From NCBI RefSeq assembly GCF_017304635.1, contig NZ_JAFKMA010000004.1, forward strand, positions 186,001-250,000: a DNA stretch of 64,000 nucleotides, read 5' to 3'. The stretch comes from Sphingomonas sp. GTDB lineage: Bacteria > Pseudomonadota > Alphaproteobacteria > Sphingomonadales > Sphingomonadaceae. The notes beneath the pieces are model-generated. The model was not told the DNA's origin. It saw only the letters and a program-made list of their open reading frames with translations, and made no database searches. The translations under genes were made by a program, and so were the position numbers. Of this stretch, positions 1 through 64,000 are shown in pieces; positions within the stretch are counted from its first letter, which is position 1; each line of letters begins with the position of its first letter.

Positions 1-179
1 TGCCGACCGCGCCCGCCAACGCGCATTACCGCACGGCGCTGGCGATCGCGCAGGTCGCGCTGACCAATATCTGGGAAGATCCGAGCGAGGGCGCGTTGTC
101 GTTCCATGCGCGCCGCGTATCGCCGGGCTGGGCGATGAAGCGCGTCAAGACGATCGGCAACCACATCTTCTATCGCTGA
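1..179 (+). CDS. Cell wall hydrolase, SleB family (3' end only)
   Basis: Only the last 58 codons are present; the gene starts before the window. The reading frame begins at base 3 and ends in TGA at 177-179. The visible residues include LSFHARRVSPGW and, near the C-terminus, IGNHIFYR. These match the conserved C-terminal half of the SleB/Hydrolase_2 family, in which an F-H/Y-A-x-x-V-x-P-x-W block is followed by IGxHxFY. Members cleave peptidoglycan, probably in the periplasm or at the cell surface. The signal peptide and the catalytic N-terminal part cannot be seen, so activity cannot be judged. Confidence 0.75.
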   Translation, partial: PTAPANAHYRTALAIAQVALTNIWEDPSEGALSFHARRVSPGWAMKRVKTIGNHIFYR

Positions 180-269
180 GCCGGTTTCCGGGCTCAGGCT
201 GCGGGCCAGTGCCGCGACAAAACGACCGCCAGCCTTGGCGACGTTCGCTTAATGTTCTAGACGGGGCGG

Positions 270-770
270 ATGCTCGATACCGCTCCCCGCTGCCCGCCCG
301 TCGGTGACGAAGCGCTGTGCGCCCGCGACGTTGCGCGCGGCGTGATCCGGATGCTGGCGCGGCACGATCTGGCGGCGATGACCGAAGTGCCGCTCGACGG
401 CGGGCGCCGCGCCGACATCATGGCGATCGACGGCCGCGGCCAGATCGTCATCGTCGAGATCAAGGTGTCGCGCGCCGACCTGCTCGGCGACGGCAAGTGG
501 TTCGACTATCTCGATCATTGCGACCGCTTCTTCTGGGCGGTGCCGGCGGGGTTCGATCACGGTCCGCTGGCCGGCGAGGCGTTCCTGCCGGCGCGGTCGG
601 GCATCATCATCGCCGATCGCTACGACGCCGCGATCCTGCGCGAGGCGGCGACGCATCCGCTGAGCGCGCCGGGGCGGAAGAAGTGCACGCTGGCGTTTGC
701 CCGACGCGCGGCCCGCCGGGCGAGCGGGCTGGCGGATCCGGAACTGGGGTTTCTGTTGCAGGGGGCGTAG
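270..770 (+). CDS. mmcB: MmcB-type DNA repair protein
   Basis: A 166-residue protein of the MmcB family (formerly DUF1052). It shows the restriction-endonuclease-like core of that family: [21 protein letters not shown] at about residues 49-69, an acidic residue followed by an E-I-K triad, then [19 protein letters not shown]. Caulobacter MmcB is a damage-induced repair factor needed for mitomycin C tolerance; that role is family knowledge and was not tested here. The ATG at 270 gives the normal family length. It stands alone, convergent with purH downstream. I see no LexA box in the 90 bases upstream. Confidence 0.85.
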
Positions 771-860
771 GGCGCCACGCCGTCAGACGGGACGAGCTGC
801 GCTCGCCCGCTGCCCGCCGTGGCGTCTCGCGGATTGCTCTCGCAATCCGCGTGCGCCCGC

Positions 861-2441
861 TCAGTGCCTGAAATGCCGCATCCCGGTGAAGATCATCGCC
901 AGCCCGGCCGCGTCGGCGGCGGCGATCACTTCGTCGTCGCGGATCGAGCCGCCCGGCTGGATCACCGCGGTCGCGCCGGCCTCGACCGCCGCGAGCAAGC
1001 CGTCTGCGAACGGGAAGAACGCGTCCGACGCGACCGCCGACCCGATCGTGCGCGGCTGCGGCCAGCCGGCCTTGTCCGCCGCGTCCTTCGCCTTCCATGC
1101 CGCGATCCGCGCCGATTCGAGCCGGTTCATCTGGCCCGCGCCGATCCCGGCGGTGGCGCCGTCCCTGGCATAGACGATCGCGTTCGACTTGACGTGCTTG
1201 GCGACGGTCCAGGCGAAGCGGCAATCGGCGAATTCCTGCGGCGTCGGCTGGCGTTTCGTCACGATCTGCAATGCGCTTTCGTCGATCGAGCCGTTGTCGC
1301 GGCTCTGCACCAGCCAGCCGCCGACGATCGACTTGGCGGTAAGGCCGGCGCGGCGCGGATCGGGCAGTTCGCCGGTCAGCAGCAGGCGCAGGTTCTTCTT
1401 GGCAGCGAACAGCGCCACCGCTTCGGCATCGGCGTCGGGGGCGATCACGACCTCGGTGAAGATGCCGGTGATCGCGGCGGCGGTCGCGGCGTCGAGCGGG
1501 CGGTTGACCGCGATGATCCCGCCGAACGCCGACACCGTATCGCACGCAAACGCCGCGCCGTACGCCTCGGCCAGCGTCGACGCGCTGGCGACGCCGCACG
1601 GATTGGCGTGCTTGACAATGACGCAGGTCGGCGGGCCCGAGCGGAACTCCGACACCAGTTCGAGCGCCGCGTCGGCGTCGTTGTAATTGTTGTAGCTCAG
1701 CGCCTTGCCCTGCACCTGCCGCGCCTGGCCGATGCCGCGCGCCGCCGGGCCGGTGGCGGCGTAGAAGGCGGCGGCCTGGTGCGGATTCTCGCCGTAGCGC
1801 AGATCCTCGCCCGCGCGTTGCAGCACCAGCGGCAGCGTCTGCGGGAAACGCTCGCCCTGATCGGCGAAGGCGAACCAGCTGGCGATCATCGAATCGTAGG
1901 TCGCGGTCGCGGCGAATGCCTTGGCGGCGAAGGTCCGGCGCTCGTCGAGCGTCGTCTCGCCGCGCGCGACGCGCGGATAGTCGGCCGGATCGGTGACGAT
2001 CGCGACGAAGGCGTGGTTCTTCGCCGCCGACCGCACCATCGACGGACCGCCGATGTCGATATTCTCGATAATGTCCTCGCGACTCGCCCCGCGCGCGACG
2101 GTCGCCGCGAAGGGGTAGAGGTTGACGACGACCAGATCGATCGCGCCGATCGCATGCTCGGTCATCGCCGCCGCATGTTCGGGATCGTCGCGAACGCTAA
2201 GCAGTCCGCCATGCACCATCGGGTGAAGCGTTTTCACCCGCCCGTCCATCATCTCCGGGAAACCGGTCAGGTCGGACACGTCGCGCACGCTCAGCCCCGC
2301 CTCGCGCAGCGCCTTCGCGGTGCCCCCGGTCGAGACCAGCTCGACGCCCTGCGCCGCCAGCGCCTGCGCGAGATCGACGATGCCGGTCTTGTCCGACACC
2401 GACAGCAAGGCGCGCCTGATCGGGACGATATCGGTCGGCAT
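861..2441 (-). CDS. purH: Bifunctional AICAR transformylase / IMP cyclohydrolase
   Basis: A 526-residue PurH, the usual length for the enzyme that catalyses the last two steps of de novo IMP synthesis in the cytoplasm. The N-terminal MGS-like cyclohydrolase domain carries GRVKTLHP at residues 67-74. The AICAR transformylase domain follows, with YGENPHQ at about 216-222 and the catalytic KHANPCG at 277-283. The start is the ATG whose next residues, [19 protein letters not shown], begin the conserved domain. It is the last gene of the leftward run rsmB-rpe-heparinase-purH, 46 bases after its neighbour, so it may be co-transcribed. Confidence 0.97.
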
Positions 2442-2487
2442 GGGAAGCGGTTCCTGGACAAGGGGACGATGGCGCCCCCATGGCCGC

Positions 2488-4209
2488 TCAGGTCGCGCGC
2501 TTCAAGGCCCAGCCGATCGTGGCGCCGCCCGCGGTCGCCTCGCCGCTCACGACAAGCTGGCGCGTCGCGACCGGGCGGCCGTCGGCGTCGATCCACAGGC
2601 TCTCGTCGATCGCGAGGCTGCCGCCGCGACAGCGGAACTGCCACAGCTTGCCCGAGGGCAGGCGCAGCAATGCGGCCATGCCATCGGCGGTCGGCGCAGC
2701 CTCGACCCCCGGCCCCAGATGGAAGCGAATGACGAACGGTGTCGCGCCCGACCGCCGCTTCTTGCCGGCGGGCAGCAGCATGTCGTCGCCGCGCAATTCG
2801 CGGCCATCGGCGGTCAGGGTCAGCTGGCGGCGATGGACGAAGCCGAAGCGGCGGGCATAGCCGTCATGGCTCGCCTCGATCCGGCTGCCCCCGGTGCTTT
2901 CGTGGCGTGCCTGCTCGACCTCGGCGACGCCACGGCCCAGCGTACCGTCGGGATGGATCGCGGTCGAGTTGCTGTCGCCGACGACCAAGGTCGAATGCGC
3001 GGCGGTGGTGCGCAGGCCATCGACCAGGCTCGGCGGAATCTGGACGACCGCCGTCCGCGCGCCGCCGCAATTGACGATCAGCCGGTCGGGTCCCGCCGAC
3101 ATCTCGAACGCCAGGGTCGAGGCGCACCCGCCCGCGGCCAGTCGCGCGACCGGCGGCGGCGCGGCATCGACGATCACCACCGCATCGCCCTGGACGAGTC
3201 GCTGATAGCCCCAGTCGCGCGCCTGGCGCAGCGGACGCGCGCGGACGCCGGTGGCGACGATCACTTCCTCGATCCGTTCCGGCCGGACCGGGCCGCCGCC
3301 CTGCCAGCTCGACAGGCCATGATCGGCGTGACACACGCCCTGCAACGCCGGCACCATGCGGCCGAGCACGTCGGCCAGCGCGGCGGGCGGCGCCATCCGG
3401 CGCGCGGCATAGGCGTCGCGCAGCATCGTCAGCAGCATGACGATGTCGAGCTGTGCGAGCGGCGAGCGCGCCGCGACGCCGCCGTCGCCCAGCACCGCGC
3501 CGTCGAGCGCGCGGATCAGCGCATCCTCGCCGATCTGCCGCCGCGGATCGCCGCCCGGGATCAGCAGGCCGGCCGCGATCACCCCGCACCACGCCGCGAC
3601 GCGTGCCGGGCCGAGCGACGCCTTGTCGGCGGTGCGGTCGAGGTGCCGCGCCCCGCGCGCCAGCGTATTCAGGACCTTGCTGCGATAGACGAGGTCGGTC
3701 GACGACAGGATCAGCGGGGCGTGCGCCATCCAGTGCAGGATGCGGCGCCCCCACGCCTCCGCGTCCCATGCCGGCGCGCTGACCTTGTCGGCATGCGCGT
3801 CCAGCCAGCCGCGCATCAGCGTCTCGGCGACCGGCACTCCTTGCGCGCGCGTCGCGACGGTCGACAGGTCGCGCAGCCAGGCGAAGCTGTGGAGATGTTC
3901 GCCGAACGCGGGCGACCAGCTCGGCTTGGCGAAATCGAGATCGGCGATCGCGACACTTTCGCCGCGCCACGTCACGCGGCCCTCCAGCAGCGCGTTGCCG
4001 CGACGCGGATCGCCGAGGAACGGATCCTCCGGCACCGCGATCAGCTTGAGCGGATGACGGCCGCGCAGGCGGAACGAATGGAGCGGCGTGCGCCACGCCA
4101 GCCGGTGGAAGCGTTCGGCCAGCCGCTCGGCGAGCGAGAGGCCGCCGGCGCCGCCGTGGCGGATCAGCCGCTTGCCCGGATCGATGCCGTCGCCGGCCTC
4201 GTCGCTCAC
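2488..4209 (-). CDS. Heparinase II/III family protein
   Basis: A 573-residue protein with the two-part layout of heparinase II/III-like proteins. The N-terminal half is alpha-helical and toroid-like, containing HSFAWLRDL and [22 protein letters not shown]. The C-terminal half is beta-rich, with [14 protein letters not shown] and [12 protein letters not shown]. In alphaproteobacteria this gene sits habitually just before purH, as here. Its substrate is unknown, and I see no clear signal peptide, so a classical extracellular polysaccharide lyase role is not supported. The start codon overlaps the rpe stop by four bases, which points to translational coupling. Confidence 0.85.
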
Positions 4210-4868
4210 GCGCCCCTCAACCGCGCGATATTGGCGGCATAGGCGTCGGGTCCGCCCCGGAACGTCGCGGTGCCGGCGACCAGCGCGTCGGCGCCGGCGG
4301 CGATGGCGCGCGGCGCGGTGTCGGCGTCGATGCCGCCGTCGACCTCCAGGTCGATGGCGAGCCCGGCCTTGTCGATCATCGTGCGGATCGCGGCGATCTT
4401 GCGCAGCGACGAATCGATGAAGCTCTGCCCGCCGAACCCGGGATTGACGCTCATCACCAGCACCAGGTCGGCCGCTTCGAGCAGGTAATCGAGCGCCTTG
4501 GCCGGGGTCTGCGGGGTCAGCACGACGCCGGCGCGCTTGCCCAGGCTGCGGATGTGCGACAGGCTGCGGTGTGTGTGCGGTCCCGCCTCGACATGGATCG
4601 AGATGGTGTCGGCGCCGGCTTCCGCGAACGCGTCGAGATACGGATCGACCGGCGCGATCATCAGGTGGACGTCGAGCGGCTTCGTCGTCAGCGGGCGGAT
4701 CGCCTTCACCACCGGCGGGCCGAAGGTGATGTTGGGGACGAAATGGCCGTCCATCACGTCGATATGGATCCAGTCGGCCCCGGCGGCGTCGATCGCACGG
4801 ACTTCCTCGCCCAGCCGCGTGAAATCGGCGCTGAGGATCGAGGGGGCGATGCGGACCGGCTGCTGCAT
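4206..4868 (-). CDS. rpe: Ribulose-phosphate 3-epimerase
   Basis: A 220-residue TIM-barrel enzyme that interconverts ribulose 5-phosphate and xylulose 5-phosphate in the pentose phosphate pathway. Visible motifs are APSILSADF near the N-terminus, HIDVMDGHFVPN at about 35-46 with metal-binding His and Asp, DVHLMI at about 66-71, MSVNPGFGGQ, and EVDGGID with the second catalytic Asp. The reading frame extends further upstream, but the ATG at 4868 starts exactly at the conserved N-terminus and avoids a long overlap with rsmB. It overlaps the downstream heparinase gene by four bases. Confidence 0.96.
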   Translation of the reverse strand: MQQPVRIAPSILSADFTRLGEEVRAIDAAGADWIHIDVMDGHFVPNITFGPPVVKAIRPLTTKPLDVHLMIAPVDPYLDAFAEAGADTISIHVEAGPHTHRSLSHIRSLGKRAGVVLTPQTPAKALDYLLEAADLVLVMSVNPGFGGQSFIDSSLRKIAAIRTMIDKAGLAIDLEVDGGIDADTAPRAIAAGADALVAGTATFRGGPDAYAANIARLRGA

Positions 4869-4878
4869 GGCGCGGGCT

Positions 4879-6147
4879 CTACCTAGCCCGCACGAATCGG
4901 GCAATGAAGAAGCCGTCGCACCCGCCCGGATCGGCGATCGCACCGGGCAGGATGCGCAGCCAGCCTTCGGGCGACGGCGCCAGGCCGGGGGGAAGCTCGT
5001 CGGCGCGGATCGGCCGAGTCGTGAAATCGCGATTGGCGGACAGGAAGGCGGCGGCCTGGTCCTCGCCCTCAGCGCGTTCGAGCGAGCAGGTCGCGTAGAT
5101 CAGCTGTCCGCCCGCTTTCACCCAGCCGGCGGCGTGCGCGAGCAGGTGGCGCTGGAGGTCGGCCATCTGGTCGATCAGCGCGGAGTGGACGCGGTGGATC
5201 ACGTCCGGATGGCGGCGGAAGATGCCGGTCGCGCTGCACGGCGCGTCGAGCAGGACGGCATCGGCCGGCGCGGCCGGTCGCCACTGAGTCGCGTCGGCGG
5301 CGATGACGTCGGCGGCGAGATGCGTGCGATCGAGATTGGCGCGAAGTCGTGCCAGACGACTTTCCGCGATGTCGATCGCGGTGACGGTCCAGCCGGCGGC
5401 GGCGAGCTGCATCGTCTTGCCGCCGGGCGCGGCGCACGCGTCGATCGCGACGCCGGGGCCACGACCGAGCAGGCGCGCCGGGAGCGAGGCCGCGACGTCC
5501 TGCACCCACCAGGCACCCTCGGCGAAACCAGGCAGTTCGGGGATCGCCGTCCCGCGCGGCAGGCGGCGATGGCCGGGCAGGAGCGCGGTGCCGTCGGGGC
5601 CGTCGTCGCTCTTCAACGTCAGGTCGAGCGGCGGCGGCGTCGCCAGCGCGTGACGCGCCGCCTCGACCATCGCGTCACCCCATTGCTCGGCCCAACGCGC
5701 CACCGTCTCCCCGGGGAGCGCAGGCGGATCGGGTAATGTCACGCCTTGTCGACCCAACGTGCCGAACACGCCGTGGACCAGCTTGCGCGGGCCGCCATCG
5801 ACCAGCGGCAGCACGGTCGCGATCGCGGCATGCGGCGGCGTACCCAGCGCAAGCATCTGCGCGAGGGCGATGCGTAGCGCGAACCGCGCCTTCGCATCGT
5901 CGGGCAGGCGCTGGCGCGTCGCCGAATCGATCAGGTCGTCGAGATCGGGCAGGTGGCGCAGCACTTCGGCGGCGATCGCGCGGGCCAGCGCGCGGTCATT
6001 GTCGGCGCGCAAAGCACCGGTGGCGCGCGGCGCGGCCTGCTCGATCGTCTCGCCCCGGCGCAGCACCGCGTCGAGCAGGCGCAGCGCCGCCTGGCGCGCG
6101 GGAACACCGGGGGGTGCGGACGTGGTTCGGGGTTGCGGGCTGCTCAT
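4879..6147 (-). CDS. rsmB: RsmB-type 16S rRNA (cytosine-C5) methyltransferase
   Basis: A 422-residue methyltransferase of the RsmB/NOP2/SUN family, expected to make m5C967 in 16S rRNA. The first 130 residues form an NusB-like RNA-binding domain (ARQAALRLLDAVLRRG). The Rossmann domain follows with DACAAPGGKTMQLA (SAM site), the catalytic DAPCSATGIFRRHPD, and YATCSLERAEGE carrying the second cysteine. Both active-site cysteines are present. It is the first gene of the leftward cluster with rpe ten bases downstream. Confidence 0.93.
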   Translation of the reverse strand: MSSPQPRTTSAPPGVPARQAALRLLDAVLRRGETIEQAAPRATGALRADNDRALARAIAAEVLRHLPDLDDLIDSATRQRLPDDAKARFALRIALAQMLALGTPPHAAIATVLPLVDGGPRKLVHGVFGTLGRQGVTLPDPPALPGETVARWAEQWGDAMVEAARHALATPPPLDLTLKSDDGPDGTALLPGHRRLPRGTAIPELPGFAEGAWWVQDVAASLPARLLGRGPGVAIDACAAPGGKTMQLAAAGWTVTAIDIAESRLARLRANLDRTHLAADVIAADATQWRPAAPADAVLLDAPCSATGIFRRHPDVIHRVHSALIDQMADLQRHLLAHAAGWVKAGGQLIYATCSLERAEGEDQAAAFLSANRDFTTRPIRADELPPGLAPSPEGWLRILPGAIADPGGCDGFFIARFVRAR

Positions 6148-6210
6148 CGCGCGCCCATCTGGCGACTAACCCGCCGCGCCGCAACGCCCGAAGATCGTCC
6201 AAGGACCGCC

Positions 6211-6369
6211 ATGCCCCGCCCGCCGCACGTCAAGCCGCCCGCTCATCTGTCGCCCAACCCGCCGGTGCCGGAACCGGAAAAGGTGACAGCGCCCGAGGAC
6301 GATCCGCTCGGCGACGACCCGACGCGCTACGGCGACTGGACGCTGAAGGGGATCGCGGTCGATTTTTGA
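6211..6369 (+). CDS. SDHAF4-like small protein (DUF1674)
   Basis: A 52-residue protein ending in DPTRYGDWTLKGIAVDF, the hallmark C-terminal block of DUF1674, the bacterial relatives of succinate dehydrogenase assembly factor 4 (SDHAF4). In that family the protein binds flavinylated SdhA and helps assemble complex II. The N-terminal part is proline-rich and looks disordered. The start ATG follows AAGGACC. It is transcribed divergently from rsmB, whose ATG lies 63 bases upstream, and is convergent with the two-component operon. The sdh genes themselves are not in this window. Confidence 0.85.
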   Translation: MPRPPHVKPPAHLSPNPPVPEPEKVTAPEDDPLGDDPTRYGDWTLKGIAVDF

Positions 6370-6405
6370 AGCAGGTCGGCGGCGGCGCCTATGGGCGATA
6401 GCCGA

Positions 6406-7446
6406 TCAAACGATTCCCGCGCGCAACGTCGCGCGGACGCCCTGGCCGCCCGAATCGTATTCGACGGCGCCGCGCAGGCTCTTCGCCATCGCGCCGATCA
6501 AGCGGCTGCCGAGCCCGGACCCTTGCGTCCGCGGCACCGCGCCCAGCCCGACGCCGTCATCCTCGACCGCCAGCACGAAACCATGCTCGCTTTCGCGCTG
6601 CAACGACACGCGCACCTCGCCGGCGTCGGTCGGCCCATAGGCGTATTTGAACGCGTTCGAGACGAGCTCGTTGACGATCACGCCGAGCGACACGGCGCGG
6701 TCGGCGGGCAGGCGGATCGACTCGGCGCTCAGGTGCAGCGACCGCTTCGGCTCGTCGCTCGCCCACGCTTCGCCGAGTTCGGCGACCAGCGCCTGGAGGT
6801 AATCCTTCATGTCCACCCCCGACGCGTCGTCGCTGGCGTAGAGGTTGCGGTGGACCTGCGCGATCGCCTCGATCCGCCGCTCGGTATTGGCCAGGATCTC
6901 GCGCGCGGCGGGATCGGCGAGCGAATTGGACTGGAGCCGCACCATCGCGGTGACCAGCTGGAGCGAGTTGGCGACGCGGTGATTGACCTCGCGCAGCAAC
7001 GCCTCGAGCCGGGCGTTGGAGGCGCGCAACTGCTCCTCGGCCAGCGCCTTGTCGCGTTCGAGCGCGGCCCGCTCGCGCACCTGGTCGAGCGCGGCGCCGA
7101 GCAGGTCGAAGAAATCCTCGCCGACCGTCTTCACGACATAATCAGCAGCACCGGCGCGGAGGGCGGCGACCGCGACCGGCCCTTCCTCCGACCCGGTGAC
7201 GTAGACGACCGGCGGCGGCGACGGCAGCGCCCGGAGCGCGGCCAGCGTCTCCAGCCCGTTCATCCCCGGCATGTAATGGTCGACCGCGATCAGATCGAAT
7301 TTCTCGCGCGTGGCCAGCGCCACGCCCTCTTCGCCGCTATGTACGCTGGTCACGTCGAATCCGCGCCGCGACAAATTGCGCTGCGCCAGCCGGCACAGCC
7401 CGGCATCGTCGTCGATATACAGCAAGCGGCGAATCGATTGCGGCAT
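6406..7446 (-). CDS. Response regulator-histidine kinase hybrid (REC + HisKA_2)
   Basis: A 346-residue protein with an N-terminal receiver domain (phospho-acceptor D56 in DLIAVDHYMPGMNG), a short coiled coil at about 120-150, then a HisKA_2/HWE-type kinase. The likely phospho-histidine is H156 in LLREVNHRVANSLQLV. The ATPase part shows the N box VNELVSNAFKYAYG and the DDGVGLG box. No membrane segment is visible, so it should be cytoplasmic. A receiver ahead of this kinase class is typical of alphaproteobacterial signalling, often in light or general stress responses; the signal here is unknown. It is the third gene of a tightly overlapping operon and overlaps its upstream neighbour by one base. 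Confidence 0.9.
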   Translation of the reverse strand: MPQSIRRLLYIDDDAGLCRLAQRNLSRRGFDVTSVHSGEEGVALATREKFDLIAVDHYMPGMNGLETLAALRALPSPPPVVYVTGSEEGPVAVAALRAGAADYVVKTVGEDFFDLLGAALDQVRERAALERDKALAEEQLRASNARLEALLREVNHRVANSLQLVTAMVRLQSNSLADPAAREILANTERRIEAIAQVHRNLYASDDASGVDMKDYLQALVAELGEAWASDEPKRSLHLSAESIRLPADRAVSLGVIVNELVSNAFKYAYGPTDAGEVRVSLQRESEHGFVLAVEDDGVGLGAVPRTQGSGLGSRLIGAMAKSLRGAVEYDSGGQGVRATLRAGIV

Positions 7447-7892
7447 CAGCTGGCGTCCGCCTCCGGCACCTGGATCACCGACAGGAAAAGCCCGAGCTGC
7501 CGGATCGCCTGCGCGAAGCTTTCGTAATTGACCGGCTTGGTAATGTAGACGTTGCAGCCGAGGTCGTAGCAGCGCTGGATCTCGACCTTGTCGTCGGTGG
7601 TGGTCAGCACGACGACCGGCGTCCGCTTGAGCGGACTGTCCTCGGCCTTGATCCGGGCCAGGATGTCGGTCCCCGACATGTCGGGCAGGTTGAGATCGAG
7701 CAGGACCAACGCCGGGCCGTTGAGCGCCGGGCCGTGCTGGTCGTGAAACAGATAGGCCAGCGCGCTGGTCCCGTCGGTGAAATGCGTGATGTCGTTGAGG
7801 ATGCCGGCGCGGCGGATGTTCTTTTCGATCAGCCGGGCATGGCCCTCGTCGTCCTCGATCATCACGATGGAGACGCTGCGATGGTCGTTCAT
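7446..7892 (-). CDS. Single-domain response regulator (Rcp1-like)
   Basis: A 148-residue stand-alone receiver domain with acidic pocket EDD at 13-15, phospho-acceptor D66 in LLDLNLPDMSG, a switch Thr in VVLTTTDD and Lys in YITKPVN. The VVLTTTDD...YDLGCNVYITKP signature is that of Rcp1-like regulators, which usually pair with phytochrome or CHASE-type kinases. There is no output domain, so it probably relays phosphate within this operon. It sits between the CHASE3 kinase, overlapping it by four bases, and the REC-HisKA_2 hybrid, overlapping it by one base. Confidence 0.93.
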   Translation of the reverse strand: MNDHRSVSIVMIEDDEGHARLIEKNIRRAGILNDITHFTDGTSALAYLFHDQHGPALNGPALVLLDLNLPDMSGTDILARIKAEDSPLKRTPVVVLTTTDDKVEIQRCYDLGCNVYITKPVNYESFAQAIRQLGLFLSVIQVPEADAS

Positions 7893-9397
7893 GCGGTGGT
7901 TCCCGTATCCAGGGTTTCGGGCAGATTGACGCGGAAGGTCGATCCCTGCCCCAGGATCGATGTCACGTCGATCGTCCCGCCGAGACGATAGACCAAGGCG
8001 CGGACGTGCGCGAGGCCGATGCCCTCGCCCGGCTGGTCCTGCGCGCCGGAGCGGCGGAACAGGTCGAAGATGCGCGCATGGTCCTGTTCGGCGATGCCGC
8101 GGCCGTTGTCGGCGACCTCGACGATGCGCCGCGCGCCCTGCGCCCGCGCGCGGACGACGATGCGGCCCGCGCGATCGGACGACAGATATTTGACCGCGTT
8201 CTCGATGAGGTTGGACAGGACCTGCTCTATCGCGACTCGATCGCTAACCAGGGTCGGCAGCGGCGAGTCGATGACGATCTCCGCCCCGCGATCGTCGGCG
8301 AGGTGGCGGAGCGTGTCGCGCACGGTCCCCGCGACATCGGCCAGCGCGAGGCGTTCCGGCACCAGCACGCGCCGCCCCTCCCGCGACAATCGCAGGATCG
8401 CGTTGATGAGGCGGTCCATTTTCTGGGTCGAGGTGCGGATGAACCCGATCGCTTCGGGCAAGTCCTCGGTCGCGGCGATCCGCGCATCGGCATCGACCAA
8501 GTGCGGCGCTTCCGCCTCGGTGCGGGCGATGAAATCGGCAAGCGTGCCGCGCGCCGCGTCGAGTTCGGCGGTGAAGCCCATCACGTTGACCAGCGGCGAC
8601 CGCAGGTCGTGACTGACGATATAGGCGAAGCGCTGGATTTCCTCGTTGGCGCGCGTCAGGTCGGCGGTCCGCTCGGCGACGGCGCCTTCCAGATTGCTGT
8701 TGAGCCGCTGCAACCGATCGCGCGCGGCGTCGAGATCGCGCATGTAGCGCAGCACCGTCATCAGCGAGATCAACGCGACGAACAGGATCAGCGCGCCCGC
8801 CGCGGCGAGGACGAGGTAGAAGGTGTGGATGCTGTCGCTTTGCGCCGCGTCGCGCACCCGGAGCAGCGCGCGTTCGTCGTCGCTCATCGTGGCGAACAGG
8901 TTGCGGACCGCGCGCATGCGACGGTTGGTCGTCTCCGCGGTGAAGGCGGCGATCGCGGCATCGCGTTGCCCGGTGCCGACCTGCGAGATCGAGGTATCCT
9001 GCAACTGGCGGATCGTCGCGAGATTGTGGCGGAGCGCGGCGATCCGCGCATTCTGGCGCGGATTGTCGGTCGTCATCGCCGCCAGCCGGTCGATCGCGGG
9101 GTCGATCTGCACCACCGTCTCGCGCTCGGCATCGAGATACGGCTGAAGGCCGGTGAGCAGATAGCCGCGACGCGTCGTTTCCGCCTGCTCGATCAGGACG
9201 CGCGTGTGATCGATCGCCAGTTCGACGTCGTAGGTGTGGTTGACCCAGCGCGTATGCTCCGCGGTCTTGCCGTTCACCCACACCGCGGCGACGCCCGCCA
9301 GCATAAGGGCGGCGAACCCGACGATCATGCATGTGACGAGGAAACGGCGCGCGATGCCCTCCGGGGCGCCGAGCCGCTGCAGGATTACGCCGGACAT
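7889..9397 (-). CDS. CHASE3-domain membrane sensor histidine kinase
   Basis: A 502-residue sensor kinase. A transmembrane segment at about 18-41 and another at about 193-216 bracket a periplasmic helical CHASE3-type domain (VLIEQAETTRRGYLLTG near 67-83 is typical). A coiled coil leads to HisKA with H263 in YIVSHDLRSPLVNVMGF and a HATPase_c domain with NLIENAVKYLS and DNGRGIAEQDHARIF. The frame runs upstream to 9511, but the ATG at 9397 starts just before the first membrane segment and avoids overlapping the exonuclease gene. It heads the three-gene signalling operon. Confidence 0.92.
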   Translation of the reverse strand: MSGVILQRLGAPEGIARRFLVTCMIVGFAALMLAGVAAVWVNGKTAEHTRWVNHTYDVELAIDHTRVLIEQAETTRRGYLLTGLQPYLDAERETVVQIDPAIDRLAAMTTDNPRQNARIAALRHNLATIRQLQDTSISQVGTGQRDAAIAAFTAETTNRRMRAVRNLFATMSDDERALLRVRDAAQSDSIHTFYLVLAAAGALILFVALISLMTVLRYMRDLDAARDRLQRLNSNLEGAVAERTADLTRANEEIQRFAYIVSHDLRSPLVNVMGFTAELDAARGTLADFIARTEAEAPHLVDADARIAATEDLPEAIGFIRTSTQKMDRLINAILRLSREGRRVLVPERLALADVAGTVRDTLRHLADDRGAEIVIDSPLPTLVSDRVAIEQVLSNLIENAVKYLSSDRAGRIVVRARAQGARRIVEVADNGRGIAEQDHARIFDLFRRSGAQDQPGEGIGLAHVRALVYRLGGTIDVTSILGQGSTFRVNLPETLDTGTTA

Positions 9398-9464
9398 CGC
9401 GGCGCGTTCTAGCCGGGGGCGAAACGAAATGCCAGCAATGCTGACTTGACGGAGATCAAACGCG

Positions 9465-10223
9465 CTAGAGCAACAGCCCTTGCAGGTTCGGGCGTCCGAC
9501 CGCGCCGCCACCCCGACGCCGCGCCAGTTCGGTCTCGGCGGTGAAGCGGACGTCGATGTCGCGATCGGTCAGGAAACTCATCAGGCTGTCCTCGGCGATC
9601 TCGCGCCAGTCCTTGCCGCGATCCGGCCCGAAACGCACGCGCGGCAGCAGCCCGGGCTGGCGCGACCAGTCGAGCAATTGCTCGACCGATGCCTCGTTGA
9701 GCATGTCGCGCAGATGATGGGCGGTGACGTAGGCGTCGGGAAAGGCGCGGTGCGCCGGCAGGCCGCGCTCGTGAACCAGCCCCGCCGGCTTGCGCCAATA
9801 GCGCAGCACCTGGTTGGAGAAACTGGGGGAATCGGGCCACAGCCGCAGCGCGCATTTCCACGTGCAGATCCACTCGGCGCCGTGGCTGAGCGCGGGGGTG
9901 CAGAACTGCATCTCGAAATCGGCGCGATGCGCGGCGAGCGCGATCCGCCGCGGATAGGGATCGAGCACCGGCCGCGCGATGTCGATCCAGTACGGCGCGT
10001 CGGCGACCTGCTCGTCGAGGATATGGTGGATCGCCTGGGTGACCGGCGGGATCGGCCGGCCGGGATTGACCATGCGGTTGCCGCCGTCACCCTGCAATTC
10101 CCAGCGCCCGTCGGCACCGAGCGCGACGTCCTGCCACCCGATCTCGAGCACGCCATGCTGCGGCGGCGCGCTGCCGGTGGTCTCGAGGTCGATGACACGA
10201 ATGATCGAAGGCGGGGGAGGCAT
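9465..10223 (-). CDS. DEDDh 3'-5' exonuclease (exodeoxyribonuclease X-like)
   Basis: A 252-residue exonuclease. Exo I is VIDLETTGSAP at about 10-20 with D12 and E14. Exo II includes LAAHRADFEMQF at about 95-106, and Exo III has HRAFPDAY with the DEDDh histidine and last aspartate. This arrangement matches exodeoxyribonuclease X and DnaQ-like nucleases that trim single-stranded DNA ends. The C-terminal 60 residues have no motif I recognise. It is probably monocistronic, with pgmG on the same strand upstream behind a strong hairpin. Confidence 0.85.
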   Translation of the reverse strand: MPPPPSIIRVIDLETTGSAPPQHGVLEIGWQDVALGADGRWELQGDGGNRMVNPGRPIPPVTQAIHHILDEQVADAPYWIDIARPVLDPYPRRIALAAHRADFEMQFCTPALSHGAEWICTWKCALRLWPDSPSFSNQVLRYWRKPAGLVHERGLPAHRAFPDAYVTAHHLRDMLNEASVEQLLDWSRQPGLLPRVRFGPDRGKDWREIAEDSLMSFLTDRDIDVRFTAETELARRRGGGAVGRPNLQGLLL

Positions 10224-10264
10224 CGATCCTAGATGGGCGCGACGGGGCTCGATTGCCAGCTAAA

Positions 10265-10290
10265 GCCGCCCCGGCCGAGGCCGGGGCGGC
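10265..10290. terminator. GC-rich hairpin after pgmG
   Basis: A perfect 12-bp stem (GCCGCCCCGGCC / GGCCGGGGCGGC) with a two-base centre lies just beyond the pgmG stop. On the minus strand it is followed by TTTAGC, a short U-run, which fits a rho-independent terminator for pgmG. Confidence 0.6.
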
Positions 10291-10298
10291 CCATGCGG

Positions 10299-11681
10299 TC
10301 AGTGCCCCGCTTGCGGCCCGCGCACAAGGCCGCTCGCCGCCAGTTGCGCGTCGATCTGGGAGAGCAGGCGGTCGAGCGCCGCCTGATCCTTCGCTTCGGC
10401 GCGGGCGACCAGCACGTCCTGCGTGTTCGACGCGCGGAGCAGCCACCAGCCGTCGGGCGTGTTGACGCGGGCGCCGTCGGTGCGATCGACGTCGGCACCC
10501 TCGGTCTCCAGCCGGTCGAGCACTTCGTCGATCACCGAGAACTTGCGGGACTCGTCGACCTGGAACCGCATCTCGGGCGTGTTGACCATCGCCGGCATCG
10601 ATCCGCGGATCTCGGTCATCGACTGGCCGATCATGTGGACCGCGCGGATCAGCCGGACGGCGGCATATTGCGCATCGTCGAAGCCGTAGAAATCGTGCGC
10701 GAAGAAGATGTGGCCCGACATCTCGCCGGCGAGCGGCGCGCCGGTTTCCTTCATCTTGGTCTTGATGAGGCTGTGGCCGGTCTTCCACATCAGCGGCTTG
10801 CCGCCGAGCTCGGCGATGCGATCGTACAGCGCCTGGCTCGCCTTCACGTCGCCGATGATCGTCGCGCCGGGCAGTTCCTTCAGTACCGGTACCGCCAGAA
10901 TGGACAGGATCTGGTCGCCCCAGATCACGCGGCCCTCGCCATCGATCGCGCCGATGCGGTCGCCGTCGCCGTCGAAAGCCAGTCCGAAATCGAGGTTCTT
11001 CTCGGCGACAAGCGCCTTCAGGTGCTCGAGGTTCTTTTCCTCGGTCGGGTCGGGATGATGGTTGGGGAAATTGCCGTCCACATCGGTGAACAGCAGGTGA
11101 TGCTCACCCGGCAGCAGCTTGGTGAGCTTCTCGATCACCGGGCCCGCCGCACCGTTGCCCGCGTCCCAGCCGATCCGGTACGCGCCGCCGGCATAACCCG
11201 CCAGCAGGCGCCCGACATAGTCGTCGACGATATCGGCGTCGGTGACCTGCCCCGCGCCTTCCTCCCAGTCGCCGTCCGCCGCCATCTTGCCCAGGTCCTG
11301 AATGTCCTGGCCGAAGAACGGACGATGCTGCAGCACCATCTTGAAGCCGTTATACTCGGCGGGGTTATGGCTGCCGGTTATCTGGATGCCGCCATCCACC
11401 TCCAGTTCGGCCTCGGCATAATATAATTGGGGCGTCGGTCCCATGCCGGTGCGCACCACATCGACGCCCGACGCGACCAGGCCAGCGATCAACGCCTCCT
11501 CCATCGCCGGCGACGAGGTGCGCCCGTCGCGCCCGACCGCGACGCGGGTGCCGCCGGCCCGGCGCACCACGGTCGCGAAGCTGCGCCCGATCGCGCGGGC
11601 ATCGTCGGTCGACAGCGTTTTGCCGACGACGCCGCGAATGTCGTACTCGCGCAGGGAGGTGGGATCGAAACGATGAGTCAT
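10299..11681 (-). CDS. pgmG: Phosphomannomutase / phosphoglucomutase
   Basis: A 460-residue alpha-D-phosphohexomutase of the AlgC/PgmG type, interconverting hexose 1- and 6-phosphates for sugar-nucleotide and exopolysaccharide synthesis. The catalytic phosphoserine is S104 in ITGSHNPAEYNG. The metal-binding loop is FDGDGDRIGAID at about 235-246 and the sugar-binding loop is GEMSGHIFF. The C-terminal phosphate loop is less conserved (LRASNTQDVLVARAEA). In Sphingomonas the PgmG enzyme supplies gellan and sphingan precursors. The symbol rests on that similarity. Confidence 0.9.
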   Translation of the reverse strand: MTHRFDPTSLREYDIRGVVGKTLSTDDARAIGRSFATVVRRAGGTRVAVGRDGRTSSPAMEEALIAGLVASGVDVVRTGMGPTPQLYYAEAELEVDGGIQITGSHNPAEYNGFKMVLQHRPFFGQDIQDLGKMAADGDWEEGAGQVTDADIVDDYVGRLLAGYAGGAYRIGWDAGNGAAGPVIEKLTKLLPGEHHLLFTDVDGNFPNHHPDPTEEKNLEHLKALVAEKNLDFGLAFDGDGDRIGAIDGEGRVIWGDQILSILAVPVLKELPGATIIGDVKASQALYDRIAELGGKPLMWKTGHSLIKTKMKETGAPLAGEMSGHIFFAHDFYGFDDAQYAAVRLIRAVHMIGQSMTEIRGSMPAMVNTPEMRFQVDESRKFSVIDEVLDRLETEGADVDRTDGARVNTPDGWWLLRASNTQDVLVARAEAKDQAALDRLLSQIDAQLAASGLVRGPQAGH

Positions 11682-11733
11682 GTCGGCTCCGTCAAAATGA
11701 TGTCCCGCCCAATCGGCGAGGTGAGTGAAAAGT

Positions 11734-12039
11734 TCAATCGGGCCGCCTCAGCAGCGTGTCGCGCGCGGCGTTGACGCGCTGGGCCAGGTCGGCCGAGCCG
11801 CCATGGTCGGGATGGACCGATCGCAGAAGCCGGCGGTGCGCGGCGCGGATGTCGTCGTCGCTGGCGTGGCCGTCGAGGCCGAGGATCGCGAGTGCGCTCG
11901 CCTGGTCGGTCGGCCGGACCGGCGCGGGCGGGCGCGGCGGAGCGTTGGGACGGCGGCCCGACGTGTGGACGCGCTTCGGCCCCTGCCACAGCCACCAGCC
12001 GAACCACGCGATCGCGAGCGCCAGCAGCAGCTTGGGCAT
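11734..12039 (-). CDS. Membrane-anchored DnaJ-domain protein
   Basis: A 101-residue protein with an N-terminal membrane helix at about 2-18 (LLLALAIAWFGWWLW), a proline-rich linker, and a compact J-domain at the C-terminus with HPD at 76-78. The J-domain is short but has the helix II-HPD-helix III order. Membrane-anchored J-proteins of this layout recruit DnaK to membranes or resemble the TIM14-like alphaproteobacterial family. The partner is not evident. It lies 14 bases after mipZ on the same strand and is probably co-transcribed with it. Confidence 0.85.
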   Translation of the reverse strand: MPKLLLALAIAWFGWWLWQGPKRVHTSGRRPNAPPRPPAPVRPTDQASALAILGLDGHASDDDIRAAHRRLLRSVHPDHGGSADLAQRVNAARDTLLRRPD

Positions 12040-12052
12040 CAGCGCGGCATCG

Positions 12053-12844
12053 TCATGCGAACAGCGGCAGCGCCGGTTCGGGCAGCGCCAGCGCCGCCAT
12101 CATCTCGCGCAGTTCCTGCCGCGCGGCGACGTGGCTGAGACCCATCTCGCCGAACTCGCGGCTGTCGATCATCGTCAGGCCCTTGGGAAACAGCTCGCGA
12201 TAGATGACGCGCTCGCCGAGACCCGGGATGATGCGGAACCCGACGCGCTTCGCCAGCTGGCCCAGCGCTTCCGACACGCGGCGCATGTTGCGCGCCTCGA
12301 TATGCTGGAGGCGGTTACGCAGCACGACCCAGTCGATCGTCGCGCCATCGGCCTTGGCGCGGGCCTTGCGCGCGTCCCAGATCAGCTCGGCGTAGAAGCT
12401 CGGGCGGGTGACCTTGAAGGTATCGGGATCGACCTGGCCGATCAGGTCGAAATCGACGAAGCTGTCGTTCATCGGCGTGACGAGCGTGTCGGCGCGCGCC
12501 GCCGCCATCCGGCCAAAGCGATCATCACGGCCCGGCGTGTCGATCACCAGGAAATCGGCATTCTGCTCCAGCCGCTCCATCGCCTCGGTAAAACGCGCGA
12601 GGTTCTCGCCGTCATGCGCCTCGAACACCGGGGTCGGCAGGTCGCGGCCGGTCCGCTTCTGCGTTTCCTCGCGATTCTCGAAATAGCGCGCCATGGTGCG
12701 CTGGCGATGGTCGAGGTCGAGCGCGGCGACACGGCTGCCGCGCGATTGCAGCGCGATCGCGACATGGACCGCGGTGGTCGACTTGCCGGTGCCGCCCTTT
12801 TCGTTGGCGAAGACGATGATGTGGGGTTTGCGGATGTCCGCCAC
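12053..12844 (-). CDS. mipZ: MipZ, division-plane positioning ATPase
   Basis: A 263-residue ParA/MinD-type ATPase. The N-terminus reads ADIRKPHIIVFANEKGGTGKST, with the deviant Walker A motif at 16-23. Downstream are LDLDHRQRTMARYFENR and FLVIDTPGRDD (Walker B region). These match alphaproteobacterial MipZ, which forms bipolar gradients from ParB-parS and inhibits FtsZ near the poles. I chose the GTG at 12844 because the protein then starts at the conserved N-terminus. The upstream in-frame ATG would run into the divergent panC gene. Confidence 0.92.
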   Translation of the reverse strand: MADIRKPHIIVFANEKGGTGKSTTAVHVAIALQSRGSRVAALDLDHRQRTMARYFENREETQKRTGRDLPTPVFEAHDGENLARFTEAMERLEQNADFLVIDTPGRDDRFGRMAAARADTLVTPMNDSFVDFDLIGQVDPDTFKVTRPSFYAELIWDARKARAKADGATIDWVVLRNRLQHIEARNMRRVSEALGQLAKRVGFRIIPGLGERVIYRELFPKGLTMIDSREFGEMGLSHVAARQELREMMAALALPEPALPLFA

Positions 12845-12920
12845 GTAACAAGACCCTGGTTGCGCTGAACGTTCCGCGACCCTTACAGGCGAAACCGCCA
12901 CTGTCGAAGGGTCAAATGCC

Positions 12921-13763
12921 GTGCAGGTCGTCCATCGATTGTCCGATCTGAGACTCGCGGTCGCCGGATTGCGCGACGGCGGCAGCCCGGTCGCGCTCGT
13001 CCCGACGATGGGGGCGCTCCATGCCGGGCACATGGCGCTGGTCGATGCGGCGCGCGCGACGGGGGCGAAAGTGGTCGCGTCGATCTTCGTCAACCCGAAG
13101 CAGTTCGGGCCGGGCGAGGATCTGGCGCGCTACCCGCGGCCGGCGGCGGCGGACATCGCGCTGCTGATCGCGCACGAATGCGACCTGCTGTGGATGCCGT
13201 CGGTCGAGACGATGTACCCGGCGGGCTTCGCGACCAACGTGGCGGTGGCGGGCGTGAGCGCGGGGCTCGACGGCGCGGCGCGGCCCGGGCATTTCGACGG
13301 CGTCGCGACGGTGGTGACGAAGCTGTTCAACCAGGTTCGGCCCGACACGGCGTTCTTCGGCGAGAAGGATTTCCAGCAACTCGCGGTGATCCGGCGGATG
13401 GTCGCCGATCTCGACCTCGATCTGGCGATTGTCGGCGTGCCGACCGTGCGAGAGCGCGACGGTCTCGCGCTGTCGTCGCGCAATGCATACCTGTCGGCCG
13501 ACGAGCGGACGCGCGCGGTCGCTCTGCCACGGGCGCTGGCCGAGGCGAAGCGCGCGATCGAAGCCGACGAGCCGGGCGCGATCGACGCCGCGCTGGCGAC
13601 GTTGCAGGCGGCGGGGTTCGTCACCGATTATGTCGCGCTGGTCGATGCCGAAACGCTGGAGGCGCCGCGCGCGGGTCATCCCCGCCGGCTGCTCGCCGCC
13701 GCGCGGATCGGCACGACGCGGCTGATCGACAACCTGCCCGTTGCGGCTGCGACCAAAGTCTAA
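12921..13763 (+). CDS. panC: Pantothenate synthetase
   Basis: A 280-residue PanC that joins pantoate and beta-alanine with ATP. The nucleotidyl-transferase signature is VPTMGALHAGHMALV at about 30-44, followed by SIFVNPKQFGPGEDLARYPR. The KMSKS-like region is GLALSSRNAYLS near 183-194, and FFGEKDFQQL is also present. Start ATG/GTG choice: the frame begins MQVVHRLSDLRLAVAG, with the initiation codon at 12921. It is divergent from mipZ across a 76-base gap and appears monocistronic. Confidence 0.96.
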   Translation: MQVVHRLSDLRLAVAGLRDGGSPVALVPTMGALHAGHMALVDAARATGAKVVASIFVNPKQFGPGEDLARYPRPAAADIALLIAHECDLLWMPSVETMYPAGFATNVAVAGVSAGLDGAARPGHFDGVATVVTKLFNQVRPDTAFFGEKDFQQLAVIRRMVADLDLDLAIVGVPTVRERDGLALSSRNAYLSADERTRAVALPRALAEAKRAIEADEPGAIDAALATLQAAGFVTDYVALVDAETLEAPRAGHPRRLLAAARIGTTRLIDNLPVAAATKV

Positions 13764-13780
13764 CGCACGGATAAACGTGG

Positions 13781-13798
13781 TTAAATCGCGTTAACCAT
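13781..13798. promoter_or_regulatory. Candidate CtrA-type site
   Basis: The sequence TTAA-N6-TTAACCAT lies 60 bases before the Sel1 gene. TTAACCAT is the short form of the CtrA motif described in alphaproteobacteria; the full site is TTAA-N7-TTAA, so spacing here is one base short. It could place the downstream gene in the CtrA regulon, but a chance match is possible. Confidence 0.35.
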
Positions 13799-13856
13799 TT
13801 GTTGACCGTTCGCGCGCCAATCTGCCCACGCCAAAAAGGGAAAAGGGGTTGGCACG

Positions 13857-14156
13857 ATGGGCAGCAGCCTGAAGAGTGCGCAGTTTCTGATCGAAAGCCG
13901 GATGCGCGATGCCGCGCGCGGCAATTGGGATGCGTGTTACGACCTGGGAGTCGACTATTCGACCGGCGTCAACGGCGTCGGGCTCGATCTGGTCGAGGCG
14001 CACAAATGGTTCAACATCGCCGCGTCACGTGGCGGGCATGAAAGCGCCCGCTGCTGCCGCGCCGAAGTCGCCGACGAGATGACCGCGCGCGAGATCGCCG
14101 AAGCACAGACCCGCGCGCGGGCGTGGCTGAGCGACAGCGTGCGGCGGGCGGCTTAG
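13857..14156 (+). CDS. Small Sel1-repeat protein
   Basis: A 99-residue protein with one clear Sel1-like repeat: AARGNWDACYDLGVDYSTG, then DLVEAHKWFNIAASRGGHESA, which is the helix pair of a Sel1/TPR unit. A charged amphipathic C-terminal helix follows (REIAEAQTRARAWL). There is no signal peptide, so it is presumably a cytoplasmic protein-protein interaction module. Small proteins of this kind are common and uncharacterised in sphingomonads. A CtrA-like motif lies upstream. Confidence 0.8.
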   Translation: MGSSLKSAQFLIESRMRDAARGNWDACYDLGVDYSTGVNGVGLDLVEAHKWFNIAASRGGHESARCCRAEVADEMTAREIAEAQTRARAWLSDSVRRAA

Positions 14157-14254
14157 GCCGGACCTCAGCCCCGACCGACGTCATGCCGGGTTCGTCTCGG
14201 CATCCACCAGGCGGCTTGGTCCGTGCCTTGATTTTTTAGTCCAGTGTTCGCGGC

Positions 14255-14287
14255 ACCGTCACCCCGGCACGAGGCCGGGGTGACGGT
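14255..14287. terminator. 14-bp perfect hairpin after topA
   Basis: ACCGTCACCCCGGC and its exact complement are separated by ACGAG. The hairpin abuts the topA stop codon and lies between convergent genes, so it probably terminates topA. The core CACCCCGGC...GCCGGGGTG also resembles dispersed palindromes common in sphingomonad genomes. Confidence 0.6.
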
Positions 14288-16854
14288 CAGTCTTTCTTGG
14301 CAGGCGCCGCCTTCTTCGGCGCCGCTTTCTTCTTCGCCGGCGCCTTCTTTGCCGTCTTGCGCTTGCCCTTCGCCGGAGCCGCCGCCGCGCGCGCGTCGAT
14401 CAATTGGGCGGCTTCCTCCAGCGTCAGCGCGTCCTTGTCGATCGTCTTGGGCAAGGTCGCGTTGGTCGTGCCGTCGGTGACGTAGGCGCCGTAGCGGCCC
14501 TCCATCAGTTTGATCTCCGTCTCTGTCCGCGGATGCGCGCCCAGCACCTTGAGCGGCGCCTGCGCACCGCGCTGCGGCCGTCCGCCGCCCGCCGCCGCCT
14601 CGGCCAGCTTGACCACCGCGGCGTTCATGCCGGTCTCGAACACCTCCGCCGTCGATTGCAGCCGCGCGTACTTGCCGTCATGCGCGAGATAGGGGCCGTA
14701 GCGGCCGATCGACGCGGTGATCGGGTTGCCGCTTTCCGGATGCGTGCCGATTTCGCGCGGCAGGCTCAGCAGCTTGAGCGCCATTTCCAGGTCGAGCTCG
14801 ACGTCCTTCGGGATCGACGCGCGCTTGGCGTCCTTGCCCTCGCCGAGCTGGATGTACGGGCCGAACCGCCCCGCTTTGCGCTCGACTTCGAGGCCGGTCT
14901 CCGGGTCCTTGCCGAGCGATTCGGGGCCCGTGTCCTCACCAGCCGCGCCGGCCTGGGCGAAGCGGCGGGTGTATTTGCATTCGGGATAGTTCGAGCAGGC
15001 GATGAACGCGCCGAACCGGCCGCCGCGCAGGGACAGCCGCCCTTCGCCGCAATTGGGGCACAGCCGAGGATCGCCGCCGTCCGCCTTGTCGGGGAACAGA
15101 TAGGGCGCGAGGAACTGGTCGAGCTGTTCGGTGACTTCGGACGGCTTGAACTCCATCACCTCCGACGTGCGCGGCTTGAAATCGCGCCAGAACGCCTCGA
15201 GCACCGCCTGCCACTGCGCGCGGCCGCCCGAAATCTCGTCGAGCTCGTCCTCCAGCCCGGCGGTGAAGTCGAAGCTGACATAGCGTTCGAAGAAGCGTTC
15301 CAGGAACGCCGTCACCAGCCGGCCGCTCTCCTCGGCGAAGAAGCGGTTCTTCTCGACGCGGACGTACGCGCGATCCTTCAGCGTCTGGATGATCGATGCA
15401 TAGGTCGAGGGGCGGCCGATGCCGAGTTCCTCCAGCCGCTTGACCAGTGACGCTTCGGAAAAGCGCGGCGGCGGCTGGGTGAAGTGCTGTTCCGCGGTCA
15501 CGTCGCGCTTGGCCGGCACGTCGCCGTCGCGCAGGCGCGGCAGGCGGCGGGACTCCTCGTCCGCATCGGCGTCGGCATTTTTGCCGGAGCCGCCAACGAA
15601 AACGTCGTCGCGACCTTCCTCGTACAGCGCGAGATAGCCGGGGAACATCACCACCTGCCCGGTCGCGCGCAAGCCGTGGCGGCCGGTGCCATCGGCCAGG
15701 TCGATCGTGGTGCGCTCCAGCTGCGCCGACGCCATCTGGCTCGCCATCGCGCGCTTCCAGATCAGGTCGTAGAGCCGGGCATGGTCGCCCGATCCGGCGC
15801 GATCCCTGGTGAAATCGGTCGGGCGGATCGCCTCGTGCGCTTCCTGCGCGTTCTTGGCCTTGGTCTGGTACATCCGCGGCTTGTCGGGGACGTAGTTCGC
15901 GGCATAGCGATCGGTGATCGCCTTGCGCGCGGCCGAGATCGCGCTGCCGTCCATCTGGACGCCATCGGTGCGCATGTAGGTGATCGCGCCGTCCTCGTAG
16001 AGCGCTTGCGCGATCCGCATCGTGTGGCTGGCCGAGAAACCGAGTTTGCGCGCGGCCTCCTGCTGCAACGTCGAGGTGGTGAACGGCGGCGGCGGATTGC
16101 GCGTCGCCGGCCTGGTCTCGACCGACTGCACCGTGAAGCGGCCGTTCTCGACATCCGCCTTCGCCTTCATGGCGTCAGCTTCGTTACCGATCGTCAGGCG
16201 GTCGATCTTGTCGCCGTTCCATTTGACCAGCCGCGCGGTGAACGGCGTGCCGTCCTGCTCCATGAGTGCTGCGACCGACCAATATTCCTGCGGCACGAAC
16301 GCTTCGATCTCGCGCTCGCGATCGACGATCAGGCGCAGCGCGACCGACTGCACGCGGCCGGCCGACTTGGCGCCGGGCAGCTTGCGCCACAGTACCGGGC
16401 TGAGCGTGAACCCGACCAGATAATCGAGCGCGCGGCGGGCGCGGTACGCGTCGATCAGATCCTCGTCCAACTCGCGCGGATGCCGCATCGCCTCGGTCAC
16501 GGTCGCCTTGGTGATCGCATTGAAGGTCACGCGCTCGACCGCCTTGGGCAGCGCTTTCCGGCCCCGCAGCACCTCCTGCACGTGCCACGAAATCGCCTCG
16601 CCCTCGCGGTCGGGGTCGGTCGCCAGGATCAGGCGGTCGGCTTTCTTCGCCTCGTCGGTGATCGCCTTCAGCTGCTTGGCCTTGTCGGGATAATTCTCCC
16701 AATCCATCGCGAAGCCGGCCTCGGGATCGACCGACCCGTCCTTGGGCGGCAGGTCGCGGACATGGCCGTAGCTCGCGAGCACGCGATAATCGCTGCCCAG
16801 ATATTTCTCGATGGTCTTCGCCTTGGCCGGCGATTCGACGATGACTAACTTCAT
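14287..16854 (-). CDS. topA: DNA topoisomerase I
   Basis: An 855-residue type IA topoisomerase that relaxes negative supercoils. The Toprim domain starts at the N-terminus (LVIVESPAKAKTIEKYLG) with the acidic DPDREGE at 80-86. The catalytic tyrosine is Y293 in GAITYMRTDGVQ. One C4 zinc ribbon is visible (CPNCGEGRLSLRGG...CSNYPEC), followed by several repeated GRYGPY/GRFGPY TOPRIM-C modules and a Lys/Ala-rich tail after residue 830 typical of alphaproteobacterial TopA. It is downstream of dprA on the same strand but separated by about 60 bases. Confidence 0.98.
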   Translation of the reverse strand: MKLVIVESPAKAKTIEKYLGSDYRVLASYGHVRDLPPKDGSVDPEAGFAMDWENYPDKAKQLKAITDEAKKADRLILATDPDREGEAISWHVQEVLRGRKALPKAVERVTFNAITKATVTEAMRHPRELDEDLIDAYRARRALDYLVGFTLSPVLWRKLPGAKSAGRVQSVALRLIVDREREIEAFVPQEYWSVAALMEQDGTPFTARLVKWNGDKIDRLTIGNEADAMKAKADVENGRFTVQSVETRPATRNPPPPFTTSTLQQEAARKLGFSASHTMRIAQALYEDGAITYMRTDGVQMDGSAISAARKAITDRYAANYVPDKPRMYQTKAKNAQEAHEAIRPTDFTRDRAGSGDHARLYDLIWKRAMASQMASAQLERTTIDLADGTGRHGLRATGQVVMFPGYLALYEEGRDDVFVGGSGKNADADADEESRRLPRLRDGDVPAKRDVTAEQHFTQPPPRFSEASLVKRLEELGIGRPSTYASIIQTLKDRAYVRVEKNRFFAEESGRLVTAFLERFFERYVSFDFTAGLEDELDEISGGRAQWQAVLEAFWRDFKPRTSEVMEFKPSEVTEQLDQFLAPYLFPDKADGGDPRLCPNCGEGRLSLRGGRFGAFIACSNYPECKYTRRFAQAGAAGEDTGPESLGKDPETGLEVERKAGRFGPYIQLGEGKDAKRASIPKDVELDLEMALKLLSLPREIGTHPESGNPITASIGRYGPYLAHDGKYARLQSTAEVFETGMNAAVVKLAEAAAGGGRPQRGAQAPLKVLGAHPRTETEIKLMEGRYGAYVTDGTTNATLPKTIDKDALTLEEAAQLIDARAAAAPAKGKRKTAKKAPAKKKAAPKKAAPAKKD

Positions 16855-16915
16855 AACGCTACGAAAATTTCCCTCTCGCGTACGCGTGTAAGGTGGGGAT
16901 GCTCGGCGAGCGGCG

Positions 16916-17995
16916 TCAAGCCAGGCTGACGCGGCCGCCGGCGTGGCGGTCGAGTCGGCCGGCCAGTTCGAGTTCGAGCAGGATCGTCGCGACGGCGGCG
17001 GGGGGCAGGGCCGACTGGCGGATCAGCTCGTCGATCGCGACCGGTACGGGGCCGAGCAGATCGGCGAGGCGGCGGCGGTCGCTATCGTCGGGCTCGGCCG
17101 CCGGGGCGGCGCCGAAGCCGACGGTGGGGGAGCGTACCATGCGCGCGTCGATCGGGCGGACGGTCTCCAGGATGTCGGCGGCCGACTGGACCAAAGTCGC
17201 GCCGTCGCGGATCAGCTGGTTGCACCCTTGCGCGCGCGGGTCGAGCGGGCTGCCCGGCACCGCCATGACGTCACGCCCGGCTTCGTTGGCGAGCCGCGCG
17301 GTGATGAGCGAGCCCGAGCGTGGGGCCGCTTCGACCACTACCGTGCCGACCGCCAACCCTGCGATAATGCGGTTGCGGTGCGGGAAATTGCGCGCCAGCG
17401 GCTCCATACCGGGCGACTGTTCGGCGATCAGCAGGCCCTGTGTCGCGACCGCCTCCTGCAACTCGCGATTCTCGGGCGGGAAGGCGATGTCGATCCCACT
17501 CGCGATCACGCCGATCGTACCGGTCGCGAGCGCGCCGCTATGCGCCGCGGTATCGAGCCCGCGCGCCAGGCCGGACGCGACCACCACGCCCTCACGGCCC
17601 AGCTCCACTGCCAGCCCCCGCGCGAAGCGGCACGCGGCGGCCGAGGCGTTGCGCGCGCCGACCATCGCGACGACGGTGCGCTCGGTCAGGCCGAGGTCGC
17701 CGCGATAGGTGAACACGGCCGGCGCATTGTCGAGTTCGGCGAGCAGCGGCGGGTAAGCGGGATCGTCGAGAAAGAGGTAGTGCGCGCCGAGCTTCTCGAC
17801 CGTGGCGATCTCGCGCTCGACGACCTTTGCCTCGACGACGTTCGGCGAGCGCCCGCCGCCGCGTGTGGCGAGGCCGGGCAGCGCGTCGATCGCCGCCTCG
17901 GCCCTACCGAAGCGTGCGAGCAACTGGCGATAGGTGATCGGCCCGATCCCGGGCGTGCGGATCAGCCGCAATCGCGCGACGCGATGGTCGCTCAA
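16916..17995 (-). CDS. dprA: DNA-processing protein DprA
   Basis: A DprA/Smf protein of about 359 residues that loads RecA on incoming single-stranded DNA during transformation. A short N-terminal helix-hairpin-helix region (IRTPGIGPITYRQLL) precedes the Rossmann-like core with VAMVGARNAS, VASGLARGLDTAAHSGAL and RSGSLITARLANEAGRDVMAVPG, and a C-terminal winged helix. I chose a TTG start at 17995 because it overlaps the plsY stop by four bases and gives the family N-terminus. The frame is open much further upstream but would overlay all of plsY. The exact start is uncertain. Confidence 0.88.
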   Translation of the reverse strand: MSDHRVARLRLIRTPGIGPITYRQLLARFGRAEAAIDALPGLATRGGGRSPNVVEAKVVEREIATVEKLGAHYLFLDDPAYPPLLAELDNAPAVFTYRGDLGLTERTVVAMVGARNASAAACRFARGLAVELGREGVVVASGLARGLDTAAHSGALATGTIGVIASGIDIAFPPENRELQEAVATQGLLIAEQSPGMEPLARNFPHRNRIIAGLAVGTVVVEAAPRSGSLITARLANEAGRDVMAVPGSPLDPRAQGCNQLIRDGATLVQSAADILETVRPIDARMVRSPTVGFGAAPAAEPDDSDRRRLADLLGPVPVAIDELIRQSALPPAAVATILLELELAGRLDRHAGGRVSLA

Positions 17996-18597
17996 GCGCG
18001 CCTGGCTCCGACGCGCGGTTCGGTGCCGGCGAACAGCCGCGACAGGTTCGCGCGATGCTTCCACACCACCAGCAAGGCGAGCGCGAGGAACAGGACGGTC
18101 AGGTCGAGCTTGCCGAATATCGCCGCCGAGATCGGCGTCGACACGGCCGCGGCGATCCCCGACACCGACGAGAACCGCAGGATCGCCAGCATCGCCAGCC
18201 ACACGACCGCGAACACCAGTCCGATCGGCCAATACAGCGCCAGCGCGATGCCGAGCAGGGTCGCGACGCCCTTGCCGCCGCGGAACCTGAGCCACACCGG
18301 ATAGAGATGGCCGAGGAACGCCGCCGCTGCTGCCGGCACCTCGTGTCCCGGGAACAGCGCGCCGGCGATCAGCACCGCCACCGCCCCCTTCGCGCCGTCG
18401 AGCACCAGCGTCGCCGCCGCCAGCTCCTTGCGCCCGGTGCGCAGCACGTTGGTCGCGCCGATATTGCCCGATCCGATGGTGCGCAGGTCGCCCGCGCCGA
18501 ACACGCGGGTCAGGATCACCCCGAACGGAATCGACCCGAGCAGATAGCCGAGCACGATCGCCGCCGCCGGTGCTGCCCAGAGATGTTCGATCGGCAC
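17992..18597 (-). CDS. plsY: Acyl-phosphate glycerol-3-phosphate acyltransferase PlsY
   Basis: A 201-residue multi-pass membrane enzyme that makes lysophosphatidate from acyl-phosphate and glycerol 3-phosphate. The three PlsY motifs are visible: GYLLGSIPFGVILTR, GSGNIGATNVLRTGRK, and GHLYPVWLRFRGGKGVAT. At least four hydrophobic segments follow. The GTG at 18597 (PIEHLWAAPAAAIVLG after it) is the only start that fits, since the open frame upstream overlaps the divergent murI. It is translationally coupled to dprA. Confidence 0.94.
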   Translation of the reverse strand: MPIEHLWAAPAAAIVLGYLLGSIPFGVILTRVFGAGDLRTIGSGNIGATNVLRTGRKELAAATLVLDGAKGAVAVLIAGALFPGHEVPAAAAAFLGHLYPVWLRFRGGKGVATLLGIALALYWPIGLVFAVVWLAMLAILRFSSVSGIAAAVSTPISAAIFGKLDLTVLFLALALLVVWKHRANLSRLFAGTEPRVGARRA

Positions 18598-18696
18598 GCT
18601 GCGTCCCCCTTGTTCGCGGGTTCGTCTATAGGCGGAAGCGCTTCCTCGCGCCAACCGCCGCTTGATCGCCGTTTCGTCGCGCGCCACAGCGCCCGC

Positions 18697-19488
18697 ATGG
18701 ACGCGCGACCGATCCTGTTGTTCGATTCGGGGGTGGGCGGCCTGTCGGTGCTGGCCGCGGTGCGCGCGGCGCTGCCCCGGGCGAGCCTGGTATATGTCGC
18801 CGATTCGGCCGGCTTTCCCTACGGCACCAAGAGTGAAGCCGAGATCGCGGCGCGCGTACCGGCGCTGCTCGGGCGGCTGGCCGAACGCTACGACCCGCGG
18901 CTGATCGTGATCGCCTGCAACACCGCCTCGACGATCGCGCTGAGCCATGTCCGCTCGGCGCTCGACCTGGACGTCGTCGGCACCGTTCCCGCGATCAAGC
19001 CCGCCGCGGAGATGAGTCGCACGCGGGTGATCGGCGTGCTCGGCACCGATGCGACGGTGCGCCAGCCTTATGTCGACGATCTCGCCGCGCGTTTCGCCGG
19101 CGATTGCACGGTGCTGCGGCACGGCTCGGCGGCGCTGGTCGAACTGGCCGAAGCGAAGCTGCGCGGCGAACCGATCGACCTTTCCGCCTATCGCACCGCG
19201 ATCGCCGGACTGTTCGGCCAGCCGGATGGCGAGCGGATCGATGTCGTCGTCAACGCCTGCACCCATTTTCCGCTGGTGGTCGACGAACTGGTGGAGGTCG
19301 TGCCCCACCCGGTCACGTTCGTCGACGGCGCCCCCGGCATCGCCCGGCGAGTCGCGCATCTGACACAGGGCCAGGACTGGCCTGTCGCCCCCGAACACCG
19401 CGCCGTCTTCACGCGACTGACCGAGGCGGAGCGTGCGCTGGCGTCGGCGCTGGCGCGATTCGGGATCGACCGCAGCGAGGCGTTGTGA
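18697..19488 (+). CDS. murI: Glutamate racemase
   Basis: A 263-residue racemase that provides D-glutamate for peptidoglycan. [11 protein letters not shown] lies near the N-terminus, the first catalytic cysteine is in VIACNTAST at about 70-78, and the second is in [13 protein letters not shown] near 186-198. YPYGTK-like [11 protein letters not shown] is present. The start ATG at 18697 is followed by [14 protein letters not shown]. It is divergent from plsY and lies 43 bases before hemA on the same strand. Confidence 0.96.
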
Positions 19489-19531
19489 TTGCCATGGAAA
19501 AGCGTCGCTTTCCGCGCTATCGGGCGGGTCC

Positions 19532-20773
19532 ATGACCGATACCGCCACCGCGCGTCCCGTCGATTACTCGCGGATCTTCACCCAGGCGATCGACCGGCTG
19601 CATGCCGAGGGTCGCTATCGCGTGTTCATCGACATCCTGCGCAACAAGGGCGCCTTCCCCAACGCGCGCTGCTTCGCCGGGCATAACGGGCCGAAGCCGA
19701 TCACCGTGTGGTGCTCGAACGACTATCTCGCGATGGGCCAGCACCCGAAGGTGATCGCGGCGATGGAGGAGGCGCTGCACGACGTCGGCGCCGGCTCCGG
19801 CGGCACCCGCAACATCGGCGGCAACACGCATTATCACGTCGATCTGGAGGCCGAGCTCGCCGATCTGCACGGCAAGCAGGGCGCGCTGCTGTTCACCTCC
19901 GGCTACGTCTCCAACGAGGCGACGCTGGCGACGCTGGCCAAGCTGCTGCCCGGCTGCATCGTCTTTTCGGACGAGCTCAACCACGCCTCGATGATCGCGG
20001 GCATCCGCAATTCGGGCTGCGAGAAGCGCGTGTTCCGGCACAACGACCTGGCGCATCTCGAGGAATTGCTGGCGGCCGAGAATCCTGCCGCGCCGAAGCT
20101 GATCGCGTTCGAGAGCGTCTATTCGATGGAGGGCGACATCGCCCCGATCGCCGGCGTGTGCGACCTTGCCGACAAATACAATGCGCTGACCTATTGCGAC
20201 GAGGTCCACGCGGTCGGGATGTACGGACCGCGCGGCGGCGGCATCACCGAACGCGAGGGGCTGGCCGACCGCATCACCATCATCGAGGGGACGCTGGGCA
20301 AGGCGTTCGGGGTGATGGGCGGTTATATCGCGGCCGACCAGACGATCATCGACGTCATCCGTTCCTACGCGCCGGGCTTCATCTTCACGACCTCGCTGTC
20401 GCCGGTGCTGGTCGCCGGCGTGCTGGCGAGCGTGCGGCACCTGAAGGCGTCGAGCGTCGAGCGCGACGGGCAGCAGGCGGCGGCGGCGACGCTGAAGGCG
20501 ATGATGGCCGAGGCCGGACTGCCGGTGCTGGCCGGCGAGACGCACATCGTCCCGCTGATGGTCGGCGATCCGGTCAAGGCCAAGAAGATCAGCGACATCC
20601 TGCTCGCCGAATACGGCGTCTACGTCCAGCCGATCAATTACCCGACCGTCCCCCGCGGCACCGAACGGCTGCGCTTCACGCCCGGCCCCGCGCACGACGA
20701 GGCGATGATGCGCGACCTGACCGACGCGCTGGTCGAGATCTGGGGCCGGCTGGAGTTGCGCAAGGCGGCTTGA
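19532..20773 (+). CDS. hemA: 5-Aminolevulinate synthase (Shemin pathway)
   Basis: A 413-residue PLP enzyme that condenses glycine and succinyl-CoA, the first committed step of tetrapyrrole synthesis in alphaproteobacteria. Visible motifs are the N-terminal [54 protein letters not shown], and the PLP lysine in [15 protein letters not shown]. Length equals that of Rhodobacter HemA. The ATG at 19532 is the natural start. Later heme genes hemC and hemD lie 16 kb away in this window. Confidence 0.97.
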
Positions 20774-20792
20774 GAGCCGCTTGAATAACACC

Positions 20793-20825
20793 GTCATCCC
20801 CGCGGAAGCGGGGACCCATCTCCTG
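20793..20825 (+). repeat. 33-bp palindromic repeat, left copy
   Basis: Begins GTCATCCCCGCGGAAGC and continues through GGGGACCCATCTCCTG. It is the inverted partner of the copy at 21141-21173, with 32 of 33 positions identical. Each copy also contains its own TCCCCGC...GCGGGGA hairpin, like the REP-type elements of many proteobacteria. Confidence 0.85.
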
Positions 20826-20839
20826 GACGCGCCACGCAG

Positions 20840-21130
20840 TCAGCGGTTGAGGTCGAACCACAAGTCACGCCAGTCTGGATTGGCGCGTTCGATCAACTCG
20901 ACTTTCCATACACGCCGCCATTTCTTGATGGCCTTTTCGCGAGCAATGGCGTCCCGTATGTCGTCGGCAAATTCTACGTAGACGAGCTTGTCGATCCCAT
21001 ATTCTGCACAGAATTTGCTGCCAGTCCCGGCTTTGTGTTCGACCATTCGTAATCGGATATTGACGCAAACACCCGTGTAGAGCGCGCCGTTCCTGCGGTT
21101 GGTCAGGATATAGACACAGCCGCCTAGCTT
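20840..21130 (-). pseudogene. GIY-YIG endonuclease-like gene with no usable start codon
   Basis: The frame encodes a complete single-domain GIY-YIG (URI) nuclease: GGCVYILTNRRNGALYTGV, an internal RLRMVEHK with the Arg-Glu-His expected of the family, and the C-terminal EKAIKKWRRVWKVELIERANP. No ATG, GTG or TTG precedes the GIY motif in frame; going upstream the frame reaches the nrdR stop codon. The only ATG, at 21046, would give a 68-residue product without the catalytic GIY part. It is therefore probably inactive, or starts from a non-standard codon. The gene is framed by the inverted 33-bp repeats. Confidence 0.65.
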
Positions 21131-21140
21131 GGTTCTCCTG

Positions 21141-21173
21141 CAGGAGATGGGTCCCCGCTTTCGCGGGGATGAC
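21141..21173 (-). repeat. 33-bp palindromic repeat, right copy
   Basis: Inverted copy of 20793-20825 with one mismatch. Together the two copies enclose about 380 bases holding only the GIY-YIG frame. The right copy sits 15 bases beyond the nrdR stop. Confidence 0.85.
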
Positions 21174-21187
21174 GGCTGGGGGGCGGG

Positions 21188-21649
21188 TTACGGCTTCCCC
21201 ATCTCGCTGACGTTGCCGGCGAATTCCTCAAAGTCGCGCGCCTCGCTGAAGTCGCGGTACACGCTGGCGAAGCGGATGTACGCGACCGAGTCGAGGCCCT
21301 TCAGCCCGTCCATCACCAGTTCGCCGATCCGCTTCGACGACACCTCGGCATCGCCCGACGTCTCGAGCTGGCGCTGGATGCCCGACACCAGTTTCTCGAT
21401 ACGGACCGGATCGATCGAGCGCTTGCGCGTCGCGATCTCGATCGATCGCATCAGTTTCTCGCGCTCGAACGGCTCGCGCCGCCCCTCGCTCTTGGTCACG
21501 GTCAGCTCGCGGAGCTGGATCCGCTCGAACGTGGTGAAGCGCGCTGCGCACCCCTCGCACTGCCGCCGCCGGCGGATCGCGGCGCCGTCGTCGGTCGGCC
21601 GCGAATCCTTGACCTGGCTGTCCTCGTGTCCGCAGAAGGGGCAGCGCAT
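21188..21649 (-). CDS. nrdR: Transcriptional repressor NrdR
   Basis: A 153-residue repressor of ribonucleotide reductase genes. The zinc ribbon uses C3, C6, C31 and C34 ([10 protein letters not shown] and [18 protein letters not shown]). An ATP-cone follows ([21 protein letters not shown]) and senses ATP/dATP. It sits downstream of glyA in the order found in many alphaproteobacteria, with one small gene between. Confidence 0.97.
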
Positions 21650-21652
21650 CCG

Positions 21653-21901
21653 TTACCGGTTCTTTCGCAGCAGCGCGTAGCCCGCGCCCAGGATCGCCCC
21701 GCCGACCAGCGAGATCGGCAGCACCACCGCCGCCAGCGCGCCGACCGCGGCCCCGCCGACGACCTTGTTGCCGTTGTCGCCGCCGATGAACTTGGCGGTG
21801 TGATCGACCGCGGCGTCGAGCGCCTCGACCACGTCCTCGCCCACCGCGCGCACGGTATCCTCGAAGCGCGTGCCGGTCTTCTGCTCGTTCGACTCGTCCA
21901 T
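21653..21901 (-). CDS. Small glycine-rich membrane protein, unknown function
   Basis: An 82-residue protein with a polar acidic N-terminus (MDESNEQKTGTRFEDTVRAV) and a C-terminal hydrophobic, Gly/Ala-rich stretch (VVGGAAVGALAAVVLPISLVGG, shown in part) with glycine-zipper spacing, ending in a positively charged tail. It probably inserts in the inner membrane. I took the ATG at 21901, because the longer form would overlap glyA. It sits between glyA and nrdR, three bases before the latter, and is likely part of that transcription unit. Confidence 0.65.
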   Translation of the reverse strand: MDESNEQKTGTRFEDTVRAVGEDVVEALDAAVDHTAKFIGGDNGNKVVGGAAVGALAAVVLPISLVGGAILGAGYALLRKNR

Positions 21902-21902
21902 C

Positions 21903-23213
21903 CTAGCCTCCATAGATCGGGAAGCGGTGACATAGTGAATTAACACGCTCACGCACAGCATTTTCTACCTGCGCGTCGCCCAGTTCACCATTTTTGGCGA
22001 GTCCGTCGAGCACGTCGGCGACCATGTTGCCGATCTCGCGGAACTCCGCCGCGCCGAAACCACGGGTCGTGCCGGCCGGCGAGCCGACGCGGATGCCGCT
22101 GGTCTTGACCGGGGGCAGCGGGTCGTTGGGGATGCCGTTCTTGTTGCAGGTGATGCCCGCGCGCTCGAGCGCTTCGTCGGCATCCTTGCCGGTCACGCCG
22201 AGCGGGGTCAGGTCGACCAGCGCGAGGTGCGTGTCGGTCCCGCCCGAGACGAGGTTGCAGCCGCGCTCCTTCAACGTCGCCGCCAGCACCTTGGCATTCT
22301 CGACCACGGCGGCGATGTACGTCGTGAAATCGGGCTGGAGCGCTTCGCCGAACGCGACCGCCTTGGCGGCGATGACGTGCATCAGCGGGCCGCCCTGCAA
22401 GCCCGGGAACACCGCCGAGTTGATCTTCTTCGCGATTCCCTCGTCGTCGGTCATCACCATGCCGCCGCGCGGGCCGCGCAGCGTCTTGTGCGTGGTGGTG
22501 GTGACGACATGGGCGTGGCCGAACGGGGTCGGGTGATGGCCGCTGGCGACGAGGCCGGCGAAGTGCGCCATGTCGACCATGAACAGCGCACCGACCTCGT
22601 CGGCGATCGCGCGGAACTTCGCGAAGTCGAGTGTACGGGGGTAGGCGCTGCCGCCGGTGATGATGAGCTTGGGGCGATGCTCCTTGGCCAGCGCCTCGAC
22701 CTGGTCGAAGTCGATCAGGTGGGTGTCGGGCGTCACGCCGTACTGGACGGCGTTGAACCACTTGCCCGACATCGCGGCCCTGGCGCCGTGAGTCAGGTGG
22801 CCGCCGGCATCGAGGCTGAGCCCCATGATCGTGTCGCCGGGCCTGGTCAGCGCGAGCATCACCGCGCCGTTGGCCTGCGCGCCCGAATGCGGCTGGACGT
22901 TGGCGAAGCCGCAGCCGAACAGCTGCCTGGCGCGGTCGATCGCGAGCTGCTCGACCTCGTCGGACGGGTGGCAGCCCTGGTAGTAGCGCTTGCCGGGATA
23001 CCCTTCGGCATATTTGTTGGTGAATACAGAGCCTTGCGCTTCGAGCACGGCCTTCGACACGATGTTCTCGCTGGCGATCAGCTCGATCTGGTGGCGCTCG
23101 CGGTCGAGTTCGTGCTCGACGCCCTTGAACACCGCGGGATCGGCCTCGGCAAGGCCGCGGGTGAAAAAGCCACTCGGCTGGACGTCGGTCAGGGCGGTCG
23201 GGTTCGTGCTCAT
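21903..23213 (-). CDS. glyA: Serine hydroxymethyltransferase
   Basis: A 436-residue PLP enzyme converting serine and tetrahydrofolate to glycine and methylene-THF. Motifs include [34 protein letters not shown], and the PLP lysine in [15 protein letters not shown]. The start overlaps the rpiB stop by four bases. Glycine made here feeds HemA, encoded nearby, although no shared transcript is implied. Confidence 0.98.
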
Positions 23214-23662
23214 CGGGGCTCCTCGGCGAAGGGCGGGTTGCTCAATTTGTCGACGCGGCCGGCATGGCGGCCGCCGGCGAAGTCGCCGACCAGGAACGAC
23301 TGGACGCAGGCCTTCGCCATGTCCTCGCCGATCAGGCGGGCGCCCATCGCCAGCACGTCGGCGTCGTTATGCTCGCGCGCCAGCGCGGCGGCGTAGGGGT
23401 CGCCGACCAGCGCGCAACGGACGGCGGGGTGACGGTTGACCGCGATCGAGATGCCGATCCCCGACCCGCACAAGGCGATGCCGCGATCGGCCTGGCCGGC
23501 GGCCATCGCCTCGGCCAGGGCATAGCCGTAATCGGGATAGTCGACCCGGGCGTCGGTCGCCGGGCCGAGATCGAGGACATTGTGTCCCAGCCCGCGCAGC
23601 CACTCGGTCAACATGGCCTTGAGGGCGACGGCGGCGTGGTCGGACGCGATGGCGATGCGCAT
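23210..23662 (-). CDS. rpiB: Ribose 5-phosphate isomerase B
   Basis: A 150-residue RpiB/LacAB family isomerase. The start is the ATG of [31 protein letters not shown] and the catalytic cysteine in [17 protein letters not shown] are present, as is the conserved [13 protein letters not shown]. It interconverts ribose 5- and ribulose 5-phosphate. It precedes glyA, with a four-base overlap. Confidence 0.94.
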
Positions 23663-23772
23663 GTTCGGGGCAGCGGTCCTTGGCAAGCTGGCGGCTGTGC
23701 CGGCGCCTTTAACGATCCGCACCGCGTTGCGCCACCCCGCTCGCGGGCTTTTTGCCGCATCGCCGTCCGATC

Positions 23773-23810
23773 GTCACACATGCTTCGCGCAATCGTCATT
23801 CAACCGTCAC
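23773..23810 (+). promoter_or_regulatory. Candidate Pho box upstream of btaA
   Basis: Three GTCAC/GTCAT half-sites start at 23773, 23795 and 23806, exactly 22 and 11 bases apart. This is the 11-bp periodicity of PhoB boxes, whose consensus is CTGTCAT-N4-CTGTCAT. The last copy ends 24 bases before the btaA start. Betaine-lipid genes are PhoB-activated in Sinorhizobium, which fits. Confidence 0.55.
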
Positions 23811-23834
23811 CACGTTCGCCTAGCGGGTCCGGGC

Positions 23835-25064
23835 ATGGCCACAGCCCCTGCTCCCAAGAAGAACCGCGCCGTCGCGGATGCCGTCCACCGCCACGATCAC
23901 CTGACGCGACAGGGTCTGCTCGAACGCGCCTTCACGTTCGCGTTCCGCGGGCTGGTCTATGCGCAGATCTGGGAAGATCCCGCGATCGACATGGAAGCGC
24001 TGGCGATTCAGCCGGACAACCATGTCGTGACCATCGCCTCGGGCGGGTGCAACGCGCTGTCGTACCTGACGGCGAACCCGCGCCGGGTCACCGCGGTCGA
24101 TCTCAACACCGCGCATGTCGCGCTCAACAAGCTGAAGCTCGCGGCGGCGCGCCACCTGCCCGATTACGACGCGTTTCACCTGTTCTTCGCCGATGCCGAC
24201 ACGAAGGCGAATCTCGCCGCGTACAAGGCGCATATCCGCGACCGGCTCGACCAGCCGACGCGCACCTATTGGGAAAGTCGCGACCTGATCGGCCGGCGGC
24301 GGATCGGCGGGTTCGCCAAGGGGCTGTACAAGCGCGGTCTGCTGGGCGGGTTCATCGGCGCGGCCCACATGCTCGCGCGGCTCCACGGCGTCGACCCGCG
24401 CGCGATCCTGAAGGCCCGGACGATCGAGGAACAGCGCGCGATCTTCGACCGCGACTATGCGCCGTTCTTCGACAAGGCGTTCGTCCGCTGGCTGACCGAC
24501 CAGCCGGCGTCGCTGTTCGGGCTCGGCATCCCGCCCGCGCAATACGAGGCGCTGGCCGGTGACGCGAAGATGGCGACGGTGCTGAAGCAGCGGTTGCAGA
24601 AGCTCGCGTGCGATTTCGACCTGAAGGACAATTATTTCGCGTGGCAGGCGTTCGGACGCGGCTATGCCAAGGGGTCGGCGGCGCCGTTGCCGCCCTATCT
24701 CCAGGCGGACAATTACCGCGACGTGGTCGACCGGCTCGACCGGATCGAGGTGCTGCACGCCAATTATATCGATTTCCTGCGCCGCCAGCCCGATGCCTCG
24801 CTCGACCGCTACATCCTGCTCGACGCGCAGGACTGGATGACCGACGCGCAACTGACCGATATCTGGACCGAGATCACGCGGACCGCCCGCCCCGGTTCGC
24901 GCGTCCTGTTCCGCACGGCGGGCATCGAGACGATCCTGCCGAGCCGCGTGCCGGACGCGATCCTGGGCCGATGGACGTATCGGGCGGAGGAGTCGCTCGA
25001 TTACACCCGGCGCGACCGCTCCTCGATCTACGGCGGCGTGCACCTCTACGTGCTGGGAGCATGA
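23835..25064 (+). CDS. btaA: BtaA, diacylglycerol 3-amino-3-carboxypropyl transferase
   Basis: A 409-residue protein of the DUF3419/BtaA family, which transfers the 3-amino-3-carboxypropyl group from SAM to diacylglycerol, the first step to the betaine lipid DGTS. Visible features are GLVYAQIWEDPAIDMEAL, the SAM-fold loop IASGGCNALSYLTANP, VDLNTAHVALNKLKLAA, LLDAQDWM and a C-terminal RSSIYGGVHLYVL. The frame is open to 23580, but the ATG at 23835 fits the family length and leaves the Pho-box region non-coding. Its partner btaB lies 96 bases downstream. Confidence 0.9.
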   Translation: MATAPAPKKNRAVADAVHRHDHLTRQGLLERAFTFAFRGLVYAQIWEDPAIDMEALAIQPDNHVVTIASGGCNALSYLTANPRRVTAVDLNTAHVALNKLKLAAARHLPDYDAFHLFFADADTKANLAAYKAHIRDRLDQPTRTYWESRDLIGRRRIGGFAKGLYKRGLLGGFIGAAHMLARLHGVDPRAILKARTIEEQRAIFDRDYAPFFDKAFVRWLTDQPASLFGLGIPPAQYEALAGDAKMATVLKQRLQKLACDFDLKDNYFAWQAFGRGYAKGSAAPLPPYLQADNYRDVVDRLDRIEVLHANYIDFLRRQPDASLDRYILLDAQDWMTDAQLTDIWTEITRTARPGSRVLFRTAGIETILPSRVPDAILGRWTYRAEESLDYTRRDRSSIYGGVHLYVLGA

Positions 25065-25089
25065 CCTGAGCGACATTGTTCAGGTCACG

Positions 25090-25150
25090 GCGCCGGCCCA
25101 GCATCGGGTGGACAGCGCCCAGCGCTGTCCACCCGATGCTGGGCCGGCGC
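25090..25150. repeat. Perfect 29-bp hairpin between btaA and btaB
   Basis: Two exactly complementary 29-base arms, beginning GCGCCGGCCCAGCATCGG, are separated by only CCA. The structure fills most of the 96-base gap between the two genes of one pathway and ends ten bases before the btaB ATG. No U-run follows, so a stabiliser or attenuator is as likely as a terminator. Confidence 0.8.
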
Positions 25151-25160
25151 GGTACGTACG

Positions 25161-25805
25161 ATGAGCGCCCAGCCCCACGCAGCGCAAATGGATGCGATCT
25201 ATCGCACCCAGCGCCATTTCTACGACCTCACGCGCAAATATTATCTGCTAGGCCGCGACGCGTTGATCGAGCGGCTGGCGCCGCCGCCGAGCGGGCATGT
25301 GCTGGAGGCGGGGTGCGGCACCGGGCGCAACCTGATCGTCGCGGCACGGCGCTGGCCCGACGCGCACTATTACGGCGTCGACATCTCGGCCGCGATGCTG
25401 GAGACCGCGCGCGCCAACGTCGCCAGGGCCGGGCTGGCCGGCCGGATCGTGTTCGCGGAAGGCGACGCGACGGCATTCGACGCCATGACGCTGTTCGGCC
25501 GCGCCGATTTCGATCGGGTGTTCCAGAGCTACACGCTGTCGATGATCCCCGACTGGCGCGGTGCGCTGCGCGAGGGCGCGGCGAAGGTGGCGCCGGGCGG
25601 CCGCCTCGACATCGTCGATTTCGGCCAGCAGGAAGGGTTGCCGCGCTGGTTCCGCGCCGCATTGTTCGCGTGGCTGGGCAAATTCGACGTGAGCCCGCGC
25701 GCCGACCTGTTCGCGGTGGTGGACAGGCAGGGGCTGAAGGCGCAACACGGCGCGCTCTATCGTGGCTATGCCTGGAGCGCGTCGCTTACTCGTGCCGAAT
25801 CCTGA
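25161..25805 (+). CDS. btaB: BtaB-like SAM-dependent N-methyltransferase
   Basis: A 214-residue class I methyltransferase with SAM motif LEAGCGTGRNLIVAARRWP, DISAAMLETA, and FQSYTLSMIPDW. An N-terminal IYRTQRHFYDLTRKYYLLGRD block is typical of BtaB proteins. It should carry out the three N-methylations that turn diacylglycerylhomoserine into DGTS. The call rests on motif pattern plus adjacency to btaA. Its last 44 bases overlap the next gene if that gene starts at its first ATG. Confidence 0.85.
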   Translation: MSAQPHAAQMDAIYRTQRHFYDLTRKYYLLGRDALIERLAPPPSGHVLEAGCGTGRNLIVAARRWPDAHYYGVDISAAMLETARANVARAGLAGRIVFAEGDATAFDAMTLFGRADFDRVFQSYTLSMIPDWRGALREGAAKVAPGGRLDIVDFGQQEGLPRWFRAALFAWLGKFDVSPRADLFAVVDRQGLKAQHGALYRGYAWSASLTRAES

Positions 25806-26532
25806 CACTCACCAACCCGTCCCCCAGCCCGTCATCGTCCTCGTGCGGCCCCAACTGGGCGAGAATATCGGCAAGGCGGCGCGCGCGATGCTCAATTTCG
25901 GGCTGACCGAGCTGCGTCTCGTCGCCCCGCGCGACGGCTGGCCCAACCCGCAGGCCGGGCCGGCGGCGTCGGGGGCGGATGTCGTGCTGGAGCGGGCGCG
26001 TGTGTTCGACAGCGTCGCCGACGCGGTCGCCGATTGCACGCACGTCTATGCGACGACGGTGCGCAAGCGCGGGATCACCAAGCCGGTGGTGACGCCGGAA
26101 CAGGCGGCGCGCGACATCCACGCCGGGCCGGGTCGCGCCGCGATCTTGTTCGGGCCGGAGCGATCGGGGCTCGAGACCGACGACGTCGCCGTCGCGCGGA
26201 CGATCGTGACCGTGCCGATCAATCCCGAGTTCGGCAGCCTCAACCTGGCGCAGGCCGTGATCCTGGTCGCGTACGAATGGTCGAAGCACGTCGCGCTGGC
26301 GCAACCGCCCGAGGTCGAGCTGCCCGAGGTGGCGTCGCAGGGCGAGCTCGACGGGATGATCGACCAGCTCGACACGATGCTCGACGCCGCCGGCTTCTAC
26401 TTCCCGCCCGACCGCGTGCCCGCATCGAAGCGGACGCTGCGCACGCTCCTGACCAAGCCCGGCTGGTCGAGCCAGGAAGTACGCACCCTGCGCGGCGTAC
26501 TGTCGGCGCTGGCCAATCCGCGACAGCGCTGA
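25762..26532 (+). CDS. trmJ: TrmJ-type tRNA 2'-O-methyltransferase
   Basis: A SpoU-family (SPOUT knot) methyltransferase of up to 256 residues. Motif 1 is VRPQLGENIGKAARAMLNFG, motif 2 ILFGPERSGLETDDV and motif 3 VPINPEFGSLNLAQAV. This is the TrmJ pattern, which modifies position 32 of several tRNAs. A C-terminal helical extension (LDTMLDAAGFYFPPDR) is also TrmJ-like. The ATG at 25762 overlaps btaB by 44 bases; a GTG at 25792 in the same frame is an alternative start. Confidence 0.88.
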   Translation: MAMPGARRLLVPNPDTHQPVPQPVIVLVRPQLGENIGKAARAMLNFGLTELRLVAPRDGWPNPQAGPAASGADVVLERARVFDSVADAVADCTHVYATTVRKRGITKPVVTPEQAARDIHAGPGRAAILFGPERSGLETDDVAVARTIVTVPINPEFGSLNLAQAVILVAYEWSKHVALAQPPEVELPEVASQGELDGMIDQLDTMLDAAGFYFPPDRVPASKRTLRTLLTKPGWSSQEVRTLRGVLSALANPRQR

Positions 26533-26534
26533 CC

Positions 26535-26561
26535 TTGACTCGGGGCTGGCACCCGTCTAGG
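26535..26561 (+). promoter_or_regulatory. Candidate rpsD promoter
   Basis: TTGACT at 26535-26540 with a TCTAGG-like box at 26556-26561 lies 113 bases ahead of rpsD, immediately after the trmJ stop. Spacing of 15 bases is short, so the -10 assignment is uncertain. Confidence 0.35.
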
Positions 26562-26673
26562 CGCCACGCCTTCGCAATCGGCCCCGCATTCCGGTGAAGC
26601 GGTGGCCCTGCCGATCCCTCGATCCCAGCAGAGCGATACCGGAACCAACGTCTTAGCGATTGAAGGACAGAAT

Positions 26674-27288
26674 ATGACGAAGCGCACCAGCGCCAAGCAC
26701 AAGCTCGACCGCCGGATGGGCGAGAACATCTGGGGCCGTCCCAAGTCCCCAGTGAACAAGCGCGAATACGGCCCCGGCCAGCACGGCCAGCGCCGCAAGG
26801 GCAAGGTCTCCGACTTCGGTCTGCAGCTGCGCGCCAAGCAGAAGCTGAAGGGCTATTACGGCGACGTGACCGAGAAGCAGTTCAAGCACTGTTACCAGGA
26901 AGCGGCCCGCATGAAGGGCGATACCAGCCAGAACCTGATCGGCCTGCTCGAGCAGCGGCTCGACATGATCGTCTATCGCGCGAAGTTCGCGCCGACGATC
27001 TTCGCCGCGCGCCAGCTGGTCAGCCACGGCCACATTCGCGTCAACGGCGTGAAGTGCAACATCGCCAGCCGCCGCTGCTTCGTCGGCGACGAGATCACGC
27101 TGGGTTCGAAGGCCAAGGAAATGGCGCTGGTGATGGAAGCGCAGGGCCTCGCCGAGCGCGAAATCCCCGATTACGTCGCGCCCGACGGCAACGCGAAGGT
27201 GACCTTCACCCGCGTCCCAACGCTCGACGAAGTGCCCTACCCGGTGAAGATGGAGCCCAATCTCGTTGTCGAATTTTACTCGCGCTAA
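26674..27288 (+). CDS. rpsD: 30S ribosomal protein S4
   Basis: A 204-residue primary rRNA-binding protein of the small subunit. The N-terminus [20 protein letters not shown] is the alphaproteobacterial form, with [20 protein letters not shown] following. The S4 RNA-binding domain is at about 93-155 ([20 protein letters not shown] and [10 protein letters not shown]). The frame extends upstream, but the ATG at 26674 follows AGGACAGAAT. The stop codon lies in the loop of a hairpin. Confidence 0.98.
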
Positions 27289-27301
27289 GCGAGTAAAATT
27301 C
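27271..27301. terminator. Hairpin spanning the rpsD stop codon
   Basis: GAATTTTACTCGC pairs perfectly with GCGAGTAAAATTC around the loop GCTAA, which contains the TAA stop. It is the only AT-containing strong stem nearby. No U-run follows directly. Confidence 0.6.
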
Positions 27302-27349
27302 GCAACTTGAAGAGATTGGGCCGGCCGGCGGCGCTCAAACGCCGTCCGA

Positions 27350-27420
27350 CGACGCGGGATTCACTCCCGCGTCGGCTTGCAGGACTGATGAAGGGCGGTC
27401 CCGCGGGGCCGCCCTCTTTC
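27350..27420 (+). terminator. Two further hairpins after rpsD, second terminator-like
   Basis: A 10-bp stem (CGACGCGGGA / TCCCGCGTCG) occupies 27350-27374. A second stem at 27393-27414 (GGGCGGTCCC / GGGGCCGCCC with one G-U pair) is followed by TCTTTCGTTT. The second looks like the real rpsD terminator; the segment between might be a short 3' RNA. Confidence 0.5.
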
Positions 27421-27429
27421 GTTTGGCGG

Positions 27430-29412
27430 TTACTGTCGCATGCCCATCGATCCGCGGAGAAAGGTGTCGATCCGCGTCAGCATCTGGGTCCGTATCTGAT
27501 TGTCATCGAGCTGGTGATCCAGCCCTTTGAATTCGACTAGCTCCGCTGTTCCGCCGGCGGCCCGAAGACGGCTGACCATCATTCGTGATTCGCCGACACC
27601 GACATTGAGGTCGCGGTCGCCGTGAAACAACAACACCGGTGCTTTTATCCGGGCGGCGGCGCGAGCTGGCGATCCCTCTACGACCCATGGTCCGTGACCG
27701 ATGAAAGCATCGACCTGCGGAAAATTGGTGAAGTTTGCCGATTCGTTCCGCAAAGTCTCGAGATCGGTGACCGGGGCGATTCCGACGACGGCTTTGAAAA
27801 GCGCTGGATCGAGGACCGAGCCCTGCAATGCCGCATAGCCGCCATAGGACCAACCGACGATCGCCAGCTTGCCGGGATCGGCGATCCCCGTCTTGACCAG
27901 CCAACGACCGGCGTCATCGACATCGCCGATCGACGTCCGCCACGATTGGAAACCGTTCTTCTGATACCAACTGTCGCCATATCCGGTCGAGCCGCGAAAG
28001 TTTGGCTGGATTACGGCATAACCGCGAGCGGCGAAGAATTGCGACAACCAGTCGAACCCCCATTCGTCGCGCGCACCCGGGCCGCCGTGCGGCATCACGA
28101 TGGCAGGCAGGTTCTTTCCGGTACTACCGACGGGCAACGTCAAATAGGCGGGGATATCGGTGCCATCAGCAGCCCGGTAGGTGATCGGTCGCACCGCCGC
28201 CAGCGCCGTTTTGGCTAGATCAGGACGCGACGGTATTACTTCCTCCAGCGAACGTTTTCCTCGATCGAAGACGTAGTAGGTGCCGGGATCGGTGTCGCTT
28301 CCGGCGAATAACAGGAGGCGCTTCTCATCGGCACTCGAGTCGATGAACGAAATCAGCTTGCCCGGCAGCGCCTTGGGCAGCGCGGCACGCAACGCCTGAA
28401 GGTCCGGATCGAAGAAAACCGTCTCACGCCGGTCGGTGATGTAGGACACGCCGACCACGCGATTACGGCGACCGATGCGGATGAGGTCGTCGACATCGAC
28501 ATCGGGGCGGTCGAATACCAGTTTGCGCGTAAGATTGCCGTCGAGCGACAGACTGTACAGTGCCTGACGGCCCGATTTCGATTCCAGACCGTAGACCACG
28601 TTCAGGTCGGGATCGACGGCATATGGTACGAAACCCACCAAGCCGTCACCTTGATCGATGACGGTGGTCAACGGCTTCCATTGGCGGCTGCCCGCCATAC
28701 GATACGAATAGCTGATACGGCTGCGGTCGTAGCCCGCGTCGTTGCGGGAACGAGTAGCCATAATCCGCACCGTTCCCTGCCCGTCGCTGACATAGTCGAC
28801 CGCGGTCAGTCCCGGCTGCTCGACCTGCCGCCGCGCCAAGGTGGAGGTGTTGACGAGATCGACGCCAAGTCCTTCCGCGGAACTGCTGAGGTGGGTACCC
28901 ATCGAACTTTCCGGCACCGCGAATCGCGTTATCAGTGCCGACCCGTTGCCCGATCCCCAGTCGAGTAGCGTTCCGCCGTTCTGCGCCACGCCGAGTGCAC
29001 GGCTCGACGTGCGTTCGCTCAGCATTTTGAGCCCGCCGCCATCGGCGTTAATGGCAACGATCCGCGAATAGCTGGCACGACCGGTATCCGTCTCGACATT
29101 CATGTAGATCGAACAAATCAGCCGAGTATCGGTAGCCCAGTGGCAGTCGTTCAATCGTTCCGGATCGTTGGTCGACCTCAGGATCATTTTGGGCGTGCCG
29201 CCAGCGACCAGATCCGCAACGAGCAGCGCTTCGCCGCGGCCGGCGGTGGGGCTGATAAATGCCACTTTGTTGCCGTCGGGGGAAAGGCTGATCTGCTCGA
29301 CATATTCGCGCGCGCCAAATGCCGCGGAGAGATTGGCGGGATCGGCTTGGGCCGCCGCGCTCGTCGCGCTGAACAAGGTCCAACCCAGCATTGATACCGT
29401 CGCCGTCCGCAT
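27430..29412 (-). CDS. S9-family (prolyl oligopeptidase-type) serine peptidase
   Basis: A 660-residue secreted peptidase. The N-terminus MRTATVSMLGWTLFSATSAAAQ is a signal peptide with AAA-Q cleavage, so it should act in the periplasm. A beta-propeller-like domain of about 380 residues precedes the alpha/beta hydrolase domain with VMPHGGPGARDEWGFDW, nucleophile S522 in VGWSYGGYAALQ, the Asp in FHGDRDLNVG and the His in GLDHQLD. All three catalytic residues are present. Its third-position GC is visibly lower than in neighbours, which may mean a more recent arrival. It is divergent from the M28 peptidase gene. Confidence 0.9.
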   Translation of the reverse strand: MRTATVSMLGWTLFSATSAAAQADPANLSAAFGAREYVEQISLSPDGNKVAFISPTAGRGEALLVADLVAGGTPKMILRSTNDPERLNDCHWATDTRLICSIYMNVETDTGRASYSRIVAINADGGGLKMLSERTSSRALGVAQNGGTLLDWGSGNGSALITRFAVPESSMGTHLSSSAEGLGVDLVNTSTLARRQVEQPGLTAVDYVSDGQGTVRIMATRSRNDAGYDRSRISYSYRMAGSRQWKPLTTVIDQGDGLVGFVPYAVDPDLNVVYGLESKSGRQALYSLSLDGNLTRKLVFDRPDVDVDDLIRIGRRNRVVGVSYITDRRETVFFDPDLQALRAALPKALPGKLISFIDSSADEKRLLLFAGSDTDPGTYYVFDRGKRSLEEVIPSRPDLAKTALAAVRPITYRAADGTDIPAYLTLPVGSTGKNLPAIVMPHGGPGARDEWGFDWLSQFFAARGYAVIQPNFRGSTGYGDSWYQKNGFQSWRTSIGDVDDAGRWLVKTGIADPGKLAIVGWSYGGYAALQGSVLDPALFKAVVGIAPVTDLETLRNESANFTNFPQVDAFIGHGPWVVEGSPARAAARIKAPVLLFHGDRDLNVGVGESRMMVSRLRAAGGTAELVEFKGLDHQLDDNQIRTQMLTRIDTFLRGSMGMRQ

Positions 29413-29536
29413 TCACTTCCCTCCCGCGTCGATCTTTGCCCGAACAATACGGTACCTCGATGAGCATACAAGGCGCGGCTTGTCTGGGGTGCGACGAACT
29501 GTCAGACTTCGACTTTCTCTTGTCGAAAGCCCGTCG

Positions 29537-31174
<1,638 letters not shown>

Positions 31175-31187
31175 TCCGCGAAGGCGA

Positions 31188-31355
31188 TCAGCGTCCGGTC
31201 GGGTGCGCGGCGGGCCGGTCGATCGCGCGGCCCTCGCGTTGGGTGAGGTAGCGGGCGATCGCCGCTTCGGTGTCGAACGGCGCGTCGCTCGTCGTGACCG
31301 CCGGTGCCGGACCGGCGAACAGGGTGCGGAGCAGGCGAGGCAGGAAGAGTGCCAT
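31188..31355 (-). CDS. Small hypothetical protein
   Basis: A 55-residue frame running MALFLPRLLRTLFAG, an alanine-rich middle, then FDTEAAIARYLTQREGRAID and a short basic tail. It fills the gap between the M28 peptidase and agmatine deiminase, and its codons have the GC-rich third positions typical of this genome. No motif is recognised. Confidence 0.5.
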   Translation of the reverse strand: MALFLPRLLRTLFAGPAPAVTTSDAPFDTEAAIARYLTQREGRAIDRPAAHPTGR

Positions 31356-31440
31356 CGCCGATCGCTACGCCGCGCGCCGTTAACATTTCGCCAAACCGGC
31401 GATATGGCGTGGGCATGACCGCTGCGCCTAGCTTCCCCGC

Positions 31441-32421
31441 ATGACTCGCCTGCCCCCGCCCAAGCCCGAATGGGCGCCGCACAAGGCGGTGTGGATCGGC
31501 TTTCCCAGCCATCCCGATTTGTGGCAACTCGACCTCGAGCCGGCGCGGGACGAGGTCGTGGCGTTCGCGCGCGCCGTCCATGCCGACGGGCGCGGCGAGC
31601 AGGTGCTGCTGGTCGCGGCCGATGCCGAAGCGGCGGCGGCGGCGACGCGGCGCGCCGGCGATTTCGCCAAGGTGGTGGTGCAGCCGTTCGGCGACATCTG
31701 GCTGCGCGATACCGGGGCGATCATCCGCGGCGACGGCGTCGCGGCCGACTTCCAGTTCAACGGCTGGGGCGGCAAGTACGACCTGCCCGGCGACGACGAT
31801 GTCGGGGCGCGGCTGGCACATGCGCGGCACAAGACGGTCGAGAGCTTCCCCTGGGTGCTCGAAGGCGGCGCGATCGACGGCGACGGCACCGGCCTGGTCG
31901 TCACCACCGAACAATGCCTGCTCAACCGCAACCGCAACGGCATGATGTCGCGCAGCGAGATCGAGGATCTGCTCTATCGCGACCTGGGGTATGACGAGGT
32001 GCTGTGGCTGGGCGACGGGCTGCTCAACGACCATACCGACGGGCATGTCGACAACCTCGCCCGCTTCGTCGCGCCGCGCACGCTGGCGATGCCCGCGGCG
32101 AGCGACAACGACCCCAACTGGCAGGTCTATCAGCGAGCGGCGCAACGCGCGCGCGAACATGACGACGTGACCGTGGTGACGGTGCCTTCGCCCGGCCGCG
32201 TGCTGCGCGACGAGGAGATCGTGCCGGCGAGCTACATGAACTTCTATATCGGCAATGCGAGCGTCGTCGTGCCGCTATATGGCACCGACAACGACGCGGC
32301 GGCAGTCGCGGCGATCGCGGCACTGTTCCCGGGACGCGAGACGGTGGGCCTGCGCGCGGACCATATCCTGACCGGCGGCGGGAGCTTTCACTGCATCTCG
32401 CAGCAAATCCCGGTGATCTGA
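31441..32421 (+). CDS. aguA: Agmatine deiminase
   Basis: A 326-residue pentein-fold enzyme of the peptidyl-arginine-deiminase type, hydrolysing agmatine to N-carbamoylputrescine. Motifs are WPSHP-like IGFPSHPDLW, WLRDTGAI at about 84-91, GGAIDGDGTGLVVTTEQCLLN with the catalytic acid region, DHTDGHVDNLARFV, and C-terminal GGGSFHCISQQIPVI in which C318 is the nucleophile. The second enzyme of the pathway, AguB, is not in the window. Its transcript probably ends at the 27-bp hairpin downstream. Confidence 0.93.
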   Translation: MTRLPPPKPEWAPHKAVWIGFPSHPDLWQLDLEPARDEVVAFARAVHADGRGEQVLLVAADAEAAAAATRRAGDFAKVVVQPFGDIWLRDTGAIIRGDGVAADFQFNGWGGKYDLPGDDDVGARLAHARHKTVESFPWVLEGGAIDGDGTGLVVTTEQCLLNRNRNGMMSRSEIEDLLYRDLGYDEVLWLGDGLLNDHTDGHVDNLARFVAPRTLAMPAASDNDPNWQVYQRAAQRAREHDDVTVVTVPSPGRVLRDEEIVPASYMNFYIGNASVVVPLYGTDNDAAAVAAIAALFPGRETVGLRADHILTGGGSFHCISQQIPVI

Positions 32422-32444
32422 TCGGCTTTCGCCGATGGGCGGCA

Positions 32445-32514
32445 CCGGCCCGCTCCCCCACCCGACCGCCCATAGCATAAACTGATCGGGCGGTCGGGTG
32501 GGGGAGCGGGCCGG
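32445..32514. terminator. Perfect 27-bp inverted repeat between convergent genes
   Basis: The arms at 32445-32471 and 32488-32514 (beginning CCGGCCCGCTCCCCCACCCG) are exact complements around a 16-base AT-containing loop. Placed between aguA and the LON-domain gene, which converge, it probably works as a bidirectional terminator. Confidence 0.75.
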
Positions 32515-32526
32515 CACCGCGACGGA

Positions 32527-33150
32527 CTATTGCAACGTCACGCGTTCCTCACCGTCGTGGCGGCCGAAGAATTGCATCAGCTGGACGATCAGGTCGGCGC
32601 GTTCGGTCAGGCCGGTCGCTTCGAGCAACGCCTGCTTCGCCGCCGAATCGAACGGCGCGATCTGGGCGATGCCGTTGACCAGCGCTTCGTCGTCGAGCCG
32701 CGCGACCGAGTCCCAGTCGACCGCATAGCCCTGGCGGTCGGCGAAGCGGCGCGATTCGCTTTCCAGGCTGGCGCGATGCGCGATCGACAGCGCCTCTGGC
32801 TCGTCGGGTTGGGGGAGCAGTTCGGCCTCGACCTGGCGGAACGGCGTGGTCACGGTCAGTTCGCGGATGGTGCGGAACAGCGCGACGCCCTCCAGCACGA
32901 TGTCGAAGCGGCCGTCGTCATGCGCCTCGATCTCGGCGATCCGCCCGACGCAGCCCAGGTCGAACAACACCGGCTCGCGACTACCCGAATCGTGCGGCCC
33001 GCGCGGCTGGATCATCCCGATCCGCCGGTCGCGCGCCATCGCGTCGCTGACCAGCGCGCGATAACGCGGCTCGAAGATGTGCAGCGGCAGATGCATGCGC
33101 GGGAACAGCAATGCCCCCGGCAACGGGAAGATCGAGAGCCGCGTCGTCAC
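32527..33150 (-). CDS. LON N-terminal-domain (substrate-binding) protein
   Basis: A 207-residue stand-alone LON substrate-binding domain (PUA-like): LSIFPLPGALLFPRMHLPLH, FEPRYRALV, VGRIAEIEAHDDGRFDIVLEG. There is no AAA or protease domain. Such proteins are common in alphaproteobacteria next to the CnoX-like thioredoxin gene, as here; function is not established. I chose the GTG at 33150 (TTRLSIFPLPG follows), since upstream residues in this frame run antisense-like through the thioredoxin gene. Confidence 0.9.
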   Translation of the reverse strand: MTTRLSIFPLPGALLFPRMHLPLHIFEPRYRALVSDAMARDRRIGMIQPRGPHDSGSREPVLFDLGCVGRIAEIEAHDDGRFDIVLEGVALFRTIRELTVTTPFRQVEAELLPQPDEPEALSIAHRASLESESRRFADRQGYAVDWDSVARLDDEALVNGIAQIAPFDSAAKQALLEATGLTERADLIVQLMQFFGRHDGEERVTLQ

Positions 33151-33163
33151 CGGACCCGTCCGC

Positions 33164-34075
33164 TCACGTGAACAATATCGCCGACAGCCGCCGGCGCTGC
33201 GCCGACACCCACGGATCCTCCAGCCCGACCACTTCGAGCAGCTTGAGGAACTGTGCCCGCGCCGCGCCCTCGTTCCAGTCGCGGTCCTTGGCGACGATCG
33301 CGAGCAGCGAATCGGCGGCGGCATCACGCTCGCCCGCCGCCATCTGCGCATTGGCAAGGTCGAACCGCGCTTGCAGATTCTCCGGATCGGCATCGGCGGC
33401 GGCGACCAGCGGGGCGAGATCGGCGGCGGCTGGCGCCGACCGGGCAAGGTCGAGCGCCGCGCGTGCGCGGTCGAGTTCGGGTGCCTTGGTGGCCTCGTCG
33501 GGCACGGCGGCCAGCGCGGCGTCCGCCTCGTCGAGCCGCCCGCCCGCGACCAGCGCGCGGACGCGCCCGGCGATGACCTCGGGATGATCGGGCGCGATCT
33601 CGGCGATCTGGTCGAAGATGGACAGCGCGCGCGCCGCATCGCCCTCGGCCAGCACCTGCTCGCCCATCGCGATCAGCGGCTCGATCTCCGCCTCGGTCCG
33701 CGCGTCGGCGCTGTCGACCGGCAATTGCGCCAGGATCTGGTCGAGCATCTTCTTCAGCTGCGATTCGGTGCGCGCATTGGTCAGGTCGGCGACCAGTTGC
33801 CCCTGGAACATCGCATAGACGGTCGGGATCGACTTGATCTGGAATTGCGCGGCGATGAACTGGTTCTTGTCGGTGTCGATCTTGGCCAGCACGACGCCCT
33901 TGTCGGCATAATCCGCCGCGACCTTCTCGATCACCGGCGACAGCGCCTTGCACGGCCCGCACCATTCGGCCCAGAAGTCGATCATCACCAGCTTCGTCAT
34001 CGACGGTTCGACGACGTCGCGACGGAACGCCTCGACGGCGTCCTTTTCCTGGGGGCTCATTCCTAGCGTGGCCAA
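33164..34075 (-). CDS. CnoX/YbbN-like thioredoxin-TPR co-chaperone
   Basis: A 303-residue protein. Residues 10-125 are a thioredoxin domain with active site WCGPC (C39, C42), KIDTDKNQ and IKSIPTVYAMF. Residues 140-300 are helical TPR-like repeats (ADAALAAVPDEATKAPELD). This is the CnoX/YbbN architecture, a holdase that protects proteins from chlorine oxidation and hands them to GroEL. Both cysteines of the CxxC motif are kept, whereas E. coli CnoX has lost reductase activity. It is followed after 13 bases by the LON-domain gene. Confidence 0.9.
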   Translation of the reverse strand: MATLGMSPQEKDAVEAFRRDVVEPSMTKLVMIDFWAEWCGPCKALSPVIEKVAADYADKGVVLAKIDTDKNQFIAAQFQIKSIPTVYAMFQGQLVADLTNARTESQLKKMLDQILAQLPVDSADARTEAEIEPLIAMGEQVLAEGDAARALSIFDQIAEIAPDHPEVIAGRVRALVAGGRLDEADAALAAVPDEATKAPELDRARAALDLARSAPAAADLAPLVAAADADPENLQARFDLANAQMAAGERDAAADSLLAIVAKDRDWNEGAARAQFLKLLEVVGLEDPWVSAQRRRLSAILFT

Positions 34076-34231
34076 AGCCGATACTCCGTATTGGTGCCGC
34101 CCTTATGTGGGCGCGGGCCCGTGGAAGCCAAGGCTTTTCGCGGCATGGCAACGGGGGGTTGCGGACCCCGAGCGGCGATGCTAGTGGCGCCCCTCCTTAC
34201 CCGCCCGCACACGTTGCGGGCCGGCGCCAGA

Positions 34232-34306
34232 GCGGGCGTAGCTCAGGGGTAGAGCACAACCTTGCCAAGGTTGGGGTCGAGGGTTCGAATCCCTTCGCCC
34301 GCTCCA
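34232..34306 (+). tRNA. tRNA-Gly(GCC)
   Basis: The sequence folds as a full cloverleaf: a 7-bp acceptor stem (GCGGGCG / CGCCCGC), D-arm TAGCTCAGGGGTAGAGC, anticodon arm with loop CTTGCCAAG (anticodon GCC), T-arm GGGTTCGAATCCC, discriminator T and an encoded CCA at 34304-34306. Confidence 0.97.
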
Positions 34307-34614
34307 ACTGCCGCAGCGATTTAGCTGCGCTAAATCGTGCTCAGCGGCAGTTCGGACGGCATCGCCCGTGGCGATGACCGACGACGCGGCTTTGCCGCGT
34401 CGGAACCCTCGAGTCTTTGTTGGCGCTCCGCCCTGCCGGGCTCCGCGCGGGGTCCGAATCCCTTCGCCCGCTCCCGTTTCTTGCCGTGAAATAGTGGCGC
34501 TATTTCACGAACAGCAAGAAACCCGACCAGCCTCGCGCAGCGAGGGCTGACGACGCGGCTTTGCCGCGGCGCTTCGACAGCGGACCCTACGATTCCCCCG
34601 ATCGTTCCCACCGC
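34307..34614. other. Non-coding stretch after tRNA-Gly with a tRNA 3'-end repeat
   Basis: No gene is seen. At 34456-34474 the 19 bases GAATCCCTTCGCCCGCTCC repeat exactly the tRNA 3' end at 34287-34305, without any other tRNA part. Several hairpins lie between and after, including CGACGCGGC...GCCGCGTCG near 34380-34402 and CGATTTAGC...GCTAAATCG near 34316-34337. This resembles the footprint left by an element that used the tRNA 3' end as an attachment site. Confidence 0.6.
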
Positions 34615-34809
34615 ATGCCCTCCACGGTCATCCGCACCTTCGCCTACGACCCCGCCGCGCACCGGCTCGACGTCCAGTTCGTCTCTGGGCTCCGCTACGC
34701 CTATCTCGATGTGCCGGAAGACGAGGTCGCCGCGTTGCACCGCGCCGCGTCGAAGGGCGGATTCTTCAATCGCCGCATCCGCAACCGCTATCGCTTCGTC
34801 CGCCGCTGA
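34615..34809 (+). CDS. KTSC-domain protein
   Basis: A 64-residue protein that is essentially one KTSC domain: AYDPAAHRLDVQFVSGLRYAYLDVP, then FFNRRIRNRYRFVR at the C-terminus. The domain is often linked to lysyl-tRNA synthetase or found alone; its biochemical role is unknown. The ATG at 34615 gives the natural domain boundary. Confidence 0.8.
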   Translation: MPSTVIRTFAYDPAAHRLDVQFVSGLRYAYLDVPEDEVAALHRAASKGGFFNRRIRNRYRFVRR

Positions 34810-34824
34810 CGCTATCGTCGCCCG

Positions 34825-35628
34825 ATGGCAGCGATACGAATCGGCATCGGGGGGTGGACGTACGAGCCGTGGCGCGGGTCGTTCTTCCCCGACAAATGGC
34901 CGCACAAGCGCGAGCTCGAATATGCGGCGGGCAAGCTGACCGCGATCGAGGTCAACGGCACCTATTATTCGGGGTTCAAGCCTGCGACCTTCGCGGGCTG
35001 GGCGAAAGTCGTGCCAGACGACTTCGTGTTCACGCTGAAGGCCTCGCGCTTCTGCACCAACCGCAAGGTGCTGGCGGAGGCCGGCGAGTCGGTCGCGCGG
35101 TTCGTTGGGCAAGGTATCGTCGAACTGGGCGCCAAGCTCGGGCCGATCCTGTGGCAGTTCATGGCGACCAAGAAGTTCGACGCGGACGATTTCGGGGCGT
35201 TCCTGAAACTCTTGCCTGCCAGCCAGGACGGCGTCCCGCTGCGCCACGCGGTGCAGGTGCGGCACGACAGCTTTCATGTGCCGGCGTTCGTCGCCTTGTG
35301 CCGCGCCGCCGGGGTGGCGATCGTCTATGCCGAATCGGCGGACTATCCGGCGATCGCCGATGTGAGCGGCGATTTCGTCTATGCCCGGCTGGAGAATGCG
35401 GTGGAGGACGAGCCGCTCGGCTACCCGCCCGCCGCGCTCGATCGCTGGGCCGGCGTGGCGAAGGAGTGGGCGGCGGGCGGATCGCCCGAGGGACTGCCCC
35501 CCGAGGGACTGCCTTATGTCGCGCCGCCCGCGCCGACGACCCCGCGCGACACGTTCGTGTTCATGATAAACGGCGCCAAGGTGCGCGCGCCGGTGGCGGC
35601 GATGGCGCTGATCGAGCGGACGCGCTGA
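34825..35628 (+). CDS. DUF72-domain protein (YecE-like)
   Basis: A 267-residue TIM-barrel protein of the DUF72/YecE family: RIGIGGWTYEPWRGSFFP at the N-terminus, YAAGKLTAIEVNGTYY, FTLKASRFCTN, and C-terminal TFVFMINGAKVRAP. The family is widespread and has no assigned reaction. It starts 15 bases after the KTSC gene, and the two may be co-expressed. Confidence 0.9.
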   Translation: MAAIRIGIGGWTYEPWRGSFFPDKWPHKRELEYAAGKLTAIEVNGTYYSGFKPATFAGWAKVVPDDFVFTLKASRFCTNRKVLAEAGESVARFVGQGIVELGAKLGPILWQFMATKKFDADDFGAFLKLLPASQDGVPLRHAVQVRHDSFHVPAFVALCRAAGVAIVYAESADYPAIADVSGDFVYARLENAVEDEPLGYPPAALDRWAGVAKEWAAGGSPEGLPPEGLPYVAPPAPTTPRDTFVFMINGAKVRAPVAAMALIERTR

Positions 35629-36474
35629 CTATCGGATCGCGGGCGCGGGGTTGGCGGCGCGGCCGCCGATCGCCGCCGCATCCAACGTGTCGAGCGCGCG
35701 CCGCGCCGTCACGTAGCGTCGCGCGCCGGTCAGCCACGACGAGGCCTGGCTCGCACCGGGCATGCGCGCGAGTTCTTCCACCGCGGCCTCGACCTGCCCG
35801 GCATCGAGCAGCCGCTTGACGCGGTTCAGCCGTTCGCCCGGAACGGGCGACGGCGTGTCCTTGGGGTGGATCACGATCAGGCTGGTCAGCATCCGCCACA
35901 CCGCACCGCCCCAGCCGCCGCTGTCGGTCGGGCCGAGCGCCAGTTGTGGGCCGATCCGGTCGATCCCGGCGCGCAGATCCTCGATCGTCAGCGGGTTGCG
36001 CCCGGCATCGACGATCGCGGCGACCTCGCTCGGCTGGCTGGTGCCGAAACGGTCGCGCAACTGCTGTTCGAGATAGCCGAGCCCGAGCCCGCGATCGATC
36101 GCGCGGCGCGCGGCGAACGCGACCATCAGCGCTTCGGCGCGCGTCGCATTGCCATAAGCGGTGGCGGCGGCGCCGGTTACCGCCGAGGTGCGCTGTTCGA
36201 GCGCGGTCAATTGCGCGCCGAGCAGTTCCTCGCGCGCCGACAATGTCGCGGGATCGGTCGCGACCGGCGGGGTGACGATCACCTTGGTCGCCGGGGCGGC
36301 GGCGGTCGGCGCGGCGGCGGGCTGAGTCGTCGTCGTGGTATCGCCGTGGAAGCGGTTCATCGCCCAGACGGTCAGCAGGATGCTCAGCACCGCGACCGCG
36401 CAGGCGATCGCGAGTCCCACCGTCAGCGAGATGCGGCGCGGCGGCAGCGGGGCGGACGGGACGACGTCGCTCAT
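35629..36474 (-). CDS. COG4223 mitofilin-like membrane protein
   Basis: A 281-residue protein with a short cytoplasmic N-terminus, one membrane helix at about 18-39 (VGLAIACAVAVLSILLTVWAM), an Ala/Thr/Pro linker, and a helical domain ending in a mitofilin-like C-terminal region (RLLDAGQVEAAVEELARMPGA). Alphaproteobacteria typically carry this COG4223 gene after hemC-hemD, where it has been compared with HemX and with mitochondrial Mic60. The start ATG at 36474 precedes the basic PRRIS before the helix. It lies 31 bases after hemD. Confidence 0.85.
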   Translation of the reverse strand: MSDVVPSAPLPPRRISLTVGLAIACAVAVLSILLTVWAMNRFHGDTTTTTQPAAAPTAAAPATKVIVTPPVATDPATLSAREELLGAQLTALEQRTSAVTGAAATAYGNATRAEALMVAFAARRAIDRGLGLGYLEQQLRDRFGTSQPSEVAAIVDAGRNPLTIEDLRAGIDRIGPQLALGPTDSGGWGGAVWRMLTSLIVIHPKDTPSPVPGERLNRVKRLLDAGQVEAAVEELARMPGASQASSWLTGARRYVTARRALDTLDAAAIGGRAANPAPAIR

Positions 36475-36505
36475 GCGGTCCTTATCCGCGCCGCGGCGGG
36501 CACCG

Positions 36506-37180
36506 TCAATCGGCGAGCGCGGCGGCGCACGCCACGAGCGCGTCGTCGGTCGGGACGTCGGCGGTGGCGATGTCGGCCCAGCCGGGGCCGGCGGCATCGG
36601 CCACCGCTCGGCTGATCGCGGCGAGGCGGAGGGCGGCGCGGTCGATCGCGGCGGCGTCGATCAGTTCGGCGAGGCGCGATGCGGCGCGGGCTGAGTGAAG
36701 CAGGGCGACGGCGCCATCGAGCCGCGCGACGGTGGCGGGCGCGACGGGCAGCGGCTCGCTCGCATAGACCGCCTCCGCCTGGGCGACGATGCCGCCGGCG
36801 TCGAGCTTGCGCTCGCGTCCGGCCAGCAACAGCGCGCGGCGAACGCCGATCGCTGCCATCCGATCGACCAGTGCGGCGGCATCGGCGTCACCGGTCACGG
36901 CGATCGTGAATCCCGCCTCGCGCGCGGCAGCGGCGGTCGTGGCGCCCACGGCATGAACCGGCAAGTCGCGCAATTCGGCCAGACCCGCACCACCGAAGCG
37001 AACCGCATTGGCGCTGGTCAGGATCAGCGCGTCGAACACCGACGGATCGGACGGCGCCCAGTCGAGCGCGCGCACCTCAAACAGCGGCAGGCGGATCGTC
37101 GCCAGCCCGATCGCGTCCAGCCGGGCGATCGTCGCGGCATTGCCCGGCTCCGGACGCAGCACCGCGACCGCACGGCTCAT
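36506..37180 (-). CDS. hemD: Uroporphyrinogen-III synthase
   Basis: A 224-residue two-domain HemD that cyclises hydroxymethylbilane to uroporphyrinogen III. Sequence conservation in this family is low. Here the landmarks are VLRPEPGNAATIARLDAIGL, the FDALILTSANAVRF strand-turn, VHAVGATTAAAAREAGF, and ALLHSARAASRLAEL. Position between hemC (four-base overlap) and the COG4223 gene supports the call. Confidence 0.88.
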   Translation of the reverse strand: MSRAVAVLRPEPGNAATIARLDAIGLATIRLPLFEVRALDWAPSDPSVFDALILTSANAVRFGGAGLAELRDLPVHAVGATTAAAAREAGFTIAVTGDADAAALVDRMAAIGVRRALLLAGRERKLDAGGIVAQAEAVYASEPLPVAPATVARLDGAVALLHSARAASRLAELIDAAAIDRAALRLAAISRAVADAAGPGWADIATADVPTDDALVACAAALAD

Positions 37181-38079
37181 CCGCCGAACCCGGCGCGTAC
37201 CGCCGTCGGCGCGGCGTCGAGCAACGCGCGGGCGAGGTCGGCGGCGAGCGCCATCCCATCCGCCCCGGCGGCGGCGGCCGCGACATGCTCGGCCCCGTCT
37301 TCCGAGAACAATTCCGCGCGCAACGTCACCGTCTCCCCGTCGATCGTCGCCAGCGCGGCGACCGGCGAATGGCAGGTCGCCTCCAGCGTCGCGAGCAACG
37401 CGCGCTCGCACGCCACCGCCCGGTGCGTCGGCGCATGGTCGATCGCCGCCAGCATCGCGCGCACGGCCGCGTCGTCGGCGCGGCACTCGATCCCGACCGC
37501 CCCCTGCGCGGGCGCCGGCAGCATGTCCGCGACCGCGATCGCCGATCCGACGTCATGACGCCCGAGCCGTTTCAGCCCCGCCGCCGCGAGCAACGTCGCA
37601 TCCGCCTCGCCCGCCGCCAGCTTCGCCAGACGCGTATCGACATTGCCGCGGAACAGCACGACCGACACGTCGGGCCGCGCGCGCAGCACCTGGGCGCGGC
37701 GGCGCGGGCTGCTGGTGCCGACCACGCCGCCGGGGCGGATCGCGGCGAGGCTGTCGGCCCCGACCAGCCGGTCGCGCACGTCGGCGCGTTCGAGCATCGC
37801 GGCGATGACGATCGCCGTGGGGCGGATCGTCTCGACATCCTTCATCGAATGCACCGCGATGTCGATCTCGCCGCCGAGCAAGGCGCGGTCGAGCTCCTTG
37901 GTCCACAGCGCCTTGCCGCCGATCTCCGCCAGCGCGCGATCCTGCACGCGGTCGCCCGTCGTCCTGATGACGCAGATCTCGACCGCGACGCCGTGCGCGG
38001 CGGCGAGCGCGTCCTTGACCATGTTCGCTTGAGTGAGCGCGAGCGGCGAACCGCGCGTGCCGAGACGGATCGGGGGCAT
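37177..38079 (-). CDS. hemC: Hydroxymethylbilane synthase (porphobilinogen deaminase)
   Basis: A 300-residue enzyme that polymerises four porphobilinogens. Motifs are RLGTRGSPLALTQANMV, ALWTKELDRALL, DIAVHSMKDVET, GTSSPRRRAQ, and RGNVDTRLAKL. The dipyrromethane cofactor cysteine is C236 in ATCHSPVAAL. The start ATG at 38079 gives the conserved N-terminus. It opens the hemC-hemD-COG4223 unit and is divergent from tsaD across 52 bases. Confidence 0.96.
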   Translation of the reverse strand: MPPIRLGTRGSPLALTQANMVKDALAAAHGVAVEICVIRTTGDRVQDRALAEIGGKALWTKELDRALLGGEIDIAVHSMKDVETIRPTAIVIAAMLERADVRDRLVGADSLAAIRPGGVVGTSSPRRRAQVLRARPDVSVVLFRGNVDTRLAKLAAGEADATLLAAAGLKRLGRHDVGSAIAVADMLPAPAQGAVGIECRADDAAVRAMLAAIDHAPTHRAVACERALLATLEATCHSPVAALATIDGETVTLRAELFSEDGAEHVAAAAAGADGMALAADLARALLDAAPTAVRAGFGG

Positions 38080-38131
38080 GGCTTGTGCTACCGGGCGAGG
38101 GGCGTAGAGGAAAGACCATGCTTGTGCAGCC

Positions 38132-39157
38132 ATGTTGATCCTGGGCCTCGAATCCTCGTGCGACGAGACCGCGGCGGCGCTGGTGACCGGTGACCGCCGC
38201 ATCCTCGCGCACAAGCTGGCGGGGCAGGAGGCGGCGCACGCGCCGTACGGCGGCGTCGTTCCGGAAATCGCCGCGCGCGCGCATGTCGAGGTGCTGGCGC
38301 CGCTGGTCGAGGCTGCGCTGGCGGAGGCCGGCGTCACGCTGGCCGAGGTCGACGCGATTGCCGCGACCGCCGGGCCGGGGCTGATCGGCGGGGTAATGGT
38401 CGGGCTGGTCACCGGCAAGGCGCTGGCGCACGCGGCGGGCAAGCCGTTGGTCGCGGTCAACCACTTGGAAGGGCACGCGCTGAGCCCGCGACTCGCCGAT
38501 CCCGCGCTCGATTTTCCCTATCTGTTGCTGCTGGTGTCGGGCGGGCATTGCCAGCTGCTGCTGGTCGAGGGCGTCGGGCGCTATCGCCGGCTGGCGACGA
38601 CGATCGACGATGCGGCGGGCGAGGCGTTCGACAAGACCGCCAAGATCCTGGGGCTCGGCTTTCCCGGCGGGCCGGCGGTCGAGCGCGCGGCGGCGCTGGG
38701 CCAGCCGATCGTGCCGCTGCCGCGTCCGTTGTTCGGATCGGCCGAGCCGCATTTCTCGTTCGCGGGCCTCAAGAGCGCGGTGCTGCGCGCGTACGAGGCG
38801 GGAACGTGGGCGACGGAGGACATCGCCGCGAGCTTCCAGCAGGCGGCGGTCGATTGTCTGGTCGATCGCACGCGGCGGCAATTGGGGGAGATCGACGCGA
38901 CGGCTTTGGTCGTGGCCGGCGGGGTCGCCGCCAACGGCGCGGTGCGCGCGGCGTTGGAGAGCCTAGCCGGCGACTATGACCTGCCGTTCGCGGTGCCGCC
39001 GCAATGGCTGTGCACCGACAATGCCGCGATGATCGCCTGGGCCGGGGCCGAGCGGTTCGCGGCCGGGTTCAGCGATCCGCTCGACACGGTGGCGCGCCCG
39101 CGCTGGCCGCTCGACCCGGATGCGGAAAAGGTGCGCGGCGCGGGAGTGAAGGCATGA
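38132..39157 (+). CDS. tsaD: tRNA threonylcarbamoyladenosine transferase TsaD
   Basis: A 341-residue Kae1/Gcp protein that places the threonylcarbamoyl group on A37 of ANN-decoding tRNAs. The ASKHA fold begins [17 protein letters not shown]. The metal site uses the two His of NHLEGHALS, and [33 protein letters not shown] and [12 protein letters not shown] follow. The tsaD-gpsA order is widely conserved in alphaproteobacteria. The two genes overlap by four bases. Confidence 0.97.
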
Positions 39158-40131
39158 AGATCGGCGTCATTGGCGGCGGGGCGTGGGGTACGGCGCTCGC
39201 GCAGGTCTCGGCGCAAGGGGCCGAACCCGTGATGTTGTGGGCGCGCGAGCCGGAGGTGGTGCACTCGATCAACCACCGCCACGTCAACGACCTGTTCCTG
39301 TCGAGCGTGCCGCTGTCGCCGACGATCACCGCGACCGACGATCTCGACGCCTTGCGCGACGCGGACGCCGTGCTGGTGGTGGCGCCGGCGCAGCATGTCC
39401 GCGCGGTGCTGAGCACGGTCGATTTCGGGACCACGACGCTTGTCCTATGCGCCAAGGGAATCGAGGCTGGCACGCGCAAATTGATGTCCGAAGTCGTGCA
39501 GGAAGTGCAGCCGGGCGCGCGGATCGCCGTACTATCCGGGCCGACGTTCGCGCATGAGGTCGCCGCGGGCTTGCCGACGGCAGTGACCCTCGCCTGTTCG
39601 GACATCGACATGTATCTGCCGCTGGCGACGCGGCTGACGGGCACCAATTTGCGGCCTTACGGTACCGACGACGTGATCGGGGCGGAGATCGGCGGGGCGG
39701 TCAAGAACGTGCTGGCGATCGGCTGCGGCGTGGTCGAGGGGGCGGCGCTCGGCCAGAACGCGCGCGCGGCGCTGATCGCGCGGGGCTTCGCGGAGATGAC
39801 GCGGTTCGGGCTCGCGCGCGGCGCGCAGGCGGAGACGATGGCGGGGTTGTCGGGGCTCGGCGACCTCGTCCTCACCTGCTCCTCGACCAGCAGCCGCAAT
39901 TTCTCGCTCGGCGTCGGGCTCGGTCAGGGCAAGTCGGCGGCCGAGCTGCTGGCCGATCGCCGCACCGTCGCCGAAGGGGCGTTCACCGCGCCGGTGTTGC
40001 GCGAGGCGGCGGCGGAGGCGGGCATCGACATGCCGGTGTGCACTGCGGTCTGCCAGTTGCTCGAGGGCGCGCCGGTCGCCGCCGTGATCGGCGCGCTGCT
40101 GGCGCGACCGTTGCGTGACGAGCGGGGCTAG
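39154..40131 (+). CDS. gpsA: Glycerol-3-phosphate dehydrogenase [NAD(P)+]
   Basis: A 325-residue GpsA reducing dihydroxyacetone phosphate to sn-glycerol 3-phosphate for phospholipid synthesis, the substrate of PlsY. The Rossmann motif is [13 protein letters not shown] at the N-terminus, then [17 protein letters not shown], the catalytic lysine in [13 protein letters not shown], and [19 protein letters not shown]. The start overlaps tsaD. It is the last clearly core gene before the accessory region. Confidence 0.97.
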
Positions 40132-40330
40132 GGTTCGACGTCACTGAACGGGCCCGAAGCGGCAAAGCCGCTTCGTCGGACAGCGCCCCGGGGGCGCTGC
40201 CGGCCGGCCTCGCCGCCGGGACGCGGATTAGCGGGCGCTAATCCGCTGCGGCGATCTTAACAGACCCAATTAAGCTGCACCAAACTGCCCATCTTGGCCA
40301 TGATTAGAGCCTCCTTGGTCGCAATTCGAC
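40132..40330. other. Intergenic junction between core gpsA and the Tn7-like operon
   Basis: Three perfect hairpins follow gpsA: GAAGCGGC/GCCGCTTC at 40156-40174, CAGCGCCCC/GGGGCGCTG at 40181-40199, and GCGGATTAGC/GCTAATCCGC at 40223-40246. They look like gpsA terminators or REP-like palindromes. From about 40255 to 40330 the sequence becomes more AT-rich (CTTAACAGACCCAATTAAGC), marking the likely start of foreign DNA. I found no TGT/ACA transposon tip and no repeated TnsB-type binding sites. Confidence 0.5.
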
Positions 40331-42175
40331 CTACTTCGGATCGCGCTTGGACTCAAATACGCTGGTCTTCAGAACGGCGAGCGTTTCTGGGCGCGGGAAA
40401 ATGGGCCGCACATCCTTCGACCCCGACACGACTGATCGCACGCCAGCGTCGGCGAGCGCCGACAGCAAAACATTCCTAGCCACCCCCGTCGCCCTCTCCA
40501 AGGCGCCAATCGATATGAAATTCCGCTCGAGATCGGCGAGCGAAGCCAGCGCGGGTCCATGCGCGATCTGACCGTTGCGCGCCGCGCGCCTGGCGAACCG
40601 TAGATGCCCCGCCGCGCGCAGCTTGGACAGGGTGACCGTGTTCAGTCCAGTCATGTCGGCCGCTTCTGCAGGGGTGATGGACGGCTCGTCGTCCGCCGCT
40701 CGTCCGGGCGAAACGGAGGCGAGCACCTCTTTGCGCTCCACCAACAAGGCCGACAGGCCCGATCCGCTAGACAGCGTGCCGGCGACCTGCAGCCTGCCCT
40801 CGCGCAGCGCGCGGTAGACCGCCACCCAGCGTCGAAACAGCTTGTTGGCATCCACGACACGGATCAGGTGGGGCGGAACGACTTCGAAAACCGGCGTACT
40901 CAGCGCATGCTCGAACAGGCTGATGACGCCATCCAGATCGTAAAAGTGGGTCTTGGGGGTCGAAGGGCGAGCCCCCGGCAGCAGGTCAGGATTGCCACCT
41001 CTTTCCATCACGCCACGGAACTGGTTGCGGCTTAATCCAAGAATCTGTTGCACATCGGACTTGCGACCAAGGCCGAACACGGCGCGGGCGCGGGCTATGG
41101 CCTGTTCGAGCGCCGCACGTCCCGACAACAAAGGCGCCTCGTCGGACGGAGCGGCGGCGGCGGAAGTAGGCGCTTGCTGAATCGCGCGTCCGAAAAGTCG
41201 AGTAGCGGGACCACATTTCAGCGATCGACTGGCGTGTTGGAAGACGGCCTCCCGGAAAGGCGACAGCGTCGCGGCGTCCCTGCGGTCGAGCCACTTGTAG
41301 AGATCGCCATATGCCTCTCCAGGCGTCCTCAGGAGCCCGCGGCGGGCTGCCCGGTCGAGCGCGTCGAAGAACCCTTCCTGGCCCTTTTCGAGGATTGAGC
41401 CGCCCCGCGCCGTCAACTCCATCTTATCGCCGAGCGGAAGGGTCCTAACCAGGCCGACCTTCGAGCCATGCTCATCGAGGATCCCGGTCCGTAGGGCGAG
41501 GCCGGCGGCGAGGTCGACACTGAGCCCGTCGGCCCAAAGCGGGCTTTCAACGCCCCGCATCATGGCGAGCAGTTGCGCGTCATAGCCCCTGACCTCATGA
41601 TCCGCCTTCAAGTCGGCGAATTTCGCACCGCATGAGCAGACGTCCGGACGCAGGTTCTTGAGCGAGAGCGGTGCGGAACAATGCGGGCAGGTCGCAAGCA
41701 GAGGAACCCGGTGGCGCGGGCAGCCGCTGATCGCCTCGGAACCCCACCAGAAGCGTCGATGGGTTCTGCACTCGACCGGACCGTCCAGGCCATCGCGGTC
41801 CTCCGCCAGGCACTGCGGACACACGCGGCCGAGCGTGCGGGGATGCGCGAGACATCCACGGTCCTCGAGCAACACGCCGCTCAACGAATATCCCTGCGGC
41901 GTCCTGACCGGAGTCGATGCCTCGATCAGCGACACCGCAATACCGGATATCCGCGCGAGCGTGTCGAGCGCGCGCCCGGTCCGGACGTCGGCGGCCAGCC
42001 GGCTCGGGCAGAAGGGCAGCGTCGCAAGGTATCCGGTAACGGTCCGGCTCCCCCGCCTCACGGCAAGGCGGGTCAGCAGGGACGCCGCCGGTTCGTCGGG
42101 GCGAAACCGGACGGTCAACGGCGCCATATCGACCCGCGACGGATCGACGGTCCGGACGAACCCACGATTGGACAT
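40331..42175 (-). CDS. TniQ-family target-selection protein, second copy
   Basis: A 614-residue TniQ/TnsD-type protein. The N-terminal TniQ domain reads PLTVRFRPDEPAASLLTRLA, with two zinc knuckles: C119, C122, C152 and H155 (CPQC...CPRH), then C163, C166, C180 and C182 (CPHC...CSCG). The C-terminal half contains at least two helix-turn-helix-like segments (SDVQQILGLSRNQFRGV; EAADMTGLNTVTLSKLRAAG), as in TnsD proteins that bind a fixed target. It is the last gene of the operon, overlaps the first tniQ by one base and differs strongly from it, so the two may select different targets. Confidence 0.85.
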   Translation of the reverse strand: MSNRGFVRTVDPSRVDMAPLTVRFRPDEPAASLLTRLAVRRGSRTVTGYLATLPFCPSRLAADVRTGRALDTLARISGIAVSLIEASTPVRTPQGYSLSGVLLEDRGCLAHPRTLGRVCPQCLAEDRDGLDGPVECRTHRRFWWGSEAISGCPRHRVPLLATCPHCSAPLSLKNLRPDVCSCGAKFADLKADHEVRGYDAQLLAMMRGVESPLWADGLSVDLAAGLALRTGILDEHGSKVGLVRTLPLGDKMELTARGGSILEKGQEGFFDALDRAARRGLLRTPGEAYGDLYKWLDRRDAATLSPFREAVFQHASRSLKCGPATRLFGRAIQQAPTSAAAAPSDEAPLLSGRAALEQAIARARAVFGLGRKSDVQQILGLSRNQFRGVMERGGNPDLLPGARPSTPKTHFYDLDGVISLFEHALSTPVFEVVPPHLIRVVDANKLFRRWVAVYRALREGRLQVAGTLSSGSGLSALLVERKEVLASVSPGRAADDEPSITPAEAADMTGLNTVTLSKLRAAGHLRFARRAARNGQIAHGPALASLADLERNFISIGALERATGVARNVLLSALADAGVRSVVSGSKDVRPIFPRPETLAVLKTSVFESKRDPK

Positions 42176-43935
42176 CAGTGGATAACTGGAAGGTCGTCGC
42201 GGCGGTAGATGAGCTGCCGACAGGACGGAGGTGCGAATACCGGGCGGATCCCCAGAAGTTCCAACGTCTGGCGAATGCGTTTCGGCGAGGTCCGTCGTGC
42301 GCGGGCGTAGTCGGCGGCGGTCACATGGTCGCGGAAGAAATCCGACACCGATGACGAACTCACTCGACCATCAGGATCCCGCGCACCGAACGCGCCCATG
42401 CGGGCGAGGCTGCGCGCCGCCTCATGGTGGATGCCATGCAGCCTGGCGACATCCTGCACATACAGGGAATCCTTCGTCGCGCGCAACGCAGCCAGGTCCG
42501 ACTGGACGACGGAGACGGCCGACAGCCCGTCGGCCGCCGTTCCACACCTCGACACCCTCAGCTTACCCTCCAGCACCTTGCGGCAAGCGACATTCAGCGG
42601 GACGGACATGTTGCGGCAGGCGAGCGGTAGTGAAACGAGCTCGTGCCCGGGCCGCGGCTCTGCCCGAGCGAAAACCTCGTGGAGGAGCGCGTCGGCGACA
42701 GCCGTGGCCCCGGCGGGCAGCGAGCCGAGGACGATCGGGTCGTTGACGAGGCGGCGCGCCTGGCTGCGCCCGACCCCCAAGGCCGCCCGCTGTTGCGCCG
42801 CCGTCGGGGCCACCGCCCCGAGCAGATCGTCGACCAAAGCCAAATCCAACGCGAATGGCACGCCACGGCGGGAACCCTCCGGGATCAAGTCAGTCGCCTC
42901 CAGCAAGCGGCGTGTGGTCGCATAGGATCGGCCGATGCGTCGGGCGACAGCCGTGGCGTTCATGGTATGCGGGACGGCGGCGCCAAGCCGTTCCTCGTCG
43001 CGCGCGATGATCCCGTTGGCTACGGCATGCTCGCGCAGGACGGGAGCGACAAGCTCTGCGGTCGCGCGCGGTGCGTCGCCCACGCAGATGTCGGAATACA
43101 GCCATCCGTAGGCGGACAAGAGCCCATCCGCCGAATCGGCCGGTCGCGCAACGACGAGCCCGTCCAGCAGCGTGCGGAAGCCCATCGGCCAGTCCGCGGC
43201 CAGCCGGAGCCCGTGCATGCGATCACCGGGCAGGTCGGCGTCTGGACGGCGCGGCTTGACGGGTCGCCACTCGAGCCGCGCCGCGCCGAGCAACTCCATC
43301 GTCCTGATGGCGTCCACCAAATCCATGCCGTCGAGCGCCGGGACGGCCGCGGCAGGCAGGTAGGAGAGGCGCGAGAGAATGTAAGACGCGACTGCGGGAT
43401 CGCCTTCCTCCGCCGCGTTCGACGTGTGCTCGGCCCCACAGCCGCAACGGAGCAGGCCTCGTCGCCATGTCTGTCTCGCGCCGCACGCCGCGCACTCGTC
43501 GGTCATGCGGACGCCGTGGCGGTGGCACACGTCAACCGACCGGATGTCCCACCAGGCGAGGCTGGTCGCCCACCAGTCCGGTTCGATCCCCATCCTGCGC
43601 GCTTGGGCCTTGTCCTCGTCGACGCAGAGCGGGCAGCGTCGTCGCGAACGGACGGACCAGTCGCCCAGCCTCAACACCTGGGCGCGCAGGCGCACGGTGC
43701 GCGAAGCCGCTTCGATCACCGGCGAGTGGGAATGGACGACGTCCGCATCGAGGCCGGCCTTCTCGGCGAACGGGCGGACGCCGACACCCCTGACCATGTC
43801 CGGCATGGGGTGACCGAGATCCCTCGCCAACCGGAGGCCGTCCCCGACACCCCACCGCGATCCAAGTCGCGCGGCCGCCGCGTGACACGGTTCACCTTCA
43901 CGACCGCGAAGGGTGAGGGGGAAGCGTCCGTCCAC
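42175..43935 (-). CDS. TniQ-family target-selection protein, first copy
   Basis: A 586-residue TniQ-type protein. It begins FPLTLRGREGEPCHAAAARL and has zinc ligands C101, C104, C137 and H140 (CPLC...CHRH) and C148, C151, C164 and C166 (CAAC...CGCG). The long C-terminal region has several helix-turn-helix-like stretches (NATAVARRIGRSYATTRRLL; ARRTSPKRIRQTLELLGI). In Tn7-like elements this protein bridges target DNA and the TnsC/TniB ATPase. It lies three bases after the ATPase gene. Confidence 0.85.
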   Translation of the reverse strand: MDGRFPLTLRGREGEPCHAAAARLGSRWGVGDGLRLARDLGHPMPDMVRGVGVRPFAEKAGLDADVVHSHSPVIEAASRTVRLRAQVLRLGDWSVRSRRRCPLCVDEDKAQARRMGIEPDWWATSLAWWDIRSVDVCHRHGVRMTDECAACGARQTWRRGLLRCGCGAEHTSNAAEEGDPAVASYILSRLSYLPAAAVPALDGMDLVDAIRTMELLGAARLEWRPVKPRRPDADLPGDRMHGLRLAADWPMGFRTLLDGLVVARPADSADGLLSAYGWLYSDICVGDAPRATAELVAPVLREHAVANGIIARDEERLGAAVPHTMNATAVARRIGRSYATTRRLLEATDLIPEGSRRGVPFALDLALVDDLLGAVAPTAAQQRAALGVGRSQARRLVNDPIVLGSLPAGATAVADALLHEVFARAEPRPGHELVSLPLACRNMSVPLNVACRKVLEGKLRVSRCGTAADGLSAVSVVQSDLAALRATKDSLYVQDVARLHGIHHEAARSLARMGAFGARDPDGRVSSSSVSDFFRDHVTAADYARARRTSPKRIRQTLELLGIRPVFAPPSCRQLIYRRDDLPVIH

Positions 43936-43938
43936 CGT

Positions 43939-45027
43939 TCAGGCCTTCGCGACCGACCGCTGGCCGATCCTGCGCCGAGCCCTGCGCTGAGCCTCGGCGT
44001 CCGCCGCCGCCCGCGCCGCCGCCTCGATCTGCGCGACCCAGATGTCCTTAACCTTCTCCGATTTGCACAGGAACGGGTTCTGGGACGGCGGGACGGAAGG
44101 CTGCGGCTTCGCGGGGTTGAGCAGGACGTCGCAGTCGAAGTCGATAGCCTCCTGCTCGACATCCTTCCGGCGAAGGTCCATCCAGACCTCGCCGAGCAGC
44201 TTCCGGTCGAACGCCAGTCCGCCCTCCGCGGCGCGGCGCAGGGTCGCCACGAGCAGCTTCGACACGATCCCGACGTGGCCTCCGGTCGCGACGTAGATCC
44301 GACGCGCCAGGTCGAACTCCTTCAAGCCGACCGGCGCCCCCAGCCCAAGCCGCATGTCGAAGACTTCGAGCAGGGCGCGGAAGTTGCGCTGCCCCTCCGA
44401 CGTGTCCCACCGGTAGGGCGCGAGCACGATGTCCTCCTCGGTCCGGCGTTCAAGCCCATATCCGGTGTTGAGGTTGAGGATGCGCGGCGCGCCGGCCAGC
44501 ACGAACTGGGCCTTCACGACGTTGAGCAGCGAGACGAGAAACTTGGCGACCGCTTCCGTGTCGACGCCGAAGATGCGGTCGGCCTCATCCAGCATGATGA
44601 GGAGGGTGTGGTGCTTCTGGACCAGATTCGCGATCTCCTCGATGATGTCCGCCGAGTTCCAGTCGCGCGGGACCTCGTGGCGCATCGCGCGGAAGATCGC
44701 CTCGACCACGCCCTTCTTGGTGCATGGGCTAGGCATCTCCGCGAGCACGGCGGTGATGCGAAGACCGTCCTCGTCGCGCACATCGTCGAACTGCCGCTTG
44801 TGCTGCCGCAGCAGCGTGGTCTTGCCGGCGCCCGGCGCGCCGGTCAGCATCAAGAGATGCCCGGGCTGCGGCCCGCGGCCATCCAGGGGCAAGCTGCGGA
44901 GCTGATGCATGCGCAGCGCCTTCTGCGCCGTCTTCATGGACGGATGGGGGATGATGCCGTTCTCGAGCCTGGCCGCGAGCGTCGCCGCAGCAACCTCGCC
45001 CGGCTCGTATCCCGTCAACTCGTTCAC
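43939..45027 (-). CDS. TniB/TnsC-type AAA+ transposition ATPase
   Basis: A 362-residue AAA+ protein. Walker A is GAPGAGKTT at 63-71, Walker B LLIMLDEAD at 142-150 with D147-E148, and sensor-1 is FVLAGAPRILNLN. The MHQLRSLPLDGRGPQPGHLLM lead-in is TniB-like. It should form the filament that links TniQ-marked target DNA to the transposase. The C-terminal tail is basic (RRARRRIGQRSVAKA). It overlaps the transposase gene by four bases. Confidence 0.9.
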   Translation of the reverse strand: MNELTGYEPGEVAAATLAARLENGIIPHPSMKTAQKALRMHQLRSLPLDGRGPQPGHLLMLTGAPGAGKTTLLRQHKRQFDDVRDEDGLRITAVLAEMPSPCTKKGVVEAIFRAMRHEVPRDWNSADIIEEIANLVQKHHTLLIMLDEADRIFGVDTEAVAKFLVSLLNVVKAQFVLAGAPRILNLNTGYGLERRTEEDIVLAPYRWDTSEGQRNFRALLEVFDMRLGLGAPVGLKEFDLARRIYVATGGHVGIVSKLLVATLRRAAEGGLAFDRKLLGEVWMDLRRKDVEQEAIDFDCDVLLNPAKPQPSVPPSQNPFLCKSEKVKDIWVAQIEAAARAAADAEAQRRARRRIGQRSVAKA

Positions 45028-47228
45028 GACTGCATCTCCCTGATGAGCCGCATCGCCTCGGATTCGATGTCGGCCAGCAGCGACGCGTCGGCCTCCAGGG
45101 TCGCGACGGCGGGCGTGTCGTCGACCTCGTCGGCGGGGTCGACCTCATCGTCTGCGGGCGTGGCGTCCGCCGGCGGTGCCGGGAGCAGGGCCTGCGCCGG
45201 TGCCGCCAATAGCCGATCGCCCGATCCGAAGCCGGGCACGGGGGTGAAGGTGTCGCCCATGTCCCCATAGCGCGCCCACTTCAGCGCGGTGGCGAGCGTA
45301 GTGCCGCCCTCCAGGGCCCGCGCGCGCGCCGCCTCCACGCGGAGTCGGGCCTCGGCCAGATCCTCGATGCAGGGCACCTCGTCCCTTCCGATGTGATCGA
45401 TGGCGTCGCCCCTCCAGATCGCATACTGCTGCTCGGAGACGCCGTCCGTCAGCGCGAAGTCGATGTTGCGGATCTCCAGCCATCCCTCGCCCTCGACGAG
45501 GATCCAGATGCGCCCCAGGTCGGCCCGGTCGCGCCGGAACGTCCACATGCGGTCCTTCGCGCCAGTGCGGCGCAGGAGGCGCGCGAGCAGGGGCTCGTCG
45601 ACGTAGATCTGGTTCTTGATGTGGATTCCGGTCGACAGGATCTTGCGCTCGAAGATCTCGCCGGTGATGCGGTATGCGTTGTCGGGGTCGGGCGCCCAGC
45701 GGACGCCGTAGCGATCGACGAGCATGGTCCACGCCTGGTGCGGCGTCATCTCGCGGCCGTATTTGCGGAAGAGCGCGGGGTGGGGCGTTTGGTGGTAGTC
45801 GTCGACGATCCACTCCACGATCAGCCGGTCGAGCTCCGGCCTGGTGACCTTCGCGCGCTTCGCCGAATTGTAGGTGTCGGGGTTCCACGCCTTCGTCGTC
45901 CCTTCCTGGAGATCGAAGACGCGCGCATGGAATGTGCGGAAAATCCGCTCGACGGCCGCCTTCAACCAAGGCTTTCGGCCCGGCAGCGCGATCGGGTAAA
46001 CGTGGAGGAGGAGGCATGCCGTGCGGAAGCTGCGGCTCAGGAACTCCTTCCCGCGGTCGCTGATCAGCCATTCGACCAGACCGAAGCAGGGCCAGTCGTT
46101 CTTCAGCCCCGGGAAGGCCGACAGGTCCTTCTCATACATGCTGTGCGCGAGGGCGCGCTGGATCGTCATGTAGCTTGGAGGCAGGAAGCTGACGTGGATG
46201 CCGACGATGCACTTGGTCGCGCGGTCCAGGAACACGGTGATCCAGGGCCGGCCGATCGGGCGGCCGTTCTCGTCGACGACGATCAGGTCCACCAGGCAAT
46301 GGTCGACCTCCACTTCCTCCAGCGGGCGGTCGGGCAGTTCGCGGAGCACGAAGATCCCGAACTTGAGCCAGGCCGCCTTCTTCCCCTCGCGCGCGACGCA
46401 GCGGTCGTAGTCGTCGTAGTGCCTCTTCAGGAAGCGCCGGAAGGTGCGGGATGCCACGATCGGGATGCCGCTCGCCTCGCAGAGCTTGCGGTAGAACTCG
46501 TAGGCGACCTGCTTGGAACGCTTGATGAGGTCGAGATACGCGCCCTTCGCGGCCTCCTCCATGAGCTGGTAGGTGTCCGTCTCGTCCTCTGACTTCGCCA
46601 CCGGGTAGCGGGGATCGCGATGGCCCCGCCTTCCGTAGTCCGGCATCAGGGCCAACTCGTTGCGTCCGGAGTCGATCCAGGTGGAATACCAGGTCGCGAC
46701 AGTCGATGGCTGCGGCTTGACGACAACCTTCATCCGCGCCGGCTCGGCGTCGGGATCCGCGCCGTCACGTCGCCGCACCTTGGCGGCCGCGGCCGCGGCG
46801 GCCTCGCGTTCGCGGTCCTGCCATTCGGACGACATGCGCTCCCAGACGTCCGGGACCACCGCCATCGCCGCGGCATCGACGCTGCGGTGGCAGTCGCGAA
46901 CCGCATCGAGCGACTCCACGAAGGCGAGCCGGCGAAGGCACTCGCGCTGGCAGTGCGGCGGCCAGGCGTCGAACGCCGACTTGAGCTTGGCGGCGACGCG
47001 CTCGTCGAGGCCCTCGAGATCGCAGGCCCAGCGCCTAAGGCGCCGGCCGTGGTAGGCGACCACCAGATCGAGATCCGCCACGAATTCCGTGGTGTCCGAA
47101 CCGTGCGGCTGGACGACCCAACCCCCGCGCGTGCGCCGGACGACCTTGAGGAGATTGTCCGAGGGCTCACCGATCTGGAGGGTGTCGCCGACGCCGATCG
47201 CCAGCCTGTTGGAGGGAGCGTGTTCCAT
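45024..47228 (-). CDS. TnsB/TniA-type DDE transposase
   Basis: A 734-residue rve-fold transposase. N-terminal DNA-binding helices occupy about 65-300. The catalytic core has D309 in EVDHCLVDLIVVDENG, D391 in LISDRGKEF and E427 in WLKAAVERIFRTFH, an exact DD(35)E spacing. A Mu-transposase C-type beta-barrel follows (IWILVEGEGWLEIRNIDF near 574-591) and an acidic C-terminal tail probably contacts the TniB ATPase. All catalytic residues are present, so it should be active. The start ATG overlaps the TnsA stop by one base. Confidence 0.92.
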   Translation of the reverse strand: MEHAPSNRLAIGVGDTLQIGEPSDNLLKVVRRTRGGWVVQPHGSDTTEFVADLDLVVAYHGRRLRRWACDLEGLDERVAAKLKSAFDAWPPHCQRECLRRLAFVESLDAVRDCHRSVDAAAMAVVPDVWERMSSEWQDREREAAAAAAAKVRRRDGADPDAEPARMKVVVKPQPSTVATWYSTWIDSGRNELALMPDYGRRGHRDPRYPVAKSEDETDTYQLMEEAAKGAYLDLIKRSKQVAYEFYRKLCEASGIPIVASRTFRRFLKRHYDDYDRCVAREGKKAAWLKFGIFVLRELPDRPLEEVEVDHCLVDLIVVDENGRPIGRPWITVFLDRATKCIVGIHVSFLPPSYMTIQRALAHSMYEKDLSAFPGLKNDWPCFGLVEWLISDRGKEFLSRSFRTACLLLHVYPIALPGRKPWLKAAVERIFRTFHARVFDLQEGTTKAWNPDTYNSAKRAKVTRPELDRLIVEWIVDDYHQTPHPALFRKYGREMTPHQAWTMLVDRYGVRWAPDPDNAYRITGEIFERKILSTGIHIKNQIYVDEPLLARLLRRTGAKDRMWTFRRDRADLGRIWILVEGEGWLEIRNIDFALTDGVSEQQYAIWRGDAIDHIGRDEVPCIEDLAEARLRVEAARARALEGGTTLATALKWARYGDMGDTFTPVPGFGSGDRLLAAPAQALLPAPPADATPADDEVDPADEVDDTPAVATLEADASLLADIESEAMRLIREMQS

Positions 47229-47968
47229 CACCAGTAGACTTCCAGTTCGTCGTCGATGACCGCGCCGAGCGCGATCGCGACCTCGCGGTGTCCGACGAGG
47301 CCGAGCAGGCAGTTGCGGAGCCGAACGTCGAGGCCGGCGGCGCGCAGGTCGCCTATGCGGCAAGGCGACGCGAAGCTGCGCAGGATGGCGTAGACCCTGC
47401 GCGCCTCGAGGGGATCGATCGCGGTCGCCGCCGCATGGATCCACCGGGCGTTGGAGAGCCGCGTGCCCACGCGCAGCGCCTCGCGCGGGCAGAGGCGGTG
47501 GACGGCGTCGCGGGCGGCGCTCTCGGCCTCGATGGACTCGAGCCGGCCCTTGAGCGTGGGGTCAGCGCCGAACCGTGCGCCCGGCTTGACCTGGAAGTAG
47601 CAGCGCTCGCCGTGAACCGACGCCGCGAACACGTCGGGCACGTAGGTCGTCCAGCGCGAGCCGTTGTGGACGCGGAACCGCTCGGGCTGCGAGACCAGCT
47701 CGACCGTGCGGTAGTCGACGTCCAGCATGACCAGCAGGTCGCGCTCGCCGGCGCTCTCGAACACCAGCCGCTTCGAGGTCGTCAACGACATGAACTCGCC
47801 GGTGCAGGACTGCGAACTGGTGCGGCGCGACGGATCACGGACGAGATCGGACGCGAGGTCCGGCAGCAGGAAGCCGGCACCCGCACCATGCCGGTTCCGC
47901 GGCGCGGGGACCGGCATCGGTTCCTGCGGTCCATCCGGACTCGCAACCAACGCGCCGTTAGTAGGCAT
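47228..47968 (-). CDS. TnsA-type endonuclease
   Basis: A 246-residue protein with the TnsA catalytic layout: E75 in AGERDLLVMLD, the SQPERFRV strand, D112 in YVPDVFAAS, and Q126 and K128 in CYFQVKPG. These match E, D, Q and K of the Tn7 TnsA restriction-like active site. The C-terminal part (LEARRVYAILRSFASPCRIG onward) looks like the TnsA winged helix. TnsA cuts the 5' ends so that the element moves by cut-and-paste. The first 60 residues are poorly conserved, so a start further in is possible. Confidence 0.85.
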   Translation of the reverse strand: MPTNGALVASPDGPQEPMPVPAPRNRHGAGAGFLLPDLASDLVRDPSRRTSSQSCTGEFMSLTTSKRLVFESAGERDLLVMLDVDYRTVELVSQPERFRVHNGSRWTTYVPDVFAASVHGERCYFQVKPGARFGADPTLKGRLESIEAESAARDAVHRLCPREALRVGTRLSNARWIHAAATAIDPLEARRVYAILRSFASPCRIGDLRAAGLDVRLRNCLLGLVGHREVAIALGAVIDDELEVYW

Positions 47969-48716
47969 CGTCGGATGACAGGTGGATCATGCTGTCGTCG
48001 CTGAACTCGTGCTCCTCGGGCGACCAGAGCTTGCCTTCCCGGATGAGGTGGCGGACGGCGGCCTCTACCCCGCAGCGCGAGCCGAGCTCGGACACCAGGA
48101 ATCCGAACGACAGGGCGCGGCCGCGCTGGTGGAAGGTGCCCAGAACGGACTTCGCGTCGTCCACCACCCGCGCGAGCCGGGCGCGCCGGCGGAAGGTGGC
48201 GCGTCCCGACCCGCCGCGAGCGTCACCGACGCCCCACTCCGCCGCCCTGTCCTTCAAATGGGGAGGACCGTCCCTCCACTCCGTGGCGCGCCGCACGCCC
48301 GTCGGCGTCCTGGACGCGGCGCTCGGGAAGCTGACCTCGGCCCTGGCGTCGAGCCAGCCCTGATCCCCCTCGACCCTAACGAACCCCGAGAGCGTGATGA
48401 GCGGCCTGCCGATAGGCGCGCCGTCCGCGTCAACCACGATCAGGTCGATCGGGATCTGGCGGTTGAACGTCCAGCGCATCTCGCGGCGCAGATCGAGCCA
48501 GCGCTGGATCACCGCCATCCGCCGCCGCACCGCCTCGTAGGACACGTAGGGCAGCCCTGCATCGCGGAGCTCCCTGAGCGCTCGGTCGTGCGCCTGCTTG
48601 GCGCAGGGCGGCATCGAAGGGAGGAACTCGGTGCCGATCGCGTGGGCGAGCACCCGCTCGACCCTTTCGCTGAGACGTCCGCCCGCGAACGTCCATCCGT
48701 CGAACCTCAGTGCCAT
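47958..48716 (-). CDS. Truncated TnsB-like protein lacking the catalytic core
   Basis: A 252-residue protein that aligns in pieces to the TnsB of this locus. Residues 48-70 match TnsB 247-269 (LRELRDAGLPYVSYEAVRRRM against YRKLCEASGIPIVASRTFRRF). Residues 91-108, DLIVVDADGAPIGRPLIT, match TnsB 314-331, DLIVVDENGRPIGRPWIT. Residues 115-128, VEGDQGWLDARAEV, match the beta-barrel VEGEGWLEIRNIDF. About 240 residues holding D391 and E427 are absent, and D309 is replaced by R86. The last 80 residues look like a winged helix (FLVSELGSRCGVEAAVRHLI). It overlaps tnsA by 11 bases. Function is unknown; a DNA-binding regulator or end-binding decoy is inferred. Confidence 0.7.
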   Translation of the reverse strand: MALRFDGWTFAGGRLSERVERVLAHAIGTEFLPSMPPCAKQAHDRALRELRDAGLPYVSYEAVRRRMAVIQRWLDLRREMRWTFNRQIPIDLIVVDADGAPIGRPLITLSGFVRVEGDQGWLDARAEVSFPSAASRTPTGVRRATEWRDGPPHLKDRAAEWGVGDARGGSGRATFRRRARLARVVDDAKSVLGTFHQRGRALSFGFLVSELGSRCGVEAAVRHLIREGKLWSPEEHEFSDDSMIHLSSDDAY

Positions 48717-49144
48717 CCGCCACCTCCCGCAAGTGCGGAATGCTGGCAGGCCTCCACCAACGTCGCGCCGGAAAGATAGCCGGGCGTCAGGACGCGGACT
48801 GCCCCGCGCCCGACGAGCTCGAGCACCGCGAAGCGCGCCGCGACGCGCGAGCCGAGAGCCGCGACGATGGCGTCGAACGGCACCGGGGCCGCCGATTCCC
48901 CCAGCAGCGCCAGCACGGCTTCGGTGGCGAACGAGCCGACGGGGCGAAGCGTGGCGTGGATGGCGAGCGGGCCGAGAACGCCCGACCCCGGCTCCGACGC
49001 CGTCGCCGACATCGCCCTGCGAGCCTGCTCGAACACCATCGCGCGGTGGTGGCGCTCCACCATGCCCTTTGCGGAAGGCGGCATCGTCGGAACCAGTCTC
49101 GTCATCAGTCGCACCGTCGCAACTGCACATTCCATTCCACTCAT
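48707..49144 (-). CDS. Small winged-helix protein, possibly TnsA-C-like
   Basis: A 145-residue protein heading the transposition operon. Residues 73-120 (ATEAVLALLGESAAPVPFDA onward) resemble the C-terminal winged helix of TnsA. No E/D/Q-x-K nuclease residues are present. Residues 17-26, LVPTMPPSAK, closely match FLPSMPPCAK at 31-40 of the next gene, so the two small proteins share an N-terminal module. I chose the ATG at 49144; the frame continues upstream to 49222. The assignment as a nuclease-less TnsA relative is an inference of moderate strength. Confidence 0.55.
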   Translation of the reverse strand: MSGMECAVATVRLMTRLVPTMPPSAKGMVERHHRAMVFEQARRAMSATASEPGSGVLGPLAIHATLRPVGSFATEAVLALLGESAAPVPFDAIVAALGSRVAARFAVLELVGRGAVRVLTPGYLSGATLVEACQHSALAGGGGWH

Positions 49145-49195
49145 ATCAAGCGACTCATCCTGCCTGAACGTGGTAGTAATAAGAGAGGAAAAGCC
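49145..49195. promoter_or_regulatory. Divergent promoter region of the transposition module
   Basis: A short AT-richer stretch (GGTAGTAATAAGAGAGGAAA) separates the leftward transposition operon from the rightward TnsB-like gene. It must contain both start regions if the rightward gene begins at its GTG at 49196, for which AGAGAGGA is a good ribosome-binding site. Confidence 0.45.
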
Positions 49196-50374
49196 GTGCC
49201 CTGTCAATCCCATTCCGATCACGTTCCTTCTTGGCAGCGCGCACTGGCGCGCTTCTTGCTGCCACAGGAACGATCGCCTATCGTCGCGCGCGATGATGCA
49301 GGGGCGTTCATGACGGCTGATGGCGAGGACTGGCGGGACGACCCGCGCTGGCTCGAGCTGACGCTCGAGAAGCGCGCGGTGGCGCTGACACGCATGGAGG
49401 TGATCAAGCGCTACCTGGCGCTGGAAAGGCGTTCGGCGGAACAGGCCGATCGTTTCGCCGCCGAACTCGGGATCGGCCGGTCGCGCTTCTACGGTCTATG
49501 CAAGCTGTGGGAGCGGACGGGATCGCCCGCCCCACTGGCGCCATACAGCGAACCGGTCGTGCCGAAGCGGCCGTCGGTGAAGGCAGAGCGCGTCGCCGAG
49601 ATCGAGGCCAGGATCGGCAGTGCCCTCGGCTCGACCCGCGACCGCACCCCGAACGTCATCGTCGACGCCGTCGCGCGCGGCTGGGGCGATCAGACCAAGC
49701 CGCCGGCGCGGGAGACGCTGCGCCGGTTCGTGCTGCAGGCCATCGCCAAGGAGGAGACCGAGAACGGCGAGGTGATCCGACGGGAGGCGAACGAGGTGGC
49801 GCGCTGGTTCGGCGAGGTCATCGTCTTCGACCATTGCCTGGTCGACATCTTCGCCGAGCAACGGCCTTTTCCAAGGCGTCCGACCCTCACTTTGGCGATC
49901 GACCTGTTCACGGGCGCGCCGATCGGCCACGCCGTCGCCTTGACCCCGCCAAGCGCCGACATGGTCGTCGCCGCCATCGACGACGCGACGCTCCGGTCAG
50001 CGAACCTGTCCGGTGGCCCCGTGCGGCCGCGGATCGTCTTCGGATCCAGCTATGCCGCCGACTGGACGCGGTTGATCAAGCGGTTCCAGTCGTCCGGCAT
50101 CGTGATGTCGGGACGCCGGTCGCCCGAACTTCCGTTCGGCGCCCCGACCGCCCGATTGATCGGGCCGCGTCTCGGCCGGCTGCGCCTGCTCGCCCGCGCC
50201 GGTCACGAGCAGGATGGCGCCACGGCAGGCTTCGATCCGGCGACGCATCCCGTCCTTTCGCTGGAGCAAGCCAAGTCCGTCATCGTCACGAACCTCGCGA
50301 CCCTCCTCGTCGAACGGCTCGGCGAGAGCGGCGGTCGGCCGCTGCTCTTCGACCTCGCAGACGACCGGGACTGA
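49196..50374 (+). CDS. TnsB-like protein with a degenerate DDE active site
   Basis: Up to 392 residues from the GTG at 49196, or 354 from the ATG at 49310; numbering here is from the ATG. A helix-turn-helix at about 50-66 (AAELGIGRSRFYGLCKLWER) precedes an RNase H-like core. FDHCLVDIF at 173-181 matches DHCLVD of the local TnsB, keeping D174. Where TnsB has ISDRGKEF this protein has VFGSSYAAD (G245/S246), and where TnsB has AAVERIF it has APTARLI (A281). The 35-36-residue spacing is kept, so the fold is probably intact but two of three catalytic acids are gone. It has no C-terminal ATPase-contacting tail. Confidence 0.7.
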   Translation: MPCQSHSDHVPSWQRALARFLLPQERSPIVARDDAGAFMTADGEDWRDDPRWLELTLEKRAVALTRMEVIKRYLALERRSAEQADRFAAELGIGRSRFYGLCKLWERTGSPAPLAPYSEPVVPKRPSVKAERVAEIEARIGSALGSTRDRTPNVIVDAVARGWGDQTKPPARETLRRFVLQAIAKEETENGEVIRREANEVARWFGEVIVFDHCLVDIFAEQRPFPRRPTLTLAIDLFTGAPIGHAVALTPPSADMVVAAIDDATLRSANLSGGPVRPRIVFGSSYAADWTRLIKRFQSSGIVMSGRRSPELPFGAPTARLIGPRLGRLRLLARAGHEQDGATAGFDPATHPVLSLEQAKSVIVTNLATLLVERLGESGGRPLLFDLADDRD

Positions 50375-50423
50375 GCGCTTCCCATTAACCGAATATACCG
50401 CGACGTCCGCCTATCCTCGGCGG

Positions 50424-51266
50424 ATGCCGCAACATCCCGAAATCCAATGGCTGCTCGACCTGCTGCCGGCGCACAGGCACGACGAGGTGGCGGCGGCGAT
50501 CGCGGGCGCCGGCCTCACCAGGCTGCCACCATCGACGGTCGGATGCGGCCACCCTCTGGGATATCTTCTCCAGGTCGACCAGCGTCGGGTCATCGTCCCC
50601 GACGCATTCGGGCCCAAGCGCCGCGCCAGGCGGCTGCAGGAATTCGCCGATATCCTGCGGGCAGGTCGCGGTGCCGAGATCCGCGAAAGCCTGATAACGA
50701 TCGACGGCAGCTTGCCATGGGACCCGCCGGCGTGGGCCTGGCGCTGCTCGCGGGTCCTGCGCGACGCGCTGGCGATGGCGGGAATGCCCGCGAAGGACAT
50801 GCTCGACCGGGTGCGGTGGGCGCCCATCCACAGCAACGCGCTGCCGATCGACATTCACCTCAGGGATCCAGCGACCGGCACCCCGACGTGGATCGCGTCG
50901 CTTCGCGTAGAGCGCCCACCCATCGGCGACCTGCTGCGCGCGACGATCGACCTGGGCGGCGGTGTCGTCTACCGTGAGGGTGGCGACGACACGTTCCTGT
51001 CGACCCGGCATGAAATCGTCGCGCGCGGCCGCCGCATTCCAGCGACCATCGCCGTGGGCCTGAGCGGAAGGCCGGTCTCGGCTCTGGTCGGGCATCCGCT
51101 GCTGGCTCAACGTCGATACGAGGTGCTGAAGGCCTGGACCGGGCCGAGCTACACGCGAGCGATCATCGATGTGCCCGAATGCTCGCTGGCCCGCCTGCCG
51201 AGCAGGTTCTCGGCGATCCTGCCCGGGCACGACCGGTCCGACCTCGCCGCATCGCCGTGGCGGTGA
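50424..51266 (+). CDS. Unknown 280-residue protein
   Basis: The frame from the ATG at 50424 encodes a soluble alpha/beta protein with no motif I recognise. Landmarks are HPEIQWLLDLLPAHRHDEVA at the N-terminus, GHPLGYLLQVDQRRVIVPDAFG, and RFSAILPGHDRSD near the end. It lies 50 bases after the TnsB-like gene and converges with the exonuclease gene, with 13 bases between. Cargo or an accessory transposition function are both possible. Confidence 0.6.
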   Translation: MPQHPEIQWLLDLLPAHRHDEVAAAIAGAGLTRLPPSTVGCGHPLGYLLQVDQRRVIVPDAFGPKRRARRLQEFADILRAGRGAEIRESLITIDGSLPWDPPAWAWRCSRVLRDALAMAGMPAKDMLDRVRWAPIHSNALPIDIHLRDPATGTPTWIASLRVERPPIGDLLRATIDLGGGVVYREGGDDTFLSTRHEIVARGRRIPATIAVGLSGRPVSALVGHPLLAQRRYEVLKAWTGPSYTRAIIDVPECSLARLPSRFSAILPGHDRSDLAASPWR

Positions 51267-51279
51267 ACCCGGCGCCGCG

Positions 51280-52182
51280 TCACTGAAGCCGGCGGTATCT
51301 GCTGCTGGCGTCGATCCGGTCGACGGTCGGTCCCGGCGCCCGCGGCTGGTGACCGGGCGAATACACCTCCAGCCGCAACCACTCGCGCTCGTCGTCGAGC
51401 AGTTCGTCGGCGACCTCGCGCATCCACTCGCCGGACGCGCCATTCCAGAAATATCCGCGGCGGCGGAGGGCGTCCTTGCGGTCGTAGTGCGCGCCGCTCG
51501 CACGGACGAGCCAGCCCGTCCGCCGGGCACCGGCGACGACGTGGGACAGCACCGTCGACCTGTCGCTGAACCGGTGGCGCAGCAGCTCGATCAGCGCATC
51601 GACATCGTCACCCGCCCGGTGGGCTTCGTAGAAGAAGCCCGCCTGGACGAGTAGCCAGCGCAGCGCGCGGCCTTCGTAACCCTCCTCGGCCCAGCCGACC
51701 TCCTCCATGCTGCAGGACCAGCGCAAACCGGCGACGGCCGGCAGGCGCTTCTCGACGAACGGGCGGTCAAACCGGCTATGGTGCGCCACGACCAGCGAGG
51801 CGGACAGCATCAGCTCGACGGCGGCACCGTCATCGATCGTCCGGCCGGCGAGGTCGGCGTCCGAAAGGCGGGTAAGCCGGGACACTGCCGGATCCAGCGG
51901 CCGGCCCGGATCCTCCAGCCAGGCGAACGGCGCGTCCAGCGCGACGATCTCCCCGGTCGACGTGAACCTGAACCGCCGCAATGCCAGTTCGATGATGGCG
52001 TCGTTCGCCGGATCGAGGCCGGTCGTCTCGGTGTCGAGGCACACGCCGATCCACGATCCCGCCGTCGGGCCGAGCGACACCCGGCGGGTGGGCAGCGCGA
52101 CACGCTCGAGCACCCTGAACCGGCCATCGGCCAGCAGCAACCGCCGCGCGCGTTCGACCTCCACCTCGTTCTGCCTGTCCAC
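51280..52182 (-). CDS. DnaQ-like 3'-5' exonuclease with C-terminal extension
   Basis: A 300-residue protein. Exo I is CLDTETTGLDPAND with D50 and E52, Exo II is VVAHHSRFDRPFVE near 115-128, and Exo III is AHRAGDDVDAL near 175-185, giving a full DEDDh site. The last 90 residues (GAHYDRKDALRRRGYFWNG) match an extension often seen in DnaQ-like proteins of mobile elements and defence loci. The GTG at 52182 is the only start between the upstream stop and Exo I. It follows the Xre/MbcA-type gene by ten bases, so the two are probably one operon. Confidence 0.82.
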   Translation of the reverse strand: MDRQNEVEVERARRLLLADGRFRVLERVALPTRRVSLGPTAGSWIGVCLDTETTGLDPANDAIIELALRRFRFTSTGEIVALDAPFAWLEDPGRPLDPAVSRLTRLSDADLAGRTIDDGAAVELMLSASLVVAHHSRFDRPFVEKRLPAVAGLRWSCSMEEVGWAEEGYEGRALRWLLVQAGFFYEAHRAGDDVDALIELLRHRFSDRSTVLSHVVAGARRTGWLVRASGAHYDRKDALRRRGYFWNGASGEWMREVADELLDDEREWLRLEVYSPGHQPRAPGPTVDRIDASSRYRRLQ

Positions 52183-52192
52183 GCCGCGACCC

Positions 52193-52813
52193 TCAATGAA
52201 CCGTGTGGCTGGTCGCGGCGACCTGGTTGAGGAGCAGCAGCAGGACGCGCCGGAACCCGACCTCGCCGTCGTCGACGAGCAGGTCGCGGATCGAACGCCC
52301 GCCGAAGGCCGCACGCGCGTCACGCACCCAGGCGGCCGTCGCCGCATCCTCCACCCCGGCGATCAGGCGCAGCTGCTCCACGACGATCAGGCGACGTGCG
52401 CGCTGCGCCACGATGGGCGGGATGCCGTCACCGCCGTCCTCGATGGCCTGGCCGATCCAACGGTCGAGGATCTGCTCGCCGACGCCGAGCACCCGCGCGG
52501 CCTCGGCGCTGTCCCAGCGCCAGTGCCACATGAGGTAGACGAGATCGGCGAGCAGCAGCGCCCGCCGATCGGCGACGTCGTTGGCGCGCACGAAGCCCGG
52601 CGTCGGGCGATGATCCGCATGCGTGGAGATCCACATGTCGCCGCGCTCGAGCGAGAGTTCGCCCATCGGCCGGCCGTCGCGGCACCCCGCGACATAGAGG
52701 AAGACGTCGGAGTATGAATCCGCCCCGACGGCGTCCAGCGTCACGACCACGTTGGTCAGCATGTCCATGAGCTGCGGCAGGCCGTGCGCCTCCGCGATGG
52801 CATTCTCTTGCAT
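52193..52813 (-). CDS. Xre/MbcA/ParS-type antitoxin-like regulator, no toxin seen
   Basis: A 206-residue protein. The first 85 residues carry an uncharacterised domain (VVVTLDAVGADSYSDVFLYV; MGELSLERGDMWISTHADH). A helix-turn-helix-like segment (WDSAEAARVLGVGEQILDRW) lies near 100-120, and residues 138-200 match the MbcA/ParS/Xre toxin-binding domain, ending AAWVRDARAAFGGRSIRDLL. Such proteins usually precede a RES or GNAT toxin; here the next gene is an exonuclease, so a classical toxin-antitoxin pair is not supported. Operator-like repeats lie in its promoter. Confidence 0.6.
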   Translation of the reverse strand: MQENAIAEAHGLPQLMDMLTNVVVTLDAVGADSYSDVFLYVAGCRDGRPMGELSLERGDMWISTHADHRPTPGFVRANDVADRRALLLADLVYLMWHWRWDSAEAARVLGVGEQILDRWIGQAIEDGGDGIPPIVAQRARRLIVVEQLRLIAGVEDAATAAWVRDARAAFGGRSIRDLLVDDGEVGFRRVLLLLLNQVAATSHTVH

Positions 52814-52897
52814 CGGTGTTCCCTTTCGTCAGTTCCCTTCGGTCGTCCCGGCACGCAGAAGCGCCGATGCACAGGACCACCCGTGCAAGTTAAACTC

Positions 52898-52923
52898 TGA
52901 CATGATGTCAAGGTTATGTCAAG
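52898..52923. promoter_or_regulatory. Operator-like repeats upstream of the Xre/MbcA-type gene
   Basis: TGACAT-G-ATGTCA forms a perfect dyad at 52898-52910, and ATGTCAAG occurs twice, at 52905 and 52916, exactly 11 bases apart. On the gene's strand this puts overlapping TTGACAT boxes 85-110 bases before the start, suggesting a repressor-controlled promoter. Confidence 0.5.
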
Positions 52924-53020
52924 AACGAATGGAGAACGGCGGGATTTGGGTATCCCGATGGCAGTTGAGACATGGGGAACGGAGGGAACGGAAACCCGGT
53001 TTCATCTCACCGGCTTGAGG

Positions 53021-53410
53021 TCACTTCTCTGCCAATTCGTCGATGATGGGGCAGTCAGGCCGACCGTCTCCATGACACTTGCCGGCCAGGTCGACGAGCG
53101 CCGCGCGCATGCGCTCGAGGGCGACCGCCTTGCGGCCGAGGTCAGCCGCGCGCGCGAGCGCCAGCGCCTTCACGTCCGCGCTCGCCCGGTCGCGGTCGTG
53201 CCACAGCGACAGCAGGTCGGCGATCTCGGTGATCGGGAAGCCCAGGTCGCGCGCGTTGGCGATGAAGCGCAGCCGATGGACATCGGAATCCGAATAGTCG
53301 CGATAGCCGCTGTCGCGGCGTGGCGGGGCCGGGATCAGGGACAGCTTCTCGTAGTGGCGGATCATCCGCTGCGAGACGCCGCTCGCCTTCGATGCCTGGC
53401 CGATGTTCAT
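53021..53410 (-). CDS. CueR-like MerR-family regulator
   Basis: A 129-residue MerR protein. The winged helix starts MNIGQASKASGVSQRMIRHY, followed by the RRDSGYRDYSDSDVHRLRF block and a long dimerisation helix. The metal loop is CHGDGRPDCPI with C112 and C120, the same positions and spacing as the Cu(I)/Ag(I)/Au(I) site of E. coli CueR. No copper exporter, oxidase or chaperone gene is nearby in the window, so its target promoter is elsewhere or it responds to a different metal. Confidence 0.88.
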   Translation of the reverse strand: MNIGQASKASGVSQRMIRHYEKLSLIPAPPRRDSGYRDYSDSDVHRLRFIANARDLGFPITEIADLLSLWHDRDRASADVKALALARAADLGRKAVALERMRAALVDLAGKCHGDGRPDCPIIDELAEK

Positions 53411-53517
53411 TGGCGATGTTGTATGACGGCGCCATTCCAGCGAGAAGCGGAAAAACCCGAACGGTGCGGCATCACCCGCGATGACGCCAACGGGACGAAT
53501 TGGGGGCGTGGCGTAGG

Positions 53518-54603
53518 ATGGGGATCGGCTGGGGCCCGGGCGGCCCGACCGACAGCGTGAACAGGTTCGTGGCGCACGAGGTCCGGCGGCAGCTCGCGGA
53601 CAACCCGGTCGCGCGTCGCGCGCGCTATCCCGTCGACCACCGCGTTCTCCGCGGCCTCATCGGTGCGCCGTTCAGCCTGTTGCTTGCCCGGTACCTGATC
53701 GTCGACCTCGCCATGCTGGATGTCGAAGCCTGGTCGGAGATCGTCGCCCCGGGCTCGCCGGCGATCCCCGCGTCACTGGCGGCGCAGGCCATCGACATCG
53801 TCAAGACGGTGCCGAGCTATCTGCTCGGCGCGCAGATCGGCCTGCTCGGGGTGATATCGCTGGCATTGGCGCTGGTGACGCTGATTGCGCAGCGCGACGA
53901 TGCGACCACCGACGTGAAAATCTATTATCACGAATCGATGTTCTTCGGGATCACTGCGAGCGGCATCGCGCTGGCGGCGGTCCTGTCCGTTCAGTTCCTC
54001 TGGCCGCTGCAGACCCTGCTCCACCGGTTGGGCGGCGGTTCGGCCTCGCCGGCCTTCAAGCTCGCGCTGGTCGCGGCCCACACCGCCTGGTTCGTCGTCA
54101 ACCTGTGGGCTGTCGCGCACTTCGTGTCGGTGACGTTCCGCTTCGTGCAGCGTTCGGCCCGTGAACGCCTGCGGGAGCGATACACCGCCAACGTGGTCGT
54201 GCCGCGGCAGCTCTCCGACCGCCTTCGCCAGCAGGTCTATGGCGCGGCCGGCGGTCGGGTCGAGCCGGGAATGCCGGGCGCCTTCTTCGGCTACTCTTTC
54301 GGCACCGGCAGCGAGATAGAGATCGAGCGCGAGTTCGCGCCCAACACGATGCTCGTCGACGTGCACATGGGCGTCGTGCGCTGGGTGCTGGCCAGATGGG
54401 CGAAGCGCTGCTCGGCTGAACCTGAATCGGCCGGGGGCGCCGCGCGCTCCGGGCCGCGGATCTGGTTCACGCCGGCGCTCGACCGCTCGATGCGGGGCAG
54501 GGTCGCATGGTGCCGGCGGAATGGTGGCGTGCCGCTCACCGCGTTCGAGCGGTGGGCGCTGCGCCGCGCGTTCCGCTTCGAGGAGCGCCGCGATGAGGGA
54601 TGA
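53518..54603 (+). CDS. Polytopic membrane protein, unknown function
   Basis: A 361-residue protein with about four membrane segments in its first two-thirds: around GAPFSLLLARYLIVDLAML, GAQIGLLGVISLALALVTLI, GITASGIALAAVLSVQFLW and LVAAHTAWFVVNLWAVAHFV. A soluble C-terminal part of about 150 residues follows, rich in Arg. No catalytic motif is recognised. Its last 11 bases overlap the next gene, so the two form a coupled pair. The ATG at 53518 is preceded by GTAGG; a TTG six codons upstream is an alternative. Confidence 0.7.
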   Translation: MGIGWGPGGPTDSVNRFVAHEVRRQLADNPVARRARYPVDHRVLRGLIGAPFSLLLARYLIVDLAMLDVEAWSEIVAPGSPAIPASLAAQAIDIVKTVPSYLLGAQIGLLGVISLALALVTLIAQRDDATTDVKIYYHESMFFGITASGIALAAVLSVQFLWPLQTLLHRLGGGSASPAFKLALVAAHTAWFVVNLWAVAHFVSVTFRFVQRSARERLRERYTANVVVPRQLSDRLRQQVYGAAGGRVEPGMPGAFFGYSFGTGSEIEIEREFAPNTMLVDVHMGVVRWVLARWAKRCSAEPESAGGAARSGPRIWFTPALDRSMRGRVAWCRRNGGVPLTAFERWALRRAFRFEERRDEG

Positions 54604-56917
54604 CCTGCCGGCACCCGAGCAGATCATGGAGGAGCTGGCCGACCGCGCCATCGCCCAGATCGACCGCCGCGCGCCCGTCGCGTTCGAGGGCGCGCTCGAC
54701 GAACTCGTCCGCTACCACCGCTTCCTGATCGGCCTGCACGCCACCGAGACTGAGGACGGGCGGCCGTTCAGCTACGCAGAGGTGAGCGGCGCGGCCTGGC
54801 ACGCCCCCCACATCGACTGGATCCGCCAATACCGCCGGCTGTTCGACCGCGCGGCCGAGCGCATCCCGGACGAGCAGCGCTTCCTCGACGCGCTCGCCTA
54901 CGTTCCCTATCGCCTGCTCGACGCCGAACCCGGCGTCCGGCTGTCCAAGACGGTCGTCGAGGGCATCCTGGATCTCCAGCCCATACTGATGCATGCGATC
55001 GAGGCCTGGGTGACCCGCCGGTCGATCATCGAGGGCGACGCCAACGCCGCTGGCGAGCGCGTCGGACTGAGCGGTTCGGACGCCCGCGCCCTCGCCAAGG
55101 TGATGCCGGGCATGATCGGCGCGTGGGAGGCGAACCTCAACACCGCGTCGCCGGTCTACGGATGGCAGGTCGAGGCCGACACGACCGCCGAAGAGACATG
55201 GGCGCGCTACGTCTCGGCGTGGCCCTTCCTGCGCCAGCACCTCGCCAACACCGCATATTGCCTGGCGGTCGCGGTGTGGAACGGGGACAAGACGGGCGCG
55301 CGCCTGTTCCGCGAGGCCCTTGTCCGCTGGCCGGGTTCGGCGCTGCTCGACGTGCAGCGCGACGGGCTCGACCGCTTCCCCTGGCTGCTGATGCCCGAAC
55401 TGCTCGAAGGCGCCTGGGCCGCGGCGGCCGGCCGATCGGCGAGGGTGGACCATCCGTTCCTGCCGCAACCTGCGCCCGGCGGCATCTTCGCCGAGATCGT
55501 CGACGGGGCGCGGCAGGATGTGCTGCTCGTCACCGCGTCGATGATGCTGGTCTGGTCGATCGGCGGCGGCGCCGTCGGCGATCTTGCCGCAGTCACGGCG
55601 CGCGAACTGGTCAGCGGCACGGGCTCGGACCCGACGGAGCCGAACGCGGGCGGCCTCGACTTCAAGACGGTCGTGGAGGGCCTGATCAGGCTCCAGCTCG
55701 TCGGCGAGCGCTATCAGGACGGGACCCACGGGCACTGGCTCGACAGGCTGGTCTCCAGCATGGACAGCATGCGCGAGGACGCCGTCGTCCCCGGTCGCGT
55801 CTACACGCCGACCACGATGCACGACCGCGAGCAGCTGGTCATGGGCGACATGGCCCTGATCGCCGCGCTCGCGCCCGGCGAGGGGTCCGCCGGCGTCGCC
55901 GACGACCTGGACGCGATCGCGGCGGACGAGGCGCTGCCACCGCTCGGCGACCGGTCGCTGCGCGACATCCTGATGGAGTTCGACCGCTACCGGCACATGC
56001 TCGCCACCCAGCCGCCGGGCCTGCCGCGCGCCATCCAGGCGCTGGCGCCGGACGCCGACGCCGTGACCGCCATCGCGAACCTCGTCCGCGTGATGGACGA
56101 CGCCACTGCGACGATCGCGTGCCGCCGCCGCGAACGGCTGCTGGCGAAGGAGATCGACGCGCCCGCGATGGAGGAGCTGCGGGCGGCCATCGAGGCCGAC
56201 ATGCTCGCCGAGCCCGCGGTGGTCCCGGTTTTCGACGAGGTCGGCGTATTCCTCGCCGACGAGGGGCGGGGCGACGAGCGGCGGACGCTGTTCAACGGGA
56301 TAGCGAAGGGCAAGCTGGTTCGGCCGGAAATGGAGCAGGCGAGCTCGAACTGGACCGAGTTCATCGCCAAGCACGCCCGCGAGGCGGCGGGTGGATACGC
56401 GTTCGCCGTGTTCGCACGGATGCCGAGGGAACCGGTCGACGCGGTCGGCGAACTTGACGATCCGGCTTTCTGGCGCGCGATGCCGGATCTCGTGCGCCGC
56501 GTCGGCGACCGGCCGGTCCTGATCGTGGCGCACCAGGACGCGATCGACCGACTCGGCCGGCTGCGGTTCGGGCGCGACGACCCCCTCGCCGGGTTCGCGG
56601 TCTCATACCAGCGGACGCCGCGTGAGCGCGGGCGCCACGTCGTTACGATCGAGGGTGTCGAGGTCTTCGCGGCTGACATCCCGCGAGGCACCGCCTGGCT
56701 GACCTCGGCGTGGCACCTGCGGCGGATCGGCTACGCACCCGTCGCCGGCGGCCGGGTCAGCCTCGCCTACGAACTCGACGACGGCGCCGAGGCCACCGTC
56801 GGCAGCCTCGTCGTCGGCTTCCGCCAGGTTCTCGAATGGGGCGACAGCCCGGTGCTCGAATTCCGCCTCGGCGCGATCGGGCGCGAAGGCGACGCGACCG
56901 CGGCGGATGGGGAATGA
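54593..56917 (+). CDS. Large unknown protein paired with the membrane protein
   Basis: A 774-residue, mostly helical, acidic protein without membrane segments or a motif I can name. Repeated short stretches such as LDELVRYHRFLIGLHATE, FLDALAYVPYRLLDAEPG and RLLAKEIDAPAMEELRAAIE suggest an alpha-solenoid-like fold, with a more beta-rich last 150 residues (GRHVVTIEGVEVFAADIPRG). Coupled translation with the upstream membrane protein suggests a complex. Location among mobile cargo makes a defence role possible, but nothing in the sequence demonstrates it. Confidence 0.65.
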   Translation: MRDDLPAPEQIMEELADRAIAQIDRRAPVAFEGALDELVRYHRFLIGLHATETEDGRPFSYAEVSGAAWHAPHIDWIRQYRRLFDRAAERIPDEQRFLDALAYVPYRLLDAEPGVRLSKTVVEGILDLQPILMHAIEAWVTRRSIIEGDANAAGERVGLSGSDARALAKVMPGMIGAWEANLNTASPVYGWQVEADTTAEETWARYVSAWPFLRQHLANTAYCLAVAVWNGDKTGARLFREALVRWPGSALLDVQRDGLDRFPWLLMPELLEGAWAAAAGRSARVDHPFLPQPAPGGIFAEIVDGARQDVLLVTASMMLVWSIGGGAVGDLAAVTARELVSGTGSDPTEPNAGGLDFKTVVEGLIRLQLVGERYQDGTHGHWLDRLVSSMDSMREDAVVPGRVYTPTTMHDREQLVMGDMALIAALAPGEGSAGVADDLDAIAADEALPPLGDRSLRDILMEFDRYRHMLATQPPGLPRAIQALAPDADAVTAIANLVRVMDDATATIACRRRERLLAKEIDAPAMEELRAAIEADMLAEPAVVPVFDEVGVFLADEGRGDERRTLFNGIAKGKLVRPEMEQASSNWTEFIAKHAREAAGGYAFAVFARMPREPVDAVGELDDPAFWRAMPDLVRRVGDRPVLIVAHQDAIDRLGRLRFGRDDPLAGFAVSYQRTPRERGRHVVTIEGVEVFAADIPRGTAWLTSAWHLRRIGYAPVAGGRVSLAYELDDGAEATVGSLVVGFRQVLEWGDSPVLEFRLGAIGREGDATAADGE

Positions 56918-56940
56918 CGTGACGGACGCGCGTCACGTCA
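56915..56940. terminator. 10-bp hairpin at the 774-aa gene stop
   Basis: TGACGTGACG and CGTCACGTCA form a perfect stem around GACGCG, starting at the stop codon. No U-run follows, so termination strength is uncertain. Confidence 0.4.
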
Positions 56941-57094
56941 CGCCCATCCGTGGCGCGCAAGACGCGCCATGTCCGCCCAACCGGTCGCGGACCGTTTCCA
57001 AGAGAAGTTGGATAGGACTGGTTGCCAACGGCAACAGGAGGAAAAAAGGCTTCTGAACGTCGATGGCCGGACATGACCATCGAAGGACAGTGAA

Positions 57095-57721
57095 ATGCTT
57101 CAGGACCGTATCGACAACGACGAACACTACCGCATCCTCATCGACCACCGGAACCCGCTGCGCATCGTGCTCGCCACGCAGGCGATGCTCGAGGCCAAAG
57201 GACCCGTCGAACCGCTCTGGGACCGCGAGGCCGGCGACGCGCGTTCGATGGCCGCGCTGCTCCGCTGGGTCGCGATCCGACGCGACCGCTGGCAGGAGTG
57301 GGGCCAGCTTGCCGAGCATCTCGGTCCCGCAGCCTTCTACCAGCACATGCGCGAGCGCATGGAGGCCGAGCCGCCGGCGGAATGCATCGGCACGATGGTG
57401 ACCCGCCTGGATGACGCGCACGAGATCGCGATCTCGGAATCCATGCACGGTCCGCAGGGGCTGTTCTACCAACCCCTATACGTCCATCGCTTCGCGTCTG
57501 CCGCCGCGCGCGACCGGTTCTATGACTGGATGTATTCCGACGACAACGTGAACGCCATCGACGCACTCGTACGACTCGGATACGCGGAAGGCGCGCTCGC
57601 GCTCGGCAAGGCGCTCGACCGCCTGGCCGAGGACAGGCCGGCCGGCAATCGCGCCGAGCGCCGCCGCCGCGCCAAGGCGGAGGCGAAAGCTGGACGCCGG
57701 CAAGCTGCGACCGTGGCATGA
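57095..57721 (+). CDS. Hypothetical protein with basic C-terminal tail
   Basis: A 208-residue soluble protein. The first 170 residues are helical (HYRILIDHRNPLRIVLATQA; LRWVAIRRDRWQEWGQLAEH) and the tail is strongly basic (RAERRRRAKAEAKAGRR), suggesting nucleic-acid contact. No family is recognised. The start ATG follows AAGGACAGTGAA. It stands alone between the 774-aa gene and the ars operon. Confidence 0.6.
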   Translation: MLQDRIDNDEHYRILIDHRNPLRIVLATQAMLEAKGPVEPLWDREAGDARSMAALLRWVAIRRDRWQEWGQLAEHLGPAAFYQHMRERMEAEPPAECIGTMVTRLDDAHEIAISESMHGPQGLFYQPLYVHRFASAAARDRFYDWMYSDDNVNAIDALVRLGYAEGALALGKALDRLAEDRPAGNRAERRRRAKAEAKAGRRQAATVA

Positions 57722-57726
57722 AGGCA

Positions 57727-57758
57727 GGCGGCGGGTCGCCATGGGGCGAACCGCCGCC
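57727..57758. terminator. Hairpin after the 208-aa gene
   Basis: GGCGGCGG pairs with CCGCCGCC, and inside it TCGCC pairs with GGCGA around ATGG, with one mismatch between the two stems. It begins three bases after the stop codon, which fits a terminator. Confidence 0.5.
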
Positions 57759-57959
57759 TCGAGCGGCGCGTGATCGTTGGCGACGACACCAGGGCCAACG
57801 ATGACTTAGCTGCAGGGCGCCGATCGTTCGCTCCCATCGCGAGCAGATCGCACCATAGCATTGGGAGCGTTCGTAGCCGATGGCGACTGCACGGTCGCGG
57901 CCCGGCATCCCGGCAAAATATACATCGACTTTTCCCGATAGGTGTTGACGAACCACATT

Positions 57960-57979
57960 CCATCGGACATTTCCGATGG
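57960..57979. promoter_or_regulatory. ArsR operator candidate
   Basis: CCATCGG-N6-CCGATGG is a perfect 7-bp dyad ending directly before the arsR ATG. A TTGACG box lies 10 bases upstream of it. Autoregulation by ArsR is the expected use. Confidence 0.6.
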
Positions 57980-58309
57980 ATGGACGCCGAAGCAGCCTTG
58001 GTCGCGCTAGCCGCGCTAGCCCACCCGACACGCCTCAGCACCTTCCAGATACTCGTCCGCCACGAGCCGGACGGGATGACGACGGGTCAGCTCGTCGACG
58101 CGACAGGACTAAGCCAGAGCACCTTCTCCACCCATCTCGCCGTGCTCGCCAAGGCCGGCCTCGTCCAATCCGAGAAGCGCGGACGCAACCTGGTCCAGCG
58201 CGCCGACATGGACACGCTCCGCGCCCTGATGGTCTTCCTCGCGAAGGACTGCTGCCAAGGCCGGGCCGAGTTGTGCGAACCGCTGCTCGCCGATCTCGCC
58301 TGCTGCTGA
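57980..58309 (+). CDS. arsR: ArsR-family arsenic-responsive repressor
   Basis: A 109-residue winged-helix repressor: LAALAHPTRLSTFQIL, then the recognition helix region GQLVDATGLSQSTFSTHLAVL. The ELCVCDL metal motif of plasmid R773 ArsR is absent. Instead C91, C92 and C99 (CCQGRAELC) and a terminal C108-C109 pair lie at the C-terminus, similar to the C-terminal As(III) site of Acidithiobacillus ArsR. The frame is open upstream, but the ATG at 57980 starts the family domain. It leads the ars operon. Confidence 0.9.
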   Translation: MDAEAALVALAALAHPTRLSTFQILVRHEPDGMTTGQLVDATGLSQSTFSTHLAVLAKAGLVQSEKRGRNLVQRADMDTLRALMVFLAKDCCQGRAELCEPLLADLACC

Positions 58310-58320
58310 AGGATCAAGTC

Positions 58321-58752
58321 GTGACCGACATCGTCATCTACCATAACCCCGACTGCGGCACGTCCCGCAACACGCTGGCGATGATCCGCAACGCGGGCAT
58401 CGAGCCGCATGTGATCGAGTATCTGAAGACGCCGCCGGCGCGCGCGCTGCTGATCCAGCTGATCGAACGCGCCGGCATGTCGGCACGCGCCCTGCTGCGT
58501 GAAAAGGGCACACCCTACGCCGATCTCGGGCTCGGCGACACCTCGCTGTCCGACGACGCGCTCATCGACGCGATGATGGCGCATCCCATCCTCATCAACC
58601 GGCCATTGGTGGTGACGCCGCTTGGCGTCCGCCTGTGCCGTCCATCCGAGGCCGTGCTGGACATCCTGCCCGAGAGGCAGCGCGGCACCTTCGCCAAGGA
58701 AGACGGCGAACTGGTCGTCGACGCCGCGGGCGACCGCGTCTCTCCCGCGTGA
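58321..58752 (+). CDS. arsC: Glutaredoxin-coupled arsenate reductase
   Basis: A 143-residue ArsC of the R773 type that reduces arsenate to arsenite with glutathione and glutaredoxin. IYHNPDCGTSRNT puts the catalytic cysteine at C12, followed by EYLKTPPARALL, the RxxLREKGTPY block and HPILINRPLVVTPLG with the substrate-binding Arg. The GTG at 58321 lies 11 bases after arsR. Its stop overlaps the aquaporin start. Confidence 0.93.
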   Translation: MTDIVIYHNPDCGTSRNTLAMIRNAGIEPHVIEYLKTPPARALLIQLIERAGMSARALLREKGTPYADLGLGDTSLSDDALIDAMMAHPILINRPLVVTPLGVRLCRPSEAVLDILPERQRGTFAKEDGELVVDAAGDRVSPA

Positions 58753-59417
58753 GGCGCCGCGCACTGCTCGCCGAGGCGCTGGGCAGCCTCCTGCTGTTCG
58801 CGACGGTCATCGGCTCGGGCGTCATGGCCGAGCGGCTCGCTGGCGGGAACGTCGCCATCGCGCTGCTCGGGAACACGCTCGCGACGGGCGCCATCCTGTT
58901 CGTGCTGATCACGATGTTCGGGCCGGTCTCCGGCGCCCACCTGAACCCGGCGGTCACGCTGGTGATGAGGCTGCGCGGCCACCTAACGACGCGCATGGCG
59001 TTGAGCTATGTCGCCGCGCAACTCGCGGGCGGCGTCGTGGGGGTCTGGCTGGCGCACGCCATGTTCGACGTGCCCATGCTCGAGCTGTCCACCAAGATGC
59101 GCGGCGGGGCCGGGCAGCTCATCGGCGAAGCGGTCGCGACCTTCGGCCTGCTCCTGACCATCCTCGGAACGACGCAGGCCCGGCCCGCCGCCGTGCCGGC
59201 GGGCGTCGCGCTCTACATCACCGCCGCCTATTGGTTCACGTCGTCGACCAGCTTCGCGAATCCCGCCATCACCGTGGCGCGCTCGATGAGCGACACGTTC
59301 GCGGGGATCGCGCCGGCCTGCGTGCCCGCCTTCGTCGCCGCCCAGATCGCCGGCGCGCTCGCCGCCCACCTGGTCGCCGACGCGTTCTTCGCGCACCATG
59401 CGCGGGAGGGCGAATGA
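58749..59417 (+). CDS. aqpS: AqpS-like aquaglyceroporin
   Basis: A 222-residue MIP-family channel with six hydrophobic segments and both half-helix motifs: [11 protein letters not shown] (first NPA) and [11 protein letters not shown] (second NPA with the selectivity Arg). In Sinorhizobium meliloti, aqpS replaces an arsenite pump: arsenite made by ArsC leaves the cell down its gradient through the channel. The GTG at 58749 gives a short basic N-terminus before the first helix. It overlaps arsC and the next gene. Confidence 0.9.
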
Positions 59418-59851
59418 CGGTCGCCTTCTCGCCGATGCCCGATGCGCGCGACGACGTCCTGCGCCTGGCGCTGGACGCGGCGCGGCTCCCGACCGACGAC
59501 CTGAACGATCCCGGTCGTCGCTTCTTCAAGCTGTCCGACGCCGACGGGCCGATCGGTTTCGTCGGCATCGAGGGCGATGGTCCGGACCGGTTGCTGCGTT
59601 CGCTCGTCCTGCTGCCGAGCCGCAAGCGGCTCGGGTATGGATCCGTCCTCTTGGCGCACGCAGAGGCGGTGGCGCACCGGGACGGCGTCGAGCGCCTCCA
59701 CCTGCTGACGACGACCGTCGCCGACTTCTTCCGCGCGCGCGGCTACCGCGACGCCGACCGTGCCACCGCGCCCGTAGCGATACGGTCCACGGCGCAATTC
59801 TCATCGCTGTGCCCCGGAAGCGCGGCCTATCTCGTCAAGGGAATCGCATGA
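59414..59851 (+). CDS. arsN2: ArsN2-type GNAT acetyltransferase
   Basis: A 145-residue GNAT protein. The acetyl-CoA site is [20 protein letters not shown], where the usual Q/RxxGxG/A is RKRLGYG, and the strand [19 protein letters not shown] is GNAT-like. ArsN2 proteins in ars operons are related to ArsN1, which acetylates phosphinothricin-like organoarsenicals; their substrate is less certain. It overlaps aqpS by four bases and arsH by four. Confidence 0.85.
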
Positions 59852-60603
59852 CCCGCCTCCGCCAGCTGGTCGACGCGGACGTCATGCCCGCGCTCGACCA
59901 GGCGTTCGTCATCTCCCGCCCGGCCGCGGGGCTCGGTGACGACCAGCCGCCACCGCGCATCCTCCTTCTCTACGGATCGCTCCGTCAGCGTTCGTTCTCT
60001 CGGCTGGCGGTGGAGGAAGCCGCGCGGCTGCTCCGGCTGTTCGGCGCAGAAACGCGTATCTTCGACCCGTCGGACCTTCCGCTTCCCGATCAGGTACAGG
60101 ACGACGACCATCCCGCCATCCACGAACTGCGCGAGCACGCGTTCTGGTCCGAGGGGATGGTGTGGTGCAGTCCCGAGCGCCACGGCCAGATCACCGGCAT
60201 CATGAAGGCGCAGATCGACCACCTGCCGCTCGAGATGAAGGGCATGCGCCCGACGCAGGGGCGCACGCTCGCCGTGATGCAGGTGTCGGGCGGATCGCAG
60301 TCGTTCAACGCCGTCAACACGCTGCGGCTGCTCGGCCGCTGGATGCGGATGGTCACGATCCCCAACCAGTCGTCGGTCGCGATGGCCTACAAGGAATTCG
60401 ACGAGGCTGGCCGGATGCGCCCGTCGAGCTACTACGACCGCATCGTCGACGTGATGGAGGAACTCGTCCGCTTTACGGTTCTAGTGCGGCCCCATGCCGA
60501 CCAGCTGGTCGACCGGTATTCGGAACGGAAGGGCGCCGGTCTGCGGGCGATCGCCGAGGACCATTCCGCCATCGCCATCGGTGCAGGCGCGACGGGCGAC
60601 TGA
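59848..60603 (+). CDS. arsH: ArsH, NADPH-dependent FMN reductase
   Basis: A 251-residue flavodoxin-like protein. The FMN loop is [14 protein letters not shown] at about 40-53, followed by [20 protein letters not shown] and [18 protein letters not shown]. ArsH oxidises trivalent methylarsenicals and reduces azo or metal substrates. It ends the five-gene operon. Confidence 0.95.
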
Positions 60604-60906
60604 ATCCATCAGGCCTGAACGCGGCGGGTCGCCGATGACCACGGGCCGGATCGCGACCGGCGCCGTCCAGGGAATCGCCCGTGGCCCCAGGCGGGCCGAC
60701 GACGCGGGTGCCAGTCGAATGCACGACGCGCCTACCCCGGCAGGCCGCCGAGCCGCGTCCTAGCCCGCACCGCAGCCGCCGGCCGAAAGCGCCGCCGCCG
60801 CGTGCACCTGCACATACCGATACCGGATAATATCCCCCTTTCTGGGAATGGCGGGGCCAGAGAGGGCGTGTCTCTTCCCCAGCCGACAAGCCTGAAAGGA
60901 CCAGTC
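60604..60906. other. Gap after the ars operon
   Basis: About 300 bases without a convincing gene. A 42-codon frame beginning at the ATG at 60634 (MTTGRIATGAVQG) is possible but has no supporting feature. Near 60826, GGATAATATCC resembles a -10 element for the next gene, whose ribosome site is GAAAGGA at about 60893. Confidence 0.4.
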
Positions 60907-61572
60907 ATGAATCAGGTTCCAACGACCCGGCCGCCCACCCCGTCCGACCATTATCCGGCGCGGGACGCGGTAAGCCCGATCGATCCGTCCGACCGTCTGG
61001 CCGCGATCTCCCGCAGGTCGATGCTGGTCGGCCTGGCGTCCGTGCCCGCCGCCGTGGCGGTGGCGGCGCCCGCCGCCGGTAACCCGGCGGCCCAAAAGAC
61101 CACCGATAGCGACGCGGTCCCCACGCTGACGCGGAACCGCGAACAGCGAGCGCTGAGCCGGTTTCGCTACCGTAACGCAGAGGGCTTCTTCCTGGGTCTG
61201 GACCCGGCCGTCGGCATGCGTCCGAATGACCGCCTCTACCGCGCCAGGATCGTCTTCCAGCTCGCCATCAGCTCGCACCTGCTCGACGTCGGCTTCGACG
61301 ACGACTGGTGCCGCAGGAACGTCGGGCTCGACGTCGGCAAGGCGCTGCGCCTGGCGAACGCCACGGGCCTGGCGGCGACGGATGGCGACATAGGCAGGCT
61401 GGCGACCGCGCTGTCGCCATACTCGAAATGGCGCGACCCGGCCCCGGCCGATCCGAACGCCGGCGAGGTCGCGATGGCGGCGATCGCGCATGCGACGACC
61501 CGACGCCTGCTCGACCACGTCAGGCAGGCGACCGGGCATCCCCGTCGCGCCCATCGCGGACGCCGCCAGTGA
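60907..61572 (+). CDS. Unknown protein with an RR-containing hydrophobic leader
   Basis: A 221-residue protein. Residues 30-60 read ISRRSMLVGLASVPAAVAVA, a twin-arginine-like leader ahead of a mature part beginning near AAPAAGNPAAQ. The mature part is mixed and charged (SRFRYRNAEGFFLGLDPAVG; DDDWCRRNVGLDVGKALRLA). It may be exported by Tat or membrane-anchored, though the leader starts unusually far in. Its TGA overlaps the GTG of the following sigma-like gene, so the two are co-translated. Confidence 0.6.
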   Translation: MNQVPTTRPPTPSDHYPARDAVSPIDPSDRLAAISRRSMLVGLASVPAAVAVAAPAAGNPAAQKTTDSDAVPTLTRNREQRALSRFRYRNAEGFFLGLDPAVGMRPNDRLYRARIVFQLAISSHLLDVGFDDDWCRRNVGLDVGKALRLANATGLAATDGDIGRLATALSPYSKWRDPAPADPNAGEVAMAAIAHATTRRLLDHVRQATGHPRRAHRGRRQ

Positions 61573-61975
61573 CCGCCGGCGATCCGACGGCCTCGCCGAC
61601 ACCGGCCGACGATCCGGTCCGCTTCCAGCGTGCGGCGGACAGCTTGCCGAAGCTGACCCGCGCGGTCCTTCTGCTGAGCGCCATCGACGACATGCCCTAC
61701 GACGACATCGCGCTGCGATGCGGGATTTCGGAAGACGAGGTCAGGGTCCGCCTGGCCGACGCCTTGATCGGGCTCGGCCGCGCGATGCGGGGTCCGCTCC
61801 CATGGACGGGCCAGATGAGGCTGGCCCTCCAGCCGTGGCGATCGATGTGGGCGCGCGCGCGCGGGAATCGGACCGCCGCTTGGCGCGATGGCTGCCGTTG
61901 TCGCCGGACGCGTTGCGGCGATCGCCGATCGACCACGTCGCGCACCTCTACGAACGGATCCGCAGAACAGGGTGA
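61569..61975 (+). CDS. Sigma-70 region-4-like protein with an apparent frameshift
   Basis: From the GTG at 61569, residues 18-75 form a sigma region 4 helix-turn-helix: LPKLTRAVLLLSAIDDMPYD, then DIALRCGISEDEVRVRLADA. No region 2 is present. After about base 61800 the frame turns into an Arg/Thr-rich composition, while the +2-shifted frame becomes convincing (VAIDVGARARESDRRLARWL, then LSPDALRRSPIDHVAHLYER) and stops at 61975. Either a frameshift lies between about 61,800 and 61,830, or a small separate gene starts at the ATG at 61802. The original frame stays open into the next gene by chance of composition. Confidence 0.5.
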
Positions 61976-62009
61976 GCGCGATGCTTGCGGTCAACCGCGA
62001 CCTGCGCTA

Positions 62010-62024
62010 GAACATAACAGGAAC
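62010..62024. promoter_or_regulatory. LexA (SOS) box, alphaproteobacterial type
   Basis: GAACATAACAGGAAC is an exact GAAC-N7-GAAC, the direct-repeat LexA site of alphaproteobacteria. It lies 183 bases before the start of the 254-aa gene, within the 232-base gap after the sigma-like gene. Confidence 0.6.
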
Positions 62025-62207
62025 GTATTGATGGGAACGCGTCGAGATGAATCGGTGACCGGTCGAACGGGGCAACCGCGGATCCCGCCGGAATGTTCAT
62101 CCACAACGTGGTCCACAGCTCCTTCCACCGCTAATTCGCGGAAGGGCATCACCGTCGTTGAGCCGCGCGTGCCGGGATGCGACAGGGACCATCATGAGGA
62201 CTGGACG

Positions 62208-62972
62208 ATGACCCTGACGATGGAGGCCGCACCGACCGCGGCGGTCCGGCCCCGAACCGATATTCCCCCTCGGGAGGAATACGTCTGCTGGTCGCGCATG
62301 CAGGCCGAGGCCGGCCAGGGGCTAGACGCGATCGTCGAACGCAAGGAGCGCGAGCGTCAGGCCGGCGGCGGCTCGTTCCTCTGGGGCGTGGGCAACGCGC
62401 CCGCCCAGGTGACGAACGTGCTGGCGCGGGCCGGCATACCTGTCCGCGCGGTGTTCTCGGTGATGAAGACGCGGCCGAAGGCCGTCGACGTCTCGCCGTC
62501 GCGCACCGTCATCTGGCGCCGCTACGTCGACGCTCAGGGTGTCGAGCGGCCGTTACCGCCGCATGCGCTGGTCACCAGCCGCGGCGACAGCGCGGGCGGA
62601 GCCAAGCGCGTCCATCACGCCCTGATGTGCAGGTCGGACACGCCCCTCGCCATCAGACGCGGCGACGCGTTCGATCCGGCGGCATTCAGGAACGCCGGCG
62701 GGTCGGGCGCGCCCGTCGGCTTCTCGCAGGTGACCGCCCTGCTGCGGCGCGTGCAGTTCGACCACGACCGCTCGGATTACGAGGCCAATCTGACGGCCTG
62801 GCTGGCGGACAGCTACTGGGTCCGCCTCACCGATCCGGACGAACTCGACGCCGACCGGCTCGCCATCCTCGCCGACATACCGCGCCAGCCGCTCGACAGC
62901 TGGTGCGACCTGGTCGCCCGGATACGCGGTGCACCTGCCGCCGTCGCCGTCGCGCCCGGCAGGCTGGTCTGA
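62208..62972 (+). CDS. Unknown 254-residue protein
   Basis: Begins MTLTMEAAPTAAV and continues as a mixed alpha/beta protein (EEYVCWSRMQAEAGQGLDAI; SRTVIWRRYVDAQGVERPLP; DHDRSDYEANLTAWLADSYW). No family is recognised. It is downstream of the LexA box and 63 bases before the ImmA/IrrE peptidase gene, so the two may be a functional pair. The frame is open upstream across the previous gene, but the ATG at 62208 restores genome-typical codon use. Confidence 0.6.
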   Translation: MTLTMEAAPTAAVRPRTDIPPREEYVCWSRMQAEAGQGLDAIVERKERERQAGGGSFLWGVGNAPAQVTNVLARAGIPVRAVFSVMKTRPKAVDVSPSRTVIWRRYVDAQGVERPLPPHALVTSRGDSAGGAKRVHHALMCRSDTPLAIRRGDAFDPAAFRNAGGSGAPVGFSQVTALLRRVQFDHDRSDYEANLTAWLADSYWVRLTDPDELDADRLAILADIPRQPLDSWCDLVARIRGAPAAVAVAPGRLV

Positions 62973-63035
62973 CGACCGTCCTTCGCGACGGACTCGCGTT
63001 GTGCTAGCCGGGGAGCTGGCGCTCCAGGGGGAACG

Positions 63036-64000
63036 GTGGCGGGAGACGATGACAACCTGATCGAGCGGCTGCGGAAGGCGGGGTTCAGCCGCGCCGCGAT
63101 TCGCGCGGCATGGCCGTCGTGGTGGACCGAGGAGGCCGGCGAGACCCCGTCGGGCCGCGCCGAGCTGCGGTTCGCGCTCGCGCGCCGGCTCGGCCTCGAA
63201 CCCAAGCCGCTCCTCGGCGAACGCGTCGAGTTCGTCTGGAACGACGAGGCGCGCTTCAAGCACCTGTCCACCCACGACGACGCACAGAAGGCCGCGCTGA
63301 CGTCGTTCGGGATGTCGGTCGGCCGGCTGCTGCTGCGCGCCACGCCAGCCGGGCCGACCGATCGGATCGCGGCGGAAGCGCTGCGCGACGCCATCATGGC
63401 CGGGTCGCCGTTCGTCGATCTCGGATCGCTGCTCGGCACCTGCTGGGCGCTGCGCATCCCGGTCATCCACCTGCGCGTCTTCCCGCTCGAGGCGAAGTCG
63501 ATGCACGCCATGGTCGTGGGCGTCGACGGGCGGTTCGCGATCCTGCTCGGGCGCGACGCGGCCTATCCGGCACCGGTGGCTTTCACCCTCGCGCACGAAC
63601 TGGGCCACGTCATGCTCGGCCACCTCGCCGACGCGCCGGCGCTGATCGACCTGGAGGATCCGGCCCTCGCGCGCGACGGCGACGAGCAGGAGGAGGAGGC
63701 GGACCGGTTCGCGCTGACGCTGCTCACCGGCTCGCCCGAACCCGACATCCAGACCGACATCGACCACTTCAACGCCCCGACGCTCGCCGCGGCGGTGCTG
63801 CGCGCGTCGGGCGAATACGGGGTCGAGCCCGGCACGCTGGCTCTCTGCCTCGCGCACGGCCGCGGCCTGTGGCCGGTCGCGATGTCCGCGCTCGGCTTCA
63901 TCTACGGCGAACGCAAGCCGGCCTGGCGCGAGGTGAACGGGATCGCCGACGGCGAACTCGACTGGGACGCGCTGGGCGACGAGGCCGCCCACTATCTGCG
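63036..64000 (+). CDS. ImmA/IrrE-family metallopeptidase (3' end beyond window)
   Basis: The visible 321 codons from the GTG at 63036, preceded by AGGGGGA, encode a helical N-terminus (LIERLRKAGFSRAAIRAAWP), a beta-rich middle (ALRIPVIHLRVFPLEAKSMH) and the zinc site HELGH at 187-191 in LAHELGHVMLGHL. The downstream acidic EEEADRFALTLL supplies the third ligand. ImmA/IrrE peptidases cleave repressors of mobile elements or stress regulators. The gene is cut by the window end with no stop seen. Confidence 0.85.
   Translation, partial: MAGDDDNLIERLRKAGFSRAAIRAAWPSWWTEEAGETPSGRAELRFALARRLGLEPKPLLGERVEFVWNDEARFKHLSTHDDAQKAALTSFGMSVGRLLLRATPAGPTDRIAAEALRDAIMAGSPFVDLGSLLGTCWALRIPVIHLRVFPLEAKSMHAMVVGVDGRFAILLGRDAAYPAPVAFTLAHELGHVMLGHLADAPALIDLEDPALARDGDEQEEEADRFALTLLTGSPEPDIQTDIDHFNAPTLAAAVLRASGEYGVEPGTLALCLAHGRGLWPVAMSALGFIYGERKPAWREVNGIADGELDWDALGDEAAHYL

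Follow-up and report, generated by a model that had tools for sequence, protein, structure and literature searches.

A catalytically empty TnsB relative and a second winged-helix gene head a Tn7-like operon in Sphingomonas and may belong to an element-borne control module

Tn7-like transposons that carry tnsABC and two tniQ genes have the same gene set and gene order as the element described here. In Tn5, the transposase gene also gives rise to Inh, an inhibitor of transposition. Tandem tniQ/tnsD genes were reported from 1,048 loci by Faure et al. 2023 (PMC10293859), who also describe TnsF, a dead tyrosine recombinase that serves as a target selector. A review (PMC11406308) covers the 5-bp duplication and the regulators that have been taken up by CASTs, one example of element-borne control being CvkR, a MerR-type repressor of V-K CASTs (PMC9938897).

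The element in our window (the whole 64,000-nucleotide stretch of Sphingomonas sp. DNA that was analyzed) differs from described Tn7-like elements in that a pair of genes, here called A and B, precedes tnsA, while a further gene, C, is divergent from them. In the open-access literature, we recognized no paper that describes A, B, or C. The retention of a catalytically dead recombinase relative by a Tn7-like element recalls TnsF of Tn6022; however, TnsF is a tyrosine recombinase relative that adjoins tniQ, whereas B and C are relatives of DDE transposases located before tnsA or divergent from it. We rejected the TnsF type of target selector as a class for A-B on the basis of their location before tnsA and of the TnsB-like nature of B. 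The likeness to CvkR lies in element-borne control of a Tn7-like system, which for A-B is a proposal, but CvkR is a MerR protein and is not transposase derived. As with Tn5 Inh, part of a transposase is proposed as a restraint on transposition; A and B, in contrast, are separate, diverged genes, and B has an added winged helix.

A search for the pair beside TnsABC-TniQ, as the original prediction had suggested, located A-B at the equivalent position in three other genomes: L088 (metagenome-assembled genome SZAS KAN-30), G163 (a Sphingomonas sp. MAG), and G076 (Sphingomonas corticis). The order, with C divergent from A-B-tnsA-tnsB-tnsC-tniQ-tniQ, was the same in all four genomes. Identity to the window copy in the other three was 96, 76, and 52% for B and 97, 57, and 52% for A. 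Among 299 genomes (that of the window included), B was found in 3, A in 4 (one match, in G036, was weak at 5.6e-4), and C at ≥79% in 3. When C was used to scan the whole collection of genomes, 3 loci emerged, namely, L088, G163, and G076. At another locus (L101; G012:C410), the ends of gpsA and of a methyltransferase-like gene are joined to the interior of the 280-aa gene described below, a junction that would stem either from loss of the operon by deletion or from faulty assembly.

In the window, the operon lies on the minus strand, and tnsA, tnsB (of the DDE type), tnsC, and tniQ are all present within it. Gene A (48707..49144; 145 aa; winged helix at about residues 67-118) comes first, although a start at 49135 (142 aa) is equally compatible with the other copies. 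It is followed by gene B (47958..48716; 252 aa), which has a TnsB-like N-terminal part and a C-terminal winged helix and lacks the catalytic triad; both genes are open frames, as originally predicted. The engine comprises tnsA (47228..47968), tnsB (45024..47234), a tnsC/tniB-type ATPase gene (43939..45027), the tniQ closer to tnsC (42175..43935), and a second tniQ (40331..42175), all on the minus strand. The left end region spans 40241..40330; homology with L088 starts at 40241, the flanks beyond are unrelated, and genes which we take from their sequences to be tsaD and gpsA end at 40131. The predicted overlaps held in part. In the window, the frames of A and B share 10 nt, but in G163 and G076 they are separated by gaps of ∼20 nt; B overlaps tnsA by 11 nt if an in-frame ATG is used, but the gene caller chose a later tnsA start, so this overlap hinges on the start chosen. 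An ATG for tnsA within the last 11 nt of B was found with both engine types.

On the other side of A, gene C (49310..50374, plus strand) is followed by the remainder of the conserved block (50424..53410), which holds, in order, genes for a 280-aa protein, a DnaQ-like exonuclease, a 206-aa protein, and a MerR regulator. The DnaQ-like exonuclease recurs near other Tn7-like operons (L070, L078, and L081); in the window (51280-52813), the 206-aa gene beside it has a weak C-terminal match to Xre/MbcA/ParS. Farther right (53518-57721) are three genes (361, 774, and 208 aa), none of which was matched in Pfam or PADLOC; the 361-aa gene had a strong match in 2 of 150 genomes, including its own, and is present in G163 too.

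B had been predicted to align with the local TnsB on both sides of the catalytic core. The first of the two anchors was borne out (14 of 20 residues identical; E value of 9e-6 in a single comparison) and belongs to a longer profile match. A profile of four B sequences matched 17 TnsBs with a probability of 90 and an E value of 1.6e-6 (single comparison), spanning B residues 10-150, and none of 60 column shuffles attained its score of 53.3 (maximum, 25.9). When pieces of B were compared with the TnsB profile, residues 1-100 gave a probability of 35 and residues 75-150 a probability of 77; residues 104-150 (0.1) and 104-252 (0.2) alone gave no match. Based on these piecewise scores, the secure TnsB-like part consists of a helical region and the first RNase H hairpin (IDLIVVDADGAPIGRPLIT), at B residues 14-113 (48378..48677, minus strand). 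The second anchor, in which VEGDQGWLDARAEV had been aligned to the TnsB barrel, did not survive: B 110-135 and B 104-150 alone had probabilities of only 0.1 to 0.2 in the TnsB profile, and a pattern written for the barrel motif matched two of the eight TnsBs compared (the window's and its close copy) but not the other six. A gap of ∼240 residues followed by resumed homology was thus unsupported, and the C-terminal part of B is instead a winged helix related to that of A.

The local TnsB has D309, D391, and E427, as claimed, and ungapped counting back from the first anchor places Arg86 of B opposite D309. Arg86 is invariant in all four B homologues. B shares homology with the N-terminal part of TnsB but does not have the D,D,E residues, with Arg at the first position and the second and third segments missing. 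When B was searched against 385 genomes from the class, three weak matches came up besides its own genome. The best outside match (7.7e-5, at B 14-71) falls in a long ORF with IDHT, MDNGKDF, and HIERLNG motifs, which reads as a TnsB/TniA-type transposase and aligns with B at a probability of 86. AlphaFold2 modeling of B from four sequences, a check that the original prediction had proposed, gave a mixed answer: the winged helix at residues 181-250 was well modeled (pLDDT block means, 70 to 86; winged helix assigned to residues 181-249, 47970..48176, minus strand), but residues 1-180 were weak (26 to 55). In that weak part, the model has three helices, strands at 79-89, 106-116, and 119-129, and a helix at 139-149, an order that would fit a fragment of the TnsB N-terminal part. 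Overall, the identification of B as a catalytically empty TnsB relative is well supported.

The profile of A matched the C-terminal part of B with a probability of 82 and, in a second comparison, 78; the 60 column shuffles all stayed below the score of 39.0 (at most 19.2). A and B terminate in related winged helices. The winged helix of A was also expected to resemble the TnsA C-terminal domain. The TnsA set did give a profile match in its C-terminal part, but its probability was just 33; none of 60 column shuffles came up to the score of 30.5 (at most 17.3). Searches within a small protein set linked the A profile to the window TnsA (6e-5) and the TnsA profile to A (1.6e-4 to 0.002). The winged helix of B, compared directly with the TnsA set, gave a probability of only 4. 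The AlphaFold2 model of A has a helix-strand-helix-helix-strand core at residues 71-120 (block means, 75 to 81), and structure and fold searches with it were uninformative. A relationship of A to the TnsA C-terminal domain is likely but not proven. Consistent with the prediction of no nuclease, A at 145 aa is too short for the TnsA nuclease domain and has no TnsA nuclease stretch. The N-terminal LP(S/T)MPP(S/C)AK motif said to be shared by A and B is missing from A in two of the four genomes.

L088 matches window positions 40241-51369 at 94%, with an unrelated left flank, and its contig ends there. The comparison with G163 was different. DNA homology runs from 47960, at the end of B, rightward to 57739; leftward, it resumes only in gpsA, save for one 161-bp match inside tnsB. 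The engines of the two elements are 33 (TnsA), 31 (TnsB), and 31% (TnsC) identical, whereas identity is 76% for B, 85% for C, 80% for the 280-aa protein, and 86% for the exonuclease. Because block identity is high and engine identity is ∼31%, the conserved block is joined to two very different engines. Conversely, G163 and G076 have the engine in common (TnsB, 92%), yet their B proteins are 55% identical. Our main new finding is that A-B and C form a conserved block behind which the tnsABC-tniQ engine has been swapped at the B/tnsA boundary.

The left ends also differ between engine types, the type-2 end repeats being of the GAAACCAAT(N3)CTGC type. In G076, each end carries type-2 repeats as an array of putative TnsB sites, one array being inverted relative to the other; CCGTC flanks them on either side (a 5-bp duplication), and they delimit an element of ∼31.2 kb (contig C51, about 70708-101923; L102 and L069). 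A gyrB-like gene precedes the element at a distance of 4 nt plus the 5-bp duplication, and this position is possibly an attachment site. The cargo of the element matches profiles for BrxA, PglZ, BrxHI, the C-terminal part of PglX, BrxC, BrxF, and AbiJ. Inverted end repeats, 5-bp duplication, and defense cargo all resemble those of Tn7-like elements; the main text of Benler et al. 2021 (PMC8649781) names BREX among Tn7-like cargo and does not name gyrB. In the window, by comparison, the left boundary only was identified, and a search for a right end in the window and G163 copies found none. Both copies may for this reason be stranded, and the activity of the window element is doubtful.

A profile of 13 C-like proteins matched solved TnsBs (Tn6677 TnsB, 1.3e-8; V-K CAST TnsB, 7.4e-7; Tn7 TnsB, 0.0064), and the first Asp was nearly invariant across the 13. 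Reading of the window's C, the one family member covered by this residue check, showed neither a DxGxEF-like nor a KxxxE-like stretch after the first Asp, so its triad is incomplete. The C-like family, which has no Pfam name, adjoins many Tn7-like operons, at times with two to four genes per locus (window 49310-50374; L076 2517-7814; L077, L078, L079, and L081). To describe orientation, we used 22 loci (the window, L088, and 20 fetched by position). A tnsA match was present in 18, of which 12 had a called C-like gene and 6 did not. The nearest C-like gene was divergent from tnsA in all 12 loci with both gene calls, and in L075, one of the six others, a separate search found a C match that was divergent as well. 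It should be kept in mind that the loci were picked by TnsB or C matches, that the profiles include some of them, and that 4 of the 12 are the same element; these counts describe a pattern, not a rate.

Between A and C lies a candidate operator (49166..49226), whose arms GAACGTG and CACGTTC enclose a TTGACA-like box and are separated by 47 nt. The arms are invariant in four of four copies. We treat it as a lead only, because 7-base arms are expected by chance at this length, the copies resemble one another in general, and promoter calling found no consensus promoter between A and C.

We prefer to read A, B, and C as a control module that the element carries and that was built out of pieces of transposase, with a regulator or inhibitor as the favored role, and give this reading a probability of about 0.42. 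On this reading, B derives from the N-terminal part of TnsB (the helical DNA-binding region and the first RNase H strands) and carries a winged helix, and A consists of a winged helix like that of B standing by itself, probably related to the TnsA C-terminal domain. The block of A, B, and C would travel with a tnsABC-tniQ engine but evolve independently of it. As the first products of the operon, A and B would be made ahead of the TnsAB machine; they would most likely bind the A|C promoter region, the element ends, or both and restrain or gate the expression and assembly of that machine. Control would suit a block that borders the promoter region, is produced first, and persists through engine exchange.

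Alternatively, A-B could be target-site adaptors, dead recombinase parts that recognize a site or host factor and hand over to TniQ/TnsC. TnsF of Tn6022 (PMC10293859) is a precedent, and a target module could persist through engine exchange as A-B does. We nevertheless consider this rather unlikely: A-B adjoins tnsA rather than tniQ, two tniQ genes are already there, and the relatives sit at different places. G076 lies behind what is presumably gyrB, the window and G163 elements lie by the presumed gpsA (both names being assigned by recognition from sequence), and L088 lies by another gene.

A further alternative is that A-B are required structural subunits of the transpososome, such as extra end-binding or bridging proteins. 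Their operon position, the possible translational overlap into tnsA, and the derivation of B from TnsB would fit such a role. However, the TnsA and TnsB partners differ at about two-thirds of their residues between the engines while B remains 76% identical, and related elements with tnsA and tnsB, such as L070, L073, and L071, have no A-B by profiles. Since A-B stays while TnsA and TnsB change (31 to 34% identical), it is less likely that A-B are subunits tailored to the TnsAB of this element, and we judge the structural role improbable.

Equally improbable, in our view, is that A-B are what is left of a tandem copy of tnsA-tnsB, whose order they mirror, and are decaying slowly without present function. 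Frames were intact as predicted, with no stops in A or B in any of the four genomes. The claim that both are maintained held for B, which had a third-position excess in three of three distant pairs (36/33/68, 74/63/107, and 68/63/109 substitutions by codon position; P = 0.00026, 0.0016, and 0.00035), but for A in just one of three (41/32/48, 44/39/58, and 32/28/55; P = 0.2, 0.13, and 0.0039). Between the window and L088, the counts were 7/5/2 for B and 4/1/5 for A (P of about 0.26). The dN/dS ratios (NG86) of distant pairs were 0.26 to 0.58 for B and 0.41 to 0.63 for A, above the 0.15 to 0.26 of the neighboring C and 280-aa protein, and B was at ∼1 on 14 changes between the window and L088. 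These elevated ratios and the weak signal in A speak for decay; the open frames and third-position excess speak against it. The substitution patterns clearly indicate purifying selection on B and suggest that A is probably kept, with both freer to change than their neighbors. The core of the original prediction, that a catalytically empty relative of TnsB and probably one of the TnsA C-terminal domain are kept in the operon, holds, although its layout of B was partly wrong; the regulation that it suggested is plausible.

Tn7 immunity operates through TnsB at the element ends, and B derives from the DNA-binding part of TnsB, but immunity to self-insertion through end binding by A-B is very improbable, given that each of the two engine types has its own end sequences while A-B stays.

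The reading of A, B, and C as a control module draws on the homology that links B with TnsB and A with B, the independent class-wide search with B, Arg86 in place of D309, and purifying selection on B. It is also favored by the same gene order in four of four genomes, a block that outlasts its engine, the divergent C at all 12 loci, the invariant A|C arms, and the existence of regulators of Tn7-like elements, such as CvkR. Counted against it are the weak B model outside the winged helix, the uninformative A model and fold searches, the low probability for the B winged helix against TnsA, the weak selection on A, operator arms at chance level without a called promoter, a pair known from four genomes only, and the missing right end in the window. 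As a bolder proposal that we hold to be somewhat doubtful, dead transposase pieces may have become a portable A+B+C control cassette, passed between engines ∼70% different in residues, that acts as one switch for different TnsABC-TniQ machines in sphingomonads, with the C family maybe the general regulator of this branch.

If A and B gate activity, they would be candidate control parts for Tn7-based insertion tools, and the divergent C family is a marker for finding further such elements. Little is known about self-restraint of Tn7-like elements beyond Tn7 and a few CAST repressors. Here, catalysis-free, transposase-derived proteins head the operon and remain unmoved by exchange of the whole engine, which predicts a switch that is independent of the engine it may control.
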